This document shows, in pieces, positions 1 to 64,000 of a stretch of 64,000 nucleotides of DNA (positions within the stretch are counted from its first letter, which is position 1; each line of letters opens with the position of its first letter). The DNA is from Actinocorallia populi. Lineage in GTDB: Bacteria > Actinomycetota > Actinomycetes > Streptosporangiales > Streptosporangiaceae. The notes under the pieces were generated by a model that saw nothing but the letters and a program-made list of their open reading frames with translations, searched no databases and was not told the origin of the DNA. The stretch lies in the NCBI RefSeq assembly GCF_002995495.1, contig NZ_PVZV01000006.1:248001-312000 (forward strand). Direction: 5' to 3'. A program made the position numbers and the translations under genes.

Positions 1-614
1 CGCGGGAGGCGTTCGCGACGTCGGTGGCGACGATCGGGCTCGCCGGCGTGCTGCAGGCGGTGTTCGCGGTCCGGTACGGCACCGCGCCGTTGAGCCTGCC
101 CGACGGAGTGGTCTCGGGCGAGGCGTTCCGGGTGTTCTCCGCGGTGGTGCCGGTCGCCGACCTCATCGCCGTCGGCATGGCCGCGGCAGCCACGGCCTCG
201 CTGGTGGTCATGCTCAGGTTCACCCCGCTGGGGCAGCGCATGAACGCGGTGGCCGACAACGCCTCGCTCGCCGAGCATCTGGGCATCAGCGCGGCGCGCG
301 TGGCGGCGCTCGCCTGGGCGCTGGCGGGCGCCACGGCGGCACTGGCGGGCATCGCCTTCAGCCTGCGCTCGTCGGTCGACCCCGTCGGGGTGGCGAACAT
401 CGGGTTGTTCGCCTTTCCCGCGATCATCCTGGGCGGCCTGGACTCGGTCGGCGGGGCGCTGCTCGGCGGGATCATCCTGGGGGCCGTCCAGAACACGGTC
501 CAGGTCGCGTTCGGCAGTTCCTGGGTGGACCTGGTGTCCTTCCTGGTGATGCTCGCCATCCTCCTGGTCCGCCCGTCCGGGCTGTTCGGCAGGACCGAGG
601 TGGTGCGGCTATGA
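1..614 (+). CDS. HAAT-type ABC transporter permease, LivH-like (5' truncated by window edge)
   Basis: Inner-membrane permease of a branched-chain-amino-acid-type ABC importer. The reading frame is already open at base 3, so the true start lies upstream of the window and the C-terminal 204 or so residues are seen. Hydrophobic segments alternate with the LivH-type cytoplasmic loop (RMNAVADNASLAEHLGI), followed by the late helices with FAFPAIILGGLDSVGGALLGG, typical of LivH proteins. Its stop overlaps the next start (ATGA at 611-614), so it is translationally coupled to the LivM-like gene. The substrate is unknown; HAAT systems in actinomycetes also carry aromatic acids, amides and other small molecules. 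Confidence 0.9.
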   Translation, partial: REAFATSVATIGLAGVLQAVFAVRYGTAPLSLPDGVVSGEAFRVFSAVVPVADLIAVGMAAAATASLVVMLRFTPLGQRMNAVADNASLAEHLGISAARVAALAWALAGATAALAGIAFSLRSSVDPVGVANIGLFAFPAIILGGLDSVGGALLGGIILGAVQNTVQVAFGSSWVDLVSFLVMLAILLVRPSGLFGRTEVVRL

Positions 615-1696
615 CGGCGCGGACGCCGAAAGCCGGGGAGGGCCCGCTCGCGGGCGCCGTCCGGGCGCTCGCGAGGCCGGGCGGGCCGACCCGCGCGCTC
701 CTGGGGGGCGCGCTGCTGGCGGGGGCGGTGTACGCCGCTTTCGGAGGACCCTTCATCAACCTCATCGGGCAGTCGTGCGCGGTCTTCGCCATCGCGGCCC
801 TGGGCCAGTCGATCCTGATGGGCAGCGCGGGGCAGGTCGCCTTCAGCGGCGGCGCGTTCATGGCCATCGGCGCGTTCACGACCGGCATGCTGTCCGGCAC
901 GCCGCTGGAGCCCTTCCCGATCCCGCTGGTGGCGGGCGCGCTGATCGGCTGGGCCGTCGGTCTCGTCTCGGGCCTGCCGGGCCTGCGCTTCCGCGGGCTC
1001 TACCTGCTGCTGGCCAGCCTCGCGCTCCAGTTCATCGTGCTCTCCCTGGCCCACACCTACCAGTCCGCCCACCACCCGGCGGGCGTCCTCGTCCCGCCGC
1101 TCCGCCTCGGGCCGCTCGACCTGTCGAGCGGCCGGGCGCTGTACTTCACGCTGCTCGCCGTCCTGGCCGTCGTCTACGCGGCGGCGTGGGCGGTGGAGCG
1201 GACCGGCGTCGGCCTGGCGTGGCGGGCGCTGCGCGAGAGCGAGGTCGCCGCGGCCGTCAGCGGCGTCGACGTCACGCGGTGGAAGCTGTACGCGTTCGCG
1301 GCCAGCGGCGCGGTGACGGCGATGGCGGGAAGCCTGTTCGCCTACCTGGTGGGGCGCGCCGACTACCAGAGCTACGAGCTGGCCCTGTCGATCTCGCTGA
1401 TCACCATGATCTTCATCGGCGGGATCCGGTCGCGGCTCGGCGCGCTCGCCGGCGCCGTCGTCATCACGACGCTGCCCTACCTCCTGCAGAACAACCTCAG
1501 CGTCTGGCTGGGCGGCCTCGGGCTCGACGCGGGCTGGTACGCCGCCAACCAGAGCCAGGTGAACGCGGGCCTGTTCTCCCTGCTGTTCCTGCTGGTGGTG
1601 CTGTTCGAGCCGCACGGCGTCGAAGGGATCCTGCTCAAGGCGGAGCGGGCGGTGCGCGCACGGTCCCGGCACCGGACGGCCGGGGGCGCGTCATGA
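611..1696 (+). CDS. HAAT-type ABC transporter permease, LivM-like
   Basis: Second membrane permease of the importer, 361 residues, the usual LivM length. It has about ten hydrophobic segments, with the LivM signature region GQVAFSGGAFMAIGAFTTG in the first third and the EAA-like cytoplasmic loop around RALRESEVAAAVSGVDVTRWK. The C-terminal segment LVVLFEPHGVEGIL is the common end of LivM proteins. It starts inside the stop of the LivH-like gene and its own stop overlaps the next ATG, so the operon is tightly coupled. It should pair with the LivH-like permease to form the channel. Confidence 0.92.
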   Translation: MTARTPKAGEGPLAGAVRALARPGGPTRALLGGALLAGAVYAAFGGPFINLIGQSCAVFAIAALGQSILMGSAGQVAFSGGAFMAIGAFTTGMLSGTPLEPFPIPLVAGALIGWAVGLVSGLPGLRFRGLYLLLASLALQFIVLSLAHTYQSAHHPAGVLVPPLRLGPLDLSSGRALYFTLLAVLAVVYAAAWAVERTGVGLAWRALRESEVAAAVSGVDVTRWKLYAFAASGAVTAMAGSLFAYLVGRADYQSYELALSISLITMIFIGGIRSRLGALAGAVVITTLPYLLQNNLSVWLGGLGLDAGWYAANQSQVNAGLFSLLFLLVVLFEPHGVEGILLKAERAVRARSRHRTAGGAS

Positions 1697-2412
1697 CGGC
1701 GCCGGTGCTCTCGGTCCGCGGCCTCACCGTCTCCTACGACGGCGGAGCGCCCGCGGTGTCCGGCTACGACGTCGACCTCCCGCCGGGCACGCTCACCGTC
1801 GTCCTCGGCCGCAACGGGGCGGGCAAGACGAGCACGCTGCGGGGCATCACCGGTTTCCTCTCCCACGAATCCGGTGCATCGAGCGGCACGGTGGCCGTGC
1901 AGGGCGTCGTGGTCCGGCGGCCGAGTCCGCTGCGCCTGTCCCGCCTCGGCGTCGGCCTGGTCTCCGAACGCGACAAGGTCTTCGCGAACATGGGCGTGGG
2001 CGAGCAGCTGCGCCTGGTCGCCGACAGGAAGGCGGACCTGGACGAGGTCTGCGCGTTCTTCCCCCGGCTGGAAGAGCGCCGCGACGTGCGGGCGGGGCTG
2101 CTGAGCGGCGGCGAGAGGCAGATGCTGGCCACGGCCCTGGTGCTGTTGCGCAGGCCGAAGGCCCTGCTGGTCGACGAGCTGTCGCTCGGTCTCGCCCCGG
2201 GCGTGGTCGGCGAACTGGTGGGTTATCTGCGCCGCCTGGCCGACGAGCGGGGCCTGGCGATCCTGGCGGCCGACCAGTCCGTGCACGCGATGCTGGGCGT
2301 CGCCGACTTCGTGCAGGTCATGGACTCCGGGGCGGTGGTCGCGAGCGGTCCGCTGGCCGACCTGGACGTCGACGCGGTCCTGGACACCTACCTCGGCCGG
2401 AACGGGCGGTGA
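1693..2412 (+). CDS. HAAT-type ABC transporter ATP-binding protein, LivF-like
   Basis: Cytoplasmic ATPase, 239 residues. Walker A is GRNGAGKT at residues 39-46, the ABC signature LSGGE lies near residue 137, and the Walker B region reads LLVDELSLGLAP, where the usual DEPS is DELS. The switch region is DQS rather than the EQN common in LivF. The ATG at 1693 overlaps the preceding stop and is preferred over further upstream starts in the same frame, which would run antisense-like through the permease gene. It is followed 1 base later by the LivG-like ATPase. Confidence 0.9.
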   Translation: MTAPVLSVRGLTVSYDGGAPAVSGYDVDLPPGTLTVVLGRNGAGKTSTLRGITGFLSHESGASSGTVAVQGVVVRRPSPLRLSRLGVGLVSERDKVFANMGVGEQLRLVADRKADLDEVCAFFPRLEERRDVRAGLLSGGERQMLATALVLLRRPKALLVDELSLGLAPGVVGELVGYLRRLADERGLAILAADQSVHAMLGVADFVQVMDSGAVVASGPLADLDVDAVLDTYLGRNGR

Positions 2413-2413
2413 C

Positions 2414-3193
2414 ATGAACGACAGAGCACTCGTGTGCGACGGCGTCGACGTGCACCTGGGCGGCGTGCAGATCCTGCGGGACGTCACGTTCGACGTGCGG
2501 CCGGGGGAGTCCTTCGGGATCGTCGGCCCGAACGGCGCGGGGAAGACCACCATCCTCAACGTCATCACCGGGATCGTGCGCCCGACCGCGGGAACCCTGC
2601 GCTACGGCGACACCGACCTGCTCGGCACGGCTCCGCACCGCATGCGCGGCCACGGGATCGGGCGGAGCCTGCAGTCGACCCAGTACTTCAAGGATCTGAC
2701 GGCTCTCCAGCTGGTGGCGCTGGGGAGGCTGCCCAACTCCGTCGCGGGAGCCCTCTCCTTCGGCGCCCACCGCCGCCGTCGCCGGACCGGCGGATCGCAA
2801 CCCGCAGCCGAGGCGCTGGAACTCCTCGGCCTGGCCGACCACGCCGAACGGCCCCTGGGCGAGCTGTCCAGCGCGGTGCAGAAGCTCGTCGACATCGCAC
2901 GGGCCGTCGTGGCCGGAACGCACCTCCTCCTGCTGGACGAGCCGACCTCCGGCGTCAGCGCGCAGGAGCGAGGGATGGTCTCCGACGCGCTGGACAGGCT
3001 GCGCGGCCTCGGCCGCACCATCGTGCTGATCGACCACGACCCCGGTTTCGTCACGGGCAACTGCGACCGCCTGATGGCGATGAACTTCGGCCAGGTCCTC
3101 CATGTCGGCGAACCCGACGAGGTCATGAACAACGAGACCGTCAAGCGGTCGTATCTCGGGGAGAAGGAAGAGCGCCATGATGGGAATGCCTAG
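2414..3193 (+). CDS. HAAT-type ABC transporter ATP-binding protein, LivG-like
   Basis: Second ATPase of the importer, 259 residues. Walker A is GPNGAGKT at residues 38-45, Walker B is LLLLDEPTSG, and the H-loop is LIDHDPGF. The ABC signature is degenerate: LSSAVQKLVDIARA stands where LSGGQ or the LivG-type LPYGQQRRLEIARA would be, so the protein may contribute a weak site in an asymmetric ATPase pair. Its last 17 bases overlap the start of the substrate-binding protein. LivG and LivF ATPases normally form the heterodimer that drives HAAT transporters. Confidence 0.9.
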   Translation: MNDRALVCDGVDVHLGGVQILRDVTFDVRPGESFGIVGPNGAGKTTILNVITGIVRPTAGTLRYGDTDLLGTAPHRMRGHGIGRSLQSTQYFKDLTALQLVALGRLPNSVAGALSFGAHRRRRRTGGSQPAAEALELLGLADHAERPLGELSSAVQKLVDIARAVVAGTHLLLLDEPTSGVSAQERGMVSDALDRLRGLGRTIVLIDHDPGFVTGNCDRLMAMNFGQVLHVGEPDEVMNNETVKRSYLGEKEERHDGNA

Positions 3194-4355
3194 AACGCCG
3201 CTCCGCGTGCTGGCGGCCGGGGCGGTCACGGCCCTGGCCCTCACCGCCTGCGGCGGCCCCGCACCGGACGGGGACGCCTACAAGTGGGGCGTCAACTCGG
3301 AACTCTCCGGTGTGATGTCGCCCTTCGGGGCCACCGCGGCGGACGGCGTCGCCGCCTACGTCGACCAGGTGAACGCGAACGGCGGCATCAACGGCCACAA
3401 GATCGAGCTGAAGACGCTCGACAACGCCGGCGACCAGTCGCGGGCCGCGGCGAACGCGACGCAGCTGGCGACGGTCGACAAGGTCAACGCGATCTTCGGC
3501 AACGCCCTGAGCGCGAACTGCTCGGCCGCGCAGCCCGTCGTCGAGCGGTACGAGATCCCGCAGGCCTGCCTGTCGGTGGCCGAGCCCGGCCCGTACGCGT
3601 TCAACCTGGGCCCGGACCTGGCGCAGGGCGCCGACCCGCTGTTCGCCTCCGCCAGGAAGCTCGCCGGCAAGGCGGACCCGAAGGTGGCGTTCGCGCACCT
3701 CAACACGCTGACCGGCATCGCGCTGGCGAAGTCCGTCAAGGAGAAGGCCGGAGCCGCCGGCGTCACCGTCGCGACGTCCCAGCAGATCGACCTGAAGTCG
3801 ACCGACGTGTCCGGGCCGGTCGCCCGGATCGTCGCCTCGCAGCCGGACGCGGTCCTGCTCAGCAACACCAGCACCGGCCTGCTCAACATCCTGAAGGGCG
3901 TCCGGGCGGCGGGCCTGAAGGCACCCGTGATCTGGCTGGACGGCACCGGGCAGATCGGCGCGCTGGCGCAGACGACCGACAACGACCTCCACGCCCTGAG
4001 CGTCTGGCAGCTGGTCGACCCCGCGTCCACCCAGGCCGACGCCAAGGAGTTCATCTCCGCGATCACCCCGAAGCTGAAGAAGGGGATGTCGGCGACGGCG
4101 CTGAACGACGGGCAGTTCGTCGGCGGCTACGTCACGGCGCGCGCCTTCGGCGAGGCGATGAAGACCTGCGGCCACCCGTGCTCCGGCGCGAAGCTCAAGA
4201 CCGAACTGGAGAAGACCAGGCTGTCGCTGCCCGGCCTGGTGTCGAGCTTCTCCTACACCGCCGACGACCACTACCCGTACGAGAACTGGTACCTCTACGA
4301 CGTGAAGGGCACCTCGACCTCGCTCCTGGAGACGCTGCCCGCCTCGGGCTCCTGA
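3177..4355 (+). CDS. HAAT-family substrate-binding lipoprotein (LivJ/K-like)
   Basis: Extracytoplasmic receptor of the importer, 392 residues. The N-terminus is a lipoprotein signal (hydrophobic stretch then lipobox LTAC near residue 24), so it should be anchored to the outer face of the membrane by a diacylglyceryl cysteine. The body has the periplasmic-binding-protein type 1 pattern: a branched-chain ligand-binding start (ELSGVMSPFGATAADGVAAYVDQVNANGG) and the usual internal repeats. The start at 3177 has GAAGGAAG ahead of it; ATG 3186 is an alternative. It ends the operon just before a strong hairpin terminator. Ligand unknown. Confidence 0.92.
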   Translation: MMGMPRTPLRVLAAGAVTALALTACGGPAPDGDAYKWGVNSELSGVMSPFGATAADGVAAYVDQVNANGGINGHKIELKTLDNAGDQSRAAANATQLATVDKVNAIFGNALSANCSAAQPVVERYEIPQACLSVAEPGPYAFNLGPDLAQGADPLFASARKLAGKADPKVAFAHLNTLTGIALAKSVKEKAGAAGVTVATSQQIDLKSTDVSGPVARIVASQPDAVLLSNTSTGLLNILKGVRAAGLKAPVIWLDGTGQIGALAQTTDNDLHALSVWQLVDPASTQADAKEFISAITPKLKKGMSATALNDGQFVGGYVTARAFGEAMKTCGHPCSGAKLKTELEKTRLSLPGLVSSFSYTADDHYPYENWYLYDVKGTSTSLLETLPASGS

Positions 4356-4377
4356 CGGCGGCCCGCTGAAACGCTGA

Positions 4378-4408
4378 CGGCCGGCCCCGCGGGATGCGGG
4401 GCCGGCCG
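4378..4408. terminator. Bidirectional hairpin terminator
   Basis: A perfect 13-base-pair inverted repeat (4378-4390 and 4396-4408) with a 5-base loop lies between the convergent binding-protein gene and the MFS exporter gene. The stem is entirely G/C and has no U tract, which is normal for actinomycete terminators. It should stop transcription from both sides. Confidence 0.8.
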
Positions 4409-4420
4409 CGGGCGCCGGGT

Positions 4421-5908
4421 TCAGTGCTGGACCGAGGCGAGGTCGAGCCGGGCGGGGGTCAGACGCCAGATGACGGCGGCCGCCACCAGGATGAGGATCC
4501 CGCCGTAAAGGCTCGTCAACTGCAGGGAATCGGTGAAGGCGAGCTCGGCCTGGTCCGCCAGGCCGGGGGAGCCGGTCTCCTGGGCGACCACCAGCGCGCC
4601 GCCCAGCGACTCGCGGACCTGGGCGGTGGCGTTCTCCGGGAGGCCGCCGCGGTAGAAGGCGGCTGCCAGGCTGCCCAGGACCGCGACGCCGAGGGTGGCG
4701 CCGAGCTCGTAGGAGGTCTCCTCGATCGCGGCGGCGCTGCCCGCCTTCTCCACCGGGGTGCCGGACATGATGACGGCGGAGGCGACGGCGAGCGAGCCCA
4801 GGCCCGCGCCGATCAGCAGGAGGGAGAAGGCCACCCACGGGTAGGTCAGCGGAACGGTCCACAGCGCCAGGAAGCCGAGCCCGCTGACCGCCATCCCGCC
4901 CGCCAGGACCGTGCGCGTGCCGATCCGCGCCGCGATGGCGGGCGCCAGCGGGGAGAGCACCCCGGCGCCGAGCGCCATCGGGAGCAGCGCCAGGCCCGTC
5001 TGCAGGGGGGAGTAGTCGCGGACCAGCTGCATCCACTGCACGAGGATCAGCATCATGCCCGCCAGCCCGATCGAGCTGGTGAGCGCGGTCAGGGTGCCGG
5101 ACGTGAAGGCGCCGTTGCGAAAGAGCCGGATCTCCAGCAGCGGGTCGGGACGGGACAGGCACCGCCGGACGAACCATGCCAGGGCCACGACGGCCAGCAG
5201 CGCCGCCGCGGCGGTCCCGGCGGTCCAGCCGTCCGAGGCCAGGTGCTTGATGGCGTAGACGAGGGCGACCATGCCGGCGATCGACAGTACCGTGCCCCAG
5301 GCGTCCCACCGGCCGGGGTCCGCGCTGCGCGACTCGGGCAGCAGGACCAGCCCGGCGGCGATGGCGGCGGCCATCACGGGCACGTTGACCAGGAAGGCCG
5401 CCTGCCAGCTGAAGTGCTCCAGCAGCAGCCCGCCCGCGATCGGGCCGAGCGCGGCGCCCGCCGACGCCATGGTCGCCCAGATCCCCAGCGCCGTGGCGCG
5501 TTCGCCGGGGTCGGTGAACATGCTGCGGATCATCGACAGCGTCGAGGGCATGATCATCGCGCCGCCGACGCCGAGCAGCGCCCGCACCGCGATGACCTCG
5601 GCCGAGCCGTCGGCCCACAACACCGCCACCGAGGCGAGCCCGAAGACGGCGAAGCCGGAGAGGAGCATGCGCTTGCGCCCCCAGCGGTCGCCCAGCGCGC
5701 CCGCGGTCACCAGCAGGCCCGCGACGACCAGGGAGTAGACGTCGACGATCCACAGCAGCTGCACCGCGTCCGGCCTCAGGTCCGCCGAGAGCTCCGGCAG
5801 CGCCACGTTGAGGATGGTCATGTCCATGACGACGAGCAGCAGGCTGGCGGACAGGACCGCCAGCGCCGCCCAGCGCCGGGGATGCGGATCGGTCGGATGG
5901 TGCGTCAT
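4421..5908 (-). CDS. MFS drug exporter, DHA2 (14-helix EmrB/QacA) family
   Basis: Proton-driven multidrug exporter of the cytoplasmic membrane, 495 residues. The start is ATG at 5908, overlapping the TetR stop (ATGA), and the protein begins MTHHPTDPHPRRWAAL. Helix 1 carries LLVVMDMTILNVALPELS (motif D1 of DHA2), loop 2-3 has GDRWGRKRML (motif A), and helix 5 holds ASAGAALGPIAGGLL (motif C, typical of antiporters). The open frame extends upstream through the TetR gene, but that part is the shadow of the TetR coding sequence. Co-transcription with the TetR gene suggests induction by its own substrates. Confidence 0.92.
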   Translation of the reverse strand: MTHHPTDPHPRRWAALAVLSASLLLVVMDMTILNVALPELSADLRPDAVQLLWIVDVYSLVVAGLLVTAGALGDRWGRKRMLLSGFAVFGLASVAVLWADGSAEVIAVRALLGVGGAMIMPSTLSMIRSMFTDPGERATALGIWATMASAGAALGPIAGGLLLEHFSWQAAFLVNVPVMAAAIAAGLVLLPESRSADPGRWDAWGTVLSIAGMVALVYAIKHLASDGWTAGTAAAALLAVVALAWFVRRCLSRPDPLLEIRLFRNGAFTSGTLTALTSSIGLAGMMLILVQWMQLVRDYSPLQTGLALLPMALGAGVLSPLAPAIAARIGTRTVLAGGMAVSGLGFLALWTVPLTYPWVAFSLLLIGAGLGSLAVASAVIMSGTPVEKAGSAAAIEETSYELGATLGVAVLGSLAAAFYRGGLPENATAQVRESLGGALVVAQETGSPGLADQAELAFTDSLQLTSLYGGILILVAAAVIWRLTPARLDLASVQH

Positions 5909-6456
5909 GAGGTCCCCCGGAGGAAGGCGTCGAGAAGGAGGCGGGGCGCGTCGCGCCGGGCGACGTCGCCGCGCCGCAGGCTCTCGCGGACGGCTATGAG
6001 CAGCCCGTACAAGGTGTTGCTCACCCATCGGGCGGGAAGGTCCGTTCGGAGGATCCCGGCCTTCTGGCAGGCCGCGAACAGCTCGACCTCCCTCGCCTCC
6101 AGCTCCTCGGCGCTCCGCACCAGCTCCGCGTCGCTCTCCATGAGGTGCTCGGTGAGCGAGAATCCGTGCTCCTCGGCGATCCCGACGAAGGAGAGGACCA
6201 TCGCCCGGAGGGTCTCCTCCAGCCGTTGCCCCGTCCGCAGGGCCTCCTGGAGCCCGACCTCCTCGTGGACCTGCCGCCACGCCTCGTGCGCCCGCCGCCC
6301 CAGCGCGAGGATCAGTTCCTCGCGCGTGGCGAAGTGCCGGTGCAGCGTCGCCCGGCTGACCCCGGCCGCCTGGGCGATCTCGCCCATGGAGGCGGTCGGC
6401 GCCCGGTTCAGATGCTCGATCGCCCGGGTGACGATCTGTTCGCGGCTCACCGCCAT
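5905..6456 (-). CDS. TetR-family repressor of the adjacent MFS exporter
   Basis: 183-residue transcription factor. The N-terminal helix-turn-helix is at about residues 24-46 (GEIAQAAGVSRATLHRHFA), followed by a ligand-binding helical domain of normal length. It is the first gene of a two-gene minus-strand operon with the DHA2 exporter, sharing a 4-base stop/start overlap. A perfect palindrome 42 bases upstream of its start is the likely operator, so autoregulation together with exporter repression is inferred. The drug or metabolite sensed is unknown. Confidence 0.92.
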   Translation of the reverse strand: MAVSREQIVTRAIEHLNRAPTASMGEIAQAAGVSRATLHRHFATREELILALGRRAHEAWRQVHEEVGLQEALRTGQRLEETLRAMVLSFVGIAEEHGFSLTEHLMESDAELVRSAEELEAREVELFAACQKAGILRTDLPARWVSNTLYGLLIAVRESLRRGDVARRDAPRLLLDAFLRGTS

Positions 6457-6497
6457 GTCGGACTTCCCTGTCTGAAATGAGACTCGATTGCCTTATT

Positions 6498-6515
6498 CGC
6501 TACATGACAGTAGCG
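6498..6515. promoter_or_regulatory. Palindromic operator candidate for the TetR/MFS operon
   Basis: CGCTAC, a 6-base spacer, then GTAGCG: a perfect 18-base inverted repeat 42 bases upstream of the TetR start codon on the minus strand. Its size and position fit a TetR-type operator overlapping the promoter of the TetR/exporter operon. No other gene uses this gap as a promoter, since the LysR gene ends at 6537 on the same strand. Confidence 0.55.
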
Positions 6516-6536
6516 CTCCGGCGGGGTCCGCCGGTC

Positions 6537-7430
6537 TCACGGGACGTGCACATGGGCGTCGACCAGGCGCAGCAGTGCACGGAGCGCGGTGCTGGGCCGG
6601 TGGTGCGAGGGGGTGGCGATGAACAGTTCCCACCGCGGGGCGGGATCGGCCAGGGGCAGCACCGCCAGCCGGGGGTCGCCATGCGGGGCGGCGTAGGACG
6701 GCACGATGGTGACGCCGAGGCCGTGGCGGACGAAGTCGGCCGCGGCGCTCACGTCGTGGACCTCGATGCGGACGGTGCGGTGCACGTTCGAGGCCGCCAT
6801 GTACCGGTCGACGAGGGTGCGGTTGCCGTAGCCGACGGGCGAGTCGATGAAGGACTCGTCCGCGAGGTCGGCGGGGGCGACGCCGTCACGCCCGGCGAGG
6901 GGATGGCCGGCGGGCAGCACGGCCAGCAGGGGGAGCGAGGCCAGGAGCCTGCGGTCGAGTCCCGGCGGCGGGGCGCCGGGCAGGGACAGGAAGGCGGCGT
7001 CGAGGGCCCCCTCCAGGAGTGAGCGGGCCAGGTCGGCCGACCCCCGGGCCGCCACCTGGAGGCTGATGGCGACCCCGGGGTGGTCGGCGTGGAACCGCCC
7101 GACGAGCGCGGGCAGGTCGAGGATGCCGAGCGAGGCCAGGGTGCCGATGGTCAGGGAGCCCCGCAGCCCGCCGCGCACCTCGTCGACGGCGTCGCGGGCC
7201 GCGCGCGCCGCGGCGAGCGTGGTGCGGGCCTCGGGGAGCAGGGCGATCCCGGCGTCGGTGAGGGCGACGCGCTTGGACGTGCGCTCGAACAGCGGGAGGC
7301 CGAGCTCGCGCTCCAGGCTCCGGATGGCGGCGGAGAGCCCGGACTGGGCGATGTGCAGGCGGCGGGCGGCCCGGGTGAAGTTCAACTCCTCGGCCACGGC
7401 GGCGAAGTACTCGAGGTGGCGCAGCTCCAT
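6537..7430 (-). CDS. LysR-family transcriptional regulator
   Basis: 297 residues, a full-length LysR protein. The winged helix-turn-helix is N-terminal (MELRHLEYFAAVAEELNFTR, with ARRLHIAQSGLSAAIRSLE as the recognition part) and a type 2 periplasmic-binding-fold effector domain follows. The ATG at 7430 is chosen because the domain begins exactly there; the frame is open for 29 further codons upstream without homology. It is divergent from the MFS gene at 7538, the classic arrangement for a LysR regulator and its target. A palindrome directly abuts the start codon. Confidence 0.92.
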   Translation of the reverse strand: MELRHLEYFAAVAEELNFTRAARRLHIAQSGLSAAIRSLERELGLPLFERTSKRVALTDAGIALLPEARTTLAAARAARDAVDEVRGGLRGSLTIGTLASLGILDLPALVGRFHADHPGVAISLQVAARGSADLARSLLEGALDAAFLSLPGAPPPGLDRRLLASLPLLAVLPAGHPLAGRDGVAPADLADESFIDSPVGYGNRTLVDRYMAASNVHRTVRIEVHDVSAAADFVRHGLGVTIVPSYAAPHGDPRLAVLPLADPAPRWELFIATPSHHRPSTALRALLRLVDAHVHVP

Positions 7431-7454
7431 GGGATCACAACTATCACTGATCCC
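7431..7454. promoter_or_regulatory. Palindrome in the LysR/MFS divergent promoter
   Basis: GGGATCA, a 10-base spacer, then TGATCCC: perfect 7-base arms that begin at the base next to the LysR start codon. The gap between the LysR gene and the MFS gene is only 107 bases, so a protein bound here could control both directions. LysR operators are usually T-N11-A with dyad symmetry; binding by this LysR protein is an inference. Confidence 0.5.
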
Positions 7455-7537
7455 GATCGACCCGAGCAAGAACATGTGTTGGACGTGATCGATGTGCGGA
7501 GCCGATGCTGGATTCACCTCACAGATCGGAGCAGCTC

Positions 7538-8806
7538 ATGTCCGTCCTCTCGCCTGGCCGCCCCGCGGAGATCCGCCGCGGGCCCGCCCGGCCCCGTCCC
7601 ACGACGCTGGGACACCGGACCGGATTCCCGGTGGTCGCGGCCGCCTTCCTGGTGTCCATGGCCTTCTCCGCCGCACCGACCCCGCTGTGGGGGGTGTACC
7701 AGCGGTACGAGCACTTCTCCACTTTCACCGTCACCGTGGCGTTCGCCGTCTACGCGCTGGGAGTGGTCGTCAGCCTCTTCCTCGCGGGCCACCTCTCCGA
7801 CCGGCTGGGGCGCAGGCGGATCCTGCTCCCGGCCGTGCTGCTCGAGGCCGTCTCGGCCGCGGTCTTCCTGTCCTCCGCCTCGCTGCCCGCGGTGATCGCA
7901 GCCCGGCTCGTCTCCGGGCTGGGTGTCGGGATGATCACGGCGACGGCCACCGCGTACCTGGCGGAACTGCACCTGGCCGCCCGCCCGGGCGCCTCGCGCG
8001 CCCGCGCCGATCTGGCCGCCACCGCGGCCAACCTGGGCGGGCTGGCCGTGGGACCGCTCGTGTCGGGCCTGCTCGCCCAGTACGCCTCCCGGCCGCTGCA
8101 CACCCCCTACCTCGTCTTCCTGGGACTGCTGCTGCTCAGCGCGGCCGGCCTGGCGTTCGTCCCGGAGACGGTGGAGGCCGCCGGGGAGCGGACGCCCTAC
8201 CGTCCGCAGCGGATCTCGGTGCCGGGCGCCTCGCGCGGCACCTACTTCGCCGCCTCCGCCGCCGCTTTCGCCGCCTTCTCCGTGCTGGGCCTGTTCACCT
8301 CAGTGGCGCCGGGCTTCGTCTCCGACGCCCTGCACCACCCCTCGCGGGCCCTGGCCGGACTGGTGGCCTTCCTCGTCTTCGGCGCCGCGGCCGCCGCCCA
8401 ACCCGCGCTGGCCCGCGTCACGGCGGGTCGCCGCCTGGCAGCCGGCCTGCTGCTGATGACGCTGGGCGTCGGCGGCGTCATCGCCGGAGTCCGGTCGGCG
8501 CACTTCCCCCTCTTCCTGGCCTCCGGCGTCGCCGCGGGGGCGGGAGCGGGGACCCTGTTCCAGGGCGCGGTCACCACGGTCGCCGCCCTCGCCCCCGCAC
8601 GAGCCCGCGGTGAGGCCCTCGCGGGCCTGTTCCTGGCGGCCTACGCCGGTCTGGCCCTCCCGATCCTCGGGATCGGCGCGGCCACCCGGTTCGTCACCGC
8701 CGAGACCGCCCTGCTCGGTTTCGGCACGGCGCTCCTCGCCCTGGCGGCCGCGATCGCGGCCCACTTCGCCCGGGCACGTCACGGAGCGGGCCCCAACGGA
8801 AGGTGA
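7538..8806 (+). CDS. MFS transporter, probable efflux or small-molecule permease
   Basis: 422-residue membrane protein with about twelve hydrophobic helices. Motif A is visible in the loop after helix 2 (GHLSDRLGRRRIL), and a repeat of similar loops follows in the second half. The start at 7538 has GGAG seven bases upstream; an ATG at 7505 in the same frame lacks a good ribosome site. It is divergent from the LysR gene, which probably controls it. Substrate cannot be told from the sequence; the family includes sugar, drug and metabolite transporters. Confidence 0.85.
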   Translation: MSVLSPGRPAEIRRGPARPRPTTLGHRTGFPVVAAAFLVSMAFSAAPTPLWGVYQRYEHFSTFTVTVAFAVYALGVVVSLFLAGHLSDRLGRRRILLPAVLLEAVSAAVFLSSASLPAVIAARLVSGLGVGMITATATAYLAELHLAARPGASRARADLAATAANLGGLAVGPLVSGLLAQYASRPLHTPYLVFLGLLLLSAAGLAFVPETVEAAGERTPYRPQRISVPGASRGTYFAASAAAFAAFSVLGLFTSVAPGFVSDALHHPSRALAGLVAFLVFGAAAAAQPALARVTAGRRLAAGLLLMTLGVGGVIAGVRSAHFPLFLASGVAAGAGAGTLFQGAVTTVAALAPARARGEALAGLFLAAYAGLALPILGIGAATRFVTAETALLGFGTALLALAAAIAAHFARARHGAGPNGR

Positions 8807-8853
8807 CGGTTCCGGACTCTGGTCCGGCATCCCCGCCGACGGCCACGTCTCTG

Positions 8854-10404
8854 TCATGCCCGTCCCCTGGCGGCGGGCGGCGAGGCGACGAGGCCGGGCA
8901 GCAGGGTGCGCTGCACCTTGCCCATCGCGTTCACCGGCAGGGCGTCGACCTGCGACCAGATCTCCGGGACCTTGTACGGCGAGAGCTCGCGGCGGCAGTG
9001 CTCGGCGAGCGTTCCGGCGTCGAGCGGAGCGCCGGTGCTCTGGACCAGGGCCGCCACCCGCTGCCCGAGGCGCTCGTCGGGCACGCCGCACACGGCGGCC
9101 GCGGCGACGTCCGGGTGCGCCGCGAGTACCCGTTCGACCTCGAGCGGGTAGACGTTCGCGCCGCCGCGGACGATGACCAGCTTCTTGCGGTCCAGCACCG
9201 TCAGCCACCCGTCGCCGTCGACGGTGCCGACATCGCCGGTGGGGACGGGGCCGGGCTCCGGCGGCCGGACGCGGCCCCGCTCCCAGAACCCGAGCATCGG
9301 CCTCCACGTGCCCGCCCACGGGCCCCTGGAGGCTCCCGCCAGCCGCAGTTCGCCGAGCTCACCGGCGGGGAGGCGGCGGTCCTCGTCGTCGTACGCCGCC
9401 ACGTCGTAGTGCGGCAGCACCCTTCCGCTGGCACCCGGGAGCCAGGCGTCCCCCGGAGGGTCGATCGACACGACGGTCGGCGCCTCGGTCAGCCCGTAGG
9501 TGGTCCGGGGGACCAGGCCGTGCGCCTCGGCGAACTCCCGGCGCAGCGCGTCCGGGGTGTCGCCGCCGCCGCTCCACACCTCCCGGAGCGGGCCGAGGTC
9601 GAGGCCCGGACGCCTGGCGAGGTCGTAGAGCTGGGCGGGGGCGCCGTTCCACACGGTGACGCGCCGTGCGGAGATCCAGTCGGCGACGCCGCCGGCGTCG
9701 CGCCGGTCCATCACGACGGAGCACCCGCCGGCCTGGGCGGTGAGCAGCGTGGACAGGACCATGAGGTTGAGGATCGTCAGGGGGAAGCTGTCGCCCTTGC
9801 GCAGCTCCGGCCCCCAGCCCCGGTCGGCGACGAGGGCCGCGCCCGGCAGGAGCAGGTTGCGCTGGCTGTGCACGACGGCCTTCGGGCGCCCCGACGTGCC
9901 GCTGGTGAACGCGATCCCGGCCGGAGCGTCGGGGTCCGTGTCGATCCGGGGCGCCGTCTCGTCGCGGGACACGAGCTCCGTCCAGCGGCCGGTGTCGACG
10001 CGGCCCGGCACGTCGAGCAGGCAGCGCGGTCCGGCCAGGACGACGGCCGGTTCGCAGAGGTCGTGCAGCCCCTGCTGCTCGCCCGCGGAGAGCGCCTCGC
10101 CGACCCCCGCCCAGACCGCGCCGATCCGCTGCGCCCCGTGGAAGGCCGCGACGATGTCCAGGTCGTTGGGCAGGCAGGCCGCGACACGGTCGCCGGGCCG
10201 GACGCCGAGCGACCACAGCGCGCCGGCCGCCCGACGTGCCCGGTCGTCCAGTTCGGCGTACGACCACGTCCCCGAGGCCGCCTCGACCGCCGCGGCGTGC
10301 GGCCGCGACGCGAGCGCGGCGTCCAGCACCCGGGCGACGGTGCGGGGGAGGGGCGCGCGCGGGCCCGGCCCTCGAGCGGAAACCTCATTCTCCATTTCGC
10401 TCAT
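8854..10404 (-). CDS. AMP-forming acyl-CoA synthetase (class I adenylate-forming)
   Basis: 516 residues. It activates a carboxylic acid through an acyl-adenylate to its CoA thioester. The P-loop motif is IAFTSGTSGRPKAVVHSQRN, the A5 motif is YGLTEAPTVV, the hinge region is GDVGTVDGDGWLTVLDRKK, and the C-terminal catalytic lysine sits in AMGKVQRTLL. It is divergent from the CoA-transferase operon at 10475, with a 70-base AT-rich gap containing the promoters for both. That arrangement suggests it feeds the same pathway. Similar proteins act on fatty, aromatic or cyclohexane-type acids; the substrate is not resolved. Confidence 0.88.
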   Translation of the reverse strand: MSEMENEVSARGPGPRAPLPRTVARVLDAALASRPHAAAVEAASGTWSYAELDDRARRAAGALWSLGVRPGDRVAACLPNDLDIVAAFHGAQRIGAVWAGVGEALSAGEQQGLHDLCEPAVVLAGPRCLLDVPGRVDTGRWTELVSRDETAPRIDTDPDAPAGIAFTSGTSGRPKAVVHSQRNLLLPGAALVADRGWGPELRKGDSFPLTILNLMVLSTLLTAQAGGCSVVMDRRDAGGVADWISARRVTVWNGAPAQLYDLARRPGLDLGPLREVWSGGGDTPDALRREFAEAHGLVPRTTYGLTEAPTVVSIDPPGDAWLPGASGRVLPHYDVAAYDDEDRRLPAGELGELRLAGASRGPWAGTWRPMLGFWERGRVRPPEPGPVPTGDVGTVDGDGWLTVLDRKKLVIVRGGANVYPLEVERVLAAHPDVAAAAVCGVPDERLGQRVAALVQSTGAPLDAGTLAEHCRRELSPYKVPEIWSQVDALPVNAMGKVQRTLLPGLVASPPAARGRA

Positions 10405-10474
10405 GCCGTCTTGCTATCACCATCCTTATAAGTATTCAATGTATGGCGATGGAGCATCCCGGCAGGAGGCGGTC
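10405..10474. promoter_or_regulatory. Divergent promoter region of the CoA-ester operon
   Basis: A 70-base gap, clearly richer in A/T than its surroundings, separates the acyl-CoA synthetase from the CoA-transferase gene. It holds the self-complementary octamer CTTATAAG (10425-10432) and ATTCAATG (10434-10441). GGAGG at about 10463-10469 is the ribosome site of the plus-strand gene. No single -35/-10 pair is convincing. Confidence 0.4.
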
Positions 10475-11677
10475 ATGTCAGGCGGACACGCACACCACAC
10501 CCCCCGGGACGCGTCCGCGGCCGGGCGGCGGGCGGCGGGGCACGCGGGCCCCATGTCCGGCGTGCGCGTCCTCGACCTGACGACGATGGTCATGGGCCCC
10601 TACAGCACGCAGATCATGGCCGACATGGGGGCGGACGTGATCAAGGTCGAGTCCCCGGCGGGCGACAACACGCGCTACGTCTCGGTCGGCCCGGAGCCCG
10701 GGATGGGAGGCGTCTTCGTCAACGTGAACCGCGGCAAACGCAGCGTGGTGCTGGACCTGCGCTCGGACGGCGGCAAGGACGTCCTGCGGGAGCTGATCGG
10801 GCGCAGCGACGTGTTCATCCACTCGATGCGCGCGAAGGCGATCGCCGGGCTCGGGTTCGGCTACGCGGAGGTCGCCGCCGTCAACCCTTCGATCGTCTAC
10901 ACCAACTGCTACGGCTACGGGCGCCGCGGCCCGGAGGCGGACCTCACCGCCTACGACGACACCATCCAGGCCGAGTGCGGGCTGCCGTTCGCGCAGGAGC
11001 GGCTGACCGGCGAGGTCGGCTACGTCGGCACCATCATGGCGGACAAGGTGGCCGGGATGACCGCCCTCTACGCGACCCTGCTGGCACTGTTCCACCGCGA
11101 GCGGACCGGGGAGGGCCAGGAGGTCGAGGTCGCCATGTTCGAGACCATGGCCTCGTTCATGCTGGTCGAGCACGCCAACGGCGCGATGTTCAGCCCGCCG
11201 CTGGGCCCCGCGGTGTACCCGCGCGCCGTGACGCCCGACCGGAGGCCCTACCGCACCAAGGACGGCCACCTGTCCGTGCTGGTGTACAACGACAAGCAGT
11301 GGTCGGCGTTCGTCGACGCGGTGAAGCCGGCCTGGGCGGGCGAGCACTTCGCCACCCTGGAGCAGCGGGCGCGCCGGATCGACGAGGTCTACGCCCTGCT
11401 GGGGGAGACCTTCCTGGAACGCACGACACGGGACTGGCTGGGCCTGCTCCGGTCCCTCGACATCCCCGCGGCGCCGGTCCGCACCCTCGACGAGCTCTTC
11501 GACAACCCGCATCTGAACGAGGTGGGGTTCTTCGAGACGGTGGACACCCCGAACGGCCCGGTGCGCTTCCCCGGCATGCCCGCCTGGTTCTCGCGGACTC
11601 CGGGACGGGTGGCGGGTCCCGCCCCCCGGCTCGGCGCCGACACCCAGAACGTCCTGGACGAACTCGGCATGACCTGA
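10475..11677 (+). CDS. Family III CoA transferase (CaiB/BaiF type)
   Basis: 400 residues. Family III enzymes move CoA between carboxylates through an enzyme-anhydride mechanism. The core begins at about residue 28 with SGVRVLDLTTMVMGPYSTQ, then ADMGADVIKVESPAGD and NRGKRSVVLDLRS, all typical of the family; AMFETMASFML corresponds to the CaiB-type AMYEVM segment. The first 27 residues are an unconserved, low-complexity extension, so translation may begin later (ATG at residue 27). It is the first gene of the plus-strand CoA-ester operon and could activate the pathway substrate using a downstream CoA ester as donor. Confidence 0.9.
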   Translation: MSGGHAHHTPRDASAAGRRAAGHAGPMSGVRVLDLTTMVMGPYSTQIMADMGADVIKVESPAGDNTRYVSVGPEPGMGGVFVNVNRGKRSVVLDLRSDGGKDVLRELIGRSDVFIHSMRAKAIAGLGFGYAEVAAVNPSIVYTNCYGYGRRGPEADLTAYDDTIQAECGLPFAQERLTGEVGYVGTIMADKVAGMTALYATLLALFHRERTGEGQEVEVAMFETMASFMLVEHANGAMFSPPLGPAVYPRAVTPDRRPYRTKDGHLSVLVYNDKQWSAFVDAVKPAWAGEHFATLEQRARRIDEVYALLGETFLERTTRDWLGLLRSLDIPAAPVRTLDELFDNPHLNEVGFFETVDTPNGPVRFPGMPAWFSRTPGRVAGPAPRLGADTQNVLDELGMT

Positions 11678-11722
11678 CGTCTCGGATACCTCCTGTCGCT
11701 TCATGTGAAAGGGATCAGACAC

Positions 11723-12892
11723 ATGGACTTCTCCTTCACGGAGGACCAGCAGAGCGTCCGCGACGCGGTTCTCGACTACTGCACCTCCCGGTTCCCCGAT
11801 CAGTACTGGCTCGAACGCGACCGCGAAGGCGTCTTCCCGCACGACTTCCACAAGTCGATGGCCGAGGCCGGCTGGCTCGGCATCGCGATGCCCGAGGAGG
11901 TCGGCGGCTCGGGCCTCGGCATCACCGAAGCGGCGATCATGATGCAGGCCGTGGCCGAGTCGGGCGGCGGGATGGCGGCGGCCTCCAGCATCCACGGGCC
12001 GGTGTTCAGCATGCAGCCGGTCGCCCTCTTCGGCACCGAGGAGCAGCAGCAGCGCATGATCCCACCCGTGCTCAGCGGCGACGACCTCCTGTGCTTCGCG
12101 GTGACCGAGCCCGACGCGGGCCTGGACACCACGAAGCTCAGGACCCGCGCGGAGCGGCGCGACGGCGGCTACCTGGTCAACGGGGAGAAGATCTGGATCT
12201 CCGTCGCCCAGGAGGCGCGCAAGATGATGCTGCTCGCCCGCACCACGCCCCTGGAGGAGGTGGAGCGCAGGACCGAGGGGCTGTCGCTGTTCTTCACCGA
12301 CCTCGACCGCGCCAGGGTCGAGGTCCGCCGGATCCCGAAGATGGGCCGGCACGCCGTCGACTCGAACCTGCTGTTCTTCTCCGACCTGTGGATCCCCGAG
12401 GAGGACCGCATCGGGACCGAGGGGGAGGGCTTCCGGATGATCCTGCACGGCCTCAACCCCGAGCGCGTCCTGCTCGCGGCCGAGGCGATCGGGCTGGGCC
12501 GCGCGGCGCTCAGGCACGCCGCCCGCTACGCCAGGGAACGTGTCGTCTTCGGCCGCCCCATCGGCCAGAACCAGGGCATCCAGCATCCGCTGGCCAAGTG
12601 CTGGGCCCAGCTGGAGGCCGCGAACCTGATGGTCATGAAGGCGGCGACGATGTTCGACGACGGCCTGGAGTGCGGCGTCGAGGCGAACGCGGGCAAGTAC
12701 CTGGCGGCCGAGGCCGGATTCGAGGCGTGCCACACCGCGATGCTGACCCTGGGCGGCATGGGCTACGCGCAGGAGTACCACGTCGAGCGCTACCTGCGCG
12801 AGATCCTCATTCCGCGCACCGCCCCCGTGAGCTCCCACATGATCCTGAACTTCCTGGCGGAGAAGGTGTTCGGCCTTCCCAAGTCCTACTGA
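11723..12892 (+). CDS. Acyl-CoA dehydrogenase
   Basis: 389-residue FAD enzyme that makes the alpha,beta double bond of an acyl-CoA. Visible are the FAD/substrate segment CFAVTEPDAGLDTT and WISVA, and the C-terminal GGMGYAQEYHVERYLREI. The usual medium-chain catalytic glutamate motif (YEGT) is absent, replaced by PRTAPVSS. A glutamate at residue 247 (LNPERVLLAAE) aligns with the base of isovaleryl-CoA and long-chain dehydrogenases. ATG 11723 has AAGGGA upstream; GTG 11705 is a weaker alternative. With the CitE-like lyase and MaoC-like hydratase it fits oxidation of a branched or C5-dicarboxyl-CoA. Confidence 0.92.
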   Translation: MDFSFTEDQQSVRDAVLDYCTSRFPDQYWLERDREGVFPHDFHKSMAEAGWLGIAMPEEVGGSGLGITEAAIMMQAVAESGGGMAAASSIHGPVFSMQPVALFGTEEQQQRMIPPVLSGDDLLCFAVTEPDAGLDTTKLRTRAERRDGGYLVNGEKIWISVAQEARKMMLLARTTPLEEVERRTEGLSLFFTDLDRARVEVRRIPKMGRHAVDSNLLFFSDLWIPEEDRIGTEGEGFRMILHGLNPERVLLAAEAIGLGRAALRHAARYARERVVFGRPIGQNQGIQHPLAKCWAQLEAANLMVMKAATMFDDGLECGVEANAGKYLAAEAGFEACHTAMLTLGGMGYAQEYHVERYLREILIPRTAPVSSHMILNFLAEKVFGLPKSY

Positions 12893-12927
12893 GGCCCGCA
12901 GGACACCGAGCAGAGGAGGCAGGGGAA

Positions 12928-13824
12928 ATGGTGGACGGCACCGCAGAGAACTTCAGCGCCCGCTCCTGGCTGTTCGCCCCGGGCGACAGCGAGCGCAAGA
13001 CGGAGAAGGCGGCCGCCGGCCCGGCGGACGTGGTCGTCCTCGATCTGGAGGACGCGGTGGCCGAGGAGGGCAAGCCCGGCGCCCGGTCGATGGTGGCCGC
13101 CTTCCTGGCGGCGCGGCCTCCGGCGGAGAGGCACCGGCTGTGGGTGCGGATCAACCCGTTGGACGGTCCCCACGCGCTGGCCGATCTGGCGGCGGTGATC
13201 CCCGCGCGGCCCGGTGGGGTCATGCTCCCCAAGGCGCGCGGCCGCCGGGACGTGGAGACGTTGGACCACTACCTCTCGGCGCTGGAGGTCTCCGCGGGCG
13301 TCGAGCGGGGGACGACGAAGGTCATCGTCCTCGTGACCGAGACGGCCGAAGGCATGTTCGCCACCGGCACGTACCGGGGCGCGCCGCGGATGGTCGCCAT
13401 GACCTGGGGCGCGGAGGACCTCGCGGACGCCGTGGGCGCCAGCGAGAACCGCGGCGCGGACGGAGGTTACGGCTTCACCTACGAGCTGGCCAGAAGCCTG
13501 TGCCTGCTGGGAGCCGCCGCCGCGGGCGTGGCTCCCGTCGAGACCATTCACGGCGACTTCCGCGACATGGAGGGGCTGCGCAGGCGGGCCGAGAAGGTAC
13601 GCCGCGACGGCTACCGCGGCATGCTGGCCATCCACCCGGACCAGGTCGATGTGATCAACGAGGCCTTCACCCCCACGGCGGAGGAGCTGGCCGCCGCCCA
13701 GGAGATCGTCGACCTGTTCGCCGCCCGTCCCGGCGCCGGGACCATCGGCCACAACGGCGCCATGCTCGACCGTCCCCACCTCGCCCGCGCGCGGGCGCTG
13801 CTGGCGGCGGGAGGCCGCGCATGA
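12928..13824 (+). CDS. HpcH/HpaI aldolase family, CitE-like beta-hydroxyacyl-CoA lyase
   Basis: 298 residues. It shows the CitE-type TIM-barrel pattern: RSWLFAPGDSERKTEKAA at the N-terminus, VVVLDLEDAVAEEGKPGAR, WVRINPL, VMLPKARG, the metal-binding VTETAEGM and MTWGAEDLADAVGA, then MLAIHPDQV. Family members cleave malyl-CoA, methylmalyl-CoA or citramalyl-CoA with Mg2+. The C-terminal lid NGAMLDRPHLARARALL resembles stand-alone lyases rather than the citrate-lyase subunit. Beside a MaoC-like hydratase and CoA transferases, a citramalyl-CoA or methylmalyl-CoA lyase role is inferred. Its stop overlaps the next start. Confidence 0.9.
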   Translation: MVDGTAENFSARSWLFAPGDSERKTEKAAAGPADVVVLDLEDAVAEEGKPGARSMVAAFLAARPPAERHRLWVRINPLDGPHALADLAAVIPARPGGVMLPKARGRRDVETLDHYLSALEVSAGVERGTTKVIVLVTETAEGMFATGTYRGAPRMVAMTWGAEDLADAVGASENRGADGGYGFTYELARSLCLLGAAAAGVAPVETIHGDFRDMEGLRRRAEKVRRDGYRGMLAIHPDQVDVINEAFTPTAEELAAAQEIVDLFAARPGAGTIGHNGAMLDRPHLARARALLAAGGRA

Positions 13825-15086
13825 GGGTGGACGCGGCGGAGCTCGACCTCGGCCGGTTCCTGCGCCACGGCGACCGCATCGTCATGGGCCAGGCCTGCGG
13901 CGAGCCGACCACGCTGGTCGAGGCGCTGATCGAGCAGGGCCGCGGGATCGGCGGGCTCTCGGTGTTCATCGCCACCAGCTTCTCCGGACTGCTCGGCCCG
14001 AAGACGGCGGACGCCTTCACGCTGTCCAGCATGGGGGCGATCGGCGCCCTGCGCGCGACGGCCAGGGAGCACCGGCTCGGCGTGATCCCCTGCCACGTCA
14101 GCCAGGTCGGCCCGATGATCGAGGCAGGGATCATCGGGTGCGACGCCGCCTTCGTCCAGGTCAGCCCGGCCGACGCGGACGGCAACCACAGCTTCGGTCT
14201 CATCAGCGACCATGTGAAGGCGGCGGTCTCCCGCGCGCGCGTCGTCATCGCCGAGGTCAACGAGCAGGTCCCCTTCACCCGCGGCGAGCTGCTGCCCGCC
14301 GCCGAGATCGACTGCGCCGTGCACGTCTCGCGCCCGCCGGTCGAGGTGCCGCCGGCGCGGATCGGCGCGGCCGACGAGGCCATGGCGCGGCACGCCGCCG
14401 TCTACATCGAGGACGGCGCGGTCCTGCAGACCGGGGTCGGCGCGGTGCCGGACGCCATCCTGCGGCTGCTGCACGACCGCAGGGATCTCGGTGTGCACTC
14501 CGGCATGCTGGGCGACGGCCTGGTGGAGCTGGTCGAGGCGGGCGTCGTCACCAACGCGCGCAAGCCCATCGACCGGGGCGTCTCCATCAACGGTGCGCTG
14601 ATCGGCACCAGGCGCCTGTACGAGTTCGCCGACCGCAACCCGCTGATCCGCATGTGCGCCACCTCCTACACCCACGATCCGGGCGTGCTCGCGCGGCTGG
14701 ACGGGCTGGTGAGCGTCAACTCGGCGGTGGAGGTCGACCTGACCGGCCAGGTGAACGCCGAGCAGAGCGGCCCGGTGTACCTCGGCGGCACCGGCGGCCA
14801 GGTGGACTTCGTCCGCGCCGGCGCGCGCTCGCCGGGCGGCCGCGCCATCATCGCCCTGCCCGCCACCGCCAGGGGAGGCGCGGTCAGCCGGATCACCGCC
14901 GCCCTGTCGGGACCGGTCACCACCGCGCGCAGCGAGGTGGACGTGATCGTCACCGAGTTCGGGGCGGCCGAACTGAAGGGCAGGACCCTCGCCGAACGCA
15001 CCCGCCGCCTGATCGCCATCGCCCATCCCGACTTCCAGGAGGACCTCGCACGGGAGGCGCACGCCATCCAGCGGCGGGGGTTCTGA
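13821..15086 (+). CDS. Acetyl-CoA hydrolase/transferase family (Cat1/RipA-like) CoA transferase
   Basis: 421 residues, translationally coupled to the lyase by an ATGA overlap. The family I fold is seen in the G(V/I)G loop LQTGVGAVPDAILRLL and in the C-terminal segment DLTGQVNAEQSGPVYLGGTGGQVDF. In 4-hydroxybutyrate and butyryl-CoA transferases the catalytic glutamate lies in an H(S/T)EM motif; here the same place reads HSGM (G228), so the covalent glutamyl-CoA intermediate may not form in the usual way. RipA-type members activate itaconate. A CoA transferase, thioesterase or altered-mechanism role are all possible. Confidence 0.85.
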   Translation: MRVDAAELDLGRFLRHGDRIVMGQACGEPTTLVEALIEQGRGIGGLSVFIATSFSGLLGPKTADAFTLSSMGAIGALRATAREHRLGVIPCHVSQVGPMIEAGIIGCDAAFVQVSPADADGNHSFGLISDHVKAAVSRARVVIAEVNEQVPFTRGELLPAAEIDCAVHVSRPPVEVPPARIGAADEAMARHAAVYIEDGAVLQTGVGAVPDAILRLLHDRRDLGVHSGMLGDGLVELVEAGVVTNARKPIDRGVSINGALIGTRRLYEFADRNPLIRMCATSYTHDPGVLARLDGLVSVNSAVEVDLTGQVNAEQSGPVYLGGTGGQVDFVRAGARSPGGRAIIALPATARGGAVSRITAALSGPVTTARSEVDVIVTEFGAAELKGRTLAERTRRLIAIAHPDFQEDLAREAHAIQRRGF

Positions 15087-15140
15087 CCGAGCGCCCCGTC
15101 CGGATACCGATCATGAGCCCGGGAAAGCGGGGAGGAAAAG

Positions 15141-15164
15141 GCCGGGTATTCACTCGGACCCGGC
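15141..15164. terminator. Possible hairpin terminator after the CoA-transferase gene
   Basis: GCCGGGT, a 10-base loop, then ACCCGGC, 55 bases after the stop codon of the family I CoA transferase. The 7-base stem is modest and has no U tract, so attenuation rather than full termination is possible. Confidence 0.4.
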
Positions 15165-15212
15165 ACGAAGAAAGGTTGACGCCGAAGTCGCGTCATGTAA
15201 GGATGCAAATCT

Positions 15213-15233
15213 ATTGAGAATGGTATTCTCAAT
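15213..15233. promoter_or_regulatory. Perfect 9-3-9 palindrome, operator candidate
   Basis: ATTGAGAAT, a 3-base spacer, then ATTCTCAAT. It lies 39 bases upstream of the AcuI-like reductase start, in an AT-rich island. TTGACG at 15176-15181 and TATACT at 15242-15247 are possible promoter elements on either side, so a bound repressor could block initiation of the second half of the CoA-ester operon. The regulator is not identified; none is encoded next to it. Confidence 0.6.
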
Positions 15234-15271
15234 GCAAAGAATATACTTATTGAAATAGAGGCTGGTGCTTC

Positions 15272-16255
15272 ATGTTTTCCGCGGTTCTGCTGGAGAAGGA
15301 CGGTTCGGGAAGGACGGCGCGACTCGCCGAACTGGCCGAGGAGCGGCTCCCCGAAGGCGACGTCACCGTCGACGTGGAGTACTCCACGCTGAACTACAAG
15401 GACGGCCTGGCCATCACCGGCTCGTCGCCCGTCGTCCGCAACTTCCCGATGGTGCCCGGCATCGACCTCGCGGGCGTCGTCACCGAGAGCACCCACGCGG
15501 ACTGGAAGCGGGGCGACCGCGTGGTGCTCAACGGCTGGGGCGCGGGCGAGACCCGCTGGGGCGGCCTGGCCCGGCGCGCCCGCCTCGAGGGCGACTGGCT
15601 GGTGCCGCTGCCCGCCGTCTTCACCGGCCGCGACGCGATGGCCATCGGCACCGCCGGGTACACCGCGAGCCTGTGCGTGGACGCCCTGCTGGCCCACGGA
15701 ACCCGCCCCGAACAGGGCGAGGTCCTGGTGACCGGGGCGACCGGCGGGGTCGGGAGCATCGCGATCGCGCTCCTGGCGGAGGCCGGGTTCGAGGTGGCCG
15801 CCTCCACCGGGAAACCCGCCGAGGAGGCCTACCTCCGGGAGCTCGGCGCCACGACGGTGCTGGACCGCGCGGAGCTCTCCGAGGGCGGGAAGCCGCTGCA
15901 GAAGGAGCGCTGGGCGGCCGTCGTCGACACCGCGGGCAGCCACACGCTGGCCAACGCCTGCGCCCGGACGCGCTACGGCGGCGCGGTCGCCGCGTGCGGC
16001 CTGGCCCAGGGCATGGACTTCCCGGCCAGCGTCGCGCCCTTCATCCTGCGGGGCGTGTCCCTGCTCGGCATCGACAGCGTGATGGCGCCCAAGGCGCGGC
16101 GCCTCGCGGCGTGGGAGCGGCTGTCGCGCGATCTGGACGTGCGGCTGCTCGACACGATCGCCCGGGAGATCGCGCTGGGCGAGGTGATCACCGCGGCCGA
16201 CCGGCTCATGAAGGGCGAGGTACGGGGCCGCATCGTCGTCGACGTCAACCGGTAG
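15272..16255 (+). CDS. MDR oxidoreductase, AcuI/YhdH-like (acrylyl-CoA reductase type)
   Basis: 327 residues of the zinc-free medium-chain dehydrogenase type. It begins [10 protein letters not shown] and carries [15 protein letters not shown], the marker of the YhdH/AcuI subgroup, then [10 protein letters not shown], and the NADP-binding [18 protein letters not shown]. AcuI reduces toxic acrylyl-CoA to propionyl-CoA with NADPH; homologues reduce other enoyl-CoA esters. Next to an acyl-CoA dehydrogenase and a MaoC-like hydratase it may scavenge a reactive enoyl-CoA. It is the first gene after a 185-base gap with its own operator-like palindrome, so it may head a separate transcript. Confidence 0.88.
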
Positions 16256-16267
16256 CAGGGAGCGGAC

Positions 16268-17464
16268 ATGAGCGAGAAGGCCACCGAGGCGAAGACCACC
16301 GGACTCGACCTCTCGGACGTCGACCACCGGGTCGGCAAGCCGGTCGGCGGCGGGCAGCTGTGGGATCCGTGCAGCTCGTCCGACATCCGCCGCTGGGTGA
16401 TGGCGATGGACTACCCGAACCCGCTGCACTGGGACGAGGAGTTCGCCCGCGAGACCAGGTTCGGCGGCATCGTCGCCCCGCAGTCCATCGCGGTGGGCCT
16501 GGACTACGGGCACGGCGCGCAGCCCGCCTGCGTGGGGCACATCCCCGGCAGCCACCTCATCTTCGGCGGGGAGGAGTGGTGGTTCTACGGCCCCCGCGTA
16601 CGGCCCGGCGACAAGCTGCTCCAGGAGCGGCGCTTCCACGACTACAAGGTGGTGGAGACGAAGTTCGCCGGCCCCACGATGTTCTCCCGCGGGGACACCC
16701 TGCACACCGACCAGCGCGGCACCCCGGTGGCGCGCGAGCGCTCGACCGCGATCCGCTACCTCTTCGCCGAGGCGAAGAAGCGCGGCATGTACGAGAACCA
16801 GCTCGGCGAGGTCAAACGCTGGACGGAGGCCGAACTGGCGGAGATCGGCAAGGTCCGCCACGACTGGCTCATGTCGAACAGGCTGGGCGTCTCACCGCAC
16901 TTCGACGAGGTGAAGGTCGGCGACACGCTGCCGCGGCGGGTCATCGGCCCGCACAGCATCGCCAGCTTCACCACCGAGTACCGCGCCTTCCTCTTCAACA
17001 TCTGGGGCACCTTCCACTGGACCGCGCCGCCCGGGGTCGAGGACCCCTGGATCAACCAGGACCCCGGCTGGGGCCCCGGTTTCGGCTTCGACGAGGAGGG
17101 CGCCCGGATCGACCCGCGCCTGCGCGACGGGCTGTACGTGGGCCCCTCGCGCGGCCACATCGACGGCGACAGGGCGAGCGAGGTCGGCATGGCGCGCGCC
17201 TACGGCTACGGCGCCACGATGGGCGCCTGGTGCACCGACTACCTGGCCTACTGGGCCGGCCACGACGGCATGGTGCGCCACTCCAAGGCGGACTTCCGCC
17301 TCCCGGCCTTCGAGGGCGACGTGACCTACTTCGACGCCGAGGTCGTCGGCAAGGAGGCGTCGTCGGCGTGGGGCGTGCCGCTCGTCCAGGTGAAGCTGCG
17401 GCTCACCGACCAGAACTCGGGCGTGCTGGTGGACTGCACGGCCGAGATCGAACTCCCCTTCTGA
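16268..17464 (+). CDS. MaoC-like hydratase with FAS1-type dehydratase domain
   Basis: 398 residues, a double hot-dog protein. The N-terminal half (about residues 20-170) matches the FAS1-like dehydratase domain (WVMAMDYPNPLHWDEEFAR, GGIVAPQSIA), and the C-terminal half (about 205-395) is MaoC-like (PSRGHIDGDRASEVGMARAY, YLAYWAGHDG). Such proteins hydrate or dehydrate enoyl-CoA esters; relatives act on mesaconyl-CoA and itaconyl-CoA. It follows the AcuI-like gene by 12 bases with a GGGAG site. Together with the CitE-like lyase it supplies the hydration and cleavage steps of a citramalyl-CoA or methylmalyl-CoA route. Confidence 0.85.
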   Translation: MSEKATEAKTTGLDLSDVDHRVGKPVGGGQLWDPCSSSDIRRWVMAMDYPNPLHWDEEFARETRFGGIVAPQSIAVGLDYGHGAQPACVGHIPGSHLIFGGEEWWFYGPRVRPGDKLLQERRFHDYKVVETKFAGPTMFSRGDTLHTDQRGTPVARERSTAIRYLFAEAKKRGMYENQLGEVKRWTEAELAEIGKVRHDWLMSNRLGVSPHFDEVKVGDTLPRRVIGPHSIASFTTEYRAFLFNIWGTFHWTAPPGVEDPWINQDPGWGPGFGFDEEGARIDPRLRDGLYVGPSRGHIDGDRASEVGMARAYGYGATMGAWCTDYLAYWAGHDGMVRHSKADFRLPAFEGDVTYFDAEVVGKEASSAWGVPLVQVKLRLTDQNSGVLVDCTAEIELPF

Positions 17465-17496
17465 CGCGATCGGATACCACAGAAGACAGGTGAGCC

Positions 17497-19194
17497 ATGA
17501 GCGCTGAAACCGCCTCGACCGCACTTTCCCTGGTGTCCGGACCGCCGCTCGACTCCGAGCCCGGTCTCGGGACGCTCACACTGCCCGGCTTCCTGCGCGA
17601 GGTGACGGCGGCGTACGGCGAGCGCGAGGCGGTCGTGCTCCGCTCGCCGGAGGGCGTCACACGCTGGACGTACGCCGGGCTCTGGGAGCGCGCGGCCGAG
17701 GTGGCCCGCGCGCTGCGGGCCTGCGGCCTGGACAAGGGCGGCCGCGTGGGCGTCCTGATGACCAACCGCCCGGAGTGGCTCGCGGCGGTGTTCGGCACCT
17801 CGCTCGCCGGGGGAGTGGCCGTCACCCTCAGCACGTTCTCGACCGCGTCCGAACTCGACGATCTGCTCCGGATCTCCGGGGTCTCGACGCTGCTGTTCGA
17901 GCGGACCGTGCTGAAGACCGACTTCGCCGACGTGCTGACCGGGCTGGAGCCGGAGATCGCCGCGGCCGAGCCCGGCACGCTCCGGTCGGCGAGATATCCG
18001 TTCCTGCGCCGCCTCGCGGCGGTCGGGGACGCGCCGGCCGCCGCGGGGATCGAGGGATGGGCGGACTTCCTCGCCCGCGGCGGCCGGGTGCCGCCCGAGC
18101 TGGTCGAGGCGACGGCCGGGACGGTGAGTCCCAGCGACCCGGCCGTGCTCTTCTTCTCGTCGGGCTCGACCAGCAGGCCGAAGGGCGTCATCAGCGCGCA
18201 CCGCGGCGTGGCCGTCCAGATGTGGCGGTTCCGGCGCATGTTCGGGTTCGGCCCGCAGGACGGCGTGCGCTGCTGGACGGCCAACGGCTTCTTCTGGTCG
18301 GGCAACTTCGCCCAGGCGCTCGGCGCGACCCTGGCCGCCGGCGGCAGCCTCGTGCTGCAGCGGGTCTTCGCCGCCGGCGAGGCGCTCGAGCTCATGCAGG
18401 CCGAGCGGGTGAACTTCCCGGTCGCCTGGCCGCACCAGTCGGCGCAGCTGGCGGCCGCGCCCGGCTGGGAGGACGTGGACCTGAGCGCCCTGCGGTTCGT
18501 GGACGCCGCCAATCCGCTCGCGCGCCACCCCGCGGTGCGGACCGACTGGACGGAGCCGGGACGCGCCTACGGCAACACCGAGACCTTCACGATCACGACG
18601 TGCTTCCCGGCGTGCACCCCGCCCGAGACGCACGCGGGCAGCAGCGGCGAGCCGCTGCCGGGCGTGACGGTCAAGATCGTGGACTCGCTCACCGGCGCCG
18701 TCGTCCCGCGCGGCGAACACGGCGAGATCTGCGTCAAGGGCCCCACGCTCATGCTGGGCTACGCCGGCACGCCGCTCGACGAGACGCTCGACGCGGACGG
18801 GTTCTTCCCCACCGGCGACGGCGGCCGCCTCGACGACGCCGGCCGGCTCTTCTGGGAGGGCAGGCTCACCGACATCATCAAGACGGGCGGGGCGAACGTC
18901 TCGCCGCTGGAGGTGGACGAGGCGCTGTCGGCGCATCCCGGCGTCAAGGTCGCCAAGACCGTCGGGGTGCCGCACGAGACGCTCGGCGAGGCTGTCGTCG
19001 CCTGCGTGGTCCCGCACGACGGCGCGGCCCCCGGCACCGAGGAGCTCCGGGCGTTCGCGCGCGAACGGCTGGCGAGCTACAAGGTGCCGCGCCACGTGCT
19101 GTTCTTCGCCGAGGAGGACATCGCGCTGACCGGCAGCGCGAAGATCAAGTCCGGTGATCTGCGGGAGCTGGCCGCACGGCGGCTGGATCCCTGA
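17497..19194 (+). CDS. AMP-forming acyl-CoA synthetase
   Basis: 565 residues, the second adenylate-forming ligase of the region. The P-loop reads LFFSSGSTSRPKGVISAHRG, A5 is AYGNTETFTI, the hinge region is GRLTDIIKTGGANVSPLEV, and the catalytic lysine lies in GSAKIKSGDL at the C-terminus. It ends the plus-strand CoA-ester operon, and its last 50 bases overlap the end of the convergent HTH/Clp-N gene. The pathway therefore has two ligases and two CoA transferases, suggesting more than one acid enters it or that products are also activated. Confidence 0.9.
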   Translation: MSAETASTALSLVSGPPLDSEPGLGTLTLPGFLREVTAAYGEREAVVLRSPEGVTRWTYAGLWERAAEVARALRACGLDKGGRVGVLMTNRPEWLAAVFGTSLAGGVAVTLSTFSTASELDDLLRISGVSTLLFERTVLKTDFADVLTGLEPEIAAAEPGTLRSARYPFLRRLAAVGDAPAAAGIEGWADFLARGGRVPPELVEATAGTVSPSDPAVLFFSSGSTSRPKGVISAHRGVAVQMWRFRRMFGFGPQDGVRCWTANGFFWSGNFAQALGATLAAGGSLVLQRVFAAGEALELMQAERVNFPVAWPHQSAQLAAAPGWEDVDLSALRFVDAANPLARHPAVRTDWTEPGRAYGNTETFTITTCFPACTPPETHAGSSGEPLPGVTVKIVDSLTGAVVPRGEHGEICVKGPTLMLGYAGTPLDETLDADGFFPTGDGGRLDDAGRLFWEGRLTDIIKTGGANVSPLEVDEALSAHPGVKVAKTVGVPHETLGEAVVACVVPHDGAAPGTEELRAFARERLASYKVPRHVLFFAEEDIALTGSAKIKSGDLRELAARRLDP

Positions 19195-19876
19195 CCGGGG
19201 AGCCGCCGGCCGGGCGCTCCCCGGACGCCCCGGCCAGGGCGGTGGCGGCCGAGCCCCGGCCGAGCGAGGCGAGGCCCAGGAGGAGGTGCCTGCAGCAGAT
19301 CGGGCTCTCCTCCCGGGCCGCCAGCTCATGGGCGTTGACCAGGGCCTTGCGGGTGTAGGGGGTCCAGGCGATGCGCTCGACCGCCTGGGACGCGCCCATG
19401 ACCAGGGAGCCCCGCGCCCGCTCCCGGAGGGATTCCGCCGGTATCCCGAGCGACCCCAGGTGGCGGACCGCGCTGTTGTCCCCGGTGAGCAGCCCGTAGA
19501 GCACGTGCTCGGTGCCGATGAAGTTGTTGCGGTGCCGCAGGGCCGCCTCCCTCATGTGGGTGACCGCCGCGCAGACCTCCTCGGCGAACTCGTCGGGCCC
19601 GTACCTGCCGCGGGGCGTGCCGTAGCGCTGCTGGGCGGCCTGGCGGGTGATGCCCAGCACCTCCCCGATCTGGGCCCACGAGCAGCCCTGGAGGCGGCTG
19701 TGCTCGACGTAGCCGTCGACGAGTTCGTCGGCCAGCCCGCGGAGCTGGCCGGCCAGGGCGACGGCGGCGCGGAGCGGGGCGACGCGCTCCCGCCGGTCCG
19801 GCCCGGCCCCCCGGCCGGCCTCGCCGTGCGCGCGTTCGACGTCGGCGATGAGCGCGTCAAGATCAGGAATGGCCAT
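19145..19876 (-). CDS. HTH plus Clp N-terminal-domain regulator-like protein
   Basis: 243 residues with an unusual combination. At about residues 66-85 lies a compact helix-turn-helix (SWAQIGEVLGITRQAAQQRY). Residues 95-210 carry two Clp-R-type repeats (AVTHMREAALRHRNNFIGTEHVLYGLL and ALVNAHELAAREESPICCRHLLLGL), as in the N-domains of ClpA/ClpC, but no ATPase domain follows. DNA binding with a substrate- or phosphoarginine-sensing domain is the inference. It is divergent from the oxygenase operon, across a gap holding several GTCAAT/ATTGAC elements, so it is the best candidate regulator of that operon and of itself. The 3' end overlaps the convergent ligase gene by 50 bases. Confidence 0.75.
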   Translation of the reverse strand: MAIPDLDALIADVERAHGEAGRGAGPDRRERVAPLRAAVALAGQLRGLADELVDGYVEHSRLQGCSWAQIGEVLGITRQAAQQRYGTPRGRYGPDEFAEEVCAAVTHMREAALRHRNNFIGTEHVLYGLLTGDNSAVRHLGSLGIPAESLRERARGSLVMGASQAVERIAWTPYTRKALVNAHELAAREESPICCRHLLLGLASLGRGSAATALAGASGERPAGGSPVRDPAAVRPAPADHRT

Positions 19877-19878
19877 GT

Positions 19879-19979
19879 GTCAATTCTCGATTGACTTTTC
19901 GGAACTGTCAACGGCACCGGCCGGGCGGAAAAATGTCAATCGCACCTGACATATATGCGATCCGGGGTCGGGTATTGAC
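19879..19979. promoter_or_regulatory. Cluster of GTCAAT/ATTGAC elements in a divergent promoter
   Basis: Within 101 bases: GTCAAT (19879-19884), its inverse ATTGAC (19890-19895, giving a 6-5-6 palindrome just upstream of the HTH/Clp-N start), GTCAA (19907-19911), GTCAAT (19935-19940) and ATTGAC (19974-19979). TGTCA-N8-TGACA at 19934-19951 is a second dyad. One protein binding at several sites would control both the regulator gene and the oxygenase operon. Confidence 0.5.
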
Positions 19980-20006
19980 ATCGAATGACGTGAGTAGAAC
20001 TATTAT
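19975..20006 (+). promoter_or_regulatory. Possible promoter of the oxygenase operon
   Basis: TTGACA at 19975-19980 is a consensus -35 element; AT-rich sequence follows, with AACTAT at 19998-20003 (17-base spacer) or TATTAT at 20001-20006 (20-base spacer) as the -10. The -35 overlaps the last ATTGAC element, fitting repression. The first gene starts at 20080. Confidence 0.4.
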
Positions 20007-20079
20007 TCTTATATCTGAGAGCGGCGTTCTCGCTCGAGCACATTTTGCCCATGACGATTTCTGCTGGGAGCCCGTCATC

Positions 20080-21687
20080 ATGTTCTCGCACGGGGCGCGC
20101 TATGTCGGCGCCGCATCCACGACCCTGGTGGAGGGGTGGACCCTGGAAAGGCTCACCCCGCCCAGCCGGCTCTTCGGCGCGAACGGGCTGCGCACCGGCC
20201 CGGATGGTCGCGTCTACGTGGCGCAGGTGGCCGGCAGCCAGATCAGCGCGCTCGACGTCGACACCGGCGAACTGGAGACCGTCAGCGCCCAGGGCGCCGC
20301 CATCGTCGCGCCCGACGACCTGGCCTTCGACGCCCGGGGCGACCTCTACGCCACGGAGTACTACGACGGGCGGGTGAGCGTGCGCGGCGCCGACGGCACC
20401 ACGCGGGTGCTGCGCGACGACCTGCCGGGCGCGAACGGCATCACCTTCCATCAGGGGCGGCTCTTCGTCGACGAGTGCCGCATCGGCGGCCGCCTCCTGG
20501 AGCTCGACCCGGGCGGCGGAGCCCCCCGGGTGCTGGCGGAGGACCTGCCGATGCCCAACGCCCTGGAAATGGGGCCGGACGGCAGGCTGTACTACCCGGT
20601 GCTGGGCACCAACGACATCTGGCGGATCGACCCCGACGGCGGCGAGCCCGAGCGGGTGGCGGGGGACCTGGGTGTCCCGGACGCGGTGAAGTTCGACGCC
20701 GAGGGGTACATCGTCTCCACCCAGGTGGCCACCGGCGAGGTGCTGCGGATCGACCCCCGCAGCGGCGACCGCACCGTCCTGGCCACCCTGGCCCCCGGCC
20801 TGGACAACCTGACGTTCGTGGGCGACCGCCTGTTCGTCTCGGGCTTCACCGGGACGGTCACCGAGATCCTCGGCGGCGGCCGGACCCGGGAGGTGCTGCC
20901 GAGCGGGCTGACCTGGCCGCTGGACCTCACCACCGGCGCCGACGGCACCCTGTACGTCTCCGACGGCACGTACTTCTACTCCTTCACGCCCGGCGGCGGG
21001 CTGCGGACGCTGGGCATGCTCTTCAGCCCCGGCTGGCCCGGCTACATCCGCGGGGTGACCGCCGCGGGCGAGGGCGAGTTCGTCGTCACCACCTCCAACG
21101 GCCAGATCGCGCGGTGGCGGCCCGCGAGCGGCGAGCACGAGGTGCTGGCGGGCGGGACCGAGCCGCTCGACCAGCTCTACGGCGTGGCGATCGCGCCCGG
21201 AGGCGGTGTGGTGGCCGCCGAACTCGGCACCGGCCGCGTGCTGGCGGTGCAGGACGGCGCGGGAATGGCCCTGGCCTCCGGCCTGGACCGGCCGACGGGC
21301 GTGGCGTTCACCGCGGACGGCACCTGCCTGGTCGCCGAGTCCGGCGCCGGACGCGTCGTCTCGGTCGGCGGCTCCGGCGTCGACACCGTGGTGGACGGCC
21401 TGGAGACGCCCCAGGGCATCCTGGTCCGCGGCGGGCGGCTCCTGATCGTGGACGCCGGAGCCAAGTCCCTGATCGAGGTCGACCTCGAGACCAAGGCCCG
21501 TACCGTGATCGCCCGCGACCTGCCGGTGGGCGCCCCGCCCGGCGTGGACCTCGAACCCCTCAAGGGGCTGCCGCCGTTCACCGGCCCCCAGGGCCTCTTC
21601 GCGGGCATCGCCGCCGGGCCGGACGGCACGGTCTACGTCTCCGGCGACGCCGAGGGCAGCGTCCTGGCGTTCCGGAAAGCGGGGTGA
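20080..21687 (+). CDS. SMP-30/gluconolactonase-like beta-propeller protein, probable lactonase
   Basis: 535 residues, roughly twice a single SMP-30 domain. Repeats of the form GPDGRVYVAQ, DARGDLYATEYYDG, GADGTLYVSDGTYF and GPDGTVYVSGD recur through the protein, indicating two consecutive beta-propellers. SMP-30-type enzymes hydrolyse lactones with a bound divalent metal. There is no signal peptide, so it should be cytoplasmic. The ATG at 20080 has GGGAG upstream; the longer frame from 19891 covers promoter sequence and is rejected. As first gene of an operon that also encodes a Baeyer-Villiger monooxygenase, hydrolysis of its lactone product is inferred. Confidence 0.75.
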   Translation: MFSHGARYVGAASTTLVEGWTLERLTPPSRLFGANGLRTGPDGRVYVAQVAGSQISALDVDTGELETVSAQGAAIVAPDDLAFDARGDLYATEYYDGRVSVRGADGTTRVLRDDLPGANGITFHQGRLFVDECRIGGRLLELDPGGGAPRVLAEDLPMPNALEMGPDGRLYYPVLGTNDIWRIDPDGGEPERVAGDLGVPDAVKFDAEGYIVSTQVATGEVLRIDPRSGDRTVLATLAPGLDNLTFVGDRLFVSGFTGTVTEILGGGRTREVLPSGLTWPLDLTTGADGTLYVSDGTYFYSFTPGGGLRTLGMLFSPGWPGYIRGVTAAGEGEFVVTTSNGQIARWRPASGEHEVLAGGTEPLDQLYGVAIAPGGGVVAAELGTGRVLAVQDGAGMALASGLDRPTGVAFTADGTCLVAESGAGRVVSVGGSGVDTVVDGLETPQGILVRGGRLLIVDAGAKSLIEVDLETKARTVIARDLPVGAPPGVDLEPLKGLPPFTGPQGLFAGIAAGPDGTVYVSGDAEGSVLAFRKAG

Positions 21688-21695
21688 GCGGGGCC

Positions 21696-22544
21696 ATGGC
21701 ACAGGACCTCCTCGGCCTGGACGGCCGCGTCGTCATCGTCTCCGGCGCGGGCGGCGGCGGCATCGGCACCACGGTCACCGAGACGGTCGCCCGCGCCGGG
21801 GCGACCGTGATCGCGGTGAGCCGCTCCCAGGAGAACCTCGACACCCACATCGGGCCCCTGGTGAAGGAGGGCCTTCCGGTCGTGCCCGTCGCGGCCGACG
21901 CCGCCACCGACGAGGGCATCGCGACGGTGATGGAGCGGGCCGGGCGGACGGAGGGCGAGCTGTACGGGCTCGTCAACGTCGCAGGAGGCGCCGCGCCCTC
22001 GGACTGGAGGCCCTCGACGCGGGTGACCCGGGAGTCCTGGCGTGCCCTGTTCACCCAGAACCTCGAGACGATGTTCTTCATGAGCCAGGCGGTCGCCGCG
22101 GAGCTGAAGTCGCGCGGCCTCCCGGGGTCGATCGTCTCGATCTCCTCGATCAGCGGCATGAACACCGCTCCCTTCCACATCGGCTACGGCACCGCCAAGG
22201 CCGCGCTGGTGGCGGCGACCCGCACCATGGCCGTCGAACTGGCCCCCGACGAGATCCGGGTGAACGCCGTCGCACCCGGCGTGACCGCGACCCCGGCCTC
22301 GCGCACCTACGTCGAAGAGGACCCCGAACGGGACCGCCGCGCCATCGCCATGGGCAGGCGCGGCCGTCCGGAGGAGCAGGCGGGGGCGATCCTCTTCCTG
22401 CTGTCGGACCTGTCGTCCTACGTCACGGGCCAGACCCTCCTGGTGGACGGCGGCCTCAACCTCAAGTGGACGTGGCTGGCCGCCGACAACACCTCCCTCT
22501 TCCTGAAGGACGAGTCGTTCCGCGCCGAGATCACTCGCTTCTGA
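21696..22544 (+). CDS. Short-chain dehydrogenase/reductase
   Basis: 282 residues, classical SDR. The cofactor loop is GAGGGGIG near residue 17, NVAGG follows, the catalytic serine is in VSISSISG and the Tyr-Lys pair in YGTAK. The C-terminal GQTLLVDGGLNLKWTW is extended compared with most SDRs. It probably oxidises an alcohol to a ketone with NAD(P)+. A GTG at 21684 overlapping the preceding stop is an alternative start. It sits just before the Rieske oxygenase, matching a hydroxylation-then-oxidation order. Confidence 0.9.
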   Translation: MAQDLLGLDGRVVIVSGAGGGGIGTTVTETVARAGATVIAVSRSQENLDTHIGPLVKEGLPVVPVAADAATDEGIATVMERAGRTEGELYGLVNVAGGAAPSDWRPSTRVTRESWRALFTQNLETMFFMSQAVAAELKSRGLPGSIVSISSISGMNTAPFHIGYGTAKAALVAATRTMAVELAPDEIRVNAVAPGVTATPASRTYVEEDPERDRRAIAMGRRGRPEEQAGAILFLLSDLSSYVTGQTLLVDGGLNLKWTWLAADNTSLFLKDESFRAEITRF

Positions 22545-22562
22545 CCCCTTTCGGAGGAATCC

Positions 22563-23927
22563 ATGAGCGAAACCATCGAGACCCCCGCGGCCGAGGAGCT
22601 GTCGCGACCGCTCACGATCGGCGTGGAGGCGTACATCTCCGAGGAGTACGCCCGTGCCGAGCGGGACAGGCTGTGGCGCAAGGTGTGGCAGCAGGTCGGC
22701 CGCGTCGAGGAGATCCCCGAGGTCGGGGACTTCCTCACCTACGAGATCCTCGACGACTCCCTCATCATCGTGCGCACCGCGCCGGAGGAGATCCGCGCGT
22801 ACTACAACGTCTGCTCGCACCGGGGCCGCCGGCTCGTCGACACCCCGCCGGGCGCGCGGGACGGCCGGGGCAGCGGCAGGCAGTTCGTCTGCGGCTTCCA
22901 CGGCTGGCGCTACAACCTGGAAGGCCAGTGCACCCACGTGCCCGAGCGCGAGGACTGGCAGGGCCGCCTGTCCGACGAGAAGATCCGGCTCGGCGAGGTC
23001 AAGACCGCCACCTGGGGCGGCTGGATCTGGATCAACATGGATCCCGAGTGCGAGCCGCTGCTGGACTACCTGGGGCCCGCGGCCGTCCTGCTCGCCCCCT
23101 TCCAGCTCGAGAGGTTCCGCTACCGGTGGCGCCGCTGGCTGGTCTTCGACTGCAACTGGAAGGTCGCCCTGGAGGCGTTCAACGAGACCTACCACGTGCC
23201 CTACACCCACCCGGAGTTCATCCCCTTCGGCGCCTTCCTCGGCTGGTCCAGGGTCCAGGGCAGGCACAGCAACATCGGCTACGACGCCCCCAAGGGCCAG
23301 GAGGGCGACCAGGGCAAGCTGCGGATCGGCGGCGGCACCGACGCCCGCGTGTCGACGGCCGAGATGCAGAACTTCATCTGGGAGAACGCCAACACCAACA
23401 CCACCGAGACGCTGGTGGAGGTCGCCAACCGGCTGGTCCAGGAGCTGCCGGAGGGAACGCCTCCCACCGAGGTGGCGAGGTACTGGCTGGAGACGGCCCG
23501 CCGCGAGGACGCCGAGCGCGGGGTGGTCTGGCCGACCATAGACCCCGCGGCCGTCGCCGCCAGCGGCACCGCCTGGCAGATCTTCCCGAACTTCCAGATC
23601 GGGCACGGCCAGAACAACATGTTGTGCTACAGCGCCCGCCCCCACGGCTACGACCCCGGCAAGTGCGTCTTCGAGGTCGCCGTCTACCAGCTCTACCCGC
23701 AGGGCGAGGCGCCGGCGACCGAATGGCTCCACACGCCGCCGGACGACCCCGCCTGGCGCACGGTCCTGCCGCAGGACTTCTCCAACATGGCCGCGGTCCA
23801 GCAGGGCATGAAGACGCGCGGTTTCACCGGCACGAAGCCCAACCCCTACCGCGAGCGCGCCGTGGCGAACCTGCACCGCAACCTGGCCGAGTACATGGGC
23901 ACCGGCGAGCCGCGCGACCTGGGCTGA
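22563..23927 (+). CDS. Rieske non-heme iron oxygenase, alpha subunit
   Basis: 454 residues. The Rieske [2Fe-2S] ligands are C84-x-H86 and C110-x2-H113 (CSHRGRRL and CGFHGW). The mononuclear iron site is in NETYHVPYTH (H211 and H216, N207 before them). The enzyme would use O2 and electrons from a reductase/ferredoxin to hydroxylate or dealkylate an aromatic or alicyclic substrate. A strong GGAGGA site lies just ahead of the ATG. No beta subunit, ferredoxin or reductase gene is in this operon, so a homo-oligomeric oxygenase served by shared electron carriers is inferred. Confidence 0.93.
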   Translation: MSETIETPAAEELSRPLTIGVEAYISEEYARAERDRLWRKVWQQVGRVEEIPEVGDFLTYEILDDSLIIVRTAPEEIRAYYNVCSHRGRRLVDTPPGARDGRGSGRQFVCGFHGWRYNLEGQCTHVPEREDWQGRLSDEKIRLGEVKTATWGGWIWINMDPECEPLLDYLGPAAVLLAPFQLERFRYRWRRWLVFDCNWKVALEAFNETYHVPYTHPEFIPFGAFLGWSRVQGRHSNIGYDAPKGQEGDQGKLRIGGGTDARVSTAEMQNFIWENANTNTTETLVEVANRLVQELPEGTPPTEVARYWLETARREDAERGVVWPTIDPAAVAASGTAWQIFPNFQIGHGQNNMLCYSARPHGYDPGKCVFEVAVYQLYPQGEAPATEWLHTPPDDPAWRTVLPQDFSNMAAVQQGMKTRGFTGTKPNPYRERAVANLHRNLAEYMGTGEPRDLG

Positions 23928-23940
23928 GAGGACTCCCTTC

Positions 23941-25756
<1,816 letters not shown>

Positions 25757-25764
<8 letters not shown>

Positions 25765-26671
25765 ACTCAGATTCGACGACCGGGTGGCGGTGATCACCGG
25801 CGCGGGCCGGGGGCTGGGCCGCGCCTACGCCCTGCTGCTGGCCTCCCGGGGCGCCAAGGTGGTCGTCAACGACCCCGGCGGCAGCCTGACCGGCCAGGGC
25901 GGCGACGCCGGTCCCGCCGAGGAGGTGGTCCGGGAGGTCGCCGAGGCCGGGGGCGAGGCCGTCGCCTGCACCGCGTCCGTGGCGACCGCCGAGGGCGGCA
26001 AGGCGATCATCGACACGGCGCTCGAGCACTACGGCCGGATCGACGTCCTCATCCACAACGCCGGAATCGTGCGTTCGGCACCGCTGACGGAGATGACGTA
26101 CGAGGACTTCGACGCCGTCCTGGACGTGCACCTGCGGGGCGCCTTCCACGTCGTGCGGCCCGCGTTCCCGCTGATGAAGGAGGCGGGTTACGGCCGCGTC
26201 GTGCTCACCTCGTCGATCGGCGGCCTGTACGGCAACCACAACGTCGCCAACTACGGCACGGCCAAGGCGGGCATGATCGGCCTGTCCAACGTGGTCGCGC
26301 TCGAGGGCGCCGACGCGGACGTGAAGTGCAACATCATCGTCCCCGGCGCCGTGACGCGGATGGCCGAGGGCATCGACACCTCCGCCTACCCGCCCATGGA
26401 ACCGGAGCTGGTGGCCCCGGTCGCGGGCTGGCTCGCGCACGAGTCCTGCTCGATCACCGGGGAGATGCTGGTGTCGATCGCGGGCAGGGTCGCCCGCGCC
26501 TTCGTCGCCGAGACGCCGGGCGTGCACCGGCCGTCGTGGACGGTCGAGGAGGTCGGCGAGCACATCGGCGCCGTCCGCGACACCGGCGACCCCTGGATCC
26601 TGCCGGTCGTGCCCTCGGCCCACGTCGACCACATCCGCAACAGCTTCGCCATGGCCATGAAAGGGCAGTGA
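25757..26671 (+). CDS. Short-chain dehydrogenase/reductase (multifunctional-enzyme-like)
   Basis: 304 residues. The cofactor loop is GAGRGLGRAYA and the active site YGTAK; the ADP-binding region VVVNDPGGSL resembles 3-hydroxyacyl-CoA dehydrogenases of the peroxisomal multifunctional type. The start is read as TTG at 25757, overlapping the monooxygenase stop, with GGAGGG eight bases upstream; the next in-frame GTG would cut into the first beta strand. The long C-terminal part (VARAFVAETPGVHRPSWTVE) matches that subgroup. It probably oxidises a hydroxyacyl or alcohol intermediate. Confidence 0.85.
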
Positions 26672-26673
26672 GC

Positions 26674-28380
26674 ATGCCGGTCAAAGTCTACGAACGCATC
26701 CTCGACCTCTTCGCGGCCGAGGGCATCAACACGATCTTCGGCATCCCCGACCCGAACTTCGTGCACCTGTTCCACCTCGCTGAGGAACGCGGCTGGAGCG
26801 TGGTCGCCCCCCACCACGAGGCGTCGGCCGGCTTCATGGCGGAGGCCGTGTCGCGGATGACCGGCAGGCCCGCCGTGTGCGTCGGCACGCTGGGGCCCGG
26901 ACTGGCCAACCTGGCGCCCGCCATGATGTGCGCCCTGGTGGAGAACTCCCCGGTCGTCTTCCTGGGCGGGCAGCGCGCGCGCATCACCGAGCAGCGGGTC
27001 CGCCGCGGCCGTATCCAGTTCGTGCGGCAGTCCCCTCTGCTCGAGGCCTCGGTGAAGTACAGCGCCAGCATCGAGTACGCCGACCAGACCGACGAGGTCG
27101 TCCGCGAGGGCATCCGCAAGGCCGTGTCGGGAACGCCCGGACCGGTCTACATCGAGTACCCCTCCCACGTGATCCAGGAGGAGCTCGAGGTCCCGGCGGC
27201 GCTGCCGCCCGCCGCCTACCGCCTGGTCGGCCAGCAGGCGGGACCGGACATGGTCGCCAGGGCCGCGGAGGCCGTCCGCGCGGCGAAGCGGCCGATCCTC
27301 CTCGTCGGGCACGGCGTGCACACCGCCCGTGCGGGGGAGCCGGTCAGGGCGCTCGCCGACCTGATGGCCTGCCCGGTCATCCAGACCTCCGGCGGCACCT
27401 CCTACATCAAGGGCCTGGAGGACCGCACCTTCCCGTACGGCTTCTCGCCGTCGGCGATCGACGCGGTGGCCGGGTCGGACCTGTGCCTGGCCATCGGCAC
27501 CGAGCTCGGCGAGCCCGTCCACTACGGGCGCGGCCGCCACTGGGTCGCGGGCGAGGCGGGGCGCACCTGGATCCTCGTCGAGCAGGACCCCGAGGCGATC
27601 GGCGTGAACCGCCCGATCGACATCCCCCTGGTGGGCGACCTGCGGGCGGTCGTCCCGCAGCTCGTCGACGCGCTCGAGGACACCCCGCGCACGGCGTCCC
27701 CGGAGCTCGCCGCGTGGATCGAGCAGGACGCGGCACGGCTGGCGGAACTGGCGGAGACGGCGCCGTCGGGCCGGTCCCCGGTGCATCCCGCCCGCCTGAT
27801 CGTCGAGGCGACCAGGGCCTTCCCCGCGGACGGGATCATGGTGCGCGACGGCGGCGCCACGACCATCTTCGGCTGGACCTACTCCCAGGCCAAGCCGCAC
27901 GACGTGATGTGGAACCAGAACTTCGGCCACCTCGGGACCGGGCTCCCCTACGCCGTCGGAGCCTCGGTGGCCGAAGGCCGCAGACGTCCCCTCATGCTCA
28001 TCACCGGGGACTCCTCCTTCCAGTTCCACATCGCGGAGCTGGAGACGGCGGCGCGCCTGAACCTGCCGCTCGTGTGCGTCGTGGCCGTCGACTACGCCTG
28101 GGGCCTGGAAGTCGGTGTCTACAAGCGGACCTTCGGCCAGGGCTCGCTGGAGACGGGCACCCACTGGAGCACCGAGACGCGCCTCGACAAGGTCGCCGAG
28201 GGCTTCGGCTGCCACGGCGAGTACGTGGAGCGCGAGGAGGACATCGGCCCCGCGATCAAACGCGCCTACGCCAGCGGCAGGCCGGGCGTCGTCCACGTGG
28301 CCGTCGACCCGAAGGCCAACTCGGAGGAGATGCCGAGCTACGACGAGTTCCGTACCTGGTACGCGGAAGGGACGCAGTGA
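26674..28380 (+). CDS. Thiamine-diphosphate-dependent lyase/decarboxylase
   Basis: 568 residues of the acetolactate synthase/benzoylformate decarboxylase/2-hydroxyacyl-CoA lyase superfamily. The ylide-forming glutamate is E49 in HHEASAGFM; the pyrophosphate-binding motif in the C-terminal domain begins ITGDSSFQFHIAELE. Three domains are complete. Acetolactate synthase itself is unlikely because there is no small subunit and the gene lies in a catabolic operon. Followed directly by an aldehyde dehydrogenase, it most likely releases an aldehyde, either by decarboxylating a 2-oxo acid or by splitting a 2-hydroxyacyl-CoA. Confidence 0.82.
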   Translation: MPVKVYERILDLFAAEGINTIFGIPDPNFVHLFHLAEERGWSVVAPHHEASAGFMAEAVSRMTGRPAVCVGTLGPGLANLAPAMMCALVENSPVVFLGGQRARITEQRVRRGRIQFVRQSPLLEASVKYSASIEYADQTDEVVREGIRKAVSGTPGPVYIEYPSHVIQEELEVPAALPPAAYRLVGQQAGPDMVARAAEAVRAAKRPILLVGHGVHTARAGEPVRALADLMACPVIQTSGGTSYIKGLEDRTFPYGFSPSAIDAVAGSDLCLAIGTELGEPVHYGRGRHWVAGEAGRTWILVEQDPEAIGVNRPIDIPLVGDLRAVVPQLVDALEDTPRTASPELAAWIEQDAARLAELAETAPSGRSPVHPARLIVEATRAFPADGIMVRDGGATTIFGWTYSQAKPHDVMWNQNFGHLGTGLPYAVGASVAEGRRRPLMLITGDSSFQFHIAELETAARLNLPLVCVVAVDYAWGLEVGVYKRTFGQGSLETGTHWSTETRLDKVAEGFGCHGEYVEREEDIGPAIKRAYASGRPGVVHVAVDPKANSEEMPSYDEFRTWYAEGTQ

Positions 28381-29816
28381 TGCGCGAATACCTGAAGTTC
28401 TACATCGGCGGTCAGTGGGTCGACCCGGCCGAGTCCCGGACCATGGACGTGGTCAACCCCGCGACCGAGGAGGTCTGCGGCAAGGTGGCGGCCGGTTCGG
28501 CCGCCGACGTGGACCGGGCCGTCGCGGCGGCCCGCGAGGCCTTCGACGGGTGGGCCTCCACCGGCCGCGAGGAGCGGGTCCGGGTCCTCCAGGACATCCT
28601 CACCGAGTACCAGAACCGCGTCGGCGACCTCGCCGAGGCGCTGACCGAGGAGATGGGCGCGCCCGCCGCACTCGCCGGAGGCTTCCAGGTCGGGCTCGGC
28701 GCGGGCCACCTGACCACGGCGATCGAGCTGCTCAAGGGCTTCGTCTTCGAGGAGCAGCGCGGCGCGACGCTCGTCGTCAGGGAGCCGATCGGCGTCTGCG
28801 GCCTGATCACGCCGTGGAACTGGCCGCTGAACCAGATCGCGGTGAAGGTCTTCCCCGCGCTGGCGTCCGGCTGCACCGTGGTGCTCAAGCCGTCGGAGCA
28901 GTCGCCGTTCACCGGGCAGATCTTCGCCGAGATCCTGCACGCGGCGGGCGTGCCCGCCGGGGTGTTCAACCTCGTGCAGGGCGACGGCCTCGGCGTCGGC
29001 GTGCCGCTCTCCAGCCATCCCGACGTCGACATGGTCTCCTTCACCGGCTCGACGCGGGCGGGCGTGGAGGTCGCGCGGAACGCCGCCCCCACCGTCAAGC
29101 GGGTGACCCAGGAGCTGGGCGGCAAGGGACCGAACATCATCCTGGACGACGAGGCCTTCGCCGCGAACGTCGCGCAGGGCGTTGGCGACATGATGGGCAA
29201 CTCCGGGCAGACCTGCAGCGCCCCCTCGCGCATGCTGGTGCCCGCCGCGCGGATGGCGGAGGCCATCGGCATCGCCCGGGAGGCCGCTGCCGCGATCACC
29301 GTCGGCGACCCGCGGGGCGAGTTCGTGATCGGTCCGGTGGTCTCCGGAGCCCAGTTCGAGAAGATCCAGGCGCTGATCCAGAAGGGCGTCGACGAGGGCG
29401 CCACGCTGGTGGCCGGCGGTCCCGGCCGCCCGGAGGGGCTGGAGCGCGGCTTCTACGTGAAGCCCACGGTCTTCGCCGACGTCACCAACGACATGACCAT
29501 CGCCCGCGAGGAGATCTTCGGGCCGGTCCTGACGATCCTCGGCTACGACGACGTGGACCACGCCGTCGCGATCGCGAACGACACCGAGTACGGCCTCGCC
29601 GGTTATGTGGCGGGCGCCGACCTGGCCCAGGCCCGTGCCGTCGCCCGCCGCATCCGCGCGGGCTGGGTCGCCATCAACGGCGGGTTCGACTTCGCCTGCC
29701 CGTTCGGCGGCTACAAGAAGAGCGGCAACGGCCGCGAGTGGGGTGAGTTCGGCTTCCACGAGTACCTGGAGACCAAGGGCATCCTCGGCTACGCCCCCGA
29801 GGAGGCGGAGGCATGA
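28380..29816 (+). CDS. NAD(P)-dependent aldehyde dehydrogenase
   Basis: 478 residues. The catalytic cysteine is C279 (SGQTCSAPSR) and the general base E245 (TQELGGKGP). The oxyanion asparagine is in TPWNWPLNQ, and the cofactor region FTGSTRAG is intact. It shares an A with the stop of the TPP lyase (TGATG), so the two are made together; the lyase product is the probable substrate, oxidised to the acid. The next gene starts inside its stop (ATGA). Confidence 0.94.
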   Translation: MREYLKFYIGGQWVDPAESRTMDVVNPATEEVCGKVAAGSAADVDRAVAAAREAFDGWASTGREERVRVLQDILTEYQNRVGDLAEALTEEMGAPAALAGGFQVGLGAGHLTTAIELLKGFVFEEQRGATLVVREPIGVCGLITPWNWPLNQIAVKVFPALASGCTVVLKPSEQSPFTGQIFAEILHAAGVPAGVFNLVQGDGLGVGVPLSSHPDVDMVSFTGSTRAGVEVARNAAPTVKRVTQELGGKGPNIILDDEAFAANVAQGVGDMMGNSGQTCSAPSRMLVPAARMAEAIGIAREAAAAITVGDPRGEFVIGPVVSGAQFEKIQALIQKGVDEGATLVAGGPGRPEGLERGFYVKPTVFADVTNDMTIAREEIFGPVLTILGYDDVDHAVAIANDTEYGLAGYVAGADLAQARAVARRIRAGWVAINGGFDFACPFGGYKKSGNGREWGEFGFHEYLETKGILGYAPEEAEA

Positions 29817-30640
29817 CCGCGATCACCACGAGGAGGCTGGGCGGGACCGTCGGGGCCGAGGTCCTGGACGTCGACGCCGAACGCCTGCTGGCCGACGACG
29901 GGCTGCCCGGGGCGTGCATGGAGGCGCTCGAGGAGCACGGCGTGCTGCTGTTCCGCGAACTGCACGCCGATGACGACGCGCAGGTGGCGTTCTGCCGGAA
30001 GATGGGCGAGCTCGCCCGGTTCCCCAAGTACAAGAACCCGAACGTGATGGAGATCAGTTTCGAGCCGGGAAACCCGAACGCGGAGTACTTCGCCAGCAAC
30101 GACCACTGGCATATCGACGGCGCCCTGGACGACATCCCGGCCAAGGCCTCGGTGCTGAGCGCCCGCGCGACGGCCGGTGCGGGCGGCGAGACGGAGTTCG
30201 CCAGCACCTACGCGGCCTACGACGACCTCACGGACGAGGAGAAGGAGCGGTACGCCCGGCTGCGGGTGGTCCACACCTTCGAGGCGATCCAGCGCCTGAC
30301 CTACCCGGACCCGACCCCGGAGCAGCTGGCGGAGTGGGCGTCGCGGACCGTCCGGGAACTCCCCCTGGTGTGGGAGCACCGGTCGGGCCGGCGTTCGCTG
30401 GTGTTCGGGGCGACCGCCTCGCACGTCGCGGGGATGGACGTCGAGGAGGGCAGGGCGCTGCTGTCGGGCATCGAACGGCGGGCCACCGCGCCGGACAAGG
30501 TGCTCCGGCACACCTGGTCGGTGGGCGACATGGTGATGTGGGACAACCGGGGCCTGGTCCACCGGGCGTGCCCGTTCGACCGGAGCGAGCCGCGCAGGAT
30601 GCACCGCACGACCCTCCTCGGCGACGAGGCGATCAGGTGA
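29813..30640 (+). CDS. TauD/TfdA-family alpha-ketoglutarate-dependent dioxygenase
   Basis: 275 residues. The iron-binding facial triad is H100-x-D102 (DHWHIDGA) and H250 (GLVHRACPF), and the 2-oxoglutarate-binding arginine is in PRRMHRTT. The enzyme hydroxylates an unactivated carbon, coupled to decarboxylation of alpha-ketoglutarate. Family substrates include taurine, 2,4-D and alkyl sulfates. Beside the TPP lyase and aldehyde dehydrogenase, alpha-hydroxylation followed by one-carbon cleavage is inferred. It is coupled to both neighbours by 4-base overlaps. Confidence 0.92.
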   Translation: MTAITTRRLGGTVGAEVLDVDAERLLADDGLPGACMEALEEHGVLLFRELHADDDAQVAFCRKMGELARFPKYKNPNVMEISFEPGNPNAEYFASNDHWHIDGALDDIPAKASVLSARATAGAGGETEFASTYAAYDDLTDEEKERYARLRVVHTFEAIQRLTYPDPTPEQLAEWASRTVRELPLVWEHRSGRRSLVFGATASHVAGMDVEEGRALLSGIERRATAPDKVLRHTWSVGDMVMWDNRGLVHRACPFDRSEPRRMHRTTLLGDEAIR

Positions 30641-31380
30641 GCGGGCGCACGGCCGTCGTCACCGGCGGAGCCTCGGGGATCGGGGAGGCCGTCAGCCGGC
30701 GGCTGGCGGAGGACGGCGCCCTGGTGGCGGTCTTCGACCTGAACGGCGACGCGGCGGGGGAGACGGCGGCCTCGATCGAGAAGGCCGGCGGCAGGGCGAT
30801 CGGCCTGGCCGTCGACGTGACCGACCGCGCCGCCGTCGACGCCGGGGTCGCCGAGACCCGGGCCCGGCTGGGGCGGCCGACGATCCTGGTGAACAGCGCC
30901 GGGAGGGCCGTCGTCCACCCCTACCTCGACATCACCGTCGAGGACTGGAACCGGCTGCTGGCCGTCAACCTCACCGGCACGTTCGACTGCTGCCAGGCGG
31001 TGCTCCCGGACATGCTCGAGGAAGGCTGGGGCCGCATCGTCAACATCTCGTCGTCGAGCGTGCACGGCGGCGCCGCGAGGATGGCCGCCTACGTGGCCGC
31101 CAAGTCCGGGGTCGTGGGCCTCACCAAGGTCCTGGCACTGGAGTTCGCCCCGCGGGGGATCACGGTCAACACGATCCCGCCCGGCTTCATCGACTCTCCC
31201 ATGCTGCGCGACACCGTGGAGCGGGGCTTCGTCGACCTCGAACAGCAGACGAAACAGACACCGGTCGGCCGGATCGGGCGGCCCGAGGACGTCGCCGCCA
31301 CCTGCGCGTTCCTGGTGAGCGAGGAGGCCTCCTACATCACCGGGCAGGTCATCGGAGTGAACGGCGGGCGCAACACATGA
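30637..31380 (+). CDS. Short-chain dehydrogenase/reductase
   Basis: 247 residues, starting at GTG 30637 inside the dioxygenase stop (GTGA). The cofactor motif is GGASGIGEAV, then NSAG, the catalytic serine in NISSSSVHGG and YVAAK. It ends ITGQVIGVNGGRNT, the standard SDR C-terminus. It resembles FabG-type 3-oxoacyl reductases and alcohol dehydrogenases equally. Third SDR of the operon, so a different intermediate is likely. Confidence 0.92.
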   Translation: MSGRTAVVTGGASGIGEAVSRRLAEDGALVAVFDLNGDAAGETAASIEKAGGRAIGLAVDVTDRAAVDAGVAETRARLGRPTILVNSAGRAVVHPYLDITVEDWNRLLAVNLTGTFDCCQAVLPDMLEEGWGRIVNISSSSVHGGAARMAAYVAAKSGVVGLTKVLALEFAPRGITVNTIPPGFIDSPMLRDTVERGFVDLEQQTKQTPVGRIGRPEDVAATCAFLVSEEASYITGQVIGVNGGRNT

Positions 31381-31985
31381 GCGGTGGAGCGGCCCGGATA
31401 CCGCCCCTGCCCCGGGCGGAGTGGTCCCCGCAGCTGGCGGAGTTCATCTCCGGGTACCGGTCCGCGGTCCGGAGCGACGGGCCGGAGGAGGAACGCCAGT
31501 CCGGGGCCAACCTGCTGGGCACGCTCGCCCGCCACCCGGCGCTGGCCAAGGCCTTCCTCACCTTCAGCGGCCATCTCCTGTCCGGCGGTTCGCTGTCGGT
31601 CGCGCACCGGGAGCTCCTCGTGCTGCGGGTCGCCCATGTGCGCAGGTGCGATTACGAGTGGGCGCAGCACGTGATCCTCGCGGAGAAGGCCGGTGTCCGC
31701 CCGGAGGAGATCGCCCGGATCCCCGACGGGCCGGACGCCCCGGGGTGGCCGCCCTTCGAACGTGCCCTGCTGAGCGCGGTCGACGAACTGCTCGCCGACG
31801 GCGCGGTGAGCGGCGGCACCTGGAAGGCCCTCGCCGCGGAGTTCGACGACCGGCAGCTCATGGACGTCGTCTTCACCGTCGGCGCCTACGAGCTGGTGGC
31901 CATGGCCCTGCGCTCCTTCGGCGTGCGGCCCGAGCCCGCCCTCGTCCCGTACCTCCCCGGCTACGAGGACGCTCACAGGCCGTAG
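31377..31985 (+). CDS. AhpD-like / carboxymuconolactone decarboxylase family protein
   Basis: 202 residues, helical. The family core is SVAHRELLVLRVAHVRRC followed by DYEWAQHVILAEKAG. Only one cysteine is present where AhpD has a CxxC pair, so peroxidase activity of the AhpD type is unlikely; this one-cysteine group with EWxxH is common in catabolic operons and its role is not established. Coupled to the SDR by a 4-base overlap and last in the operon; 13 bases overlap the convergent SDR gene. Confidence 0.8.
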   Translation: MSGGAARIPPLPRAEWSPQLAEFISGYRSAVRSDGPEEERQSGANLLGTLARHPALAKAFLTFSGHLLSGGSLSVAHRELLVLRVAHVRRCDYEWAQHVILAEKAGVRPEEIARIPDGPDAPGWPPFERALLSAVDELLADGAVSGGTWKALAAEFDDRQLMDVVFTVGAYELVAMALRSFGVRPEPALVPYLPGYEDAHRP

Positions 31986-32770
31986 CGCGCGAGCACGTCC
32001 TCCTTGCGGGGGAGGAGGAACTTGCGGGTCATGCGGGCGGTGGTCAGCCAGGCGATGGCGTCGCCGTTCCTGGTGCTGGCCAGCATCCTGGCGACGAGGT
32101 GGGGGGCGACCTCGTCGACGTGGTCGCACAGGATGTTGAGGATCCTGCGCTGCCCGGCGACCTGCTCGGGGGCGGCGGCGGCCTCGCGGAGCCAGCCGTC
32201 GGTGATGAGGATGCCGGGGCTGACCCGGCCGACCCGCACGCCGGTGCCGGCGACCTCCTTGACCAGCGCGCTGGTGAACGAGTCCAGGCCGCGCTTGGTG
32301 GCGGAGTAGACGCCCATGCCGGGGCGGATGCGGCCGTCGCTGCCGCCGCCCAGGACGTTGAAGACCTGGCCGCCTCCCGCGGCCCGCATGCCGCGGACGG
32401 CGACCTGGGATCCGTAGACGGTGCCGAGCATGTTCGTGGTGACCATCGTGCGGACGTCGTCGGGCGTGGTCTCGGTGATGGGCCGGGTGGTGTGGGCGAC
32501 GCCGGCGTTGTTGATCCACAGGTCGACTCCGCCGAGCGCGTCCACGGCCGCGGTCCACAGGGCCTCGACCTGCGCGGCGTCGGTGACGTCCAGGGCGTGC
32601 CCGTGGACCGCCGCGCCGTCCGCGGCCTCCGGCCGCAACCTCTCGACGGCCTCGTCCACGGCCGTCCGGGCACGGCCCGTGACGACCACGGAGTGCCCGC
32701 GCCGGAGCAGCTCCCGCGCGAGCGCGAAGCCGATCCCCTTGGTGCTGCCGGTGATGACGGCCTTGCGCAT
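31973..32770 (-). CDS. Short-chain dehydrogenase/reductase
   Basis: 265 residues from ATG 32770. The nucleotide-binding motif is GSTKGIGFALA, NNAG follows, and the active site is YSATK. The C-terminal tail (ARMTRKFLLPRKEDVLARYGL) is longer than the SDR core and lacks the GxxxxVDGG ending, as in the extended tail of some retinol-dehydrogenase-like SDRs. It faces the oxygenase operon tail to tail and may be unrelated to it. The 167 bases upstream, to the LacI stop at 32937, should hold its promoter; no clear elements are seen there. Confidence 0.88.
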   Translation of the reverse strand: MRKAVITGSTKGIGFALARELLRRGHSVVVTGRARTAVDEAVERLRPEAADGAAVHGHALDVTDAAQVEALWTAAVDALGGVDLWINNAGVAHTTRPITETTPDDVRTMVTTNMLGTVYGSQVAVRGMRAAGGGQVFNVLGGGSDGRIRPGMGVYSATKRGLDSFTSALVKEVAGTGVRVGRVSPGILITDGWLREAAAAPEQVAGQRRILNILCDHVDEVAPHLVARMLASTRNGDAIAWLTTARMTRKFLLPRKEDVLARYGL

Positions 32771-32937
32771 GATCGCTCCTGGGGACGTGGGGGCAGGGGG
32801 GTTCCTCGCACGCACCGGTACGCGCCTTCCGGTATGGGCGCGATCCTATGCCGTGCCCCTCCCGCCGAACAGGCCTGTTTCGCCCTCGCAACCAATGTTT
32901 CCAAAAAGGGCCGCGCCTGCGGGCGGGATGCGGGGCC

Positions 32938-33972
32938 CTAGGCCGGGGCCCGGCCGGTGGAGCGGCGGGGGACCAGGGCGGGGGAGACGGCGAACTGCAC
33001 CGAGGTGGTGCGCCCCTCGATGCGCTCGAGCAGGAGGCGCCCCACCGTCCTGCCCATGGTCAGGCCGTCCTGGTCCACGCTGGTCAGGGAGATGTTGGCG
33101 AGCGCGGCCATGCGCGTGTCGTCGTAGCCGACCACGGAGACGTCCCCGGGCACGGACAGGCCCGCCTCGTGGACGGCGGCCAGGCTGCCGAACGCGGCGA
33201 GGTCGGCGCCCGCGAAGATCGCCGTGGGCCGGGGGTCGCGGACGAGGAGCTCGCGCGTGCCCTCGTACCCGCCCTCCTCGGTGTAGGACGTGGTCGCGAC
33301 CGCGATCTCGTCGGCGAGCCCGTGCTCGCGCATGACGCGCTTGTAGGTCTGGGCGCGGATGGTCTGGAGCGACGTGCTGGAGCGGGCGCGGCCGATGTCG
33401 CCGTGGGCGATGTGGGCGATGCGGCGGTGCCCGAGGCCGATCAGGTGCGCCATGACGAGCTCGACGCCCGCGGCGTCGTCGTCGGCGACCGAGTCGTAGG
33501 CGGCGGACTTCTCGTGCGGGCCCAGCACGACGGTGGGCAGGATCCGCGCGACCTCCTCGAGCCTGCTCCTGGTGTTCAGCGGGGCGACCATCAGCAGGCC
33601 GTCGACCTGCCGGTCGACCAGGGCGTCGATCGCGCGGCCCTCGGTGCGGGGCGAGGCCCCGCCGCGGACGATGACGACCTGGTACTCGGTGCCGGCGATC
33701 TGCTCGTCGATGCCGTCGAGGATGTCGGGGAAGAACGGGTTGCGCAGGTCGGGGAAGACCACGCCGATCGTGTAGGTGCGTCCGCGCATGGCGCGCGCCG
33801 CGGCGTGCGGGCGGTAACCGAGCTCCTTGATGGCGGCGTTCACCCGCTCACGCATCGCGGGGCTGACGCCGTAGGCGTTGCGCAGCACCTTGGAGACCGC
33901 GGTGGTCGAGACCCCGGCGTGCCGGGCCACGTCGGCGATCGTCGTACGGCGCGGTCGACCGGGCTGGGCCAT
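32938..33972 (-). CDS. LacI-family repressor of the rhamnoside uptake operon
   Basis: 344 residues. The N-terminal HTH is TIADVARHAGVSTTAVSKVL, followed by the hinge helix (HAAARAMRG) and a periplasmic-binding-fold effector domain ending with the LacI-type SVVGYDDTRMA segment. ATG 33972 has AAAGGTGG upstream; an extension to 34077 has no homology. It is divergent from the sugar ABC operon and rhamnosidase. Two TGAAAC/GTTTCA-type half-palindromes lie around that promoter, so repression relieved by a sugar ligand is inferred. Confidence 0.92.
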   Translation of the reverse strand: MAQPGRPRRTTIADVARHAGVSTTAVSKVLRNAYGVSPAMRERVNAAIKELGYRPHAAARAMRGRTYTIGVVFPDLRNPFFPDILDGIDEQIAGTEYQVVIVRGGASPRTEGRAIDALVDRQVDGLLMVAPLNTRSRLEEVARILPTVVLGPHEKSAAYDSVADDDAAGVELVMAHLIGLGHRRIAHIAHGDIGRARSSTSLQTIRAQTYKRVMREHGLADEIAVATTSYTEEGGYEGTRELLVRDPRPTAIFAGADLAAFGSLAAVHEAGLSVPGDVSVVGYDDTRMAALANISLTSVDQDGLTMGRTVGRLLLERIEGRTTSVQFAVSPALVPRRSTGRAPA

Positions 33973-34138
33973 GGGCCACCTTTCACTGGGCCGGTGCCCT
34001 CCGCCCGCCGGAGGGCACCGCCAGAGTGTACGGGAGCCGGTCCGAGCCGGTGGGCCCGGATGGGTAACGTTGCCCATTCACGTTGCTCATAGCGAGGATT
34101 CGTCGGACTAATACGACCTCAGAGCCGTGTTCTGAGTG

Positions 34139-34150
34139 TGAAACGTTATC
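34139..34150. promoter_or_regulatory. LacI-type operator candidate, upstream site
   Basis: TGAAACGTTATC: one perfect LacI-type half site (TGAAAC) and one degenerate half. It lies just upstream of the -35 element of the sugar operon promoter. Its centre is 72 bases from that of the second site, close to seven helical turns, which would suit DNA looping. Confidence 0.5.
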
Positions 34151-34161
34151 CAAAACCGCCC

Positions 34162-34190
34162 TTGACGGAACCCTGAGTGACGCCTACGTT
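34162..34190 (+). promoter_or_regulatory. Promoter of the sugar ABC/rhamnosidase operon
   Basis: TTGACG (34162-34167), a 17-base spacer and TACGTT (34185-34190) match the actinomycete housekeeping sigma consensus. Transcription would begin near 34197, about 40 bases before the binding-protein start, and the promoter is bracketed by two LacI-type elements. Confidence 0.6.
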
Positions 34191-34210
34191 AACGACGGTC
34201 GGGGGGCGAC

Positions 34211-34222
34211 AAAAACGTTTCA
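34211..34222. promoter_or_regulatory. LacI-type operator candidate, downstream site
   Basis: AAAAACGTTTCA: the right half (GTTTCA) is the perfect mirror of the upstream site's TGAAAC half. It lies between the predicted start of transcription and the ribosome-binding site, where a bound repressor would block elongation. Confidence 0.5.
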
Positions 34223-34238
34223 ATCACCTGGAGAATCC

Positions 34239-35543
34239 ATGCAGATCTCCCATCGCCGCCTCGGCGGCGCCGTCGCCGCAGTCGGCATGGCGCTCACGGC
34301 GCTGACCGCGTGCGGCTCGGGCGGGGACTCCGCCGACGGCACGGTCGAGCTGTCGTTCCTCGTGGACAACAGCGAGACGACCCTGTCCCAGGCCAACGCG
34401 GTCGCCGACGCCTTCAACGCGGCGAACAAGGACATCAAGGTCGAGGTCGAGACCCGGCCGCAGGGCACCGAGGGCGACAACGTCGTGAAGACGCGCCTGT
34501 CGACCGGTGAGATGTCGGACGTGTTCTGGTACAACTCCGGTTCCCTGCTGCAGGCGCTCAACCCGGAGCGGTCCCTCGCGGACCTGACCGGAGACCCGGT
34601 CCTCTCGAAGGTGGAGGAGGGCTTCCTGCCCGTCGTCTCCCAGGACGAGAAGGTCTACGGGGTGCCGATCGGGTCGGCCACCGGCGGCGGGATCCTCTAC
34701 AACCGCAAGGTCTACGCCGAGCTCGGCCTCCAGGTCCCCAGGACGTGGGCCGAGTTCATGGCCAACAACGAGAAGATCAAGGCGGCGGGCAAGACCGCCG
34801 TCATCTCGACGTACAAGGACTCCTGGAGCTCCCAGCTCTTCGTGCTGGCCGACTTCTACAACGTCCAGGCCGCGGTCCCGTCCTTCGCGCAGGACTACAC
34901 GGCCAACAAGGCGAAGTTCGCCACGACCCCCGCGGCGCTGACGGGCTTCCAGCACCTCGCCGACGTCAACGCCAAGGGCTACCAGAACAAGGGCTACGGC
35001 TCGGCGACCGTCGACCAGGGCCTCAAACTGCTCCTGGAAGGGGAGGGTGCGCACTTCCCGCTGCTGTCCTTCACCCTCCCGCCGCTGCTGAAGGACAACC
35101 CCGAGGTCGCCACCGACATCGGCTTCTTCGGCGTCCCCGGTGACGACCCGGCCAAGGCCGGCGCCACGATCTGGGAGCCGGCCGCCGTCTACGCCGCCAA
35201 GGGCACCGAGCACCTCGCCGAGGCCAAGGAGTTCATGGCGTTCGTGGCCTCGCCCGAGGGGATCGAGGCCATCGGGAAGGTCTCCACGCCCACCGGCCCC
35301 TACCGCGTCGCGGGCGCCAAGCTGCCCGACGACGCGATCCAGGCGGTCAAGGACATCCAGGCCTACATCGACGCGGGCCTGTCGGCCCCCGCGCTGGAGT
35401 ACCTGTCCCCGGTCAAGGGCCCGTCCCTGGAGCAGATCACCGTCGCGGTCGGCTCCGGCCTGACGGAGCCCGCCGAAGGCGCGGCCCAGTACGACAAGGA
35501 TGTGGAGAAGCAGGCCAAGCAGCTGGGACTGTCCGGGTGGTAG
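34239..35543 (+). CDS. Sugar ABC transporter substrate-binding lipoprotein
   Basis: 434 residues, family 1 extracellular solute-binding protein. A lipoprotein signal with lipobox LTAC is followed by GSGGDSADG; mature residues show AFNAANKDIKVEVETRPQG and YGVPIGSATGGGILYNRKV typical of carbohydrate receptors. ATG 34239 follows GGAG. It is first of four genes (receptor, two permeases, alpha-L-rhamnosidase) downstream of the LacI-controlled promoter. Context suggests the ligand is a rhamnose-containing oligosaccharide or glycoside. Confidence 0.93.
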   Translation: MQISHRRLGGAVAAVGMALTALTACGSGGDSADGTVELSFLVDNSETTLSQANAVADAFNAANKDIKVEVETRPQGTEGDNVVKTRLSTGEMSDVFWYNSGSLLQALNPERSLADLTGDPVLSKVEEGFLPVVSQDEKVYGVPIGSATGGGILYNRKVYAELGLQVPRTWAEFMANNEKIKAAGKTAVISTYKDSWSSQLFVLADFYNVQAAVPSFAQDYTANKAKFATTPAALTGFQHLADVNAKGYQNKGYGSATVDQGLKLLLEGEGAHFPLLSFTLPPLLKDNPEVATDIGFFGVPGDDPAKAGATIWEPAAVYAAKGTEHLAEAKEFMAFVASPEGIEAIGKVSTPTGPYRVAGAKLPDDAIQAVKDIQAYIDAGLSAPALEYLSPVKGPSLEQITVAVGSGLTEPAEGAAQYDKDVEKQAKQLGLSGW

Positions 35544-36472
35544 TCGAAAGCCGGCCGTCGGCGGGGTCCCGCGCGAAGAGCGCGGGGCCCGGCCCCACCC
35601 GTCCCGCGCGGCGGCGCAGGGGAGCGGCCCAGCCCTACACGCTGTACCTCCCCGCCGCCGTCGTCTACTTCGTGATCTTCGCGATCCCGACCGCGATGGC
35701 GTTCTACTTCTCCCTCACCCGCTGGACGCTCTTCGAGAGCGAGTTCGTCGGCCTGGAGAACTTCCGCGACTTCTTCGAGGACCAGAGCCTGCGGATCGGC
35801 CTGCAGAACACCCTGATCTACGCGGTCGTCACCAGCGGCCTCAAGGTCGTGTTCGGCCTGATGCTCGGGGTGCTGCTCACCAGCAAGCTGAGGACGAGCG
35901 GTTTCCTGCGCTCGGTGGTGTTCTTCCCCGTCCTGGTCAGCACGGTCGCCGTCGGCATCACCTTCAGCGTGCTGCTGCGCCCGGACACCGGCCTGGTCGA
36001 CAAGGCGCTGGCCCTCTTCTGCGTCTCCGGCACCGACTGGCTGGGCAGCGCGGAGACCGCGCTGCTGTCCGTCGCGCTGGTGGACGTGTGGAAGGGCGTC
36101 GGCCTGGCCACCGTCATCTACATCGCGGGGATCCTGTCCATCCCCCCGTCCTACTACGAGGCCGTCGCGGTGGACGGCGGCGGCGCCTGGCAGCGGTTCC
36201 GGCACGTCACGTTCCCGCTGAGCTGGCCCGCGACCTCCTCCGTCGTGCTCCTGTCGCTCATCGGCGGGCTCCGGTCGTTCGACCTCATCTGGACGATGAC
36301 CCGCGGCGGGCCCGGCTTCAGCAGCGACGTCATCGCCTCGATCATCTACAAGCAGTACCAGGCGGGCTTCTACGGCCTGTCCACCGCGGGCAACGTCGTC
36401 CTGTTCGTGCTCGTCACGCTGCTGATCCTGCCGCTGTCGTGGTTCTTGAACAGGAAGGAGGTCGCGTCATGA
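35537..36472 (+). CDS. Sugar ABC transporter permease (MalF-like)
   Basis: 311 residues with six hydrophobic segments after a basic N-terminus. The EAA loop that contacts the ATPase is EAVAVDGGGAWQRFRHVTFP near residue 210. It starts at GTG 35537, overlapping the receptor's stop codon, and its stop overlaps the second permease (ATGA). It should form a heterodimer with that permease. Confidence 0.92.
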   Translation: MVVESRPSAGSRAKSAGPGPTRPARRRRGAAQPYTLYLPAAVVYFVIFAIPTAMAFYFSLTRWTLFESEFVGLENFRDFFEDQSLRIGLQNTLIYAVVTSGLKVVFGLMLGVLLTSKLRTSGFLRSVVFFPVLVSTVAVGITFSVLLRPDTGLVDKALALFCVSGTDWLGSAETALLSVALVDVWKGVGLATVIYIAGILSIPPSYYEAVAVDGGGAWQRFRHVTFPLSWPATSSVVLLSLIGGLRSFDLIWTMTRGGPGFSSDVIASIIYKQYQAGFYGLSTAGNVVLFVLVTLLILPLSWFLNRKEVAS

Positions 36473-37296
36473 GGACGCTCCGGAAGGTGGCGGGGGAGAG
36501 CGCGGCGCTCGTCCTGGCCGGCGTGGTGTTCCTGGTCCCGTTCTCCTTCATGCTGCTGACGGCGGTCAAGGACGGCCCGCAGGCCGCCGACCTGGACTTC
36601 TCCTGGCCGACGAGCTGGCCGGTCGTGGAGAACCTCCGCGAGGTCGTCGAGGCGCGGGACTACATCCTGCTGCGCGCCTACGTCAACAGCATCCTCGTGA
36701 CCGTGGTCTCCGTGGGGTTCATCGTGGTCTTCGCCGCGATGGCCGGATACGTCATGCAGCGCCGCCCGGGACGGGTCTCCTCGCTGGCGAACTTCCTGGT
36801 GCTGAGCGGGCTGATCATCCCGCCCGCGATCGTGCCGACCATCTGGCTGCTGCAGGAGCTCGGCCTGTTCAAGACGGTCCCCGGCCTGATCCTCGTGGAG
36901 ATCGCCTTCAACCTCTCCTACGCGGTGCTGCTGTTCCGCGCCTTCGTCGCGGCCGTCCCCAGGGACCTGGACGAGGCCGCGATGATGGACGGCTGCACGG
37001 GCTGGAGGCTGTTCTTCCGGGTGATCTTCCCGCTGCTGCGGCCCGTCGCGATCACGGTCACCCTCACCACCTCGGTGGCGATCTTCAACGACTTCGTGAA
37101 CCCCCTGTACTTCCTGCCCGGCGACGACCACGCGACCGTGCAGACCACCCTCTACAGCTTCCAGAGCCAGTACAGCACCCAGTGGAACCTGCTGTTCATG
37201 GACATCGTGCTGATCACGATCCCGCCGCTGCTGGCCTTCATCTTCTTCAACCGCAAGATCGTCGCCGGCATGACCGCCGGCGCGGTCAAGGGCTGA
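36469..37296 (+). CDS. Sugar ABC transporter permease (MalG-like)
   Basis: 275 residues with six membrane segments; the EAA loop is DEAAMMDGCTGWRLFFRVIF. It completes the membrane part of the importer. No ATPase gene accompanies the operon; actinomycete sugar importers often share one MsiK-type ATPase encoded elsewhere, which is inferred here. The rhamnosidase begins 27 bases downstream. Confidence 0.92.
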   Translation: MRTLRKVAGESAALVLAGVVFLVPFSFMLLTAVKDGPQAADLDFSWPTSWPVVENLREVVEARDYILLRAYVNSILVTVVSVGFIVVFAAMAGYVMQRRPGRVSSLANFLVLSGLIIPPAIVPTIWLLQELGLFKTVPGLILVEIAFNLSYAVLLFRAFVAAVPRDLDEAAMMDGCTGWRLFFRVIFPLLRPVAITVTLTTSVAIFNDFVNPLYFLPGDDHATVQTTLYSFQSQYSTQWNLLFMDIVLITIPPLLAFIFFNRKIVAGMTAGAVKG

Positions 37297-37323
37297 CGAA
37301 CCGACCAAGGAGCACCCCTCCCC

Positions 37324-39942
37324 GTGTCCGAACCCTCCGTCCCGCACGCCGGCCCTCCGGCGTTCGAGCACCACCGTGAACCCCTCGGCGTCGGCGAGGC
37401 CGAACCCCGCCTCTCCTGGACCGTCGCGACCTCGGCGCCCGGCTGGCGGCAGCGCGGCTACGAACTCGAGATCAGCGACGAGAACGGCCGCCCGGTCCAC
37501 GCCACCGGCCTGGTCGAGTCCGGCGACTCCGTCCTCGTCGCGTGGCCCGGCGAACCGCTCGGCTCGCGGCAGCGCCGCGGCGTGCGCGTACGCGTCCACG
37601 GAGACGACGGCTCGACCGGCGACTGGAGCGAGCGCTCCTTCGTCGAGACAGGCCTGCTCGACCCCGGCCAGTGGCACGCCCGTGCAGCCGGGCCGCCCAC
37701 GGAACTGCTGGGGCCGAGCGACGGCCCCGCCGTCCTCCTGCGCCGGGAGTTCACGCTGACCGGCGAGGTCGCCTCGGCACGCCTGTACGTCACCGCCCAC
37801 GGGACGTACGACCTCGAGATCAACGGACGGCCCGTCGGCGACGAGGTCCTCGCCCCCGGCTGGACCAGCTACGGGCACCGCCTGCGCTACCGGACCCACG
37901 ACGTCACCGGGCTGCTGTCGCGGGGCGGCAACGCCATCGGGGCGATGCTCGCCGACGGCTGGTACCGGGGCCGCGTGGGCTTCGAAGGGGGCAGGACCGC
38001 CCTCTACGGCGACCGGACCGCGCTCATCGCCCAGCTGGAGATCACCTACACCGACGGGACGGCCGAACGTCTCGTCACCGACGGGCGGTGGCGGTGCGCA
38101 TCCGGCCCCGTCATCGCCGCGAGCCTCTACGAGGGCGAGAAGTACGACGCGCGCCTGCTGCCCTCCGGCTGGTCCGAGCCCGGCTTCGACGACTCGGGCT
38201 GGAAGGCCGCAGACGAACTCGACCACGACCCGTCGCTCCTGGTCGCCCCCACCGGCCCGCCCGTCCGGCGGGTGGAGACGCTCCGGCCTCAGGCCGTGCT
38301 GACCGGACCCGCGGGGGAGACCATCCTGGACTTCGGGCAGAACATCTCCGGACGGTTGCGCATCCGCGTCCAGGGCCCCGCCGGGCACACGGTGACACTG
38401 CGGCACGCCGAGGTCCTGGAGAAGAACGGCGAGCTGTCGCTGCGGCCGCTGCGCAGCGCCTACTCCGTGGACGCCTACACCCTGTGCGGCGAGGGCGTGG
38501 AGGAATGGGAGCCGCGCTTCACCGTGCACGGCTTCCGCTACGCCGAGGTCGTCGACTGGCCCGGCGACCTGGCCGAGGACGCCGTCGAAGCGGTGGTGTG
38601 CCACACCGACATGCGGCGCACCGGCTGGTTCTCCTGCTCCGACCCGCTGCTCACCAAGCTGCACGAGAACATCGTGTGGAGCATGCGCGGCAACTTCGTG
38701 GACCTGCCCACCGACTGCCCGCAGCGCGACGAACGGCTCGGCTGGACCGGCGACATCCAGGTCTTCGCCCCCGCCGCCGCGTTCCTCTACGACTGCACCG
38801 GCCCGCTCGCCTCCTGGCTGGCCGACCTCGCCGCCGAGCAGGCCGAGATCGGAACGGTCCCGCACTACGTCCCGTGGATCGACCTGGTCTTCCCCGCCAC
38901 ACCCGCCGCCGCGTGGGGCGACGCCGCCGTCCTCGTCCCCTGGACGCTCTACCGGAGCACGGGCGACCTGGGCCTGCTGGCCGCGCAGTACCCGAGCATG
39001 AAGGCGTGGGTGGACCAGATCGCCGAACGCGCGGGCGACGACCACCTGTGGGACGGGGACTTCCAGTTCGGGGACTGGCTCGACCCCACCGCGCCGCCCG
39101 ACCAGCCCGCCAAGTCCCGCACCGATCCCGTGCTCGTCGCCACCGCCTACCACGCCTGGACCACGCGGGTCCTCGCGCGGACGGCGGAGCTGCTCGGGCA
39201 CGAGCGGGACGCCTCCCGCTACGGCGCGCTGGCCGAGGAGGTCCGCGAGGCCTTCCGCGCCGAGTTCGTCACCCCCGCGGGCAGGCTCGCCGCCGACACC
39301 CAGACCGGCTACGCGCTCGCCCTGCACACCGGGATGATCGACGAACCCGGACAGCGCGAACGCGCCGGACGCAGGCTCGCCGAACTCGTGGCCCACGACG
39401 GCCACCTCATCTCGACGGGCTTCGTCGGCACCCCGCTCATCTGCGACGCCCTGGCCTCCACGGGCTCCCTGGAGACCGCCTACCGGCTGCTCCTCCAGCG
39501 CGCATGCCCGTCCTGGCTCTACCCGGTCACCATGGGGGCCACCACCATCTGGGAACGCTGGGACAGCATGCTCCCCGACGGCACGGTCAACCCCGGCGAC
39601 ATGACCTCTTTCAACCACTACGCCCTGGGCGCGGTCGCCGACTTCCTCCACCGGACGGTCGCCGGCCTCGCCCCCGCGGCCCCGGGCCACCGCCGGCTGC
39701 GCATCGCCCCCCGGCCGGGCGGCGGCCTCACCCACGCCTCCGCCGAACACCACACCCCCTACGGTCCCGCCGCCGTCGGCTGGAAGATCGAGGACGGGAC
39801 GTTTATTCTCACCGCGACGGTGCCCCCCGGCACCACCGCCGAGATCGAACTCCCCGGCCGGGAACCCTTCGAGGCCGCCTCCGGCACCCACGTGTACACC
39901 GTGCCGATCCGCGAACAGGCCGGGCGCATCAGCTGCCGGTGA
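37324..39942 (+). CDS. GH78 alpha-L-rhamnosidase
   Basis: 872 residues, a full-length GH78 enzyme with N-terminal beta-domains (lectin-like segment around residues 130-300) and an (alpha/alpha)6 catalytic barrel. The GH78 hallmark DCPQRDERLGWTGD spans residues 464-477, giving acids D464, E470 and D477, and the fourth acid is E744 in TTIWERWD. These correspond to the catalytic set known for GH78. There is no signal peptide, so rhamnosides are cleaved in the cytoplasm after import by the upstream ABC system. The start is GTG 37324 with AAGGAG upstream. Confidence 0.95.
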   Translation: MSEPSVPHAGPPAFEHHREPLGVGEAEPRLSWTVATSAPGWRQRGYELEISDENGRPVHATGLVESGDSVLVAWPGEPLGSRQRRGVRVRVHGDDGSTGDWSERSFVETGLLDPGQWHARAAGPPTELLGPSDGPAVLLRREFTLTGEVASARLYVTAHGTYDLEINGRPVGDEVLAPGWTSYGHRLRYRTHDVTGLLSRGGNAIGAMLADGWYRGRVGFEGGRTALYGDRTALIAQLEITYTDGTAERLVTDGRWRCASGPVIAASLYEGEKYDARLLPSGWSEPGFDDSGWKAADELDHDPSLLVAPTGPPVRRVETLRPQAVLTGPAGETILDFGQNISGRLRIRVQGPAGHTVTLRHAEVLEKNGELSLRPLRSAYSVDAYTLCGEGVEEWEPRFTVHGFRYAEVVDWPGDLAEDAVEAVVCHTDMRRTGWFSCSDPLLTKLHENIVWSMRGNFVDLPTDCPQRDERLGWTGDIQVFAPAAAFLYDCTGPLASWLADLAAEQAEIGTVPHYVPWIDLVFPATPAAAWGDAAVLVPWTLYRSTGDLGLLAAQYPSMKAWVDQIAERAGDDHLWDGDFQFGDWLDPTAPPDQPAKSRTDPVLVATAYHAWTTRVLARTAELLGHERDASRYGALAEEVREAFRAEFVTPAGRLAADTQTGYALALHTGMIDEPGQRERAGRRLAELVAHDGHLISTGFVGTPLICDALASTGSLETAYRLLLQRACPSWLYPVTMGATTIWERWDSMLPDGTVNPGDMTSFNHYALGAVADFLHRTVAGLAPAAPGHRRLRIAPRPGGGLTHASAEHHTPYGPAAVGWKIEDGTFILTATVPPGTTAEIELPGREPFEAASGTHVYTVPIREQAGRISCR

Positions 39943-39945
39943 CCT

Positions 39946-39973
39946 GGTTCGGTTTTCCGAACCCTCGGTTCGG
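39946..39973. repeat. Three alternating GGTTCGG arms (two mutually exclusive hairpins)
   Basis: GGTTCGG (39946-39952), four T, CCGAACC (39957-39963), three bases, GGTTCGG (39967-39973). The middle arm can pair perfectly with either outer arm. It starts 4 bases after the rhamnosidase stop and lies 49 bases before the ABC ATPase gene. It may be a terminator of the rhamnoside operon, an attenuator, or a direct/inverted operator with 21-base phasing for the exporter promoter. Confidence 0.55.
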
Positions 39974-40021
39974 GTGCGGGCACGATCGATCTCCATGCCC
40001 CCGTCCGCCGAGGATGAGGGC

Positions 40022-40780
40022 ATGGCGAAAACAGAGACGGATATCGGGGCGGGGGCCGTCGCCCGGGCGGCGGACCTGCACCGCGAGTACGGGCGCGGCA
40101 CCGCCGCCGTGCGGGCGCTGCGCGGGGTGTCGGCGGCCTTCGCGCCCGGGACGTTCACGGCGGTGATGGGGCCTTCGGGCTCCGGCAAGACGACCCTGCT
40201 GCACTGCCTCGCCGGGATGGACCGGCCCACCCGGGGTTCGGTCTGGTGGGGCGGTACCGAGGTGTCCCGGATGCCGGAGCGGCGGCTGGCGGAACTGCGG
40301 CGCAGCCGGGTCGGGTTCGTGTTCCAGGCGTTCAACCTGATGCCGGCGATGACGGTCGCGCAGAACGTCGAACTCCCCGGGCGGCTGGCCGGGGAGCGGC
40401 CCGGCCGGGAGCGGGTGCTGGACGCGCTCGCCCGGGTGGGGCTGGCCGGACGGGAACGGCACCGGCCGGGCGAGCTGTCCGGCGGCCAGCAGCAGCGGGT
40501 GGCGATCGCACGGGCGCTGGTCTCCCGGCCCGGTGTGCTCTTCGCCGACGAGCCGACCGGCGCGCTCGACCGGGCCACCGGGCACGAGATCCTCGCCCTG
40601 CTGCGCGCCGGCGTGGACGAGGACGGCCGGACCTGCGTGATGGTGACCCACGATCCGGTGGCCGCCGGGTACGCCGACCGGGTGCTGCTGCTCGCCGACG
40701 GCCTGGTGGCGGAGGAGATCGACCGGCCCACCGCCGCGCGGGTCGGCGAACGCCTGAGCCGGCTGGGGGAGGGGGCGTGA
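40022..40780 (+). CDS. ABC transporter ATP-binding protein (LolD/MacB-type)
   Basis: 252 residues. Walker A is GPSGSGKTTLLHCLAGMD, the signature LSGGQQQRVAIARAL and Walker B VLFADEPTGALD, the last being characteristic of MacB/LolD/FtsE-type ATPases. ATG 40022 is preferred; 39974 (GTG) and 39995 (ATG) are in frame but would overlap the hairpin repeats or a weaker site. It pairs with the FtsX-like permease that starts within its stop. Such pairs usually export peptides or antibiotics or sense cell-envelope stress. Confidence 0.92.
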   Translation: MAKTETDIGAGAVARAADLHREYGRGTAAVRALRGVSAAFAPGTFTAVMGPSGSGKTTLLHCLAGMDRPTRGSVWWGGTEVSRMPERRLAELRRSRVGFVFQAFNLMPAMTVAQNVELPGRLAGERPGRERVLDALARVGLAGRERHRPGELSGGQQQRVAIARALVSRPGVLFADEPTGALDRATGHEILALLRAGVDEDGRTCVMVTHDPVAAGYADRVLLLADGLVAEEIDRPTAARVGERLSRLGEGA

Positions 40781-42150
40781 CGGCCTCGATCGCCCTCGGG
40801 CAGATGCGCAGGCGTCCGGCCGCCTTCGCCGGGACGGCGGTCGCGCTCTTCCTCGCCATCGCCACCGTGACGCTGTTCGGCTCGCTGTTCGCCACCGACG
40901 TCGCCACCCCGGCGGCCGTCCGGCAGGCGGTCGCCGGACCCGGACTGATGGTGATCGCCGGAGCCTTCGGCGAGATCGCCGTGCTGATCGCGTTCTTCGT
41001 GGTGGTCAACGCGCTGGGCTTCACGCTGCGCCAGCAGCACCGAGAGCTCGCCCTGCTGCGCACCATCGCGGCGACGCCCCGCCAGGTGCGGCGGCTGGTC
41101 CGCGGCCAGGTCGTCGCGACCACGCTGCTGATGGCCGCGCCGGGCTGGGCCGCCGGTGCGGCGGCGGCCCGCGGCCTCCTCGCCGAACTGCAGCGGCGGG
41201 GGATGGCGGCACCGGGCGTGCGAGTGCCGGGGACACCGGCGCCGATGCTGGTCGCCCTGGCCGCCGCGCTCGCCGTCGGCCTGGCGGCCTCGGCCGTCGC
41301 GACCCGGCGGATCTCCCGGATCGCGCCCGCGGCCGCCCTCACCGCGAGCTCGACCGAGCACGGGCGGACGGGAGCACCGCGCCTTCTCGCCGGGATCGGC
41401 GCGCTGGCGGGCGGCGGCCTGCTGCTGCGGCTGGCCGCGACGCGCCCGGTCGAGCAGCTGGACGAGGCAGGGCAGGCGGCACTGTTCGGTTCGCTGGTCC
41501 TGCTGGTCGCCGTCGCCCTGACGGGACCACTCGCGGCACGCGTCCTGGCGGCCGCGCTGGGCGCGCCGGTACGGGCGCTGGCCCCCGGCACGGGGTGGCT
41601 GGCCGACGCCAACCTGCGCGGGTACGCGCGGCGGCTGTCGTCCGCCGTGGTGCCGGTCGCGCTGCTCGTGGGGCTGGCGGGCACCATGGCGGTCATGACG
41701 CACACCGCCGGGCAAGCCGCGAGCGGGACGGCGACCAGCGTCACCTCCGACACGGACGTCTGGCTGCGCCAGGCCGAGCTGGCGCTGCTGGTCTGCTTCG
41801 CCGCCGTCTCCACCGTCAACACCCTGGTCGCCGTGACCGCCGACCGGCGCCGCGAGTTCGCGTTGTTGCGGCTGCTCGGCGCGACCCGCCCGCAACTGCT
41901 GCGCATGCTGACCGTGGAGGCGGTGCTGACCGCCGCGGTGGGCGTCCTGCTCGGCACGGCGGTCGCGGCCGCGGCCTCGGCGGCGTTCAGCACGGCCGTG
42001 ACCGGCTCCGCGATGCCCCCCGTCCCGCTGGCCGACTGCTGGCGGATCGTCGCGGGCGCAGCGGCACTGACCATCCCGTGCATCCTGGCCACCGGCCTGC
42101 ACACGGCCCGCGGCCCGGCCACGGAACCGGTCAGCGGCGACCGCGGCTGA
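40777..42150 (+). CDS. FtsX-like ABC permease
   Basis: 457 residues starting at GTG 40777 in a GTGA overlap with the ATPase. Two FtsX-type blocks are seen: one around residues 60-190 (FTLRQQHRELALLRTIAATPRQ follows a helix) and one near residues 330-440 (VTADRRREFALLRLLGATRPQ). Each has the conserved loop after the first helix of its domain. The large extracellular region common in BceB-type sensors is absent. With the ATPase, kinase and response regulator next to it, a self-regulated envelope-stress or antimicrobial exporter is inferred. Confidence 0.88.
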   Translation: MTASIALGQMRRRPAAFAGTAVALFLAIATVTLFGSLFATDVATPAAVRQAVAGPGLMVIAGAFGEIAVLIAFFVVVNALGFTLRQQHRELALLRTIAATPRQVRRLVRGQVVATTLLMAAPGWAAGAAAARGLLAELQRRGMAAPGVRVPGTPAPMLVALAAALAVGLAASAVATRRISRIAPAAALTASSTEHGRTGAPRLLAGIGALAGGGLLLRLAATRPVEQLDEAGQAALFGSLVLLVAVALTGPLAARVLAAALGAPVRALAPGTGWLADANLRGYARRLSSAVVPVALLVGLAGTMAVMTHTAGQAASGTATSVTSDTDVWLRQAELALLVCFAAVSTVNTLVAVTADRRREFALLRLLGATRPQLLRMLTVEAVLTAAVGVLLGTAVAAAASAAFSTAVTGSAMPPVPLADCWRIVAGAAALTIPCILATGLHTARGPATEPVSGDRG

Positions 42151-42310
42151 GCGGCACAGTGGGACCGGTGGGCGGTGGTCGTGGCTGAGCGGAGAGGCGG
42201 GTCGGTGGTGATGGCCATGGCTGAGTGGAGCGGCGGGCCGGTGGGCGGTGGTCGTGGGCGGCGGAAGGGAGAGTCGGTTGAGGGGCCGGGGAAAGGCCGT
42301 GGCTGAGCGG
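42145..42310. repeat. Degenerate repeats carrying GGCTGAGCGG
   Basis: GGCTGAGCGG occurs at 42145-42154, 42183-42192 and 42301-42310, and as GGCTGAGTGG at 42219-42228, spaced 38, 36 and 82 bases. A longer 20-base unit is repeated exactly at 42165-42184 and 42238-42257. The first copy contains the permease stop codon and the last contains the preferred GTG start of the kinase gene. The 148-base gap therefore looks like duplicated gene-junction sequence. Confidence 0.6.
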
Positions 42311-43522
42311 CGCCGGTACTTTTCGGTCCGGGGCGGGGAATGGGTCTTCGCCGTCGTCGGGTTGCCGCTCGGGCTGTTCGGCGGCGTCTACGCGCTCGCC
42401 GTCCTGTACGCGGGGGTGCTGCTCTCGCTGACCGTGCTGGGTCTGCCGTTCGTGGTCGCCGCGCTGGTGGGCGCGCGGGGTCTCGGCGGGCTGCACCGGC
42501 GGCTGGCCGGGCGGCTGCTCGGCGAGCGGGTCGAGGCGCCGGCCGTGCCGCCACGGCCGGCGGGCGTGCTCGCCCGCGGCCGTGCCGTGCTGACCGATCC
42601 GGTCGCCTGGCGGACGCTGCTCTACCTGGTGCTGCGGTTGCCGCTCGGCGTGCTCGGGTTCGCCGCCGCGGTGGTGCTTCCCCTCGGCTGCGGCTGGCTG
42701 GTCGGCTTTCCGCTGTGGGGCCGCCTGCTGGAACCGGGACCGCGGCCGGCCACCTGGCTGGACGCCGTCTCCGTCGTCCTGGGCCTGGTGCTGCTGTCCG
42801 CGGTGCCCGGCGCGATCCGGGCGCTGAGCGCGGCGAACCGGCGGCTCGCCCGGCTGCTGCTCGGCCCGGCCCGCGCCCAGCAGCGCGTCCGGGAGCTGGA
42901 GGCCGCCCGCGTCACCCTGCTGGCGGGCAACACCGACCAGCTCCACCGCCTGGAACGCGACCTGCACGACGGCACCCAGGCCCGGCTGGTCGCCCTGGCC
43001 ATCACCCTCTCGCTGGCCGACGACGCGCTCTCTCCCCCCGACGGCGCGGACCTCGAACGGCTGCGTGCCCTGGTGGACCGCGCCCGCGGCCAGATCGACG
43101 ACACCATCACCGAGCTGCGGCGGCTCACCCAGGGCATCAACCCGGTGGCGCTGGACGGCGGCCTCGGCGAGGCGCTGCCGGGCCTCACCGCCACCTCGCC
43201 GGTGCCCACGACCGTCCATCTGGACCTGCGGGAACGCCCGGACCAAGCGGTCGAACGGGCGGTCTACTTCTGCGCCGCCGAGCTGCTCACCAACGTCGCC
43301 AAGCACAGCGGTGCCCGCTCGGCCGAACTCGCGGCGAGCGCCGTCGACGGCCGGGTCCGGCTGACCGTGCGCGACGACGGCCGCGGCGGCGCGGTGCCCG
43401 GCCCCGGCACCGGCCTGATCGGCCTGGCCGAACGGCTCGCGGCGGTGGACGGAGTCCTGCGGGTCCACAGCCCGCCCGGCGGCCCCACGGTGGTCACCGC
43501 CGAACTGCCCACCCGCCTGTGA
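42299..43522 (+). CDS. Two-component sensor histidine kinase (HisKA_3 type)
   Basis: 407 residues. Four or so hydrophobic helices fill the first half with no sizeable extracellular loop. The phospho-accepting histidine is in ERDLHDGTQARLVAL, the N-box is ELLTNVAKHS, and the G-boxes are VRDDGRGG and GTGLIGLAERL. This is the NarX/DesK-like class that partners LuxR-type regulators. GTG 42299 with GGGGAAAGG upstream is chosen; GTG 42248 is possible. The LuxR-type regulator lies tail to tail 7 bases downstream and is the likely partner. Confidence 0.9.
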   Translation: MAERRRYFSVRGGEWVFAVVGLPLGLFGGVYALAVLYAGVLLSLTVLGLPFVVAALVGARGLGGLHRRLAGRLLGERVEAPAVPPRPAGVLARGRAVLTDPVAWRTLLYLVLRLPLGVLGFAAAVVLPLGCGWLVGFPLWGRLLEPGPRPATWLDAVSVVLGLVLLSAVPGAIRALSAANRRLARLLLGPARAQQRVRELEAARVTLLAGNTDQLHRLERDLHDGTQARLVALAITLSLADDALSPPDGADLERLRALVDRARGQIDDTITELRRLTQGINPVALDGGLGEALPGLTATSPVPTTVHLDLRERPDQAVERAVYFCAAELLTNVAKHSGARSAELAASAVDGRVRLTVRDDGRGGAVPGPGTGLIGLAERLAAVDGVLRVHSPPGGPTVVTAELPTRL

Positions 43523-43529
43523 CGGAAGG

Positions 43530-44195
43530 TCAACCGCCGTCCGCCAGATAGGTCAGGACGGCCTTCACCCGCCGGTTGTCGGCATCCGACGCCCGCAGGC
43601 CGAACTTGGTGAACACGGCGGCGACGTGCTTCTCCACCGCACGCTCCGTCACCACCAGCGACGCGGCGATGGAGCGGTTGGAGTGGCCCTGCGCCATCAG
43701 CTCCAGCACCTCGCGCTCGCGCGGCGTCAGGGCGTCCACCCGGCTGCGCCGCTCACCGCGCATCAACCGGGTGACCACCTCCGGGTCGAGCGCCGTGCCC
43801 CCGTCGGCGACCCGGTGCAACGCGTCCACGAACTCGGCGGTCCGGGCGACACGCTCCTTCAGCAGGTACCCGACGCCCGCCGCGCCGCCCGCCAGCAACC
43901 GGGAGGCCCAGACGGTCTCGACGTGCTGCGAGAACACCAGGATGCCGACCTCGGGCGTCCTCGCCCGGATCTCGACGGCGGCACGGATGCCGTCATCGGT
44001 GTGCGTCGGCGGCATCCGGATGTCCACCACGGCCACGTCCGGCCGGTGCTCGGCCACCGCGGCGAGCAGCTCGGCCGCCGTCCCGGCGGTGGCCACCACC
44101 TCGCACCCGCGCGCCCCGAGCAGCTCGACCATCCCGTCCCGCAGCACAACGGAGTCCTCGGCCAGTACCACGCGCAGCCGCCTGTCGATCACCAC
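43530..44195 (-). CDS. LuxR-family (NarL-type) response regulator
   Basis: 221 residues. The receiver domain begins RLRVVLAEDSVVLRDG; the phosphorylated aspartate is in VAVVDIRMPP, and lysine in YLLKERV. The C-terminal HTH is LTPREREVLELMAQGHSN followed by RSIAASLVVTERAVEKHV. Start GTG 44195 places the receiver at the N-terminus; ATG 44234 would add 13 residues. It probably takes phosphate from the adjacent kinase and acts on the ABC exporter promoter. The opposite strand orientation of kinase and regulator is unusual. Confidence 0.9.
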   Translation of the reverse strand: MVIDRRLRVVLAEDSVVLRDGMVELLGARGCEVVATAGTAAELLAAVAEHRPDVAVVDIRMPPTHTDDGIRAAVEIRARTPEVGILVFSQHVETVWASRLLAGGAAGVGYLLKERVARTAEFVDALHRVADGGTALDPEVVTRLMRGERRSRVDALTPREREVLELMAQGHSNRSIAASLVVTERAVEKHVAAVFTKFGLRASDADNRRVKAVLTYLADGG

Positions 44196-44340
44196 GCCAT
44201 TATCGGCCCCCGCCCGGACGCCGAAGCCCGCCATCGGGCCTCGACCCCCGAACGGCGACGTCCCGCGGCATTCCCTCGGCTCGAGAGGCGCTCACACCGG
44301 CCCGATGAGCCTTTCTCGGTCAGAACACTAAGATGCGCGG

Positions 44341-45600
44341 GTGAAATGTCCTGAATGCTTGGCTTTGGTGCAGGCCGATGAGGGTTTTCCCCTCTGGTGC
44401 GCGGCCTGCGAGTGGGGGCTTCCGCAGGCCGAGGCAGACCGGGGCGAGAGCACGGTCACGGCGGCGCGTGGCCGGATCGATCTGGCCCGGATCGGGGCGT
44501 ACACGCTCGCGACGGTGGTGCACACCCTCCCTCTGGGGCTGCTCGCGTCCGCGACCGTTCTGGCCACCGCCGGACGCGGTGTCGTGGCCTACGGGCTGGC
44601 CGCGGTCCTCGCCGTCCTCGCGGTGACGCTCATGCCAAGGCCCGTACGGCTCGACCGCGACGCCGAGATCCTGACACGGGACGACGCTCCGCACCTGTAC
44701 GCCCTGTTCGACGAGGTGACCGCCGAACTCGGAGCCGGGCCGGTGCACGTCATCGCGATCACTCCCGAGTTCAACGCCTCCTCCATGGCGCTCGGCCTGC
44801 GTCGACGGCGGGCCGTGCAGCTCGGCCTGCCGCTGTGGCGGGTCCTCACGCCCGACCAGAAGGTCGCGTTGATCGGACACGAACTGGCTCACGGGGTGAA
44901 CGGCGACTGCCGGCACGGGCTGTACGTCGGTTCGGCCCTGGACGTCCTCACCGGGCTGCACCGTACGCTCGACCCGGACGAGCTTCCCGGCCACGAGGAC
45001 GGCCTCATGTACATGAGCCGCCTGGTGCTCACCCCCCTCCTGTGGCTGTGCCGAGGGGCGGTCTTCCTCCTCCACCGGGGCCTGGACCGGACCACCCTGC
45101 GCTCCGGCCGCCGCGCCGAGCACCACGCCGACGAACTCGCCGCGCGCGTCGCCTCGTCCGAAGCGGTCGCCGGCCTGCTGGAGGCGATGACCGTCCTCGA
45201 GCCGACCGTCGCGTTCACGGTCCGGACCTCGCCGGTGACCCGCTCCCCGCTGCCCCTGTGGGACCGTGTCGACCAGGCCGTCGCGGTCCTGCCCGACGGC
45301 GAACGCGACCGGCGGCTCAGGCTCGCCGCACGAGAGAACACCCAAGTGGACGACACTCATCCCCCGACGCGGCTGCGCACCTCCCACGTTCGCGCCCTGG
45401 CCGCGATCGAGCCGCGCGTGAGGCTCTCACCCGAGACCGCAGACCGGATCGACGCCGAGCTCGCCGCGATCTCCACCCGGATCGAGCGGAACCTCACCGA
45501 GGCCGCCGAAGCCGCCCTCTACCACCGACCGGAGGGAGGAACCCATCCAAGGAAGGCAGGTTCGGATGGCGGCTTCGAGGGGCATTGGCCGCCCGGATGA
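44341..45600 (+). CDS. M48-family metallopeptidase with N-terminal zinc ribbon
   Basis: 419 residues. A small zinc ribbon is formed by C3-x2-C6 and C20-x2-C23. Two membrane helices follow at about residues 50-100. The protease motif is HELAH at residues 180-184, and the third zinc ligand is probably E260 in RAEHHADELAARV. Two further hydrophobic segments (about 220-250) lie between. The layout resembles HtpX/Ste24-like membrane proteases, with the ribbon as an added cytoplasmic domain. It stands alone, divergent from the response regulator, and converges with the monooxygenase gene 14 bases away. A protein quality-control role is inferred. Confidence 0.85.
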   Translation: MKCPECLALVQADEGFPLWCAACEWGLPQAEADRGESTVTAARGRIDLARIGAYTLATVVHTLPLGLLASATVLATAGRGVVAYGLAAVLAVLAVTLMPRPVRLDRDAEILTRDDAPHLYALFDEVTAELGAGPVHVIAITPEFNASSMALGLRRRRAVQLGLPLWRVLTPDQKVALIGHELAHGVNGDCRHGLYVGSALDVLTGLHRTLDPDELPGHEDGLMYMSRLVLTPLLWLCRGAVFLLHRGLDRTTLRSGRRAEHHADELAARVASSEAVAGLLEAMTVLEPTVAFTVRTSPVTRSPLPLWDRVDQAVAVLPDGERDRRLRLAARENTQVDDTHPPTRLRTSHVRALAAIEPRVRLSPETADRIDAELAAISTRIERNLTEAAEAALYHRPEGGTHPRKAGSDGGFEGHWPPG

Positions 45601-45614
45601 GGACGTGGAGGTGC

Positions 45615-47090
45615 TCAGGGTGCTGTTCGCCGGAGGCGATGTCTCAGTTTCGTGTTGACGCGGCGGTAGTCGCCCGGGTCGACGGGTAGCAGCCACTGCA
45701 GGGCCTTGGTCGTTGCGCCGAGGTTGAGGCCGAGGTCGTCGAGGACCTCGTCGATGTTGTGCATGGAGAACGGGATGACGTTGGTGCCGCGCGCGTGGTG
45801 CCCGCGGGTGCGCTCCTCCATCCAGGCCAGCCGCTCGGAGACGGCGCGGCGGCGCTCCTCGACGGGAGGGACGGTGTGCAGGCCGGCGAGGTGGGAGGCG
45901 ATCCACACCGCCGACATCTCGGCCGACAGGGGGCTGAAGAACGAGGAGTTGTAACCGGCGAAGGTCAGGTTCGGCACGTCGTGCGGGAGGATGTGGCGGT
46001 AGAGCGCGAAGTTCCCCCGCTCGTCGGTGAGGCGCCGCCGCACGTCCTCGTCGAAGAAGGGAACCCGCTGCCGGAAGCCGGTGGCGCAGACGACGAGGTC
46101 GCTCGGCACGAGGGAGCCGTCCGCCAGCTCCGCGTGCGGTGCGCCGTCCTTCTCCAGGAAACGGGTGATCGTCAGGTCGCGGACGACCTTGATGCGGCCT
46201 TCGGTGACGGCTTCGAAGAAACCCTCGGTGACGAGGCCGACGGTGCTGCGGGCGATGTCCTCGAAGGTGCCTCCGGGCACCAGTCCGAGGGCGGGGAGCC
46301 GGTACTGCCGGGACGCCACGGACTGGACGCCGCGGATCATGGCACGGCGGAAGCCGTCGCCTCTGCCGTGCAGGAACCGTTCCAGGGCGGTGGGGGCGAT
46401 GTAGCGGAACATGCCCTCGCCCAGCCGGGTGAGCAGCAGGAACTTGTAGTTGACGAGGCCGCCGATCCGCCGGGGCGTCTTCCACAGCAGCCCGCGCGCC
46501 ACGACCGTCGTGGTGGCGGCGACGGTGGCGGTCTCGACCGCCACGTCGCAGGCCGACTTGCCGTAGCCGACCACGACCACATGCCTGCCGACGGCGTCGC
46601 CGAGCTCGCGGAAGCCGCTCGCGGGGAGGATCCGCCCCCCGGCGGCCTCCAGCACCTCCACACCCTTGAACGGCGGGATGAACGGTTCGGAGAAGATCCC
46701 GTTGGCGACCACCAGATGGTCGAAGTGCTCGGTGACCCCGCCTGCCGTGACGGCCCAGCCCGTTTCGTCCGCCAGGGGCGCGGCCCGGGTGACCTCGGTC
46801 GAGAGCCGCAACGACGGAGCGAGGGCGAAGCGCTCGACGTACAGCTCCAGATAGCGCTGCACCTGCTCACCCGTCGGCCACTCGGGATAGTCGCGGGGCA
46901 TCGGCAGCTCGGAGAACGCGTAAGTGCCTTTGTCGTTCTGGGTGCGCAGTCCCGGATAGCGACGGGTGGCGCTCCATACGCCGCCGACGTCGGGTGCTTT
47001 TTCGAAGACGACGACGTCGTGGTCGAAGTCACGGAGCACTTTGGCCGTGCCCAGCCCGGCGAAGCCTGCGCCGATGACGGCGATCCTCAT
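45615..47090 (-). CDS. FAD-dependent monooxygenase (FMO/BVMO-like)
   Basis: 491 residues from ATG 47090. FAD binding is MRIAVIGAGFAGLGTAKVLR and NADPH binding is VVVVGYGKSACDVAV. The substrate-linker motif FxGxxxHxxx(W/Y) of FMO and Baeyer-Villiger enzymes is not recognisable; that region reads FKGVEVLEAAGG and then ASGFREL. It still has the FMO-type CATGFRQRVPFF near the C-terminus. An N- or S-oxidation or hydroxylation role is more likely than lactone formation. It is divergent from an MFS exporter across a 348-base control region. Confidence 0.85.
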   Translation of the reverse strand: MRIAVIGAGFAGLGTAKVLRDFDHDVVVFEKAPDVGGVWSATRRYPGLRTQNDKGTYAFSELPMPRDYPEWPTGEQVQRYLELYVERFALAPSLRLSTEVTRAAPLADETGWAVTAGGVTEHFDHLVVANGIFSEPFIPPFKGVEVLEAAGGRILPASGFRELGDAVGRHVVVVGYGKSACDVAVETATVAATTTVVARGLLWKTPRRIGGLVNYKFLLLTRLGEGMFRYIAPTALERFLHGRGDGFRRAMIRGVQSVASRQYRLPALGLVPGGTFEDIARSTVGLVTEGFFEAVTEGRIKVVRDLTITRFLEKDGAPHAELADGSLVPSDLVVCATGFRQRVPFFDEDVRRRLTDERGNFALYRHILPHDVPNLTFAGYNSSFFSPLSAEMSAVWIASHLAGLHTVPPVEERRRAVSERLAWMEERTRGHHARGTNVIPFSMHNIDEVLDDLGLNLGATTKALQWLLPVDPGDYRRVNTKLRHRLRRTAP

Positions 47091-47438
47091 GGGTTCTGCC
47101 TTCGGTGTCGCGTGATCGGATGGCCGTTCGCCGAGCTCAGAGACGGCGGCCGCGGACCGTTTCGAGCTTAGGACGGGACGGCCGCCACCGGTGCTCACCA
47201 CACTCTCGACTCACCGGATGGTCACCGATGTGTCACCCAAGGTGATGAACGAGGCGGTGGTGCGAATATTTCGATGGCGATGTCGCAAATATCCGGAATG
47301 GTAGAAATTGATGGCGATGATGGCGCGCCCGGTTTCCGGTTTTTGTTGTCCAGCAGATTTCCATTGAATGGATTAACGCTGGTCGTGTGGTGTGATCCAG
47401 GTCATGCTCGGGCGATCCGTCCAGGGTTCAGAGGAAAC
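47091..47438. promoter_or_regulatory. Divergent control region of the monooxygenase and MFS genes
   Basis: This 348-base gap has no gene. It contains the TCACC repeat array (47195-47245), an AT-rich stretch from about 47262 to 47375 with GAATATTTC and AAATATCC, and TGTGATCCAGGTCATG at 47391-47406, a partial Crp-like site. GAGGAAA before 47439 is the MFS ribosome site. Confidence 0.5.
47195..47245. repeat. TCACC direct repeats at 11-base spacing
   Basis: TCACC occurs at 47195, 47211, 47222 and 47233; the last three are exactly 11 bases apart, one helical turn. The last copy also forms TCACC-N3-GGTGA (47233-47245). Eleven-base direct repeats with a TCACC core resemble the PHO-box units bound by PhoP in Streptomyces, though the flanking bases match only partly. 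Confidence 0.5.
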
Positions 47439-48887
47439 ATGGTGAACAGATCTTCGCGGCGCGCCGGCGTCTCGCCCGGCACCCTCTTCGCGGCCTGCGC
47501 GGCCATCGTGATCGCCCAGGTCGCGACCGTCGTCCCCGCCCCGATCGTCGGCATCATCCGGCAGGCCCACGGCCTCGACAACATGGCGCTGGCCTGGGTG
47601 ACCTCGGCGTTCCTGCTGCCCACCGCCGTGCTGGCCCTCACCTTCGGGCTGCTGGGCGACCGCTTCGGCCGCAAGTACGTCCTGATGGCGGGCGCGGCCG
47701 TGGTCGCCGTCGGAGAGATCATCGCCGGGGCGGCCGACGGCGTCCACCAGCTCTGGATCGGCCAGGCCGTCACCGGAGTCGGGGCGGGGGCCCTGATCCC
47801 CACCTCGCTGGCCATCGCCGTGGCGGGGGCGCCCACCGCCCTCAGCAGGTCCCGGGGCGTGGCGACCTGGACGATGGCCATGTCCCTCGGCACGATGATC
47901 GGCGTCCTGTACGGCAGCGCTCTGAACGAGTATTTCTCCTGGCACGCCTCCTTCTACGGGGTCGCGCCGCTCGCACTGGTGAGCCTGGTCATCACCACGG
48001 TGTGCGCGGAGGACTCCCGGGAGGCCCGCGGCCGTGCGCTGGACTGGCCCGGCCAGATCAGCCTCGTCGTCGGCCTCACCTGCCTGCTGTACGGCCTGGT
48101 CCAGGGCATGGGGAGCTCCTGGAAATCCCCGTCGGTGCTGGTCGCCCTCCCCGTCGCGGCGGTCGCCCTGCTCGTGTTCGCCGCGGTCGAGAGCCGGTCC
48201 GGTGCGCCGATGCTCCGCTTCGACCTCTTCCGGGACCCGGCGTTCGCCACGGCGACGGTCGCCGCGGTCATCGGCATGTTCTCCTTCCTCGGCAGCGTGT
48301 ACGCGCTCAGCATCCGGCTCGGGTTCCAGCAGCAGTCCGCGACCGACTCGGCCGTCTTCTTCGTCGTCCTCCAGGGCCTTCCCTGCCTGCTGGGCCCGGC
48401 GCTCCCGCGGCTGATGGACCAGCTCGGCGCGCGGCTCCTCATCACCGGCGGCCTGGCGCTGCTGGCGGCCGGCGAGATCTGGCTGGCCTTCGTCCCCCTC
48501 AGCCGGACGTCCCTGGTCTCCCTGACCGGTCCCCTGCTGCTGGAAGGCGTGGGATTCCTGTTCGTCGTCTCCGCCCTCACCGCCGCGGCGCTCAACTCCG
48601 CAGCCGGTCATTCCACCGGCATGACCAGTGCCGCCGTCAGCGCCGCCCGCAACATCGGCACCTGCCTGGGCCCCGCCGTGGTCGGCGCGGTCGCCCTGCA
48701 CAACGCCTCCGTAGCCCGGCCCGACCACCTGTGGGACGGCTACGCCACCGGCCTGCTCGTGTGCGCCGCGGCGTCCGTCATGGCCGCGTTCGCGACCCTG
48801 GTCTGGTTCCGTGAACCCGGCGCCCGCCCCGAGCCGCCCCGCTACCGGCCCCCGTCCCCGCCGCAGCCCTGGGCCCGACGGCCGTGA
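47439..48887 (+). CDS. MFS multidrug/metabolite exporter (DHA2-like)
   Basis: 482 residues with about fourteen hydrophobic helices. Motif A is FGLLGDRFGRKYVLM and the antiporter-type helix 5 region TMAMSLGTMIGVLYGSAL is present. ATG 47439 follows GAGGAAA; an ATG at 47274 is open in frame but covers AT-rich control DNA. Being divergent from the flavin monooxygenase, it could export the oxidised product. It converges with the TetR gene, 4 bases apart. Confidence 0.88.
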   Translation: MVNRSSRRAGVSPGTLFAACAAIVIAQVATVVPAPIVGIIRQAHGLDNMALAWVTSAFLLPTAVLALTFGLLGDRFGRKYVLMAGAAVVAVGEIIAGAADGVHQLWIGQAVTGVGAGALIPTSLAIAVAGAPTALSRSRGVATWTMAMSLGTMIGVLYGSALNEYFSWHASFYGVAPLALVSLVITTVCAEDSREARGRALDWPGQISLVVGLTCLLYGLVQGMGSSWKSPSVLVALPVAAVALLVFAAVESRSGAPMLRFDLFRDPAFATATVAAVIGMFSFLGSVYALSIRLGFQQQSATDSAVFFVVLQGLPCLLGPALPRLMDQLGARLLITGGLALLAAGEIWLAFVPLSRTSLVSLTGPLLLEGVGFLFVVSALTAAALNSAAGHSTGMTSAAVSAARNIGTCLGPAVVGAVALHNASVARPDHLWDGYATGLLVCAAASVMAAFATLVWFREPGARPEPPRYRPPSPPQPWARRP

Positions 48888-48891
48888 CCGG

Positions 48892-49527
48892 TCACCGTCC
48901 GGCGTCCGGGGCGCGGACCCGGGCGTCGATCGTCCGGTGCAGCTGTGTGCGGAACCGGTGGAGGGCGGAAGGGTCGTCCGCGTAGCGGCGACGGCCGTCC
49001 TCGTGCGGAAGCCCGGTGTGGGTGAAGCCGAGCACCATCCAGATGACGGTCCAGGCGAGGAACTGGAGGTCGGTGTCCGGGTGCACCCCCTCCCACGTGC
49101 GGGAGGTCATCATGACCTCCAGAGGCGGTGTGAACCGCTCGGGAAAGTCGAAGTCGATGGCGTCCTTGAGCACGCGGTGACCCCACAGGGCGCCTATCTC
49201 CGGGTGCGCGAGGGAGAAGTCGAGGAAGGTGTCCGCCAGCAGGTGGAGGCCCTCGACACCGTGGGAGATCCCCTGCGCGGCGGCTTCGAAGCGCTGACGG
49301 TCCAGTTCGTAGAAGTGCTCGAAGGCGGCCCGGTAGAGACCCGGCTTGCCGTCCTTCAAAAGCGCCGACCGCGAAACGTCCGATCCCACCGCTCCCGCGA
49401 TCATGTCGAGGGACGTCGCGTCGTACCCCAGCTCCGCGAACAGCCTGATGGCCGTCTCCAGCACCCGCTCGTCCACATCGGCGGCCCGCTCGTCCAAGGT
49501 CCTCGTCCTTCCGCCTCTCCGCCCCAC
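48892..49527 (-). CDS. TetR-family transcriptional regulator
   Basis: 211 residues. The HTH region is about residues 20-65 (ETAIRLFAELGYDATSLDMI followed by ALLKDGKPGLYRAAFEHFYEL). The recognition helix is atypical: the usual S/G-x-x-x-LY-x-HF pattern is stretched by SDVSRSALLKDGKP. The C-terminal ligand domain has standard length. It follows the second HAAT importer on the minus strand but is separated from it by a terminator, so it probably has its own promoter. Target unknown; the convergent MFS gene is one candidate. Confidence 0.85.
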   Translation of the reverse strand: MGRRGGRTRTLDERAADVDERVLETAIRLFAELGYDATSLDMIAGAVGSDVSRSALLKDGKPGLYRAAFEHFYELDRQRFEAAAQGISHGVEGLHLLADTFLDFSLAHPEIGALWGHRVLKDAIDFDFPERFTPPLEVMMTSRTWEGVHPDTDLQFLAWTVIWMVLGFTHTGLPHEDGRRRYADDPSALHRFRTQLHRTIDARVRAPDAGR

Positions 49528-49600
49528 CAGTCTCCGCCGTCTTCGTCCAGAAGCAGGAAAAGAAAGGCCGCCGTTCGAGTCATGACTCCCGGGCGCGCGA

Positions 49601-49645
49601 CGGCGAGGCCCGGAATCCGCCGCGCACGGACTCCGGGCCTCGCCG
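49601..49645 (-). terminator. Hairpin terminator of the second HAAT importer operon
   Basis: A perfect 14-base-pair inverted repeat (49601-49614 and 49632-49645) with a 17-base loop lies 5 bases past the stop of the binding-protein gene on the minus strand. GC-rich, no U tract. Confidence 0.75.
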
Positions 49646-49650
49646 GTCTC

Positions 49651-50835
49651 TCAGGGAGTGTTCTCCCGCTGCCAGGTCCGGCCGTCGTAGCGCTGGACCT
49701 GGTAGGTGCGGATGAGCCTGCCGTCGGGGCCGCCGTTCAGGGACAGGTCCGGCAGCAGGGCCGGGTTGGGCGCCCCTCGCAGGGAGTCCCAGCTCTCGAG
49801 GAAGCCCTCGGCGGTGAGATCGGGTGCCTCCCTCAGGGCTTCGACGACGGCCGCCGCGGCACCGTAGCCGTTGAGGGCCAGGAGCTTGTCGCGGTCGACG
49901 GAGTGGCCGTACTCGTCCATGTCGGCGGTGAACTGCCGGACCATCGGGTCGTCGGCCCAGCGGGGGTCGGCGGGGTCCTTGGCCCACTGGGTGGTGTAGA
50001 CGCCTTCGGCGGCGGGGCCCGCGGGCTTCAGCGTCGTGGTGTACTCGCTCTGCGCGCTGTAGAGCATGACCTTCGGGTGGTAGCCGATCTGCGCCATCAG
50101 CCGCAGCACCGCGCTCTGCGCCGCGCCTCCGACCGACAGGAACAGCACGTCCACGCCCGCGGCGCGCAGCTCGTTCACCTGGGGGCCCAGATCGACGACG
50201 TTGGGCGCCACCTTGATGGTCTTGGCCAGGGTCAGGCCCGCCGACTCCAGGCCGGCGGCCTGGCTGGGCGTCAGGTCGTTGTTCAGGCCCAGCAGCCCGG
50301 CCTTCGCCCCGGGGAACTCGGACTTCAGGAAGGACCCGGCGATCCGGCCCTCCTGCGCGATGTCCGGCCACCACGCGCGGGCGTAGGGGAAGGCCCGCAC
50401 GTCGCTGAACGGGCTCTGGCCCGCCAGCGCCACCATCGGGACCTTGCGGGAGGCCAGATAGGGCCGGATGGAGATCGCCGGGCCGCCGAAGGCCATGACC
50501 AGCGTCGCCCCGTCCTGCTCGGCCAGGCGGCGCATGTTGGCGGTCAGCCGCGAGGTGTCGTAGGCGTCGTCCAGCAGTTGGAACCTGATCTTGCGGCCCC
50601 TGACGCCGCCCTCGGCGTTGACCCGGGAGAAGTAGGCCTGGGCCCCGGCTCCCACGACGCCCGTGACGGCGAGCGGGCCGGAGAGCGCGAAGCTGCCTCC
50701 GATCACGATGTCGCCGCGACCCGTGCCCTCCTGGGCGTTCCACCGCAGCGTGCAGCCGCTGACGGCCAGGGTGAGCGCGGACAGGAGCGCCGTCGCGCGC
50801 AGGAGCGGCCTTCTGACGCGTTCGGTGACTCTCAT
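49651..50835 (-). CDS. HAAT-family substrate-binding lipoprotein
   Basis: 394 residues. The signal peptide ends in the lipobox VSGC, followed by TLRWNAQEGTGRG. The mature protein begins IVIGGSFALSGPLAVTGVVG and QAYFSRVNAEGGVRGRKIRF, the standard branched-chain-type receptor pattern. It is last in its five-gene operon (LivG, LivF, LivH, LivM, receptor in transcription order), the reverse of the common receptor-first order. Its ATG overlaps the LivM stop. Ligand unknown. Confidence 0.92.
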   Translation of the reverse strand: MRVTERVRRPLLRATALLSALTLAVSGCTLRWNAQEGTGRGDIVIGGSFALSGPLAVTGVVGAGAQAYFSRVNAEGGVRGRKIRFQLLDDAYDTSRLTANMRRLAEQDGATLVMAFGGPAISIRPYLASRKVPMVALAGQSPFSDVRAFPYARAWWPDIAQEGRIAGSFLKSEFPGAKAGLLGLNNDLTPSQAAGLESAGLTLAKTIKVAPNVVDLGPQVNELRAAGVDVLFLSVGGAAQSAVLRLMAQIGYHPKVMLYSAQSEYTTTLKPAGPAAEGVYTTQWAKDPADPRWADDPMVRQFTADMDEYGHSVDRDKLLALNGYGAAAAVVEALREAPDLTAEGFLESWDSLRGAPNPALLPDLSLNGGPDGRLIRTYQVQRYDGRTWQRENTP

Positions 50836-51836
50836 GCCGTCTTCTCCCGGGTACGGCGCGCGCCCAGGCGTGCGAGGCCCGCGCGAACGAAGGTGACCAC
50901 CCCGCGCGGGGCGAAGTAGAGGACCAGCAGCAGTACGGCGGCGTACGCCACCTGCGCCCACTGGCCCGAGGAGCCCCCGCCCATGTTGTCGCTCATGAGC
51001 TGCGGCAGGTAGGTGACGAACGCGCCGCCGACGATGGCCCCGGCCCAGGATCGGGTGCCTCCGACGACGCTCGCGGCCAGCAGCGTCAGGGAGAAGGCCA
51101 GGGTGAAGGTGTCGGGGGTGACCAGGGTGAGGGCCAGCGCGTTCAGCGCCCCCGCCAGGCCCGCGACGCCCGCGCTCAACGCGAACACGGTGAGCGTCAG
51201 CCGCCGGGTCTCGACGCCGTTCGAGACGGCCATCAGGGAGCTGGTGCGCAGTGCCTCGAGCGAGCGGCCGAACCTGCCGCGGGTCAGGTTGCGCAGCCCC
51301 AGCACGGCGACCCCGCACACGGCCAGGACGACCAGGTAGGCGAACTGCGCGTCCGCCAGCCCCGTCCAGCCGGGAGCCGACAGCGGCGGGGCGCCGAGCG
51401 CGTACCCGACCGCCCCTCCCGTCAGGCTCTCGAAGCGGGTCACCACCAGCGGGAACAGCGCGGCCACCGCGATCGTGATGAGGCCCAGGCCCAGGCCGTC
51501 CACGCGCAGGGCGGGCAGGCCCAGCAGCGCGCCGGCGCCCAGGCACAGGACGAGGGCGCCCAGCAGTGCCACCGGCCAGGGCATGCCGCCCTCGCCCACC
51601 AGCAGGACGCCGGTGTAGGCGCCGAGCCCGAACAGCGCGCCGTGCCCGGCGCTGACCTGCCCGGCGTAACCGCTGAGTAGGTTGAGGGAGGCGACCGCGA
51701 GCGCGACGGACCACACGCGCGAGAGCTGGAGCAGGTCGTAGTCGCTGAAGAGGAAGGGCACCGCCAGTGCCCAGACGACGGCGGCGATCCACGGCCAGGG
51801 CAGGCTCCGCCGGGAAGCCGTGGTCGGGGCGCTCAT
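50832..51836 (-). CDS. HAAT-type ABC transporter permease, LivM-like
   Basis: 334 residues, about ten hydrophobic segments. The LivM signature is LNLLSGYAGQVSAGHGALFG near residue 55 and the cytoplasmic loop is GRSLEALRTSSLMAVSNGVE. The C-terminal LYFAPRGVVTFVRA matches the family end. Coupled by 4-base overlaps to the LivH-like gene upstream and the receptor downstream. Confidence 0.92.
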   Translation of the reverse strand: MSAPTTASRRSLPWPWIAAVVWALAVPFLFSDYDLLQLSRVWSVALAVASLNLLSGYAGQVSAGHGALFGLGAYTGVLLVGEGGMPWPVALLGALVLCLGAGALLGLPALRVDGLGLGLITIAVAALFPLVVTRFESLTGGAVGYALGAPPLSAPGWTGLADAQFAYLVVLAVCGVAVLGLRNLTRGRFGRSLEALRTSSLMAVSNGVETRRLTLTVFALSAGVAGLAGALNALALTLVTPDTFTLAFSLTLLAASVVGGTRSWAGAIVGGAFVTYLPQLMSDNMGGGSSGQWAQVAYAAVLLLVLYFAPRGVVTFVRAGLARLGARRTREKTA

Positions 51837-52714
51837 GCGCGCACCGTCGCAGCCCGGCCGAACAGGCCCTGGGGACGCAGCAGCAGCACCGCGAAGATCA
51901 CCGCGAACGGGACGACGAGCTGCAGGTCGCCGCCCAGTCCCGGCACGTACCGGCTCGCCAGGCTGCCCGCCACGCCGATGATCAGACCGCCGACGACGGC
52001 GCCGCCGCGGCTCGTCATGCCGCCGAGCGTGGCCGCGGCCAGGGCCAGCAGCAGGGGCCCGGCCATCATCTCGGGGGACAGGCCGGCGATCGGCGCGGCG
52101 GCCGTCCCGGCCACCGCGCCGACCGCGCCGGCCAGCGCCCAGCCCAGGGCGAGCATGCGCCCGGTGCGCACGCCGAGCAGGCGGGCGGAGTCGGGGTTGG
52201 TCGCCACCGCGCGCAGCTTCAGCCCGACCGGGGTGAAGCGGAACAGCGCGGCGATCACCCCCATGGTCACCAGGACCAGCACCGCGGCGCCGACCTGCTG
52301 GCTGGTCAGCCGGATCTCGCCGACGCCCACCGACGAGGCGCCGAACGGCGACGCGAACGTCTTGGGATCGGTGTCCCAGACCAGCGCGATCAGCGCGTTG
52401 AGGCCGAGCAGCATCGCGGCTCCCGCCGCCAGCAGCACCATGGGTCCTGCTCCTTCCACCGGTCTGACCAGGACGCGTTCGACGGCCGCGCCCAGCGCCG
52501 CCGACAGCAGCACCGCCGCGGGGAACGCGAGCCAGAACGACATCCCGGCCTCGACCAGGCTCCACGCGCCGAACGCCGAGAGGGTCGCGAGCTCGCCCTG
52601 GGCGAGGTTGAGCATTCCGGTGCCCTGGAACACCACGCCGAGGGCGAGCGCCAGGCCTGCGTAGACGACGCCGGCCGCGAGGCCGGCCAGGATCTGCTGG
52701 ATGAACTCGGTCAT
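51833..52714 (-). CDS. HAAT-type ABC transporter permease, LivH-like
   Basis: 293 residues, the usual LivH length. It begins MTEFIQQILAGLAAGVVYAG and has the LivH motif GMLNLAQGELATLSAFGAW at about residues 33-51, then the loop LKLRAVATNPDSARLLGVRTG. The end LLRPQGLFGRAATVRA is typical. Overlaps both neighbours by 4 bases. Complete counterpart of the truncated permease at the start of the window, but clearly divergent from it. Confidence 0.93.
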   Translation of the reverse strand: MTEFIQQILAGLAAGVVYAGLALALGVVFQGTGMLNLAQGELATLSAFGAWSLVEAGMSFWLAFPAAVLLSAALGAAVERVLVRPVEGAGPMVLLAAGAAMLLGLNALIALVWDTDPKTFASPFGASSVGVGEIRLTSQQVGAAVLVLVTMGVIAALFRFTPVGLKLRAVATNPDSARLLGVRTGRMLALGWALAGAVGAVAGTAAAPIAGLSPEMMAGPLLLALAAATLGGMTSRGGAVVGGLIIGVAGSLASRYVPGLGGDLQLVVPFAVIFAVLLLRPQGLFGRAATVRA

Positions 52715-53541
52715 CGGCTCGCCTCCTCGGCGTCCGTGTCGGTCCGGGGGGCGGTCCCCGGATCCCGGGGGGCCGGTTCGGCCGATCCTCGCTTCGCTGC
52801 GGTCGTCCGAACCGGGGTCGTTCCGAGGTAGGCCGCGCGCAGCTCCGCCTCGTCCGAGAGCTCGGAGGCCGCGCAGGAGCGCGCCACCCCGCCGCGCGCC
52901 AGCACGACGGCGCGGTCGGCGACACGCAGGGACAGGCGGGCGTTCTGCTCGGCGAGCAGGACGGCCGTCGACCAGGAGGCGCGGATACCGGCCAGCGCCT
53001 CGAACAGCTCGGCTGTGGTGCGCGGCGCCAGGCCCAGCGACGGCTCGTCGACGAGCAGGACCCGCGGCCTGGCCAGCAGGGCCCGGCCCAGGGCGAGCAT
53101 CTGCTGCTGGCCTCCCGACAGGGCGCCGGCCGGCCGGCGCCGCATCTCCTTCAGGACGGGGAACATCTCGTGCACCCGTTCGAGATCGCTTTCGGCCTCC
53201 CCGCGCAGGGACCCGGGGCGGCCCATCGAACCGAGGCGGAGGTTCTCCTCGACGGTGAGCTCACCGAAGGTGCCGCGCCCCTGCGGGACGTGCCCGATCC
53301 CCGCACGGGCCGCGCCGATCGTGTCGAGCCGGGTCAGGTCCGCGCCGTCCAGCGTCAACGTCCCGCCGGTGGACACGACGCGGGACACCGCCCGCAGCAG
53401 GGTCGTCTTCCCGGCGCCGTTGGCGCCCAGGAGGGCGACCATCTCGCCTTCACGGACGTCGAGGGAGACGTCGTGGAGCACCTGCACCGAGCCGTACCGC
53501 GCGGTGAGGCCGTCCACCCGGAGGAGCGGTTCGGACGTCAT
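52711..53541 (-). CDS. HAAT-type ABC transporter ATP-binding protein, LivF-like
   Basis: 276 residues. Walker A GANGAGKT at about residues 39-46, signature LSGGQQQMLALGRAL, Walker B VLLVDEPSLGLAP and the LivF-type switch LLAEQNARL are all intact. A proline- and threonine-rich tail of about 35 residues follows the last conserved helix. Coupled by overlap to the LivG-like gene before it and the LivH-like gene after it. Confidence 0.93.
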   Translation of the reverse strand: MTSEPLLRVDGLTARYGSVQVLHDVSLDVREGEMVALLGANGAGKTTLLRAVSRVVSTGGTLTLDGADLTRLDTIGAARAGIGHVPQGRGTFGELTVEENLRLGSMGRPGSLRGEAESDLERVHEMFPVLKEMRRRPAGALSGGQQQMLALGRALLARPRVLLVDEPSLGLAPRTTAELFEALAGIRASWSTAVLLAEQNARLSLRVADRAVVLARGGVARSCAASELSDEAELRAAYLGTTPVRTTAAKRGSAEPAPRDPGTAPRTDTDAEEASR

Positions 53542-54374
53542 CGGCCGACCTCCTCGATCTCGGTTCCCAGGTAGGCGGCGATGACGCGCGGGTCCTCGGC
53601 GATCTCCTCGGGAGTCCCCGTGGCCAGCAGCTTGCCGGCGTCCAGGACGATGACGTGCCGGGCCACCGACATGACCAGCTCCATGTCGTGCTCGACCAGC
53701 AGAGCCGTCGTCGTCCCCTCTCCTGCGCCGTCGCAGACGGCCATGGCCGTCTCCAGCAGTTCGCGCGCCTCGTCGGCGTCCAGCCCTGCCGCGGGCTCGT
53801 CCAGGAGCAGCAGCCGGGGCCGGGCCATGACGGCACGCGCCACCTCGACCCTGCGCCGGTCGCCGTGCGGCAGCGAACCGGGGACGGTCCCCGCCAGGTG
53901 CGCGATGCCGAACGCGTCCAGCAGCCGGGACGCCTCGTTGCGCAGACGCCGCTCCTCGGAGCGGAAGAGGCCGCCGGCTACCAGGGTCGCCAGGACACCG
54001 GACCTGGTCCGGGTGTGCCCGCCGAGCATTACGTTGTCCAGGACGGGAAGTTCGTCCAGCAGCACGGGGGTCTGGAACGTCCGGGCGATGCCCCGCGCGG
54101 CGCGGGCGTGCGGGCCGAGCCCGGTGACGTCCTCACCATCCAGCAGGACGCCGCCTTCGTGGCGGTACAACCCGCTGACGCAGTTGAACAAAGTGGTCTT
54201 GCCCGCGCCGTTGGGCCCGATGAGGGCGCTGACGCCGCCGGAGGGGACGCCGAAGCCCACCTCGTCCAGGGCGCGCACGCCCTGGAAGGAGACGCCGACG
54301 TCCCGGACCTCCAGCGCGTGGCGCGAGAAGGACGGATCGGGTGGTCTGCTGCCGGAGTCGGTAGCAGGTTTCAC
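53538..54374 (-). CDS. HAAT-type ABC transporter ATP-binding protein, LivG-like
   Basis: 278 residues from GTG 54374, which has the strong site GAGGAGGAG upstream; a longer open frame to 54593 runs through the promoter region and is rejected. Walker A is GPNGAGKTTLFNCVSGL, the signature region is LPHGDRRRVEVARA, typical of LivG, Walker B is LLLLDEPAAGLD and the H-loop VEHDMELVM. First gene of the operon, 160 bases downstream of a Crp-type box. Confidence 0.92.
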   Translation of the reverse strand: MKPATDSGSRPPDPSFSRHALEVRDVGVSFQGVRALDEVGFGVPSGGVSALIGPNGAGKTTLFNCVSGLYRHEGGVLLDGEDVTGLGPHARAARGIARTFQTPVLLDELPVLDNVMLGGHTRTRSGVLATLVAGGLFRSEERRLRNEASRLLDAFGIAHLAGTVPGSLPHGDRRRVEVARAVMARPRLLLLDEPAAGLDADEARELLETAMAVCDGAGEGTTTALLVEHDMELVMSVARHVIVLDAGKLLATGTPEEIAEDPRVIAAYLGTEIEEVGR

Positions 54375-54534
54375 GGAGCTCTCCTCCTCAGGAACGGGGG
54401 ATGGGACGATCCGGCCCGGGTGCCAGAGCACGGGCCGGCAAGAAGGGAACCGAGGCTCGCGAGGGTTGCTCGGGACGGTTGCGAAGACCGTCTCTCGGGC
54501 GGACTTAAGCCGCCTGGCCTGGGACAACGCTAGG

Positions 54535-54552
54535 GTGTGAGGGCGCTCACAC
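54535..54552. promoter_or_regulatory. Crp-type box upstream of the second HAAT importer
   Basis: GTGTGAG-N4-CTCACAC, an exact 18-base palindrome that contains TGTGA-N6-TCACA (54536-54551), the consensus for Crp/GlxR family regulators. It lies 161 bases before the LivG-like start. On the minus strand the sequence TAGCGT (54532-54527) just downstream could be a -10 element. Control by cAMP-Crp is inferred. Confidence 0.65.
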
Positions 54553-54623
54553 GGAAATAAGATCTCGTGATGTCCGGAATTCGTGGATCCCATGACGGGT
54601 CGCGGAGGCGTCGGCGCGGGCGC

Positions 54624-55514
54624 TCAGCCGGTGAGTAGGCTCCGCAGCCAGCGGTGTCCGGGGTCGGACTCCGCCAGCGGGTGCCAGAAGGCCTCCTCCT
54701 GGAGCGCGGCGGTCGGGACGGGCAGCTCGACCGATCGGATGCGGGCGGAACGGGCGGCCTTCTCGGCGAAGCGCCGGGGGAGCAGGCCGATCCGTCCGGT
54801 GTGCTCGACCAGCAGCGGCACCTCGAAGAACGACTCGACGGAGACGCGGATCGCGAGCGTGATGCCGAGGACCTCCAGCTGGCGCTTGATGTGGGATCCG
54901 GCGTTGCTCGGGTCGTCGAAGAGGCCGACCATGGGGAGCCGGCCCAGATCCTCCAGCGTGAGCCGGTCGCCGGCCGGGCCGCGGTCCCGGTCGACGACGC
55001 CGACCCAATCGTCGGCGGCCAGGGGGAGGGAGGGGAATCCGGGCAGCCACGCCTTGGGCACGACGAGCAGGTCGACGCGGCGGAGCAGGACCTCGGGGTC
55101 GTGCAGGTGCTCGCCCCGCACGGCTCCCAGCTGGAGGCGGATCCCGGGTGCGACCTCCTCGAGCCGCCGCAGCGGGGCGGCCAGGAGCGAGAGGGCGTAG
55201 TCAGACCCCCGGACGCTGAAACGCCGGATGCTGGTGGCGGGATCGAACTCCTGGACGACGTCGTAGGTGCGCTCGGCCAGGGAGAGCGTCGCCGAGACCA
55301 TGTCCAGCAGGCTCGCGGCCAGCGGCGTCAGCTCCATCGCCTGGCCCCTGCGCACGAGCAGCTCGTCGCCGAACTGCCGCCGCAGCCGGGCGAGAGCGTT
55401 GCTCGCAGCCGGCTGGGTGATCCCCAGGCGCTCCCCGGCGCGGGTGACGTTGCGCTCCTCCAGCAGCGCGCGCAGGGCGACCAGGAGGTTCAGGTCGTAG
55501 CGTGCGAGGTCCAT
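54624..55514 (-). CDS. LysR-family transcriptional regulator (NodD-like)
   Basis: 296 residues. The N-terminus MDLARYDLNLLVALRALLEE and HTH GERLGITQPAASNALARL belong to the NodD/NahR-like branch, members of which often respond to aromatic compounds. ATG 55514 has AGGAG upstream. It lies between the second HAAT importer and the aromatic-acid permease, all on the minus strand; 201 bases upstream without features separate it from the permease stop. Target not clear: importer or aromatic module. Confidence 0.9.
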   Translation of the reverse strand: MDLARYDLNLLVALRALLEERNVTRAGERLGITQPAASNALARLRRQFGDELLVRRGQAMELTPLAASLLDMVSATLSLAERTYDVVQEFDPATSIRRFSVRGSDYALSLLAAPLRRLEEVAPGIRLQLGAVRGEHLHDPEVLLRRVDLLVVPKAWLPGFPSLPLAADDWVGVVDRDRGPAGDRLTLEDLGRLPMVGLFDDPSNAGSHIKRQLEVLGITLAIRVSVESFFEVPLLVEHTGRIGLLPRRFAEKAARSARIRSVELPVPTAALQEEAFWHPLAESDPGHRWLRSLLTG

Positions 55515-55715
55515 CCGGGCTCCTGCCATCGGCGTGTGCGCGGCGCGCATGCCGTCCGGGACGACGGTTCTTTCGCGTGGTTCGAACTTAGGGCATCCCG
55601 CCCCCGGCGCCGAAACCAGCGGACCGGGGGCGAGACGCCTCCCCGCGGACCGGCCGCCCGCAGGGGAGTCCGGTCTCCGGGCAGAGATCGGGGACCGGAC
55701 TCGTGGACGGCCGGA

Positions 55716-57074
55716 CTACGCCGGGCTGCCGGCGGCCGCGGCGCCGGGGGCCGGACGGGACGGTTCGGCCCGGCCGAGGCGGAAACCGGTGACGACCAGG
55801 GCGCCGAGGACCAGGACGGCCGCGACGAGGAGGAGCAGTCGTCCGGGGGTCCAGCCCGCGTCCAGGAGCACGCCCGCGACCGTCGGCGCGAGGATCGCGC
55901 CGACGCGGCCGATGCCGATGCCCCAGCCGACGCCGGTGGCGCGGACGGAGGGGCCGTAGACGGCCGGGGTGAGGGCGTACAGGCCGGCGACGCAGCCGTT
56001 GACGAAGACGCCGATCATCGCGCCCAGCGCGAGGACCAGCCCGAAGACGGGGGAGGCGGGGACGAACAGGGTGAGGAGGACGGCGGTGGCGAGCAGGTAG
56101 CCGGTGAGGATGTTCTTCAGAGCGAAGCGGGCGGCCAGGACGCCGAGCAGCGCAGTGCCGAAGATGCCGCCGAGGTTGAGCAGGACGCCGCCGGTGATGC
56201 CCTGGTTCGCCGACATGCCCGCCTCGACCAGCAGCTTGGGCGTCCAGCTGGTGACGAAGTAGAACCCGAACATCACCAGGAAGAAGCCCGCCCAGGTCAG
56301 CAGGGTGTTGCGGCGCAGGTCCGGTGAGAGGATCTGCCTGATCCCGGCCCTGGGGGCCCGTGCGCCGCCGTCCGGAGCGGGCGGCAGCTCGGTGAGCGCC
56401 GGCTGCCTCATCCCGGCGAGGAGCCCGTTGACCTGGCCGAGGGTCCGGTCGGAACGCCGGGACAGCAGGAAGTCCAGGGACTCGGGCAGCCGCCAGAGCA
56501 CCACGGGGATCAGCAGCGCGGTGGCGACGGCGCCGAAGGCGAACACCGACCGCCAGCTGCCGGAGTCCTGCAGGAAGGCCGCGATGACGCCGCCGGCGGT
56601 GGCGCCTATGGCGTAGCCGGTGGAGTTGAGGCTGACGGCCAGCCCGCGCCAGCGGCGGTTGGCGTACTCGGCGGAGATCACATTGCTGCTGGCCAGGACG
56701 CCGCCGATGCCGATGCCGGTGAGGACCCGCAGCGCGCCCAGCTGCGCGGCGCTCTGGGCGAGCGCCGACAGGCCCATGCCCGAGGAGGACAGGACCAGGC
56801 CGACGAGAATCATCGTGCGGCGGCCGAGGCGGTCGGCGAGGGGCGCCAGGAAGATCGAGCCGAGGGCCATGCCGACGAGCCCCGCGCTCAGCAGCAGCCC
56901 GAGCCGGGAGCCCGACAGCCCCCACTCGTCGGAGACCTCGGCGGACGTGAAGGCCATGACCAGCACGTCGAATCCGTCGAGGACGTTGAGCAGGACGCAC
57001 ACGGCGATCGCGGTCCACTGGAACGGCGTCATGGGCCCGTCGTCGATACGGTCGCGCAGACCGGGAGAACTCAT
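55716..57074 (-). CDS. MFS permease, aromatic acid:H+ symporter (AAHS) type
   Basis: 452 residues, twelve helices. Helix 1 has the AAHS marker LLNVLDGFDVLVMAFTS (DGFD), loop 2-3 is APLADRLGRRTMIL, and helix 4-5 has GIGIGGVLASSNVISAEY. PcaK, BenK and VanK are family members that import hydroxy- and methoxybenzoates. It is divergent from the IclR gene and close to the P450 operon, so import of the P450 substrate is inferred. A disordered alanine/proline-rich tail ends the protein. Confidence 0.88.
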   Translation of the reverse strand: MSSPGLRDRIDDGPMTPFQWTAIAVCVLLNVLDGFDVLVMAFTSAEVSDEWGLSGSRLGLLLSAGLVGMALGSIFLAPLADRLGRRTMILVGLVLSSSGMGLSALAQSAAQLGALRVLTGIGIGGVLASSNVISAEYANRRWRGLAVSLNSTGYAIGATAGGVIAAFLQDSGSWRSVFAFGAVATALLIPVVLWRLPESLDFLLSRRSDRTLGQVNGLLAGMRQPALTELPPAPDGGARAPRAGIRQILSPDLRRNTLLTWAGFFLVMFGFYFVTSWTPKLLVEAGMSANQGITGGVLLNLGGIFGTALLGVLAARFALKNILTGYLLATAVLLTLFVPASPVFGLVLALGAMIGVFVNGCVAGLYALTPAVYGPSVRATGVGWGIGIGRVGAILAPTVAGVLLDAGWTPGRLLLLVAAVLVLGALVVTGFRLGRAEPSRPAPGAAAAGSPA

Positions 57075-57147
57075 CGAGTCCGCCTCCTTCGGGGGGGTGG
57101 GATCGCTCGAGCATGAGCTGGATCACATCGGCGGGCCAGGGGTAATT

Positions 57148-57156
57148 CATTCAATG
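57148..57156. promoter_or_regulatory. CATTCAATG element, IclR operator candidate (permease side)
   Basis: CATTCAATG is a 9-base near-palindrome (CATT/AATG around one base) in the 127-base divergent gap between the AAHS permease and the IclR gene. The identical 9 bases recur before the P450 operon, and both copies are followed within three bases by AAGC. Confidence 0.5.
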
Positions 57157-57201
57157 GATAAGCTCAGCGCCGGTGGCCCTTGTAGTGGAAAGGACGGGAT
57201 C

Positions 57202-57945
57202 GTGGCGAGATCGCCCAGCGGGGAGTCGGTCCTCACCCGGGTCGTGCGGATCTTCGCCGCGTTCGGTCACGACTCGCCCGTGCTCACGGTGAGCGAGATC
57301 AGCCGCCGCGCGGCGCTGCCGCAGGCGACCACGGCCCGCCTGGTCAAGGAGCTGGTCGAGCACGGCCTGCTCGCCCGCGACGAGCAGCGCAGGGTGCGGA
57401 TAGGCAACCGCATGTGGGAACTGGCCGAGCGCGCCTCGCCGCTGCGGGGCCTGCGCGAGGTCGCCCTGCAGTACATGGGCGACCTCCACTCGATCGTCGG
57501 GCACTCCACCCAGCTGGGCGTGCTGGACGGGACCGAGGCGCTCTTCGTGGAGCGGCTGACCGCCCCCGAGGCGGTGGTCAACGTCACGCGCGTGGGCGGG
57601 CGGCTGCCCCTGCACGCCTCGTCGGCGGGCCTGGTCCTGCTGACCCACGCCCCGGCCGAGCTGCGCGAGCGGATCCTGCGGGGGCCGCTGCCCGGCTTCA
57701 CCCCGAACACGATCACCGATCCGAGGGCGCTGCGCGCGGAGCTCGCGGAGGTCCGCCGCCGGGGGTTCGCCTTCTGCCCCGGCCACATCCACCCCGACGC
57801 CACGGGCCTGGCCGTTCCCGTTCGCGCCCACGGCCGGGTGGTGGCGGCGCTCGGCCTGGTGGTGCCCAACGACGACACGGCCTGGCCGTTGAACAGGCAC
57901 CTCCAGCTCACCGGCCTGGCGTTGAGCAGAGCCCTGAGCGGCTGA
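57202..57945 (+). CDS. IclR-family transcriptional regulator
   Basis: 247 residues. The N-terminal winged HTH is LTVSEISRRAALPQATTARL, and the effector domain shows GHSTQLGVLDGTEALFVERL, GRLPLHASSAGLVLL and the C-terminal FCPGHIHPDATGLAVPV, where the cysteine is conserved in many IclR proteins. GTG 57202 has AAGGA seven bases upstream; ATG 57154 is in frame but sits inside the CATTCAATG element. IclR proteins such as PcaR and PobR control aromatic-acid pathways. It should regulate the divergent permease and the P450 operon 113 bases downstream. Confidence 0.9.
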   Translation: MARSPSGESVLTRVVRIFAAFGHDSPVLTVSEISRRAALPQATTARLVKELVEHGLLARDEQRRVRIGNRMWELAERASPLRGLREVALQYMGDLHSIVGHSTQLGVLDGTEALFVERLTAPEAVVNVTRVGGRLPLHASSAGLVLLTHAPAELRERILRGPLPGFTPNTITDPRALRAELAEVRRRGFAFCPGHIHPDATGLAVPVRAHGRVVAALGLVVPNDDTAWPLNRHLQLTGLALSRALSG

Positions 57946-57977
57946 GGGGAATGTGATCCGGGTAACGGATTCTTCCC

Positions 57978-57986
57978 CATTCAATG
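57978..57986. promoter_or_regulatory. CATTCAATG element, IclR operator candidate (P450 side)
   Basis: Second exact copy of CATTCAATG, 73 bases before the reductase start and 33 bases after the IclR stop. Flanking TTCT and AGAA may extend the dyad. Matching copies at both ends of the IclR gene suggest one regulator for the transporter and the enzymes. Confidence 0.5.
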
Positions 57987-58058
57987 AGAAGCCGCTGGCC
58001 GCCGGGCCGAGGCCGGGCCGATCCTCGAGGTCCACCCCCTGTGACGCGAGGAGCATCC

Positions 58059-59054
58059 ATGGCGATGACACCCATGGCGGAGCCGCCGGACCCGGTAGGG
58101 ACGGCCCCGCGATCCACGGCGCTGAACCTGCGGGTGACGGCCAAGACCCGGGTGGCCGAGGGCGTCGTGGCACTGACCCTGGCCCGCCCCGACGGCGGCA
58201 GGCTCCCCGACTGGACGCCGGGCGCGCACGTGGACCTGGTGCTGCCCGGCGGTCTGACCCGGCAGTACTCGCTCTGCGGCGACCGCTGGGACGCCTCCAC
58301 CTACCGGATCGGGGTGCTGCGCGAGCCAGGCGGCCGCGGCGGCTCGGCGTTCGTCCACGACGAGCTGGCCGTCGGCGACCTCGTGGGGATCGGCGGCCCG
58401 CGCAACAACTTCCGGCTGGTGCCCGCGGAGCGCTACCTCTTCATCGCGGGCGGCATCGGGATCACCCCGCTGCTGCCCATGATCGTCCAGGCGGAGCTGA
58501 CGGGAATCCCCTGGAAGCTGCTGTACGGCGGCCGGACGCGCTCGTCGATGGCCTTCCAGGACGAGTTGAGCACCCACGGCGACAAGGTCTCCTTCGTTCC
58601 GCACGACGAACACGGACCGCTGGACCTGGCCGCCTGGCTGAACGACGTCCCGGACGGAACCAGGGTCTACTGCTGCGGCCCCGCCGGGCTTCTCGACGCG
58701 GTGGAGCGGCACTGCGCCGACCTGCCGGCCGGACGGCTGCGCCTCGAGCGCTTCGTCGCGGCGGACCGGCCCGCCGGCGCCCGCGACGACGCCTTCGAGG
58801 TCGAGCTGCGCCGCTCCGGCAGGACGCTCGCCGTCGACCGCGACCAGTCCCTGCTCCAGGCCCTGGGGGAGGCCGGCGTCAACGTGCTGTCCTCCTGCCA
58901 CCAGGGACTGTGCGGGACCTGCGAGACGACCGTCCTGGACGGCGTTCCCGACCACCGCGACGCGCTGCTGGACGACGCCGAGCGCGCGGCGGGCGACTGC
59001 ATCTTCGTGTGCGTTTCCCGCTCCCTCAGCGACCGCCTCGTCCTGGACCTGTGA
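58059..59054 (+). CDS. Phthalate-dioxygenase-reductase-type reductase (flavin plus [2Fe-2S])
   Basis: 331 residues. The flavin domain carries RQYSLCG and the NAD domain [11 protein letters not shown]; a plant-type ferredoxin domain follows at the C-terminus with [15 protein letters not shown] (three cysteines, C-x4-C-x2-C) and the fourth in GDCIFVC. This is the VanB/PDR layout, which passes electrons from NAD(P)H to a terminal oxygenase in one protein. ATG 58059 follows GAGGAG. The P450 starts 17 bases later, so this single protein is the probable redox partner of the P450. Confidence 0.92.
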
Positions 59055-59071
59055 CCCCCGGAGGACCACCG

Positions 59072-60274
59072 ATGACCCTCACCGCACCCCCGCACGTCCC
59101 GGAACTGGCCGCCGACCCGTTCGCCTCCGGCGTGCTCGAGAACCCCCTCCCGCTGCAGGCCGAACTGCGCGACGCGGGCCCCGTGGTGTACCTGAGCCAC
59201 TACGACGTCTACGGTCTGGCCCGCTACGAGGAGGTCCACGCCGCGCTGACCGACTGGCAGTCCTTCCAGTCCGGCGCCGGAGTCGGGCTGTCCAACTTCC
59301 GCCACGAGAAGCCGTGGCGCCCGCCGAGCCTGCTGCTGGAGGCCGACCCTCCCGCCCACGACGCCCCGCGCGCCGTCCTGTCGAAGATCCTGAGCCCCCG
59401 CGCGCTGCGCTCCCTGCGCGAGGCCTGGTTCGCCGACGCCGAGAAGCTGGTCGACGAGGTGCTGGCCGAGACGTCCTTCGACGCCGTCACCGCGCTCACC
59501 CAGGCGTTCCCGCTGCGGGTCTTCCCCGACGCGGTCGGGCTGCGCAAGGAGGGGAGGGAGAACCTCCTCCCCTACGGCGACCACGCCTTCAACGCCTTCG
59601 GCCCGCAGAACGGGCTGGTGGCCAAGGGCGCGCCGCGGGTGGCCGAGCTGTCGGGCTGGGTCAACGCCCAGTGCGCCCGCGACCGGCTTTCCCCCGGCGG
59701 CTTCGGCGCCCGGATCTGGGAGGCCTCCGACCGGGGGGACATCACCCCGGAGCAGGCCCCGCTCGTCGTCCGCTCGCTGCTGACCGCCGGGGTGGACACC
59801 ACCATCCACGCCCTCGGCGCGGTGCTCCACGCCTTCGCCGCCCATCCCGAGCAGTGGAGCCGCCTCCGCGAGGAGCCCGGCCTGGCCCGCGTCGCCTTCG
59901 ACGAGGCGGTCCGCTGGGAGTCGCCCGTGCAGACCTTCTTCCGGACCGCCACGCGGGACGTCGACGTCGCCGGGACCGTGATCCCCGAGGGCAGGAAGAT
60001 CCTCATGTTCCTCGGCGCGGCCAACCGCGACCCGCGCCGCTGGGCGGACCCCGACGCCTTCGACCTGTCGCGCGACCCGTCCGCCCACGTCGGCTTCGGC
60101 ATGGGCCTCCACCAGTGCGTGGGCCAGCACGTCGCCCGCCTCGAAGCGGAGGCGCTGCTGACCGCGCTGGCCGCGCGGGTGGAGCGCATCGAGCCCGCCG
60201 GGACGCCCCGGCGCCACCTCAACAACACCCTGCGCGCCTGGGCGTCGCTGCCCGTGCGCGTCCATCCGGCCTGA
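59072..60274 (+). CDS. Cytochrome P450, CYP199-like (para-substituted benzoate oxidase type)
   Basis: 400 residues. The heme-binding loop is [16 protein letters not shown] with C349 as thiolate ligand; the I-helix oxygen-activation site is AGVDTT (T243/T244); the K-helix ExxR is EAVR. The segments [19 protein letters not shown] and [18 protein letters not shown] resemble CYP199A enzymes, which O-demethylate 4-methoxybenzoate and oxidise other para-substituted benzoates and cinnamates. Formaldehyde dehydrogenase downstream and AAHS permease upstream agree. The assignment to CYP199 rests on remembered sequence similarity and was not tested by alignment. Confidence 0.88.
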
Positions 60275-60342
60275 ACGGGCCTTTCGTCACCAGCCCGCGT
60301 GCGGCCGAGCACGCGGGCCCGATCAGCGAGGAAGAACAACAC

Positions 60343-61425
60343 ATGCAGAAGGTGCGCGGCGTGGTCGCCAAGGCCAAGGGGCAGCCGGTCTCGATCGAGA
60401 CGATCGTCATCCCCGCCCCTGGCCCGGGTGAGGCCGTCGTCCGGATCCAGGCGTGCGGGGTGTGCCACACCGACCTGCACTACCGCGAGGGCGGCATCAA
60501 CGACGAGTTCCCGTTCCTGCTCGGCCACGAGGCCGCCGGGACCGTGGAGTCCGTCGGCGAGGGCGTCACCGAGGTCGCGCCGGGCGACTTCGTGGTGCTG
60601 AACTGGCGTGCTGTCTGCGGGCAGTGCCGGGCGTGCCTGCGGGGGCGGCCGCAGTACTGCTTCGACACCCACAACGCCAGGCAGAAGATGACCCTGGAGG
60701 ACGGCACCGAGCTGTCGCCCGCGCTGGGCATCGGCGCGTTCGCGGAGAAGACCCTGGTGGCGGCCGGGCAGTGCACCAAGGTGGATCCGGCGGCCAAGCC
60801 GGAGGTCGCCGGGCTGCTGGGCTGCGGCGTGATGGCGGGGATCGGCGCCGCCATCAACACCGGCGGCGTGACGCGGGGCGACTCGGTGGCCGTCATCGGC
60901 TGCGGCGGTGTCGGCGGGGCCTCGATCATGGGCGCCCGGCTGGCCGGGGCGGCGAAGATCATCGCCGTCGACATCGACACCCGCAAGCTGGAGAAGGCTC
61001 GTGAGCTGGGCGCGACCCACATCGTCAACTCCAGGGAAGTCGACGCGGTGGAGGCGATTCGCGAGTTGACCGGCGGGTTCGGCGCGGACGTCGTGGTTGA
61101 GGCCGTGGGCCGTCCCGAGACGTACGAGCAGGCGTTCTACGCCCGTGACCTGGCCGGGACCGTCGTCCTGGTCGGGGTGCCGACCCCGGAGATGAGGCTG
61201 GAGCTGCCGCTGCTGGAGGTCTTCGGCCGCGGCGGGGCGCTGAAGTCCTCCTGGTACGGCGACTGCCTGCCCTCGCGGGACTTCCCCATGCTCATCGACC
61301 TGTACCTGCAGGGCCGCCTCGACCTCGGGGCGTTCGTCACCGAGACCATCGGCATCGACGGCATCGAGGCCGCGTTCGCCAAGATGCACCACGGCGACGT
61401 GCTGCGCTCGGTGGTGATCCTGTGA
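60343..61425 (+). CDS. mscR: Mycothiol-dependent formaldehyde dehydrogenase / S-nitrosomycothiol reductase
   Basis: 360 residues, zinc-dependent medium-chain dehydrogenase. The catalytic zinc region is [20 protein letters not shown] follows, and the structural zinc cysteines are in [15 protein letters not shown]; the NAD motif is IGCGGVGG. The sequence pattern is that of actinobacterial MscR/AdhE2, which oxidises S-hydroxymethyl-mycothiol, formed spontaneously from formaldehyde. GAGGAAG lies eight bases before ATG 60343. Directly after a putative O-demethylating P450, it would remove the formaldehyde produced. Confidence 0.9.
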
Positions 61426-62051
61426 CCGCCGCCATCAGCCACCTGGTCACCTCCGGCACCTTCTCCCTGGACGGCGGCACCTGGGACGTCGACAACAACG
61501 TCTGGATCATCGGCGACGCCCGCGAGGCCATCGTCATCGACGCCGCCCACGACGCCGGGGCCATCGCCGCCGCCGTCGGGGACCGCAGGCTGCTGGCGAT
61601 CGTCTCCACGCACGGCCACGACGACCACATCGACGCCGCACCCGTCCTCGCCGACGCCACGGGTGCGCCGATCCTGCTGCACCCGGACGACCTGATGCTC
61701 TGGAAGCAGCGGCACCCCGACCGCGAACCGGACGGCCACCTGTCCGACGGGCAGGTCATCGCCGTCGGCGGCATCGAGCTGACCGTCCTGCACACCCCGG
61801 GCCACAGCCCCGGCGCGGTCTGCCTTCACGCGCCCGCCCTGGGCACGGTCTTCTCCGGGGACACCCTCTTCCAGGGCGGTCCGGGCGCGACGGGACGCTC
61901 GTTCTCGGACTTCCCGACCATCATCGGCTCGATCAGGGACCGCCTCCTGACGCTCCCTCCCGAGACGGTCGTCCGCACCGGTCACGGAGAGAGCACCACC
62001 ATCGGAGCCGAGGCACCCCACCTGCCGGAGTGGATCGCCCGCGGCCGCTGA
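61422..62051 (+). CDS. Metallo-beta-lactamase-fold hydrolase, partner of mycothiol formaldehyde dehydrogenase
   Basis: 209 residues from GTG 61422, overlapping the mscR stop. Metal ligands are in [13 protein letters not shown] (HxHxDH), [16 protein letters not shown] and TGHGEST. The glyoxalase-II-like shape and its fixed position after mscR in many actinomycetes suggest hydrolysis of an S-acyl-mycothiol, such as S-formylmycothiol, giving formate and free mycothiol. The exact substrate is not established. Confidence 0.87.
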
Positions 62052-62057
62052 CCGCGA

Positions 62058-62090
62058 CCCCTCCCCCGGCTCCCGGTGCCGGGGGAGGGG
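62058..62090. terminator. Bidirectional hairpin terminator
   Basis: A perfect 13-base-pair G/C stem (62058-62070 and 62078-62090) with a 7-base loop lies between the stop of the metallo-hydrolase and the stop of the convergent DUF202 gene. It should end the P450/mscR operon and the DUF202 operon. Confidence 0.85.
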
Positions 62091-62094
62091 CGGC

Positions 62095-62424
62095 TCAGCC
62101 GTGCAGGAGCACGGCGCTCAGGTTGAACGCCGCGATCACGATGATGAGGCCGGTGAGCGCCCGCGTCGCGCGGGCGTGCGCGGTCAGGACGCTGGCGACC
62201 GGTCTGCCGCGCCCGCGCCGGTATCCGCGGGAGGCGGCGAGCCAGATCAGCGCCGCGGCCGCGATGGTCGTGCCGCCGAACACGACCGCGAGCGTCCCCA
62301 ACGCGGAGGTCGCACGGGCGAGCAGCGTCCCGTTGACCGCGATCAGCAGGGCTGTGCGCTGCCAGGCCAGTGCTGTGCGTTCCAGTTGTGCGCCGGGGTC
62401 CGCCAGGCGTTCGGCCGGTGTCAC
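62095..62424 (-). CDS. DUF202 membrane protein
   Basis: 109 residues with three hydrophobic helices. The DUF202 marker is RTALAWQRTALLIAVNGTLL, near the N-terminus. GTG 62424 overlaps the stop of the preceding DUF202 gene. Two adjacent small DUF202 proteins are common in actinomycetes. Function is unknown; they probably form a heteromeric membrane complex. Confidence 0.82.
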   Translation of the reverse strand: MTPAERLADPGAQLERTALAWQRTALLIAVNGTLLARATSALGTLAVVFGGTTIAAAALIWLAASRGYRRGRGRPVASVLTAHARATRALTGLIIVIAAFNLSAVLLHG

Positions 62425-62771
62425 AGCAGGACCATCAGTACGGCCACGGCGGAGGCCGCGGCGACGGAGATGGCGAGGATCGGTGTCAGCCAGGTGCGGG
62501 GCAGTGGTTGTCCGCGTCGCATGGCTCGCTGGTTGAGCGACCACCTTCGGTATCCGGCCAGGACGATCACGAGCCCGAGGACCGCCAGCGCCACGGCCGC
62601 GGCCCTGCGCAGCCCGGAAGTCGCCACGTCGGGCAGTAGTTGGACGATGGCCAGTGCTCCGGCGTCCAGTGCCAGGGCCGTGCGCACGTATGCCAGGAAG
62701 GTCCGTTCGTTGGCCAGCGAGAACCGGTAGTCCGGCTCCTCTTCCTCGCACACCCGCCCCGGATCGTTCAT
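62421..62771 (-). CDS. DUF202 (YidH-like) membrane protein
   Basis: 116 residues. An acidic N-terminus (VCEEEEPDYRFSL) is followed by the DUF202/YidH pattern ANERTFLAYVRTALALDAGA and three membrane helices. It is first of the two-gene DUF202 operon and translationally coupled to the second gene. The in-frame extension to 62960 is upstream non-coding sequence. No function is assigned to the family. Confidence 0.85.
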   Translation of the reverse strand: MNDPGRVCEEEEPDYRFSLANERTFLAYVRTALALDAGALAIVQLLPDVATSGLRRAAAVALAVLGLVIVLAGYRRWSLNQRAMRRGQPLPRTWLTPILAISVAAASAVAVLMVLL

Positions 62772-63040
62772 CCGCCCCGCCCCCCGAGTGAGATCATCGG
62801 ACGGGACCATCCTCCCCGGGCACGGCGACGGCACCCGCTCCGGGGCGAGGGATGTGAAAGACCAGGATCCAGACGCTCCAGGCGACCCGTTTTGCTTCCA
62901 AGCCCGCCGCCCGCGTCGTGCTGACGCACATGCTCCGCCGACCCGTACAACGGCGACCACCCGGCCGCGGCGCGGACGGCCCCGCGAACCCGCGTTGAAG
63001 CGCCCACGTCCGCCGGCTCGTCCGGCAGGCCGGGAAAGAC
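62772..63040. other. Intergenic region without recognised genes
   Basis: The 316-base gap between the DUF202 operon and the alcohol dehydrogenase gene should contain the DUF202 promoter. I see no convincing promoter pair, repeat or RNA gene in it; only the dehydrogenase terminator (63041-63078) is clear. Confidence 0.5.
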
Positions 63041-63078
63041 CGGACGCCCGGCGGCCCCGTGGTGCCGCCGGGCGTCCG
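63041..63078 (-). terminator. Hairpin terminator of the alcohol dehydrogenase gene
   Basis: A perfect 14-base-pair stem (63041-63054 and 63065-63078) with a 10-base loop lies 9 bases past the stop codon on the minus strand. Confidence 0.8.
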
Positions 63079-63087
63079 GTCCCCGGG

Positions 63088-64000
63088 TCAGAACTTGATC
63101 ATGCCGCGGATGTTCTTGCCGTCGCGCATGTCCTGGTAGCCCTGGTTGACCTCGTCGAGGGTGTAGGTGCTGGTGACGAGGTCGTCGAGGTTGAGCTTGC
63201 CGTCCTGGTAGAGGCGCAGGAGGCGGGGGATGTCGCGGCGGGGGTTGGCGTTGCCGAAGATGCAGCCGACCAGCTCCTTGCGCTGCATCGCCATGTCGAA
63301 CAGGTTGAGCTTGACGTCCTCCTGGAGGATGGGCGCGACGGCGGTGAGCACGCCGCGGCCGCCCTTGGTGACCATGCCCATCATCGGGCCGATGAGCTCG
63401 CCGGTGGCCACGCCGGTGGTGAGGATGACCTTGTCGGCCATCGCGCCCCAGGTGATCTCGCCGACCAGCGCCATGGCCTCCTCGATGGAGGCGGCGGTGT
63501 GGGTGGCGCCGAAGAGCCTGGCCTTCTCGCGCTTCCACTCCACGGGCTCCACGGCCACGACGTACCGGGCTCCGGCCAGGGCCGCGCCCTGCACGGCGTT
63601 CATGCCCAGGCCGCCGGTGCCGATCACCACGACGGTCTCGCCCGCCCGCACGTCGGCGGCGTTGACGGCCGAGCCCCAGCCGGTGGTGACGCCGCAGCCG
63701 ACCAGCGCCGCCTTGTCCAGCGGGATCCAGTCGTCGATCTTGACGCAGCTGCTCTCGTTGACCACGGTGTAGGGCGCGAACGTGCCGGTGCAGCACATGG
63801 TGCCCAGGTCCGTGCCGTCCGCGGCGTGGTGGCGCGAGGTCATGTCGCTGATCTGGCGGCCGGCCAGCAGCACCGCGCCCAGGTCGCACAGGTGCTGGCG
63901 GCCCATGGCGCAGGAGGGGCAGCGGCCGCACGCCGGGATGAAGGACAGGACGACGTGGTCGCCCTCCTTCAGCGTGGTCACGCCCGGACCGACCTCGACG
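63088..64000 (-). CDS. NDMA-type zinc alcohol dehydrogenase (5' truncated by window edge)
   Basis: About 304 C-terminal residues are visible; the frame is still open at base 64000, so the N-terminus and catalytic zinc region lie outside. Structural zinc cysteines are in IPACGRCPSCAMGRQHLC, and the nucleotide motif is VIGTGGLGMNAVQGA. The segment SRHHAADGTDLGTMCCTGTF is typical of nicotinoprotein (N,N-dimethyl-4-nitrosoaniline-dependent) alcohol dehydrogenases of actinomycetes, which hold NAD tightly and can dismutate aldehydes. Proximity to the mycothiol formaldehyde gene suggests a second C1 or aldehyde route. Confidence 0.88.
   Translation of the reverse strand, partial: VEVGPGVTTLKEGDHVVLSFIPACGRCPSCAMGRQHLCDLGAVLLAGRQISDMTSRHHAADGTDLGTMCCTGTFAPYTVVNESSCVKIDDWIPLDKAALVGCGVTTGWGSAVNAADVRAGETVVVIGTGGLGMNAVQGAALAGARYVVAVEPVEWKREKARLFGATHTAASIEEAMALVGEITWGAMADKVILTTGVATGELIGPMMGMVTKGGRGVLTAVAPILQEDVKLNLFDMAMQRKELVGCIFGNANPRRDIPRLLRLYQDGKLNLDDLVTSTYTLDEVNQGYQDMRDGKNIRGMIKF

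Follow-up and report, generated by a model that had tools for sequence, protein, structure and literature searches.

A predicted para-methoxybenzoate O-demethylation operon in Actinocorallia populi with an adjoining pair of genes for formaldehyde oxidation

The formaldehyde released as a by-product of O-demethylation is toxic. CYP199A2 and CYP199A4 of Rhodopseudomonas, P450s of the same family as the one considered here, have a separate ferredoxin and ferredoxin reductase as their partners. Among described systems, PbdAB of Rhodococcus jostii RHA1 (JBC 2024, PMC11530827) is the most like the present locus: its P450, a CYP199A enzyme, is of the same family, has the same carboxylate-binding residues and is published with PbdB as a reductase of the same type; in its abstract, that report terms O-demethylation essential and rate-determining for lignin upgrading strategies. 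For the formaldehyde itself, excerpts of three further reports supply comparisons. AdhE of Corynebacterium glutamicum is a mycothiol-dependent formaldehyde dehydrogenase (PMC12914118). Plasmid pRGD2 of Rhodococcus GD02 follows the same logic as our locus, with genes for mycothiol-dependent formaldehyde oxidation near the aromatic O-demethylase vanA2B2 (PMC9618137); that enzyme is a VanAB of the Rieske type rather than a P450, and the available text calls the genes proximal, not one operon. In Pseudomonas sp. NGC7, galBCD-fdhA2 places a formaldehyde dehydrogenase in an operon for a methoxylated aromatic acid, as here, but FdhA2 is a different dehydrogenase, the vanA1B1 demethylase lies in a separate operon and a P450 is not named in the excerpt (PMC12314914). 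As far as these excerpts go, vanA2B2 and fdhA2 are precedents for placing formaldehyde detoxification within aromatic operons or close to them.

We analysed a window of 64,000 nucleotides from Actinocorallia populi, in which the following features lie at 55716-62051 and just beyond:

55716..57074, minus strand: MFS transporter divergent from iclR, probably an AAHS-type (aromatic acid/H+ symporter) protein (TIGR00895, 3e-109; Pfam MFS_1)
57144..57160, no strand assigned: weak palindromic site over the start codon of iclR (matches the consensus at 10 of 16 positions; CATTCAATG at 57148-57156)
57154..57945, plus strand: IclR-family regulator (IclR_C and HTH_IclR domains)
57974..57990, no strand assigned: palindromic site TCCCCATTCAATGAGAA of 17 bases before the reductase gene, putative IclR operator (14 of 16 consensus positions)
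58059..59054, plus strand: PbdB-type (phthalate dioxygenase reductase-like) flavin/NAD/[2Fe-2S] reductase (PDB relatives 6kbh, 6laa and 2pia; Fer2)
59072..60274, plus strand: CYP199-family P450, predicted PbdA-type para-methoxybenzoate O-demethylase (top PDB match 9g9q, PbdA)
60343..61425, plus strand: mscR, S-(hydroxymethyl)mycothiol dehydrogenase, a formaldehyde dehydrogenase (TIGR03451 equivalog)
61087..61506, no strand assigned: gene-conversion tract common to this mscR-hydrolase pair and the second pair of the genome, on contig C7 (nucleotide identity)
61422..62051, plus strand: metallo-beta-lactamase-fold hydrolase (glyoxalase II-like), candidate S-formylmycothiol hydrolase (Lactamase_B)
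62058..62090, plus strand: hairpin 3' of the hydrolase gene, lacking a T run but possibly a terminator (folding energy)

All six genes named by an earlier, sequence-only reading are present in the order it gave, and its gaps of 17-68 bases or overlap agree with those measured: 17 bases from reductase to P450, 68 from P450 to mscR, and an overlap of 4 between mscR and the hydrolase gene. The layout from reductase to hydrolase is tight and operon-like, and mscR would be co-transcribed with the P450 gene across the 68-base gap. The terminator that the four genes were said to share is borne out in part: a strong hairpin (-38 kcal/mol, z -3.64) directly follows the hydrolase gene, but it lacks a T run, and a scan of 57000-62400 found no T-run terminator. 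A sigma-70-type promoter was looked for in the same interval and not found.

On the evidence of the sequence, namely the families of the proteins, the active-site residues, the gene layout and its conservation, the conversion tract and the palindrome, we propose O-demethylation of a para-methoxybenzoate with co-encoded formaldehyde oxidation, under IclR control, the mscR-hydrolase pair being a repeatedly recruited and partly converted add-on; we hold this reading, as a whole, with good confidence. Electrons would pass from NADH to the flavin and [2Fe-2S] cluster of the reductase and on to the P450. Hydroxylation by the P450 at the para-methoxy carbon would release formaldehyde, turning p-anisate into 4-hydroxybenzoate, veratrate into vanillate or isovanillate into protocatechuate. 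The formaldehyde would combine non-enzymatically with mycothiol; oxidation of this adduct by MscR would yield S-formylmycothiol, from which the metallo-hydrolase would probably free formate and mycothiol. Control of the operon, and perhaps of the divergent transporter too, probably lies with the IclR protein, acting at the palindrome that precedes the reductase gene. The enzymes themselves are of known kinds; what seems to be new is the scattered linkage of mscR, the conversion tract and, in most relatives, a 17-base palindrome ahead of the reductase gene.

The P450 belongs to CYP199, as the sequence-only reading had it; a grouping outside that family was one of the outcomes by which that reading could have been refuted. 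Its PDB matches are PbdA (9g9q, 679 bits), CYP199A4 (502 bits) and 2fr7/4dnj (492 bits), which we take to be CYP199A2; the first match outside CYP199 scores 182 bits. PbdA is the closest solved relative by this search. The window protein is 76% identical to a protein of R. jostii NBRC 16295, which itself matches 9g9q at 856 bits, and the two loci have the order iclR-reductase-P450 in common; unlike the window, the NBRC 16295 locus has no mscR within its 7 kb flanks.

The reductase was correctly recognised as PDR-type: its PDB relatives and Fer2 domain are joined by the motifs RQYS, GGIGITP and C-x4-C-x2-C. For the PbdB type, the comparison was made with the NBRC 16295 homologue (68% identity). 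A single protein with flavin and [2Fe-2S] cluster thus lies beside the P450, as in PbdAB, and would be its electron donor. In 79 of 80 named relatives (kept from 246), a reductase homologue is found immediately upstream of the P450 and in the same orientation, the 80th starting at a contig edge; a reductase is also directly 5' of the P450 in 30 of 30 loci of a second set, whose genomes partly overlap with those of the 80. The single-protein reductase had been put forward as a departure from the usual partners; since the PbdAB arrangement is already in the literature and nearly all loci examined have the pair, we dropped it as a novelty.

The pair downstream is far less constant. An mscR gene lies directly downstream of the P450 in 10 of the 80 relatives, which are scattered on the P450 tree, at 27-84 bases from the aligned P450 end; together with the constant reductase, this spacing argues that the gene arrangement is not due to chance. 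The other 70 lack mscR at that position, so the P450 does not need an adjacent one. One same-genus genome (G222) has iclR-reductase-P450 and no mscR in the 1.5 kb downstream. On the P450 tree (90 rows), seven label changes are needed, every one forced by starred branches in a tree whose bootstrap had not settled; thus, the adjacency recurs.

The window pair also bears the mark of its counterpart elsewhere. The genome (8.25 Mb) has two mscR genes above the family cut-off, with a second mscR-hydrolase pair on contig C7. Over a tract of about 400 bases, the two pairs agree at 98-100% of nucleotides in each of seven consecutive 60-base steps, while mscR ahead of it has 82-91% in 90-base steps (69% in the first) and the hydrolase gene beyond it 67-97% in 60-base steps. 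Because the tract is so nearly identical amid less similar surroundings, we conclude that the window pair was partly overwritten by gene conversion with the second copy. That the pair is a simple within-genus duplicate was considered and set aside: mscR groups with free copies of its own genus and the hydrolase does not, an exclusion that is less than firm, since constraining the hydrolase together with the own-genus free copies gave p 0.075.

Conversion also decides which trees can be used. The mscR tree (30 of 35 and 30 of 33 matches taken as loci, minus the duplicates L155 and L157, for 58) would by itself give about six independent recruitments, a single linked clade having p 7e-35 in AU tests; we rejected this count, as conversion tracts bias that tree, and for the same reason the recruitment claim rests on the hydrolase and P450 trees. 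The hydrolase tree has 53 rows, as four of the 58 loci (L156, L174, L162 and L163) have no hydrolase gene just downstream and the L134 match is too short. With the columns of the window tract left out, it rejects a single clade of linked copies (p 5e-4; 10 linked rows, bootstrap unsettled), as does a reduced tree of 49 rows without the long-branch L171, L164, L159 and L178 (p 6e-4; 8 linked rows). Linked hydrolases of Streptomyces share a clade with two free Streptomyces ones (100/99), and the window hydrolase shares one with 12 free copies from a genus group to which Actinomadura belongs (99/97).

On these trees, the pair appears to have been recruited beside the reductase-P450 unit more than once in actinobacteria, the number being an estimate; repeated losses, transfer of whole operons or hydrolase conversion outside the detected tract could mimic some of the recruitments. 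The main alternative is that a single ancient linkage of the pair to the CYP199 operon was followed by loss in most lineages, with conversion by free copies erasing the shared ancestry from the mscR tree. Conversion is real, as the window tract attests, and the linked copy of Nonomuraea thailandensis is 98-100% identical to the free copy in 90-base steps, apart from 74% in the first; moreover, four of the six closest copies to the first 90 bases of the window mscR are linked ones, and the window and Nocardiopsis linked hydrolases as one clade are not rejected (p 0.14). However, both hydrolase trees reject one linked clade, the Streptomyces and window copies sit in different clades among free ones, the N. 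thailandensis hydrolase is distant (48% identity), and a single gain on the P450 tree needs more events than the seven changes counted. We regard a single ancient linkage as unlikely, if still worth keeping in view.

Repeated recruitment can be put more specifically: a cassette of mscR plus hydrolase for formaldehyde disposal would have joined a conserved pbdB-pbdA unit, with iclR usually nearby, on at least two or three occasions and at the same place each time, and would be kept as a second copy homogenised by gene conversion with another copy in the genome. We give this fuller version an even chance. If it is true, the locus shows an operon still growing, through capture of a detoxification step on the spot, and the IclR operator in charge is legible in the DNA.

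For the substrate, PbdA provides a guide: there the substrate carboxylate is bound by Arg84, Ser87 and Ser237 (PMC11530827). The aligned counterparts in the window P450 are R83, S86 and S235, so that the substrate-contact residues, which the sequence-only reading had proposed to check, are kept; they are invariant across the 7 aligned sequences, and the carboxylate-site Arg and two Ser of CYP199A4 align with them as well. Before Phe-Asn-Ala-Phe, the window P450 and PbdA have Ala where CYP199A4 has Val, a residue suggested to hinder veratrate (PMC11530827). The likely substrates are anisate-type compounds derived from lignin: p-anisate, veratrate or isovanillate. Alternatively, the enzyme might serve mainly for some other para-substituted benzoate, with demethylation as a side reaction; p-ethylbenzoate, for example, is also hydroxylated and desaturated by PbdA and CYP199A4, but RHA1 does not grow on it (PMC11530827). 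The residues that bind p-methoxybenzoate are kept in the window P450, and mscR adjoins the P450 in 12 of the 90 P450-tree loci, which fits a formaldehyde-releasing reaction. We consider a different main substrate improbable.

MscR exceeds the cut-off of equivalog TIGR03451 (687.8 bits; cut-off 512.9) and is a true S-(hydroxymethyl)mycothiol dehydrogenase, in line with its earlier naming as MscR-type, and the host has the mycothiol synthesis gene mshC (TIGR03447, 640.8 bits; cut-off 485.1). As far as the available account of C. glutamicum AdhE goes (PMC12914118), the same reaction is expected for MscR; unlike it, the window mscR is a second copy, placed in a catabolic operon of a genome with another pair. 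The neighbouring protein has the metallo-beta-lactamase fold and metal motif (HGHDDH and GDTLF), and scores below every NCBIfam cut-off among the models it matched (GSH_gloB, 77.3 bits; cut-off 200.8). A homologue directly follows 54 of the 58 mscR genes examined, and it probably acts on S-formylmycothiol. The second pair could do the formaldehyde removal alone. That the window pair is instead a chance neighbour with its own promoter and a function unrelated to the P450 might be argued from the 68-base gap, the 70 relatives without the adjacency and the occurrence of the pairing without a linked P450, but is very unlikely, as no other same-strand gene follows the P450 directly as often as mscR does (10/80), in several families and always at 27-84 bases, with seven label changes on the P450 tree and 0-5 mscR copies per genome searched at strict thresholds. 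Natural operons that combine a PbdAB-type demethylase with formaldehyde oxidation are ready parts for lignin-using strains and a clear example of how a pathway operon can recruit a step that detoxifies its by-product.

The regulator has the domains of the IclR superfamily; its nearest model, PcaR/PcaU/PobR (TIGR02431), scores 118.4 bits, under the cut-off of 284.75, and we assign no subfamily. IclR homologues occur, on either strand, in the loci of 71 of the 80 relatives, and the palindrome is a predicted operator for these regulators. At least 12 of its 16 positions are found in 46 of 84 upstream regions (L092, where the reductase hit is absent, left out) against 0.1 in sequence from first-order Markov resampling, although the consensus was derived from the very regions counted and only its 9-base core from the window alone. 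A repeat search of the two intergenic stretches gave no inverted pair under its own rules. The site before the reductase gene is likely an IclR operator.

The transporter matches TIGR00895 (AAHS) best, as expected from its description as an AAHS-type permease, and over its full length, but at 365.6 bits it is under the curated cut-off of 418.55; it probably works like an AAHS aromatic acid/H+ symporter, and we do not assert membership of the family. Co-encoded uptake is likewise less secure than had been stated: the gene is divergent, scores below the model cut-off and has a homologue inside the fetched flanks of 7 of the 80 relatives.

Another kind of demethylase appears beside some relatives: in 5 of the 80, all Blastococcus, the P450 is directly followed on the same strand by a homologue of LigM/DesA-type O-demethylases (three of the five were scanned, and fell under curated cut-offs). 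Rough gene picking by GC3, which included antisense frames, served for choosing genes to scan and not for counts. To call the window module self-contained, as had been done, is too strong, since the demethylation product needs genes outside the locus and formaldehyde removal is encoded by the second pair too. Candidates for product use lie on the same contig: a PobA-like gene about 40 kb away (just under cut-off), pcaH about 44 kb away (over cut-off) and a VanA-like oxygenase with a reductase about 13 kb away.

The module at 55716-62051 consists of an MFS permease gene (-) and genes for an IclR regulator, a reductase, a P450, MscR and a metallo-hydrolase (all +), with the gene order and intergenic gaps that the sequence-only reading had described. 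It lies on contig C6 (the window being C6:248001-312000) of an 8.25-Mb, 25-contig genome that its relatives mark as actinobacterial, and a strong hairpin lacking a T run stands 3' of the metallo-hydrolase gene. All the enzymes belong to ordinary, known families, and their arrangement is a variant one. The module is of interest for a detoxification pair that was captured repeatedly and underwent conversion, and for an operator that can be recognised from sequence, rather than for its reductase.

Among solved structures, the P450 best matches PbdA of Rhodococcus jostii RHA1 (9g9q, 679 bits), followed by CYP199A4 (502 bits), with the first P450 outside the family at only 182 bits; thus, its placement in CYP199 holds. 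The homologue from R. jostii NBRC 16295 scores 856 bits against 9g9q and shares 76% identity with the P450 of the window. The sequence-only reading had also proposed checking the substrate-contact residues. Passages of the PbdA report name Arg84, Ser87 and Ser237 as carboxylate ligands (PMC11530827); their aligned counterparts here, R83, S86 and S235, are kept and are invariant across seven aligned P450 sequences. In the alignment, Ala directly precedes Phe-Asn-Ala-Phe in the window P450 and PbdA, where CYP199A4 has a Val that the same passages suggest hinders veratrate (PMC11530827).

The reductase combines a flavin/NAD module with a C-terminal [2Fe-2S] domain and resembles both phthalate dioxygenase reductase (2pia) and the reductase portions of the P450 fusion proteins 6kbh and 6laa. 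Its single-protein form had been taken as a notable departure from CYP199A systems, a point that falls because PbdB is already published as PbdA's single-protein partner (passages of PMC11530827) and the pair is found at nearly all loci examined. In 79 of 80 relatives (the best 80 named of 246) the gene immediately 5' of the P450, in the same orientation, is a reductase homologue, the only miss being a locus that starts at a contig edge; the reductase also precedes the P450 in 30/30 loci of a second set, which includes the window's own locus and several from genomes shared with the 80.

The mscR product scores 687.8 bits against the S-(hydroxymethyl)mycothiol dehydrogenase equivalog (cut-off 512.9), and the host genome encodes MshC. 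Contig C7 of this genome carries another mscR-hydrolase pair. Because a metallo-beta-lactamase-fold gene comes next after 54 of 58 mscR genes examined, whether linked to the P450 or free elsewhere in the genome, the metallo-hydrolase is a natural candidate for the S-formylmycothiol hydrolase. Passages of PMC12914118 describe this hydrolysis step in C. glutamicum and leave the gene unnamed.

Among the same best 80 of 246 relatives, mscR is the commonest same-strand gene downstream of the P450. It follows directly in 10 (records labelled Streptomyces, 5; Nonomuraea, 2; Glycomyces fuscus, Nocardiopsis and Kineococcus, 1 each), starting 27-84 bases past the aligned P450 end, and the hydrolase comes after it in 9 of these. 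The window and genome G106 (locus L028) are further linked cases. Next in frequency is a LigM/DesA-type homologue directly 3' of the P450 in five Blastococcus loci (L066, L085, L101, L105, L108), three of which were scanned, all falling below curated cut-offs. The downstream frame that six Actinomadura loci have in common appears to be antisense. The same-genus genome G222 (L010) has iclR, reductase and P450 genes, and mscR is absent from the 1.5 kb downstream.

Several side observations concern these loci. In Blastococcus, a class III extradiol dioxygenase homologue lies ~3 kb downstream (L066 scanned), and six Actinomadura loci, including L048, the one scanned, carry BoxC and a benzoate-CoA ligase family gene downstream of the P450, in the opposite orientation. 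In Nocardiopsis sp. N85 (G124/G298) and Kineococcus xinjiangensis (G303), the P450-operon mscR is the only one found at the thresholds used. Locus L040, from the record titled Glycomyces fuscus, clusters with Nocardiopsis in the P450 tree, possibly through mislabelling or transfer.

The mscR genes have a mosaic structure. Compared in 90-base steps, the window's copy and the genome's free copy are 69% identical in the first step; the seven steps after it give 82-91% and the final four 98-100%. At a step of 60 bases, identity of 98-100% extends over 61087-61506, reaching into the hydrolase gene, with 67-97% beyond it; one isolated step at 60667 likewise has 98%. In Nonomuraea thailandensis (L065), linked and free mscR are 98-100% identical save for the first 90 bases (74%), and the hydrolase after the linked copy is distant (48% identity). 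We read such mosaic identity as the mark of gene conversion, in the host between its two mscR-hydrolase pairs (61087-61506 against locus L202).

In the P450 tree, with 90 rows of which 12 are linked, the linkage label needs seven changes, each of them forced by starred branches; the bootstrap of this tree had not settled. Seven changes are likewise needed in the 58-row mscR tree, six of them forced, and that tree rejects a single linked clade. Since conversion pulls a linked mscR towards its own genome's free copy, the question was rebuilt on a hydrolase tree excluding the part covered by the window's conversion tract. Here the window hydrolase stands apart from its own genus and clusters with 12 free copies from a single genus group including Actinomadura and with two Nocardiopsis-like linked copies (99/97), while five linked and two free Streptomyces hydrolases form one clade (100/99). 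A single clade for all linked hydrolases is rejected (p 5e-4), also with long branches removed and eight linked rows (p 6e-4). Starred branches force three changes, and the tree without long branches needs three; these results support two or three recruitments of the mscR-hydrolase pair, as judged from the trees, and larger numbers are not secure.

A limited search by title and start of abstract, which reached few subscription papers and did not take in the primary report on RHA1, found none describing mscR next to a CYP199 operon. Related logic has been published: in passages of PMC9618137, Rhodococcus GD02 has mycothiol-dependent formaldehyde genes near vanA2B2, and in those of PMC12314914, Pseudomonas NGC7 has fdhA2 inside one operon with galBCD.

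Downstream on the same contig, ~13 kb off, are an iclR gene and a VanA-like Rieske oxygenase (matching Pfam VanA_C, below every NCBIfam cut-off) with a PDR-type reductase; a PobA-like hydroxylase scoring slightly below its cut-off and a pcaH scoring above are also downstream. With these genes at hand, substrates demethylated by the module could reach the protocatechuate branch. Other neighbours are as follows:
51833-54593 (-), apparent ABC transporter genes of the branched-chain amino acid type (assigned by eye), adjoining the module and possibly serving aromatic acid uptake
54624-55550, LysR gene beside them
63088-63981 (-), gene of the NDMA-dependent alcohol dehydrogenase family (above the TIGR03989 cut-off), near the operon and extending beyond the window end

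Three copies of the sequence CATTCAATG are present in the window (0.03 expected), one at the start codon of iclR, one ahead of the reductase gene and one at 47362. The palindromic core of this sequence, CATTNAATG, recurs in 7 of the 84 regions lying 5' of reductase genes, the window's among them (0.03 in resampled sequence). The 17-base palindrome TTCTCATTNAATGAGAA is matched at >=12/16 positions in 46/84 regions (0.1 expected) and at >=10/16 in 71/84 (5.7 expected), and CATTNAATGRRA has three matches in the host genome, one at this locus, against one for the backward control pattern. An IclR homologue is present in the loci of 71 of the 80 relatives. The simplest reading is that the palindrome before the PbdB-type gene (57974-57990), kept across actinobacterial relatives, is probably an IclR operator. 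The P450-mscR gap in the window holds no such site (best 8/16), a result compatible with mscR possibly being transcribed from the promoter of the reductase gene.

The third copy of the core site lies among these features:
45615-47201, flavin monooxygenase-like gene
47274-48887, MFS gene, divergent from it
47359-47370 (-), the site itself, CATTCAATGGAA, near the start of the MFS gene, where the same regulator may have a second target
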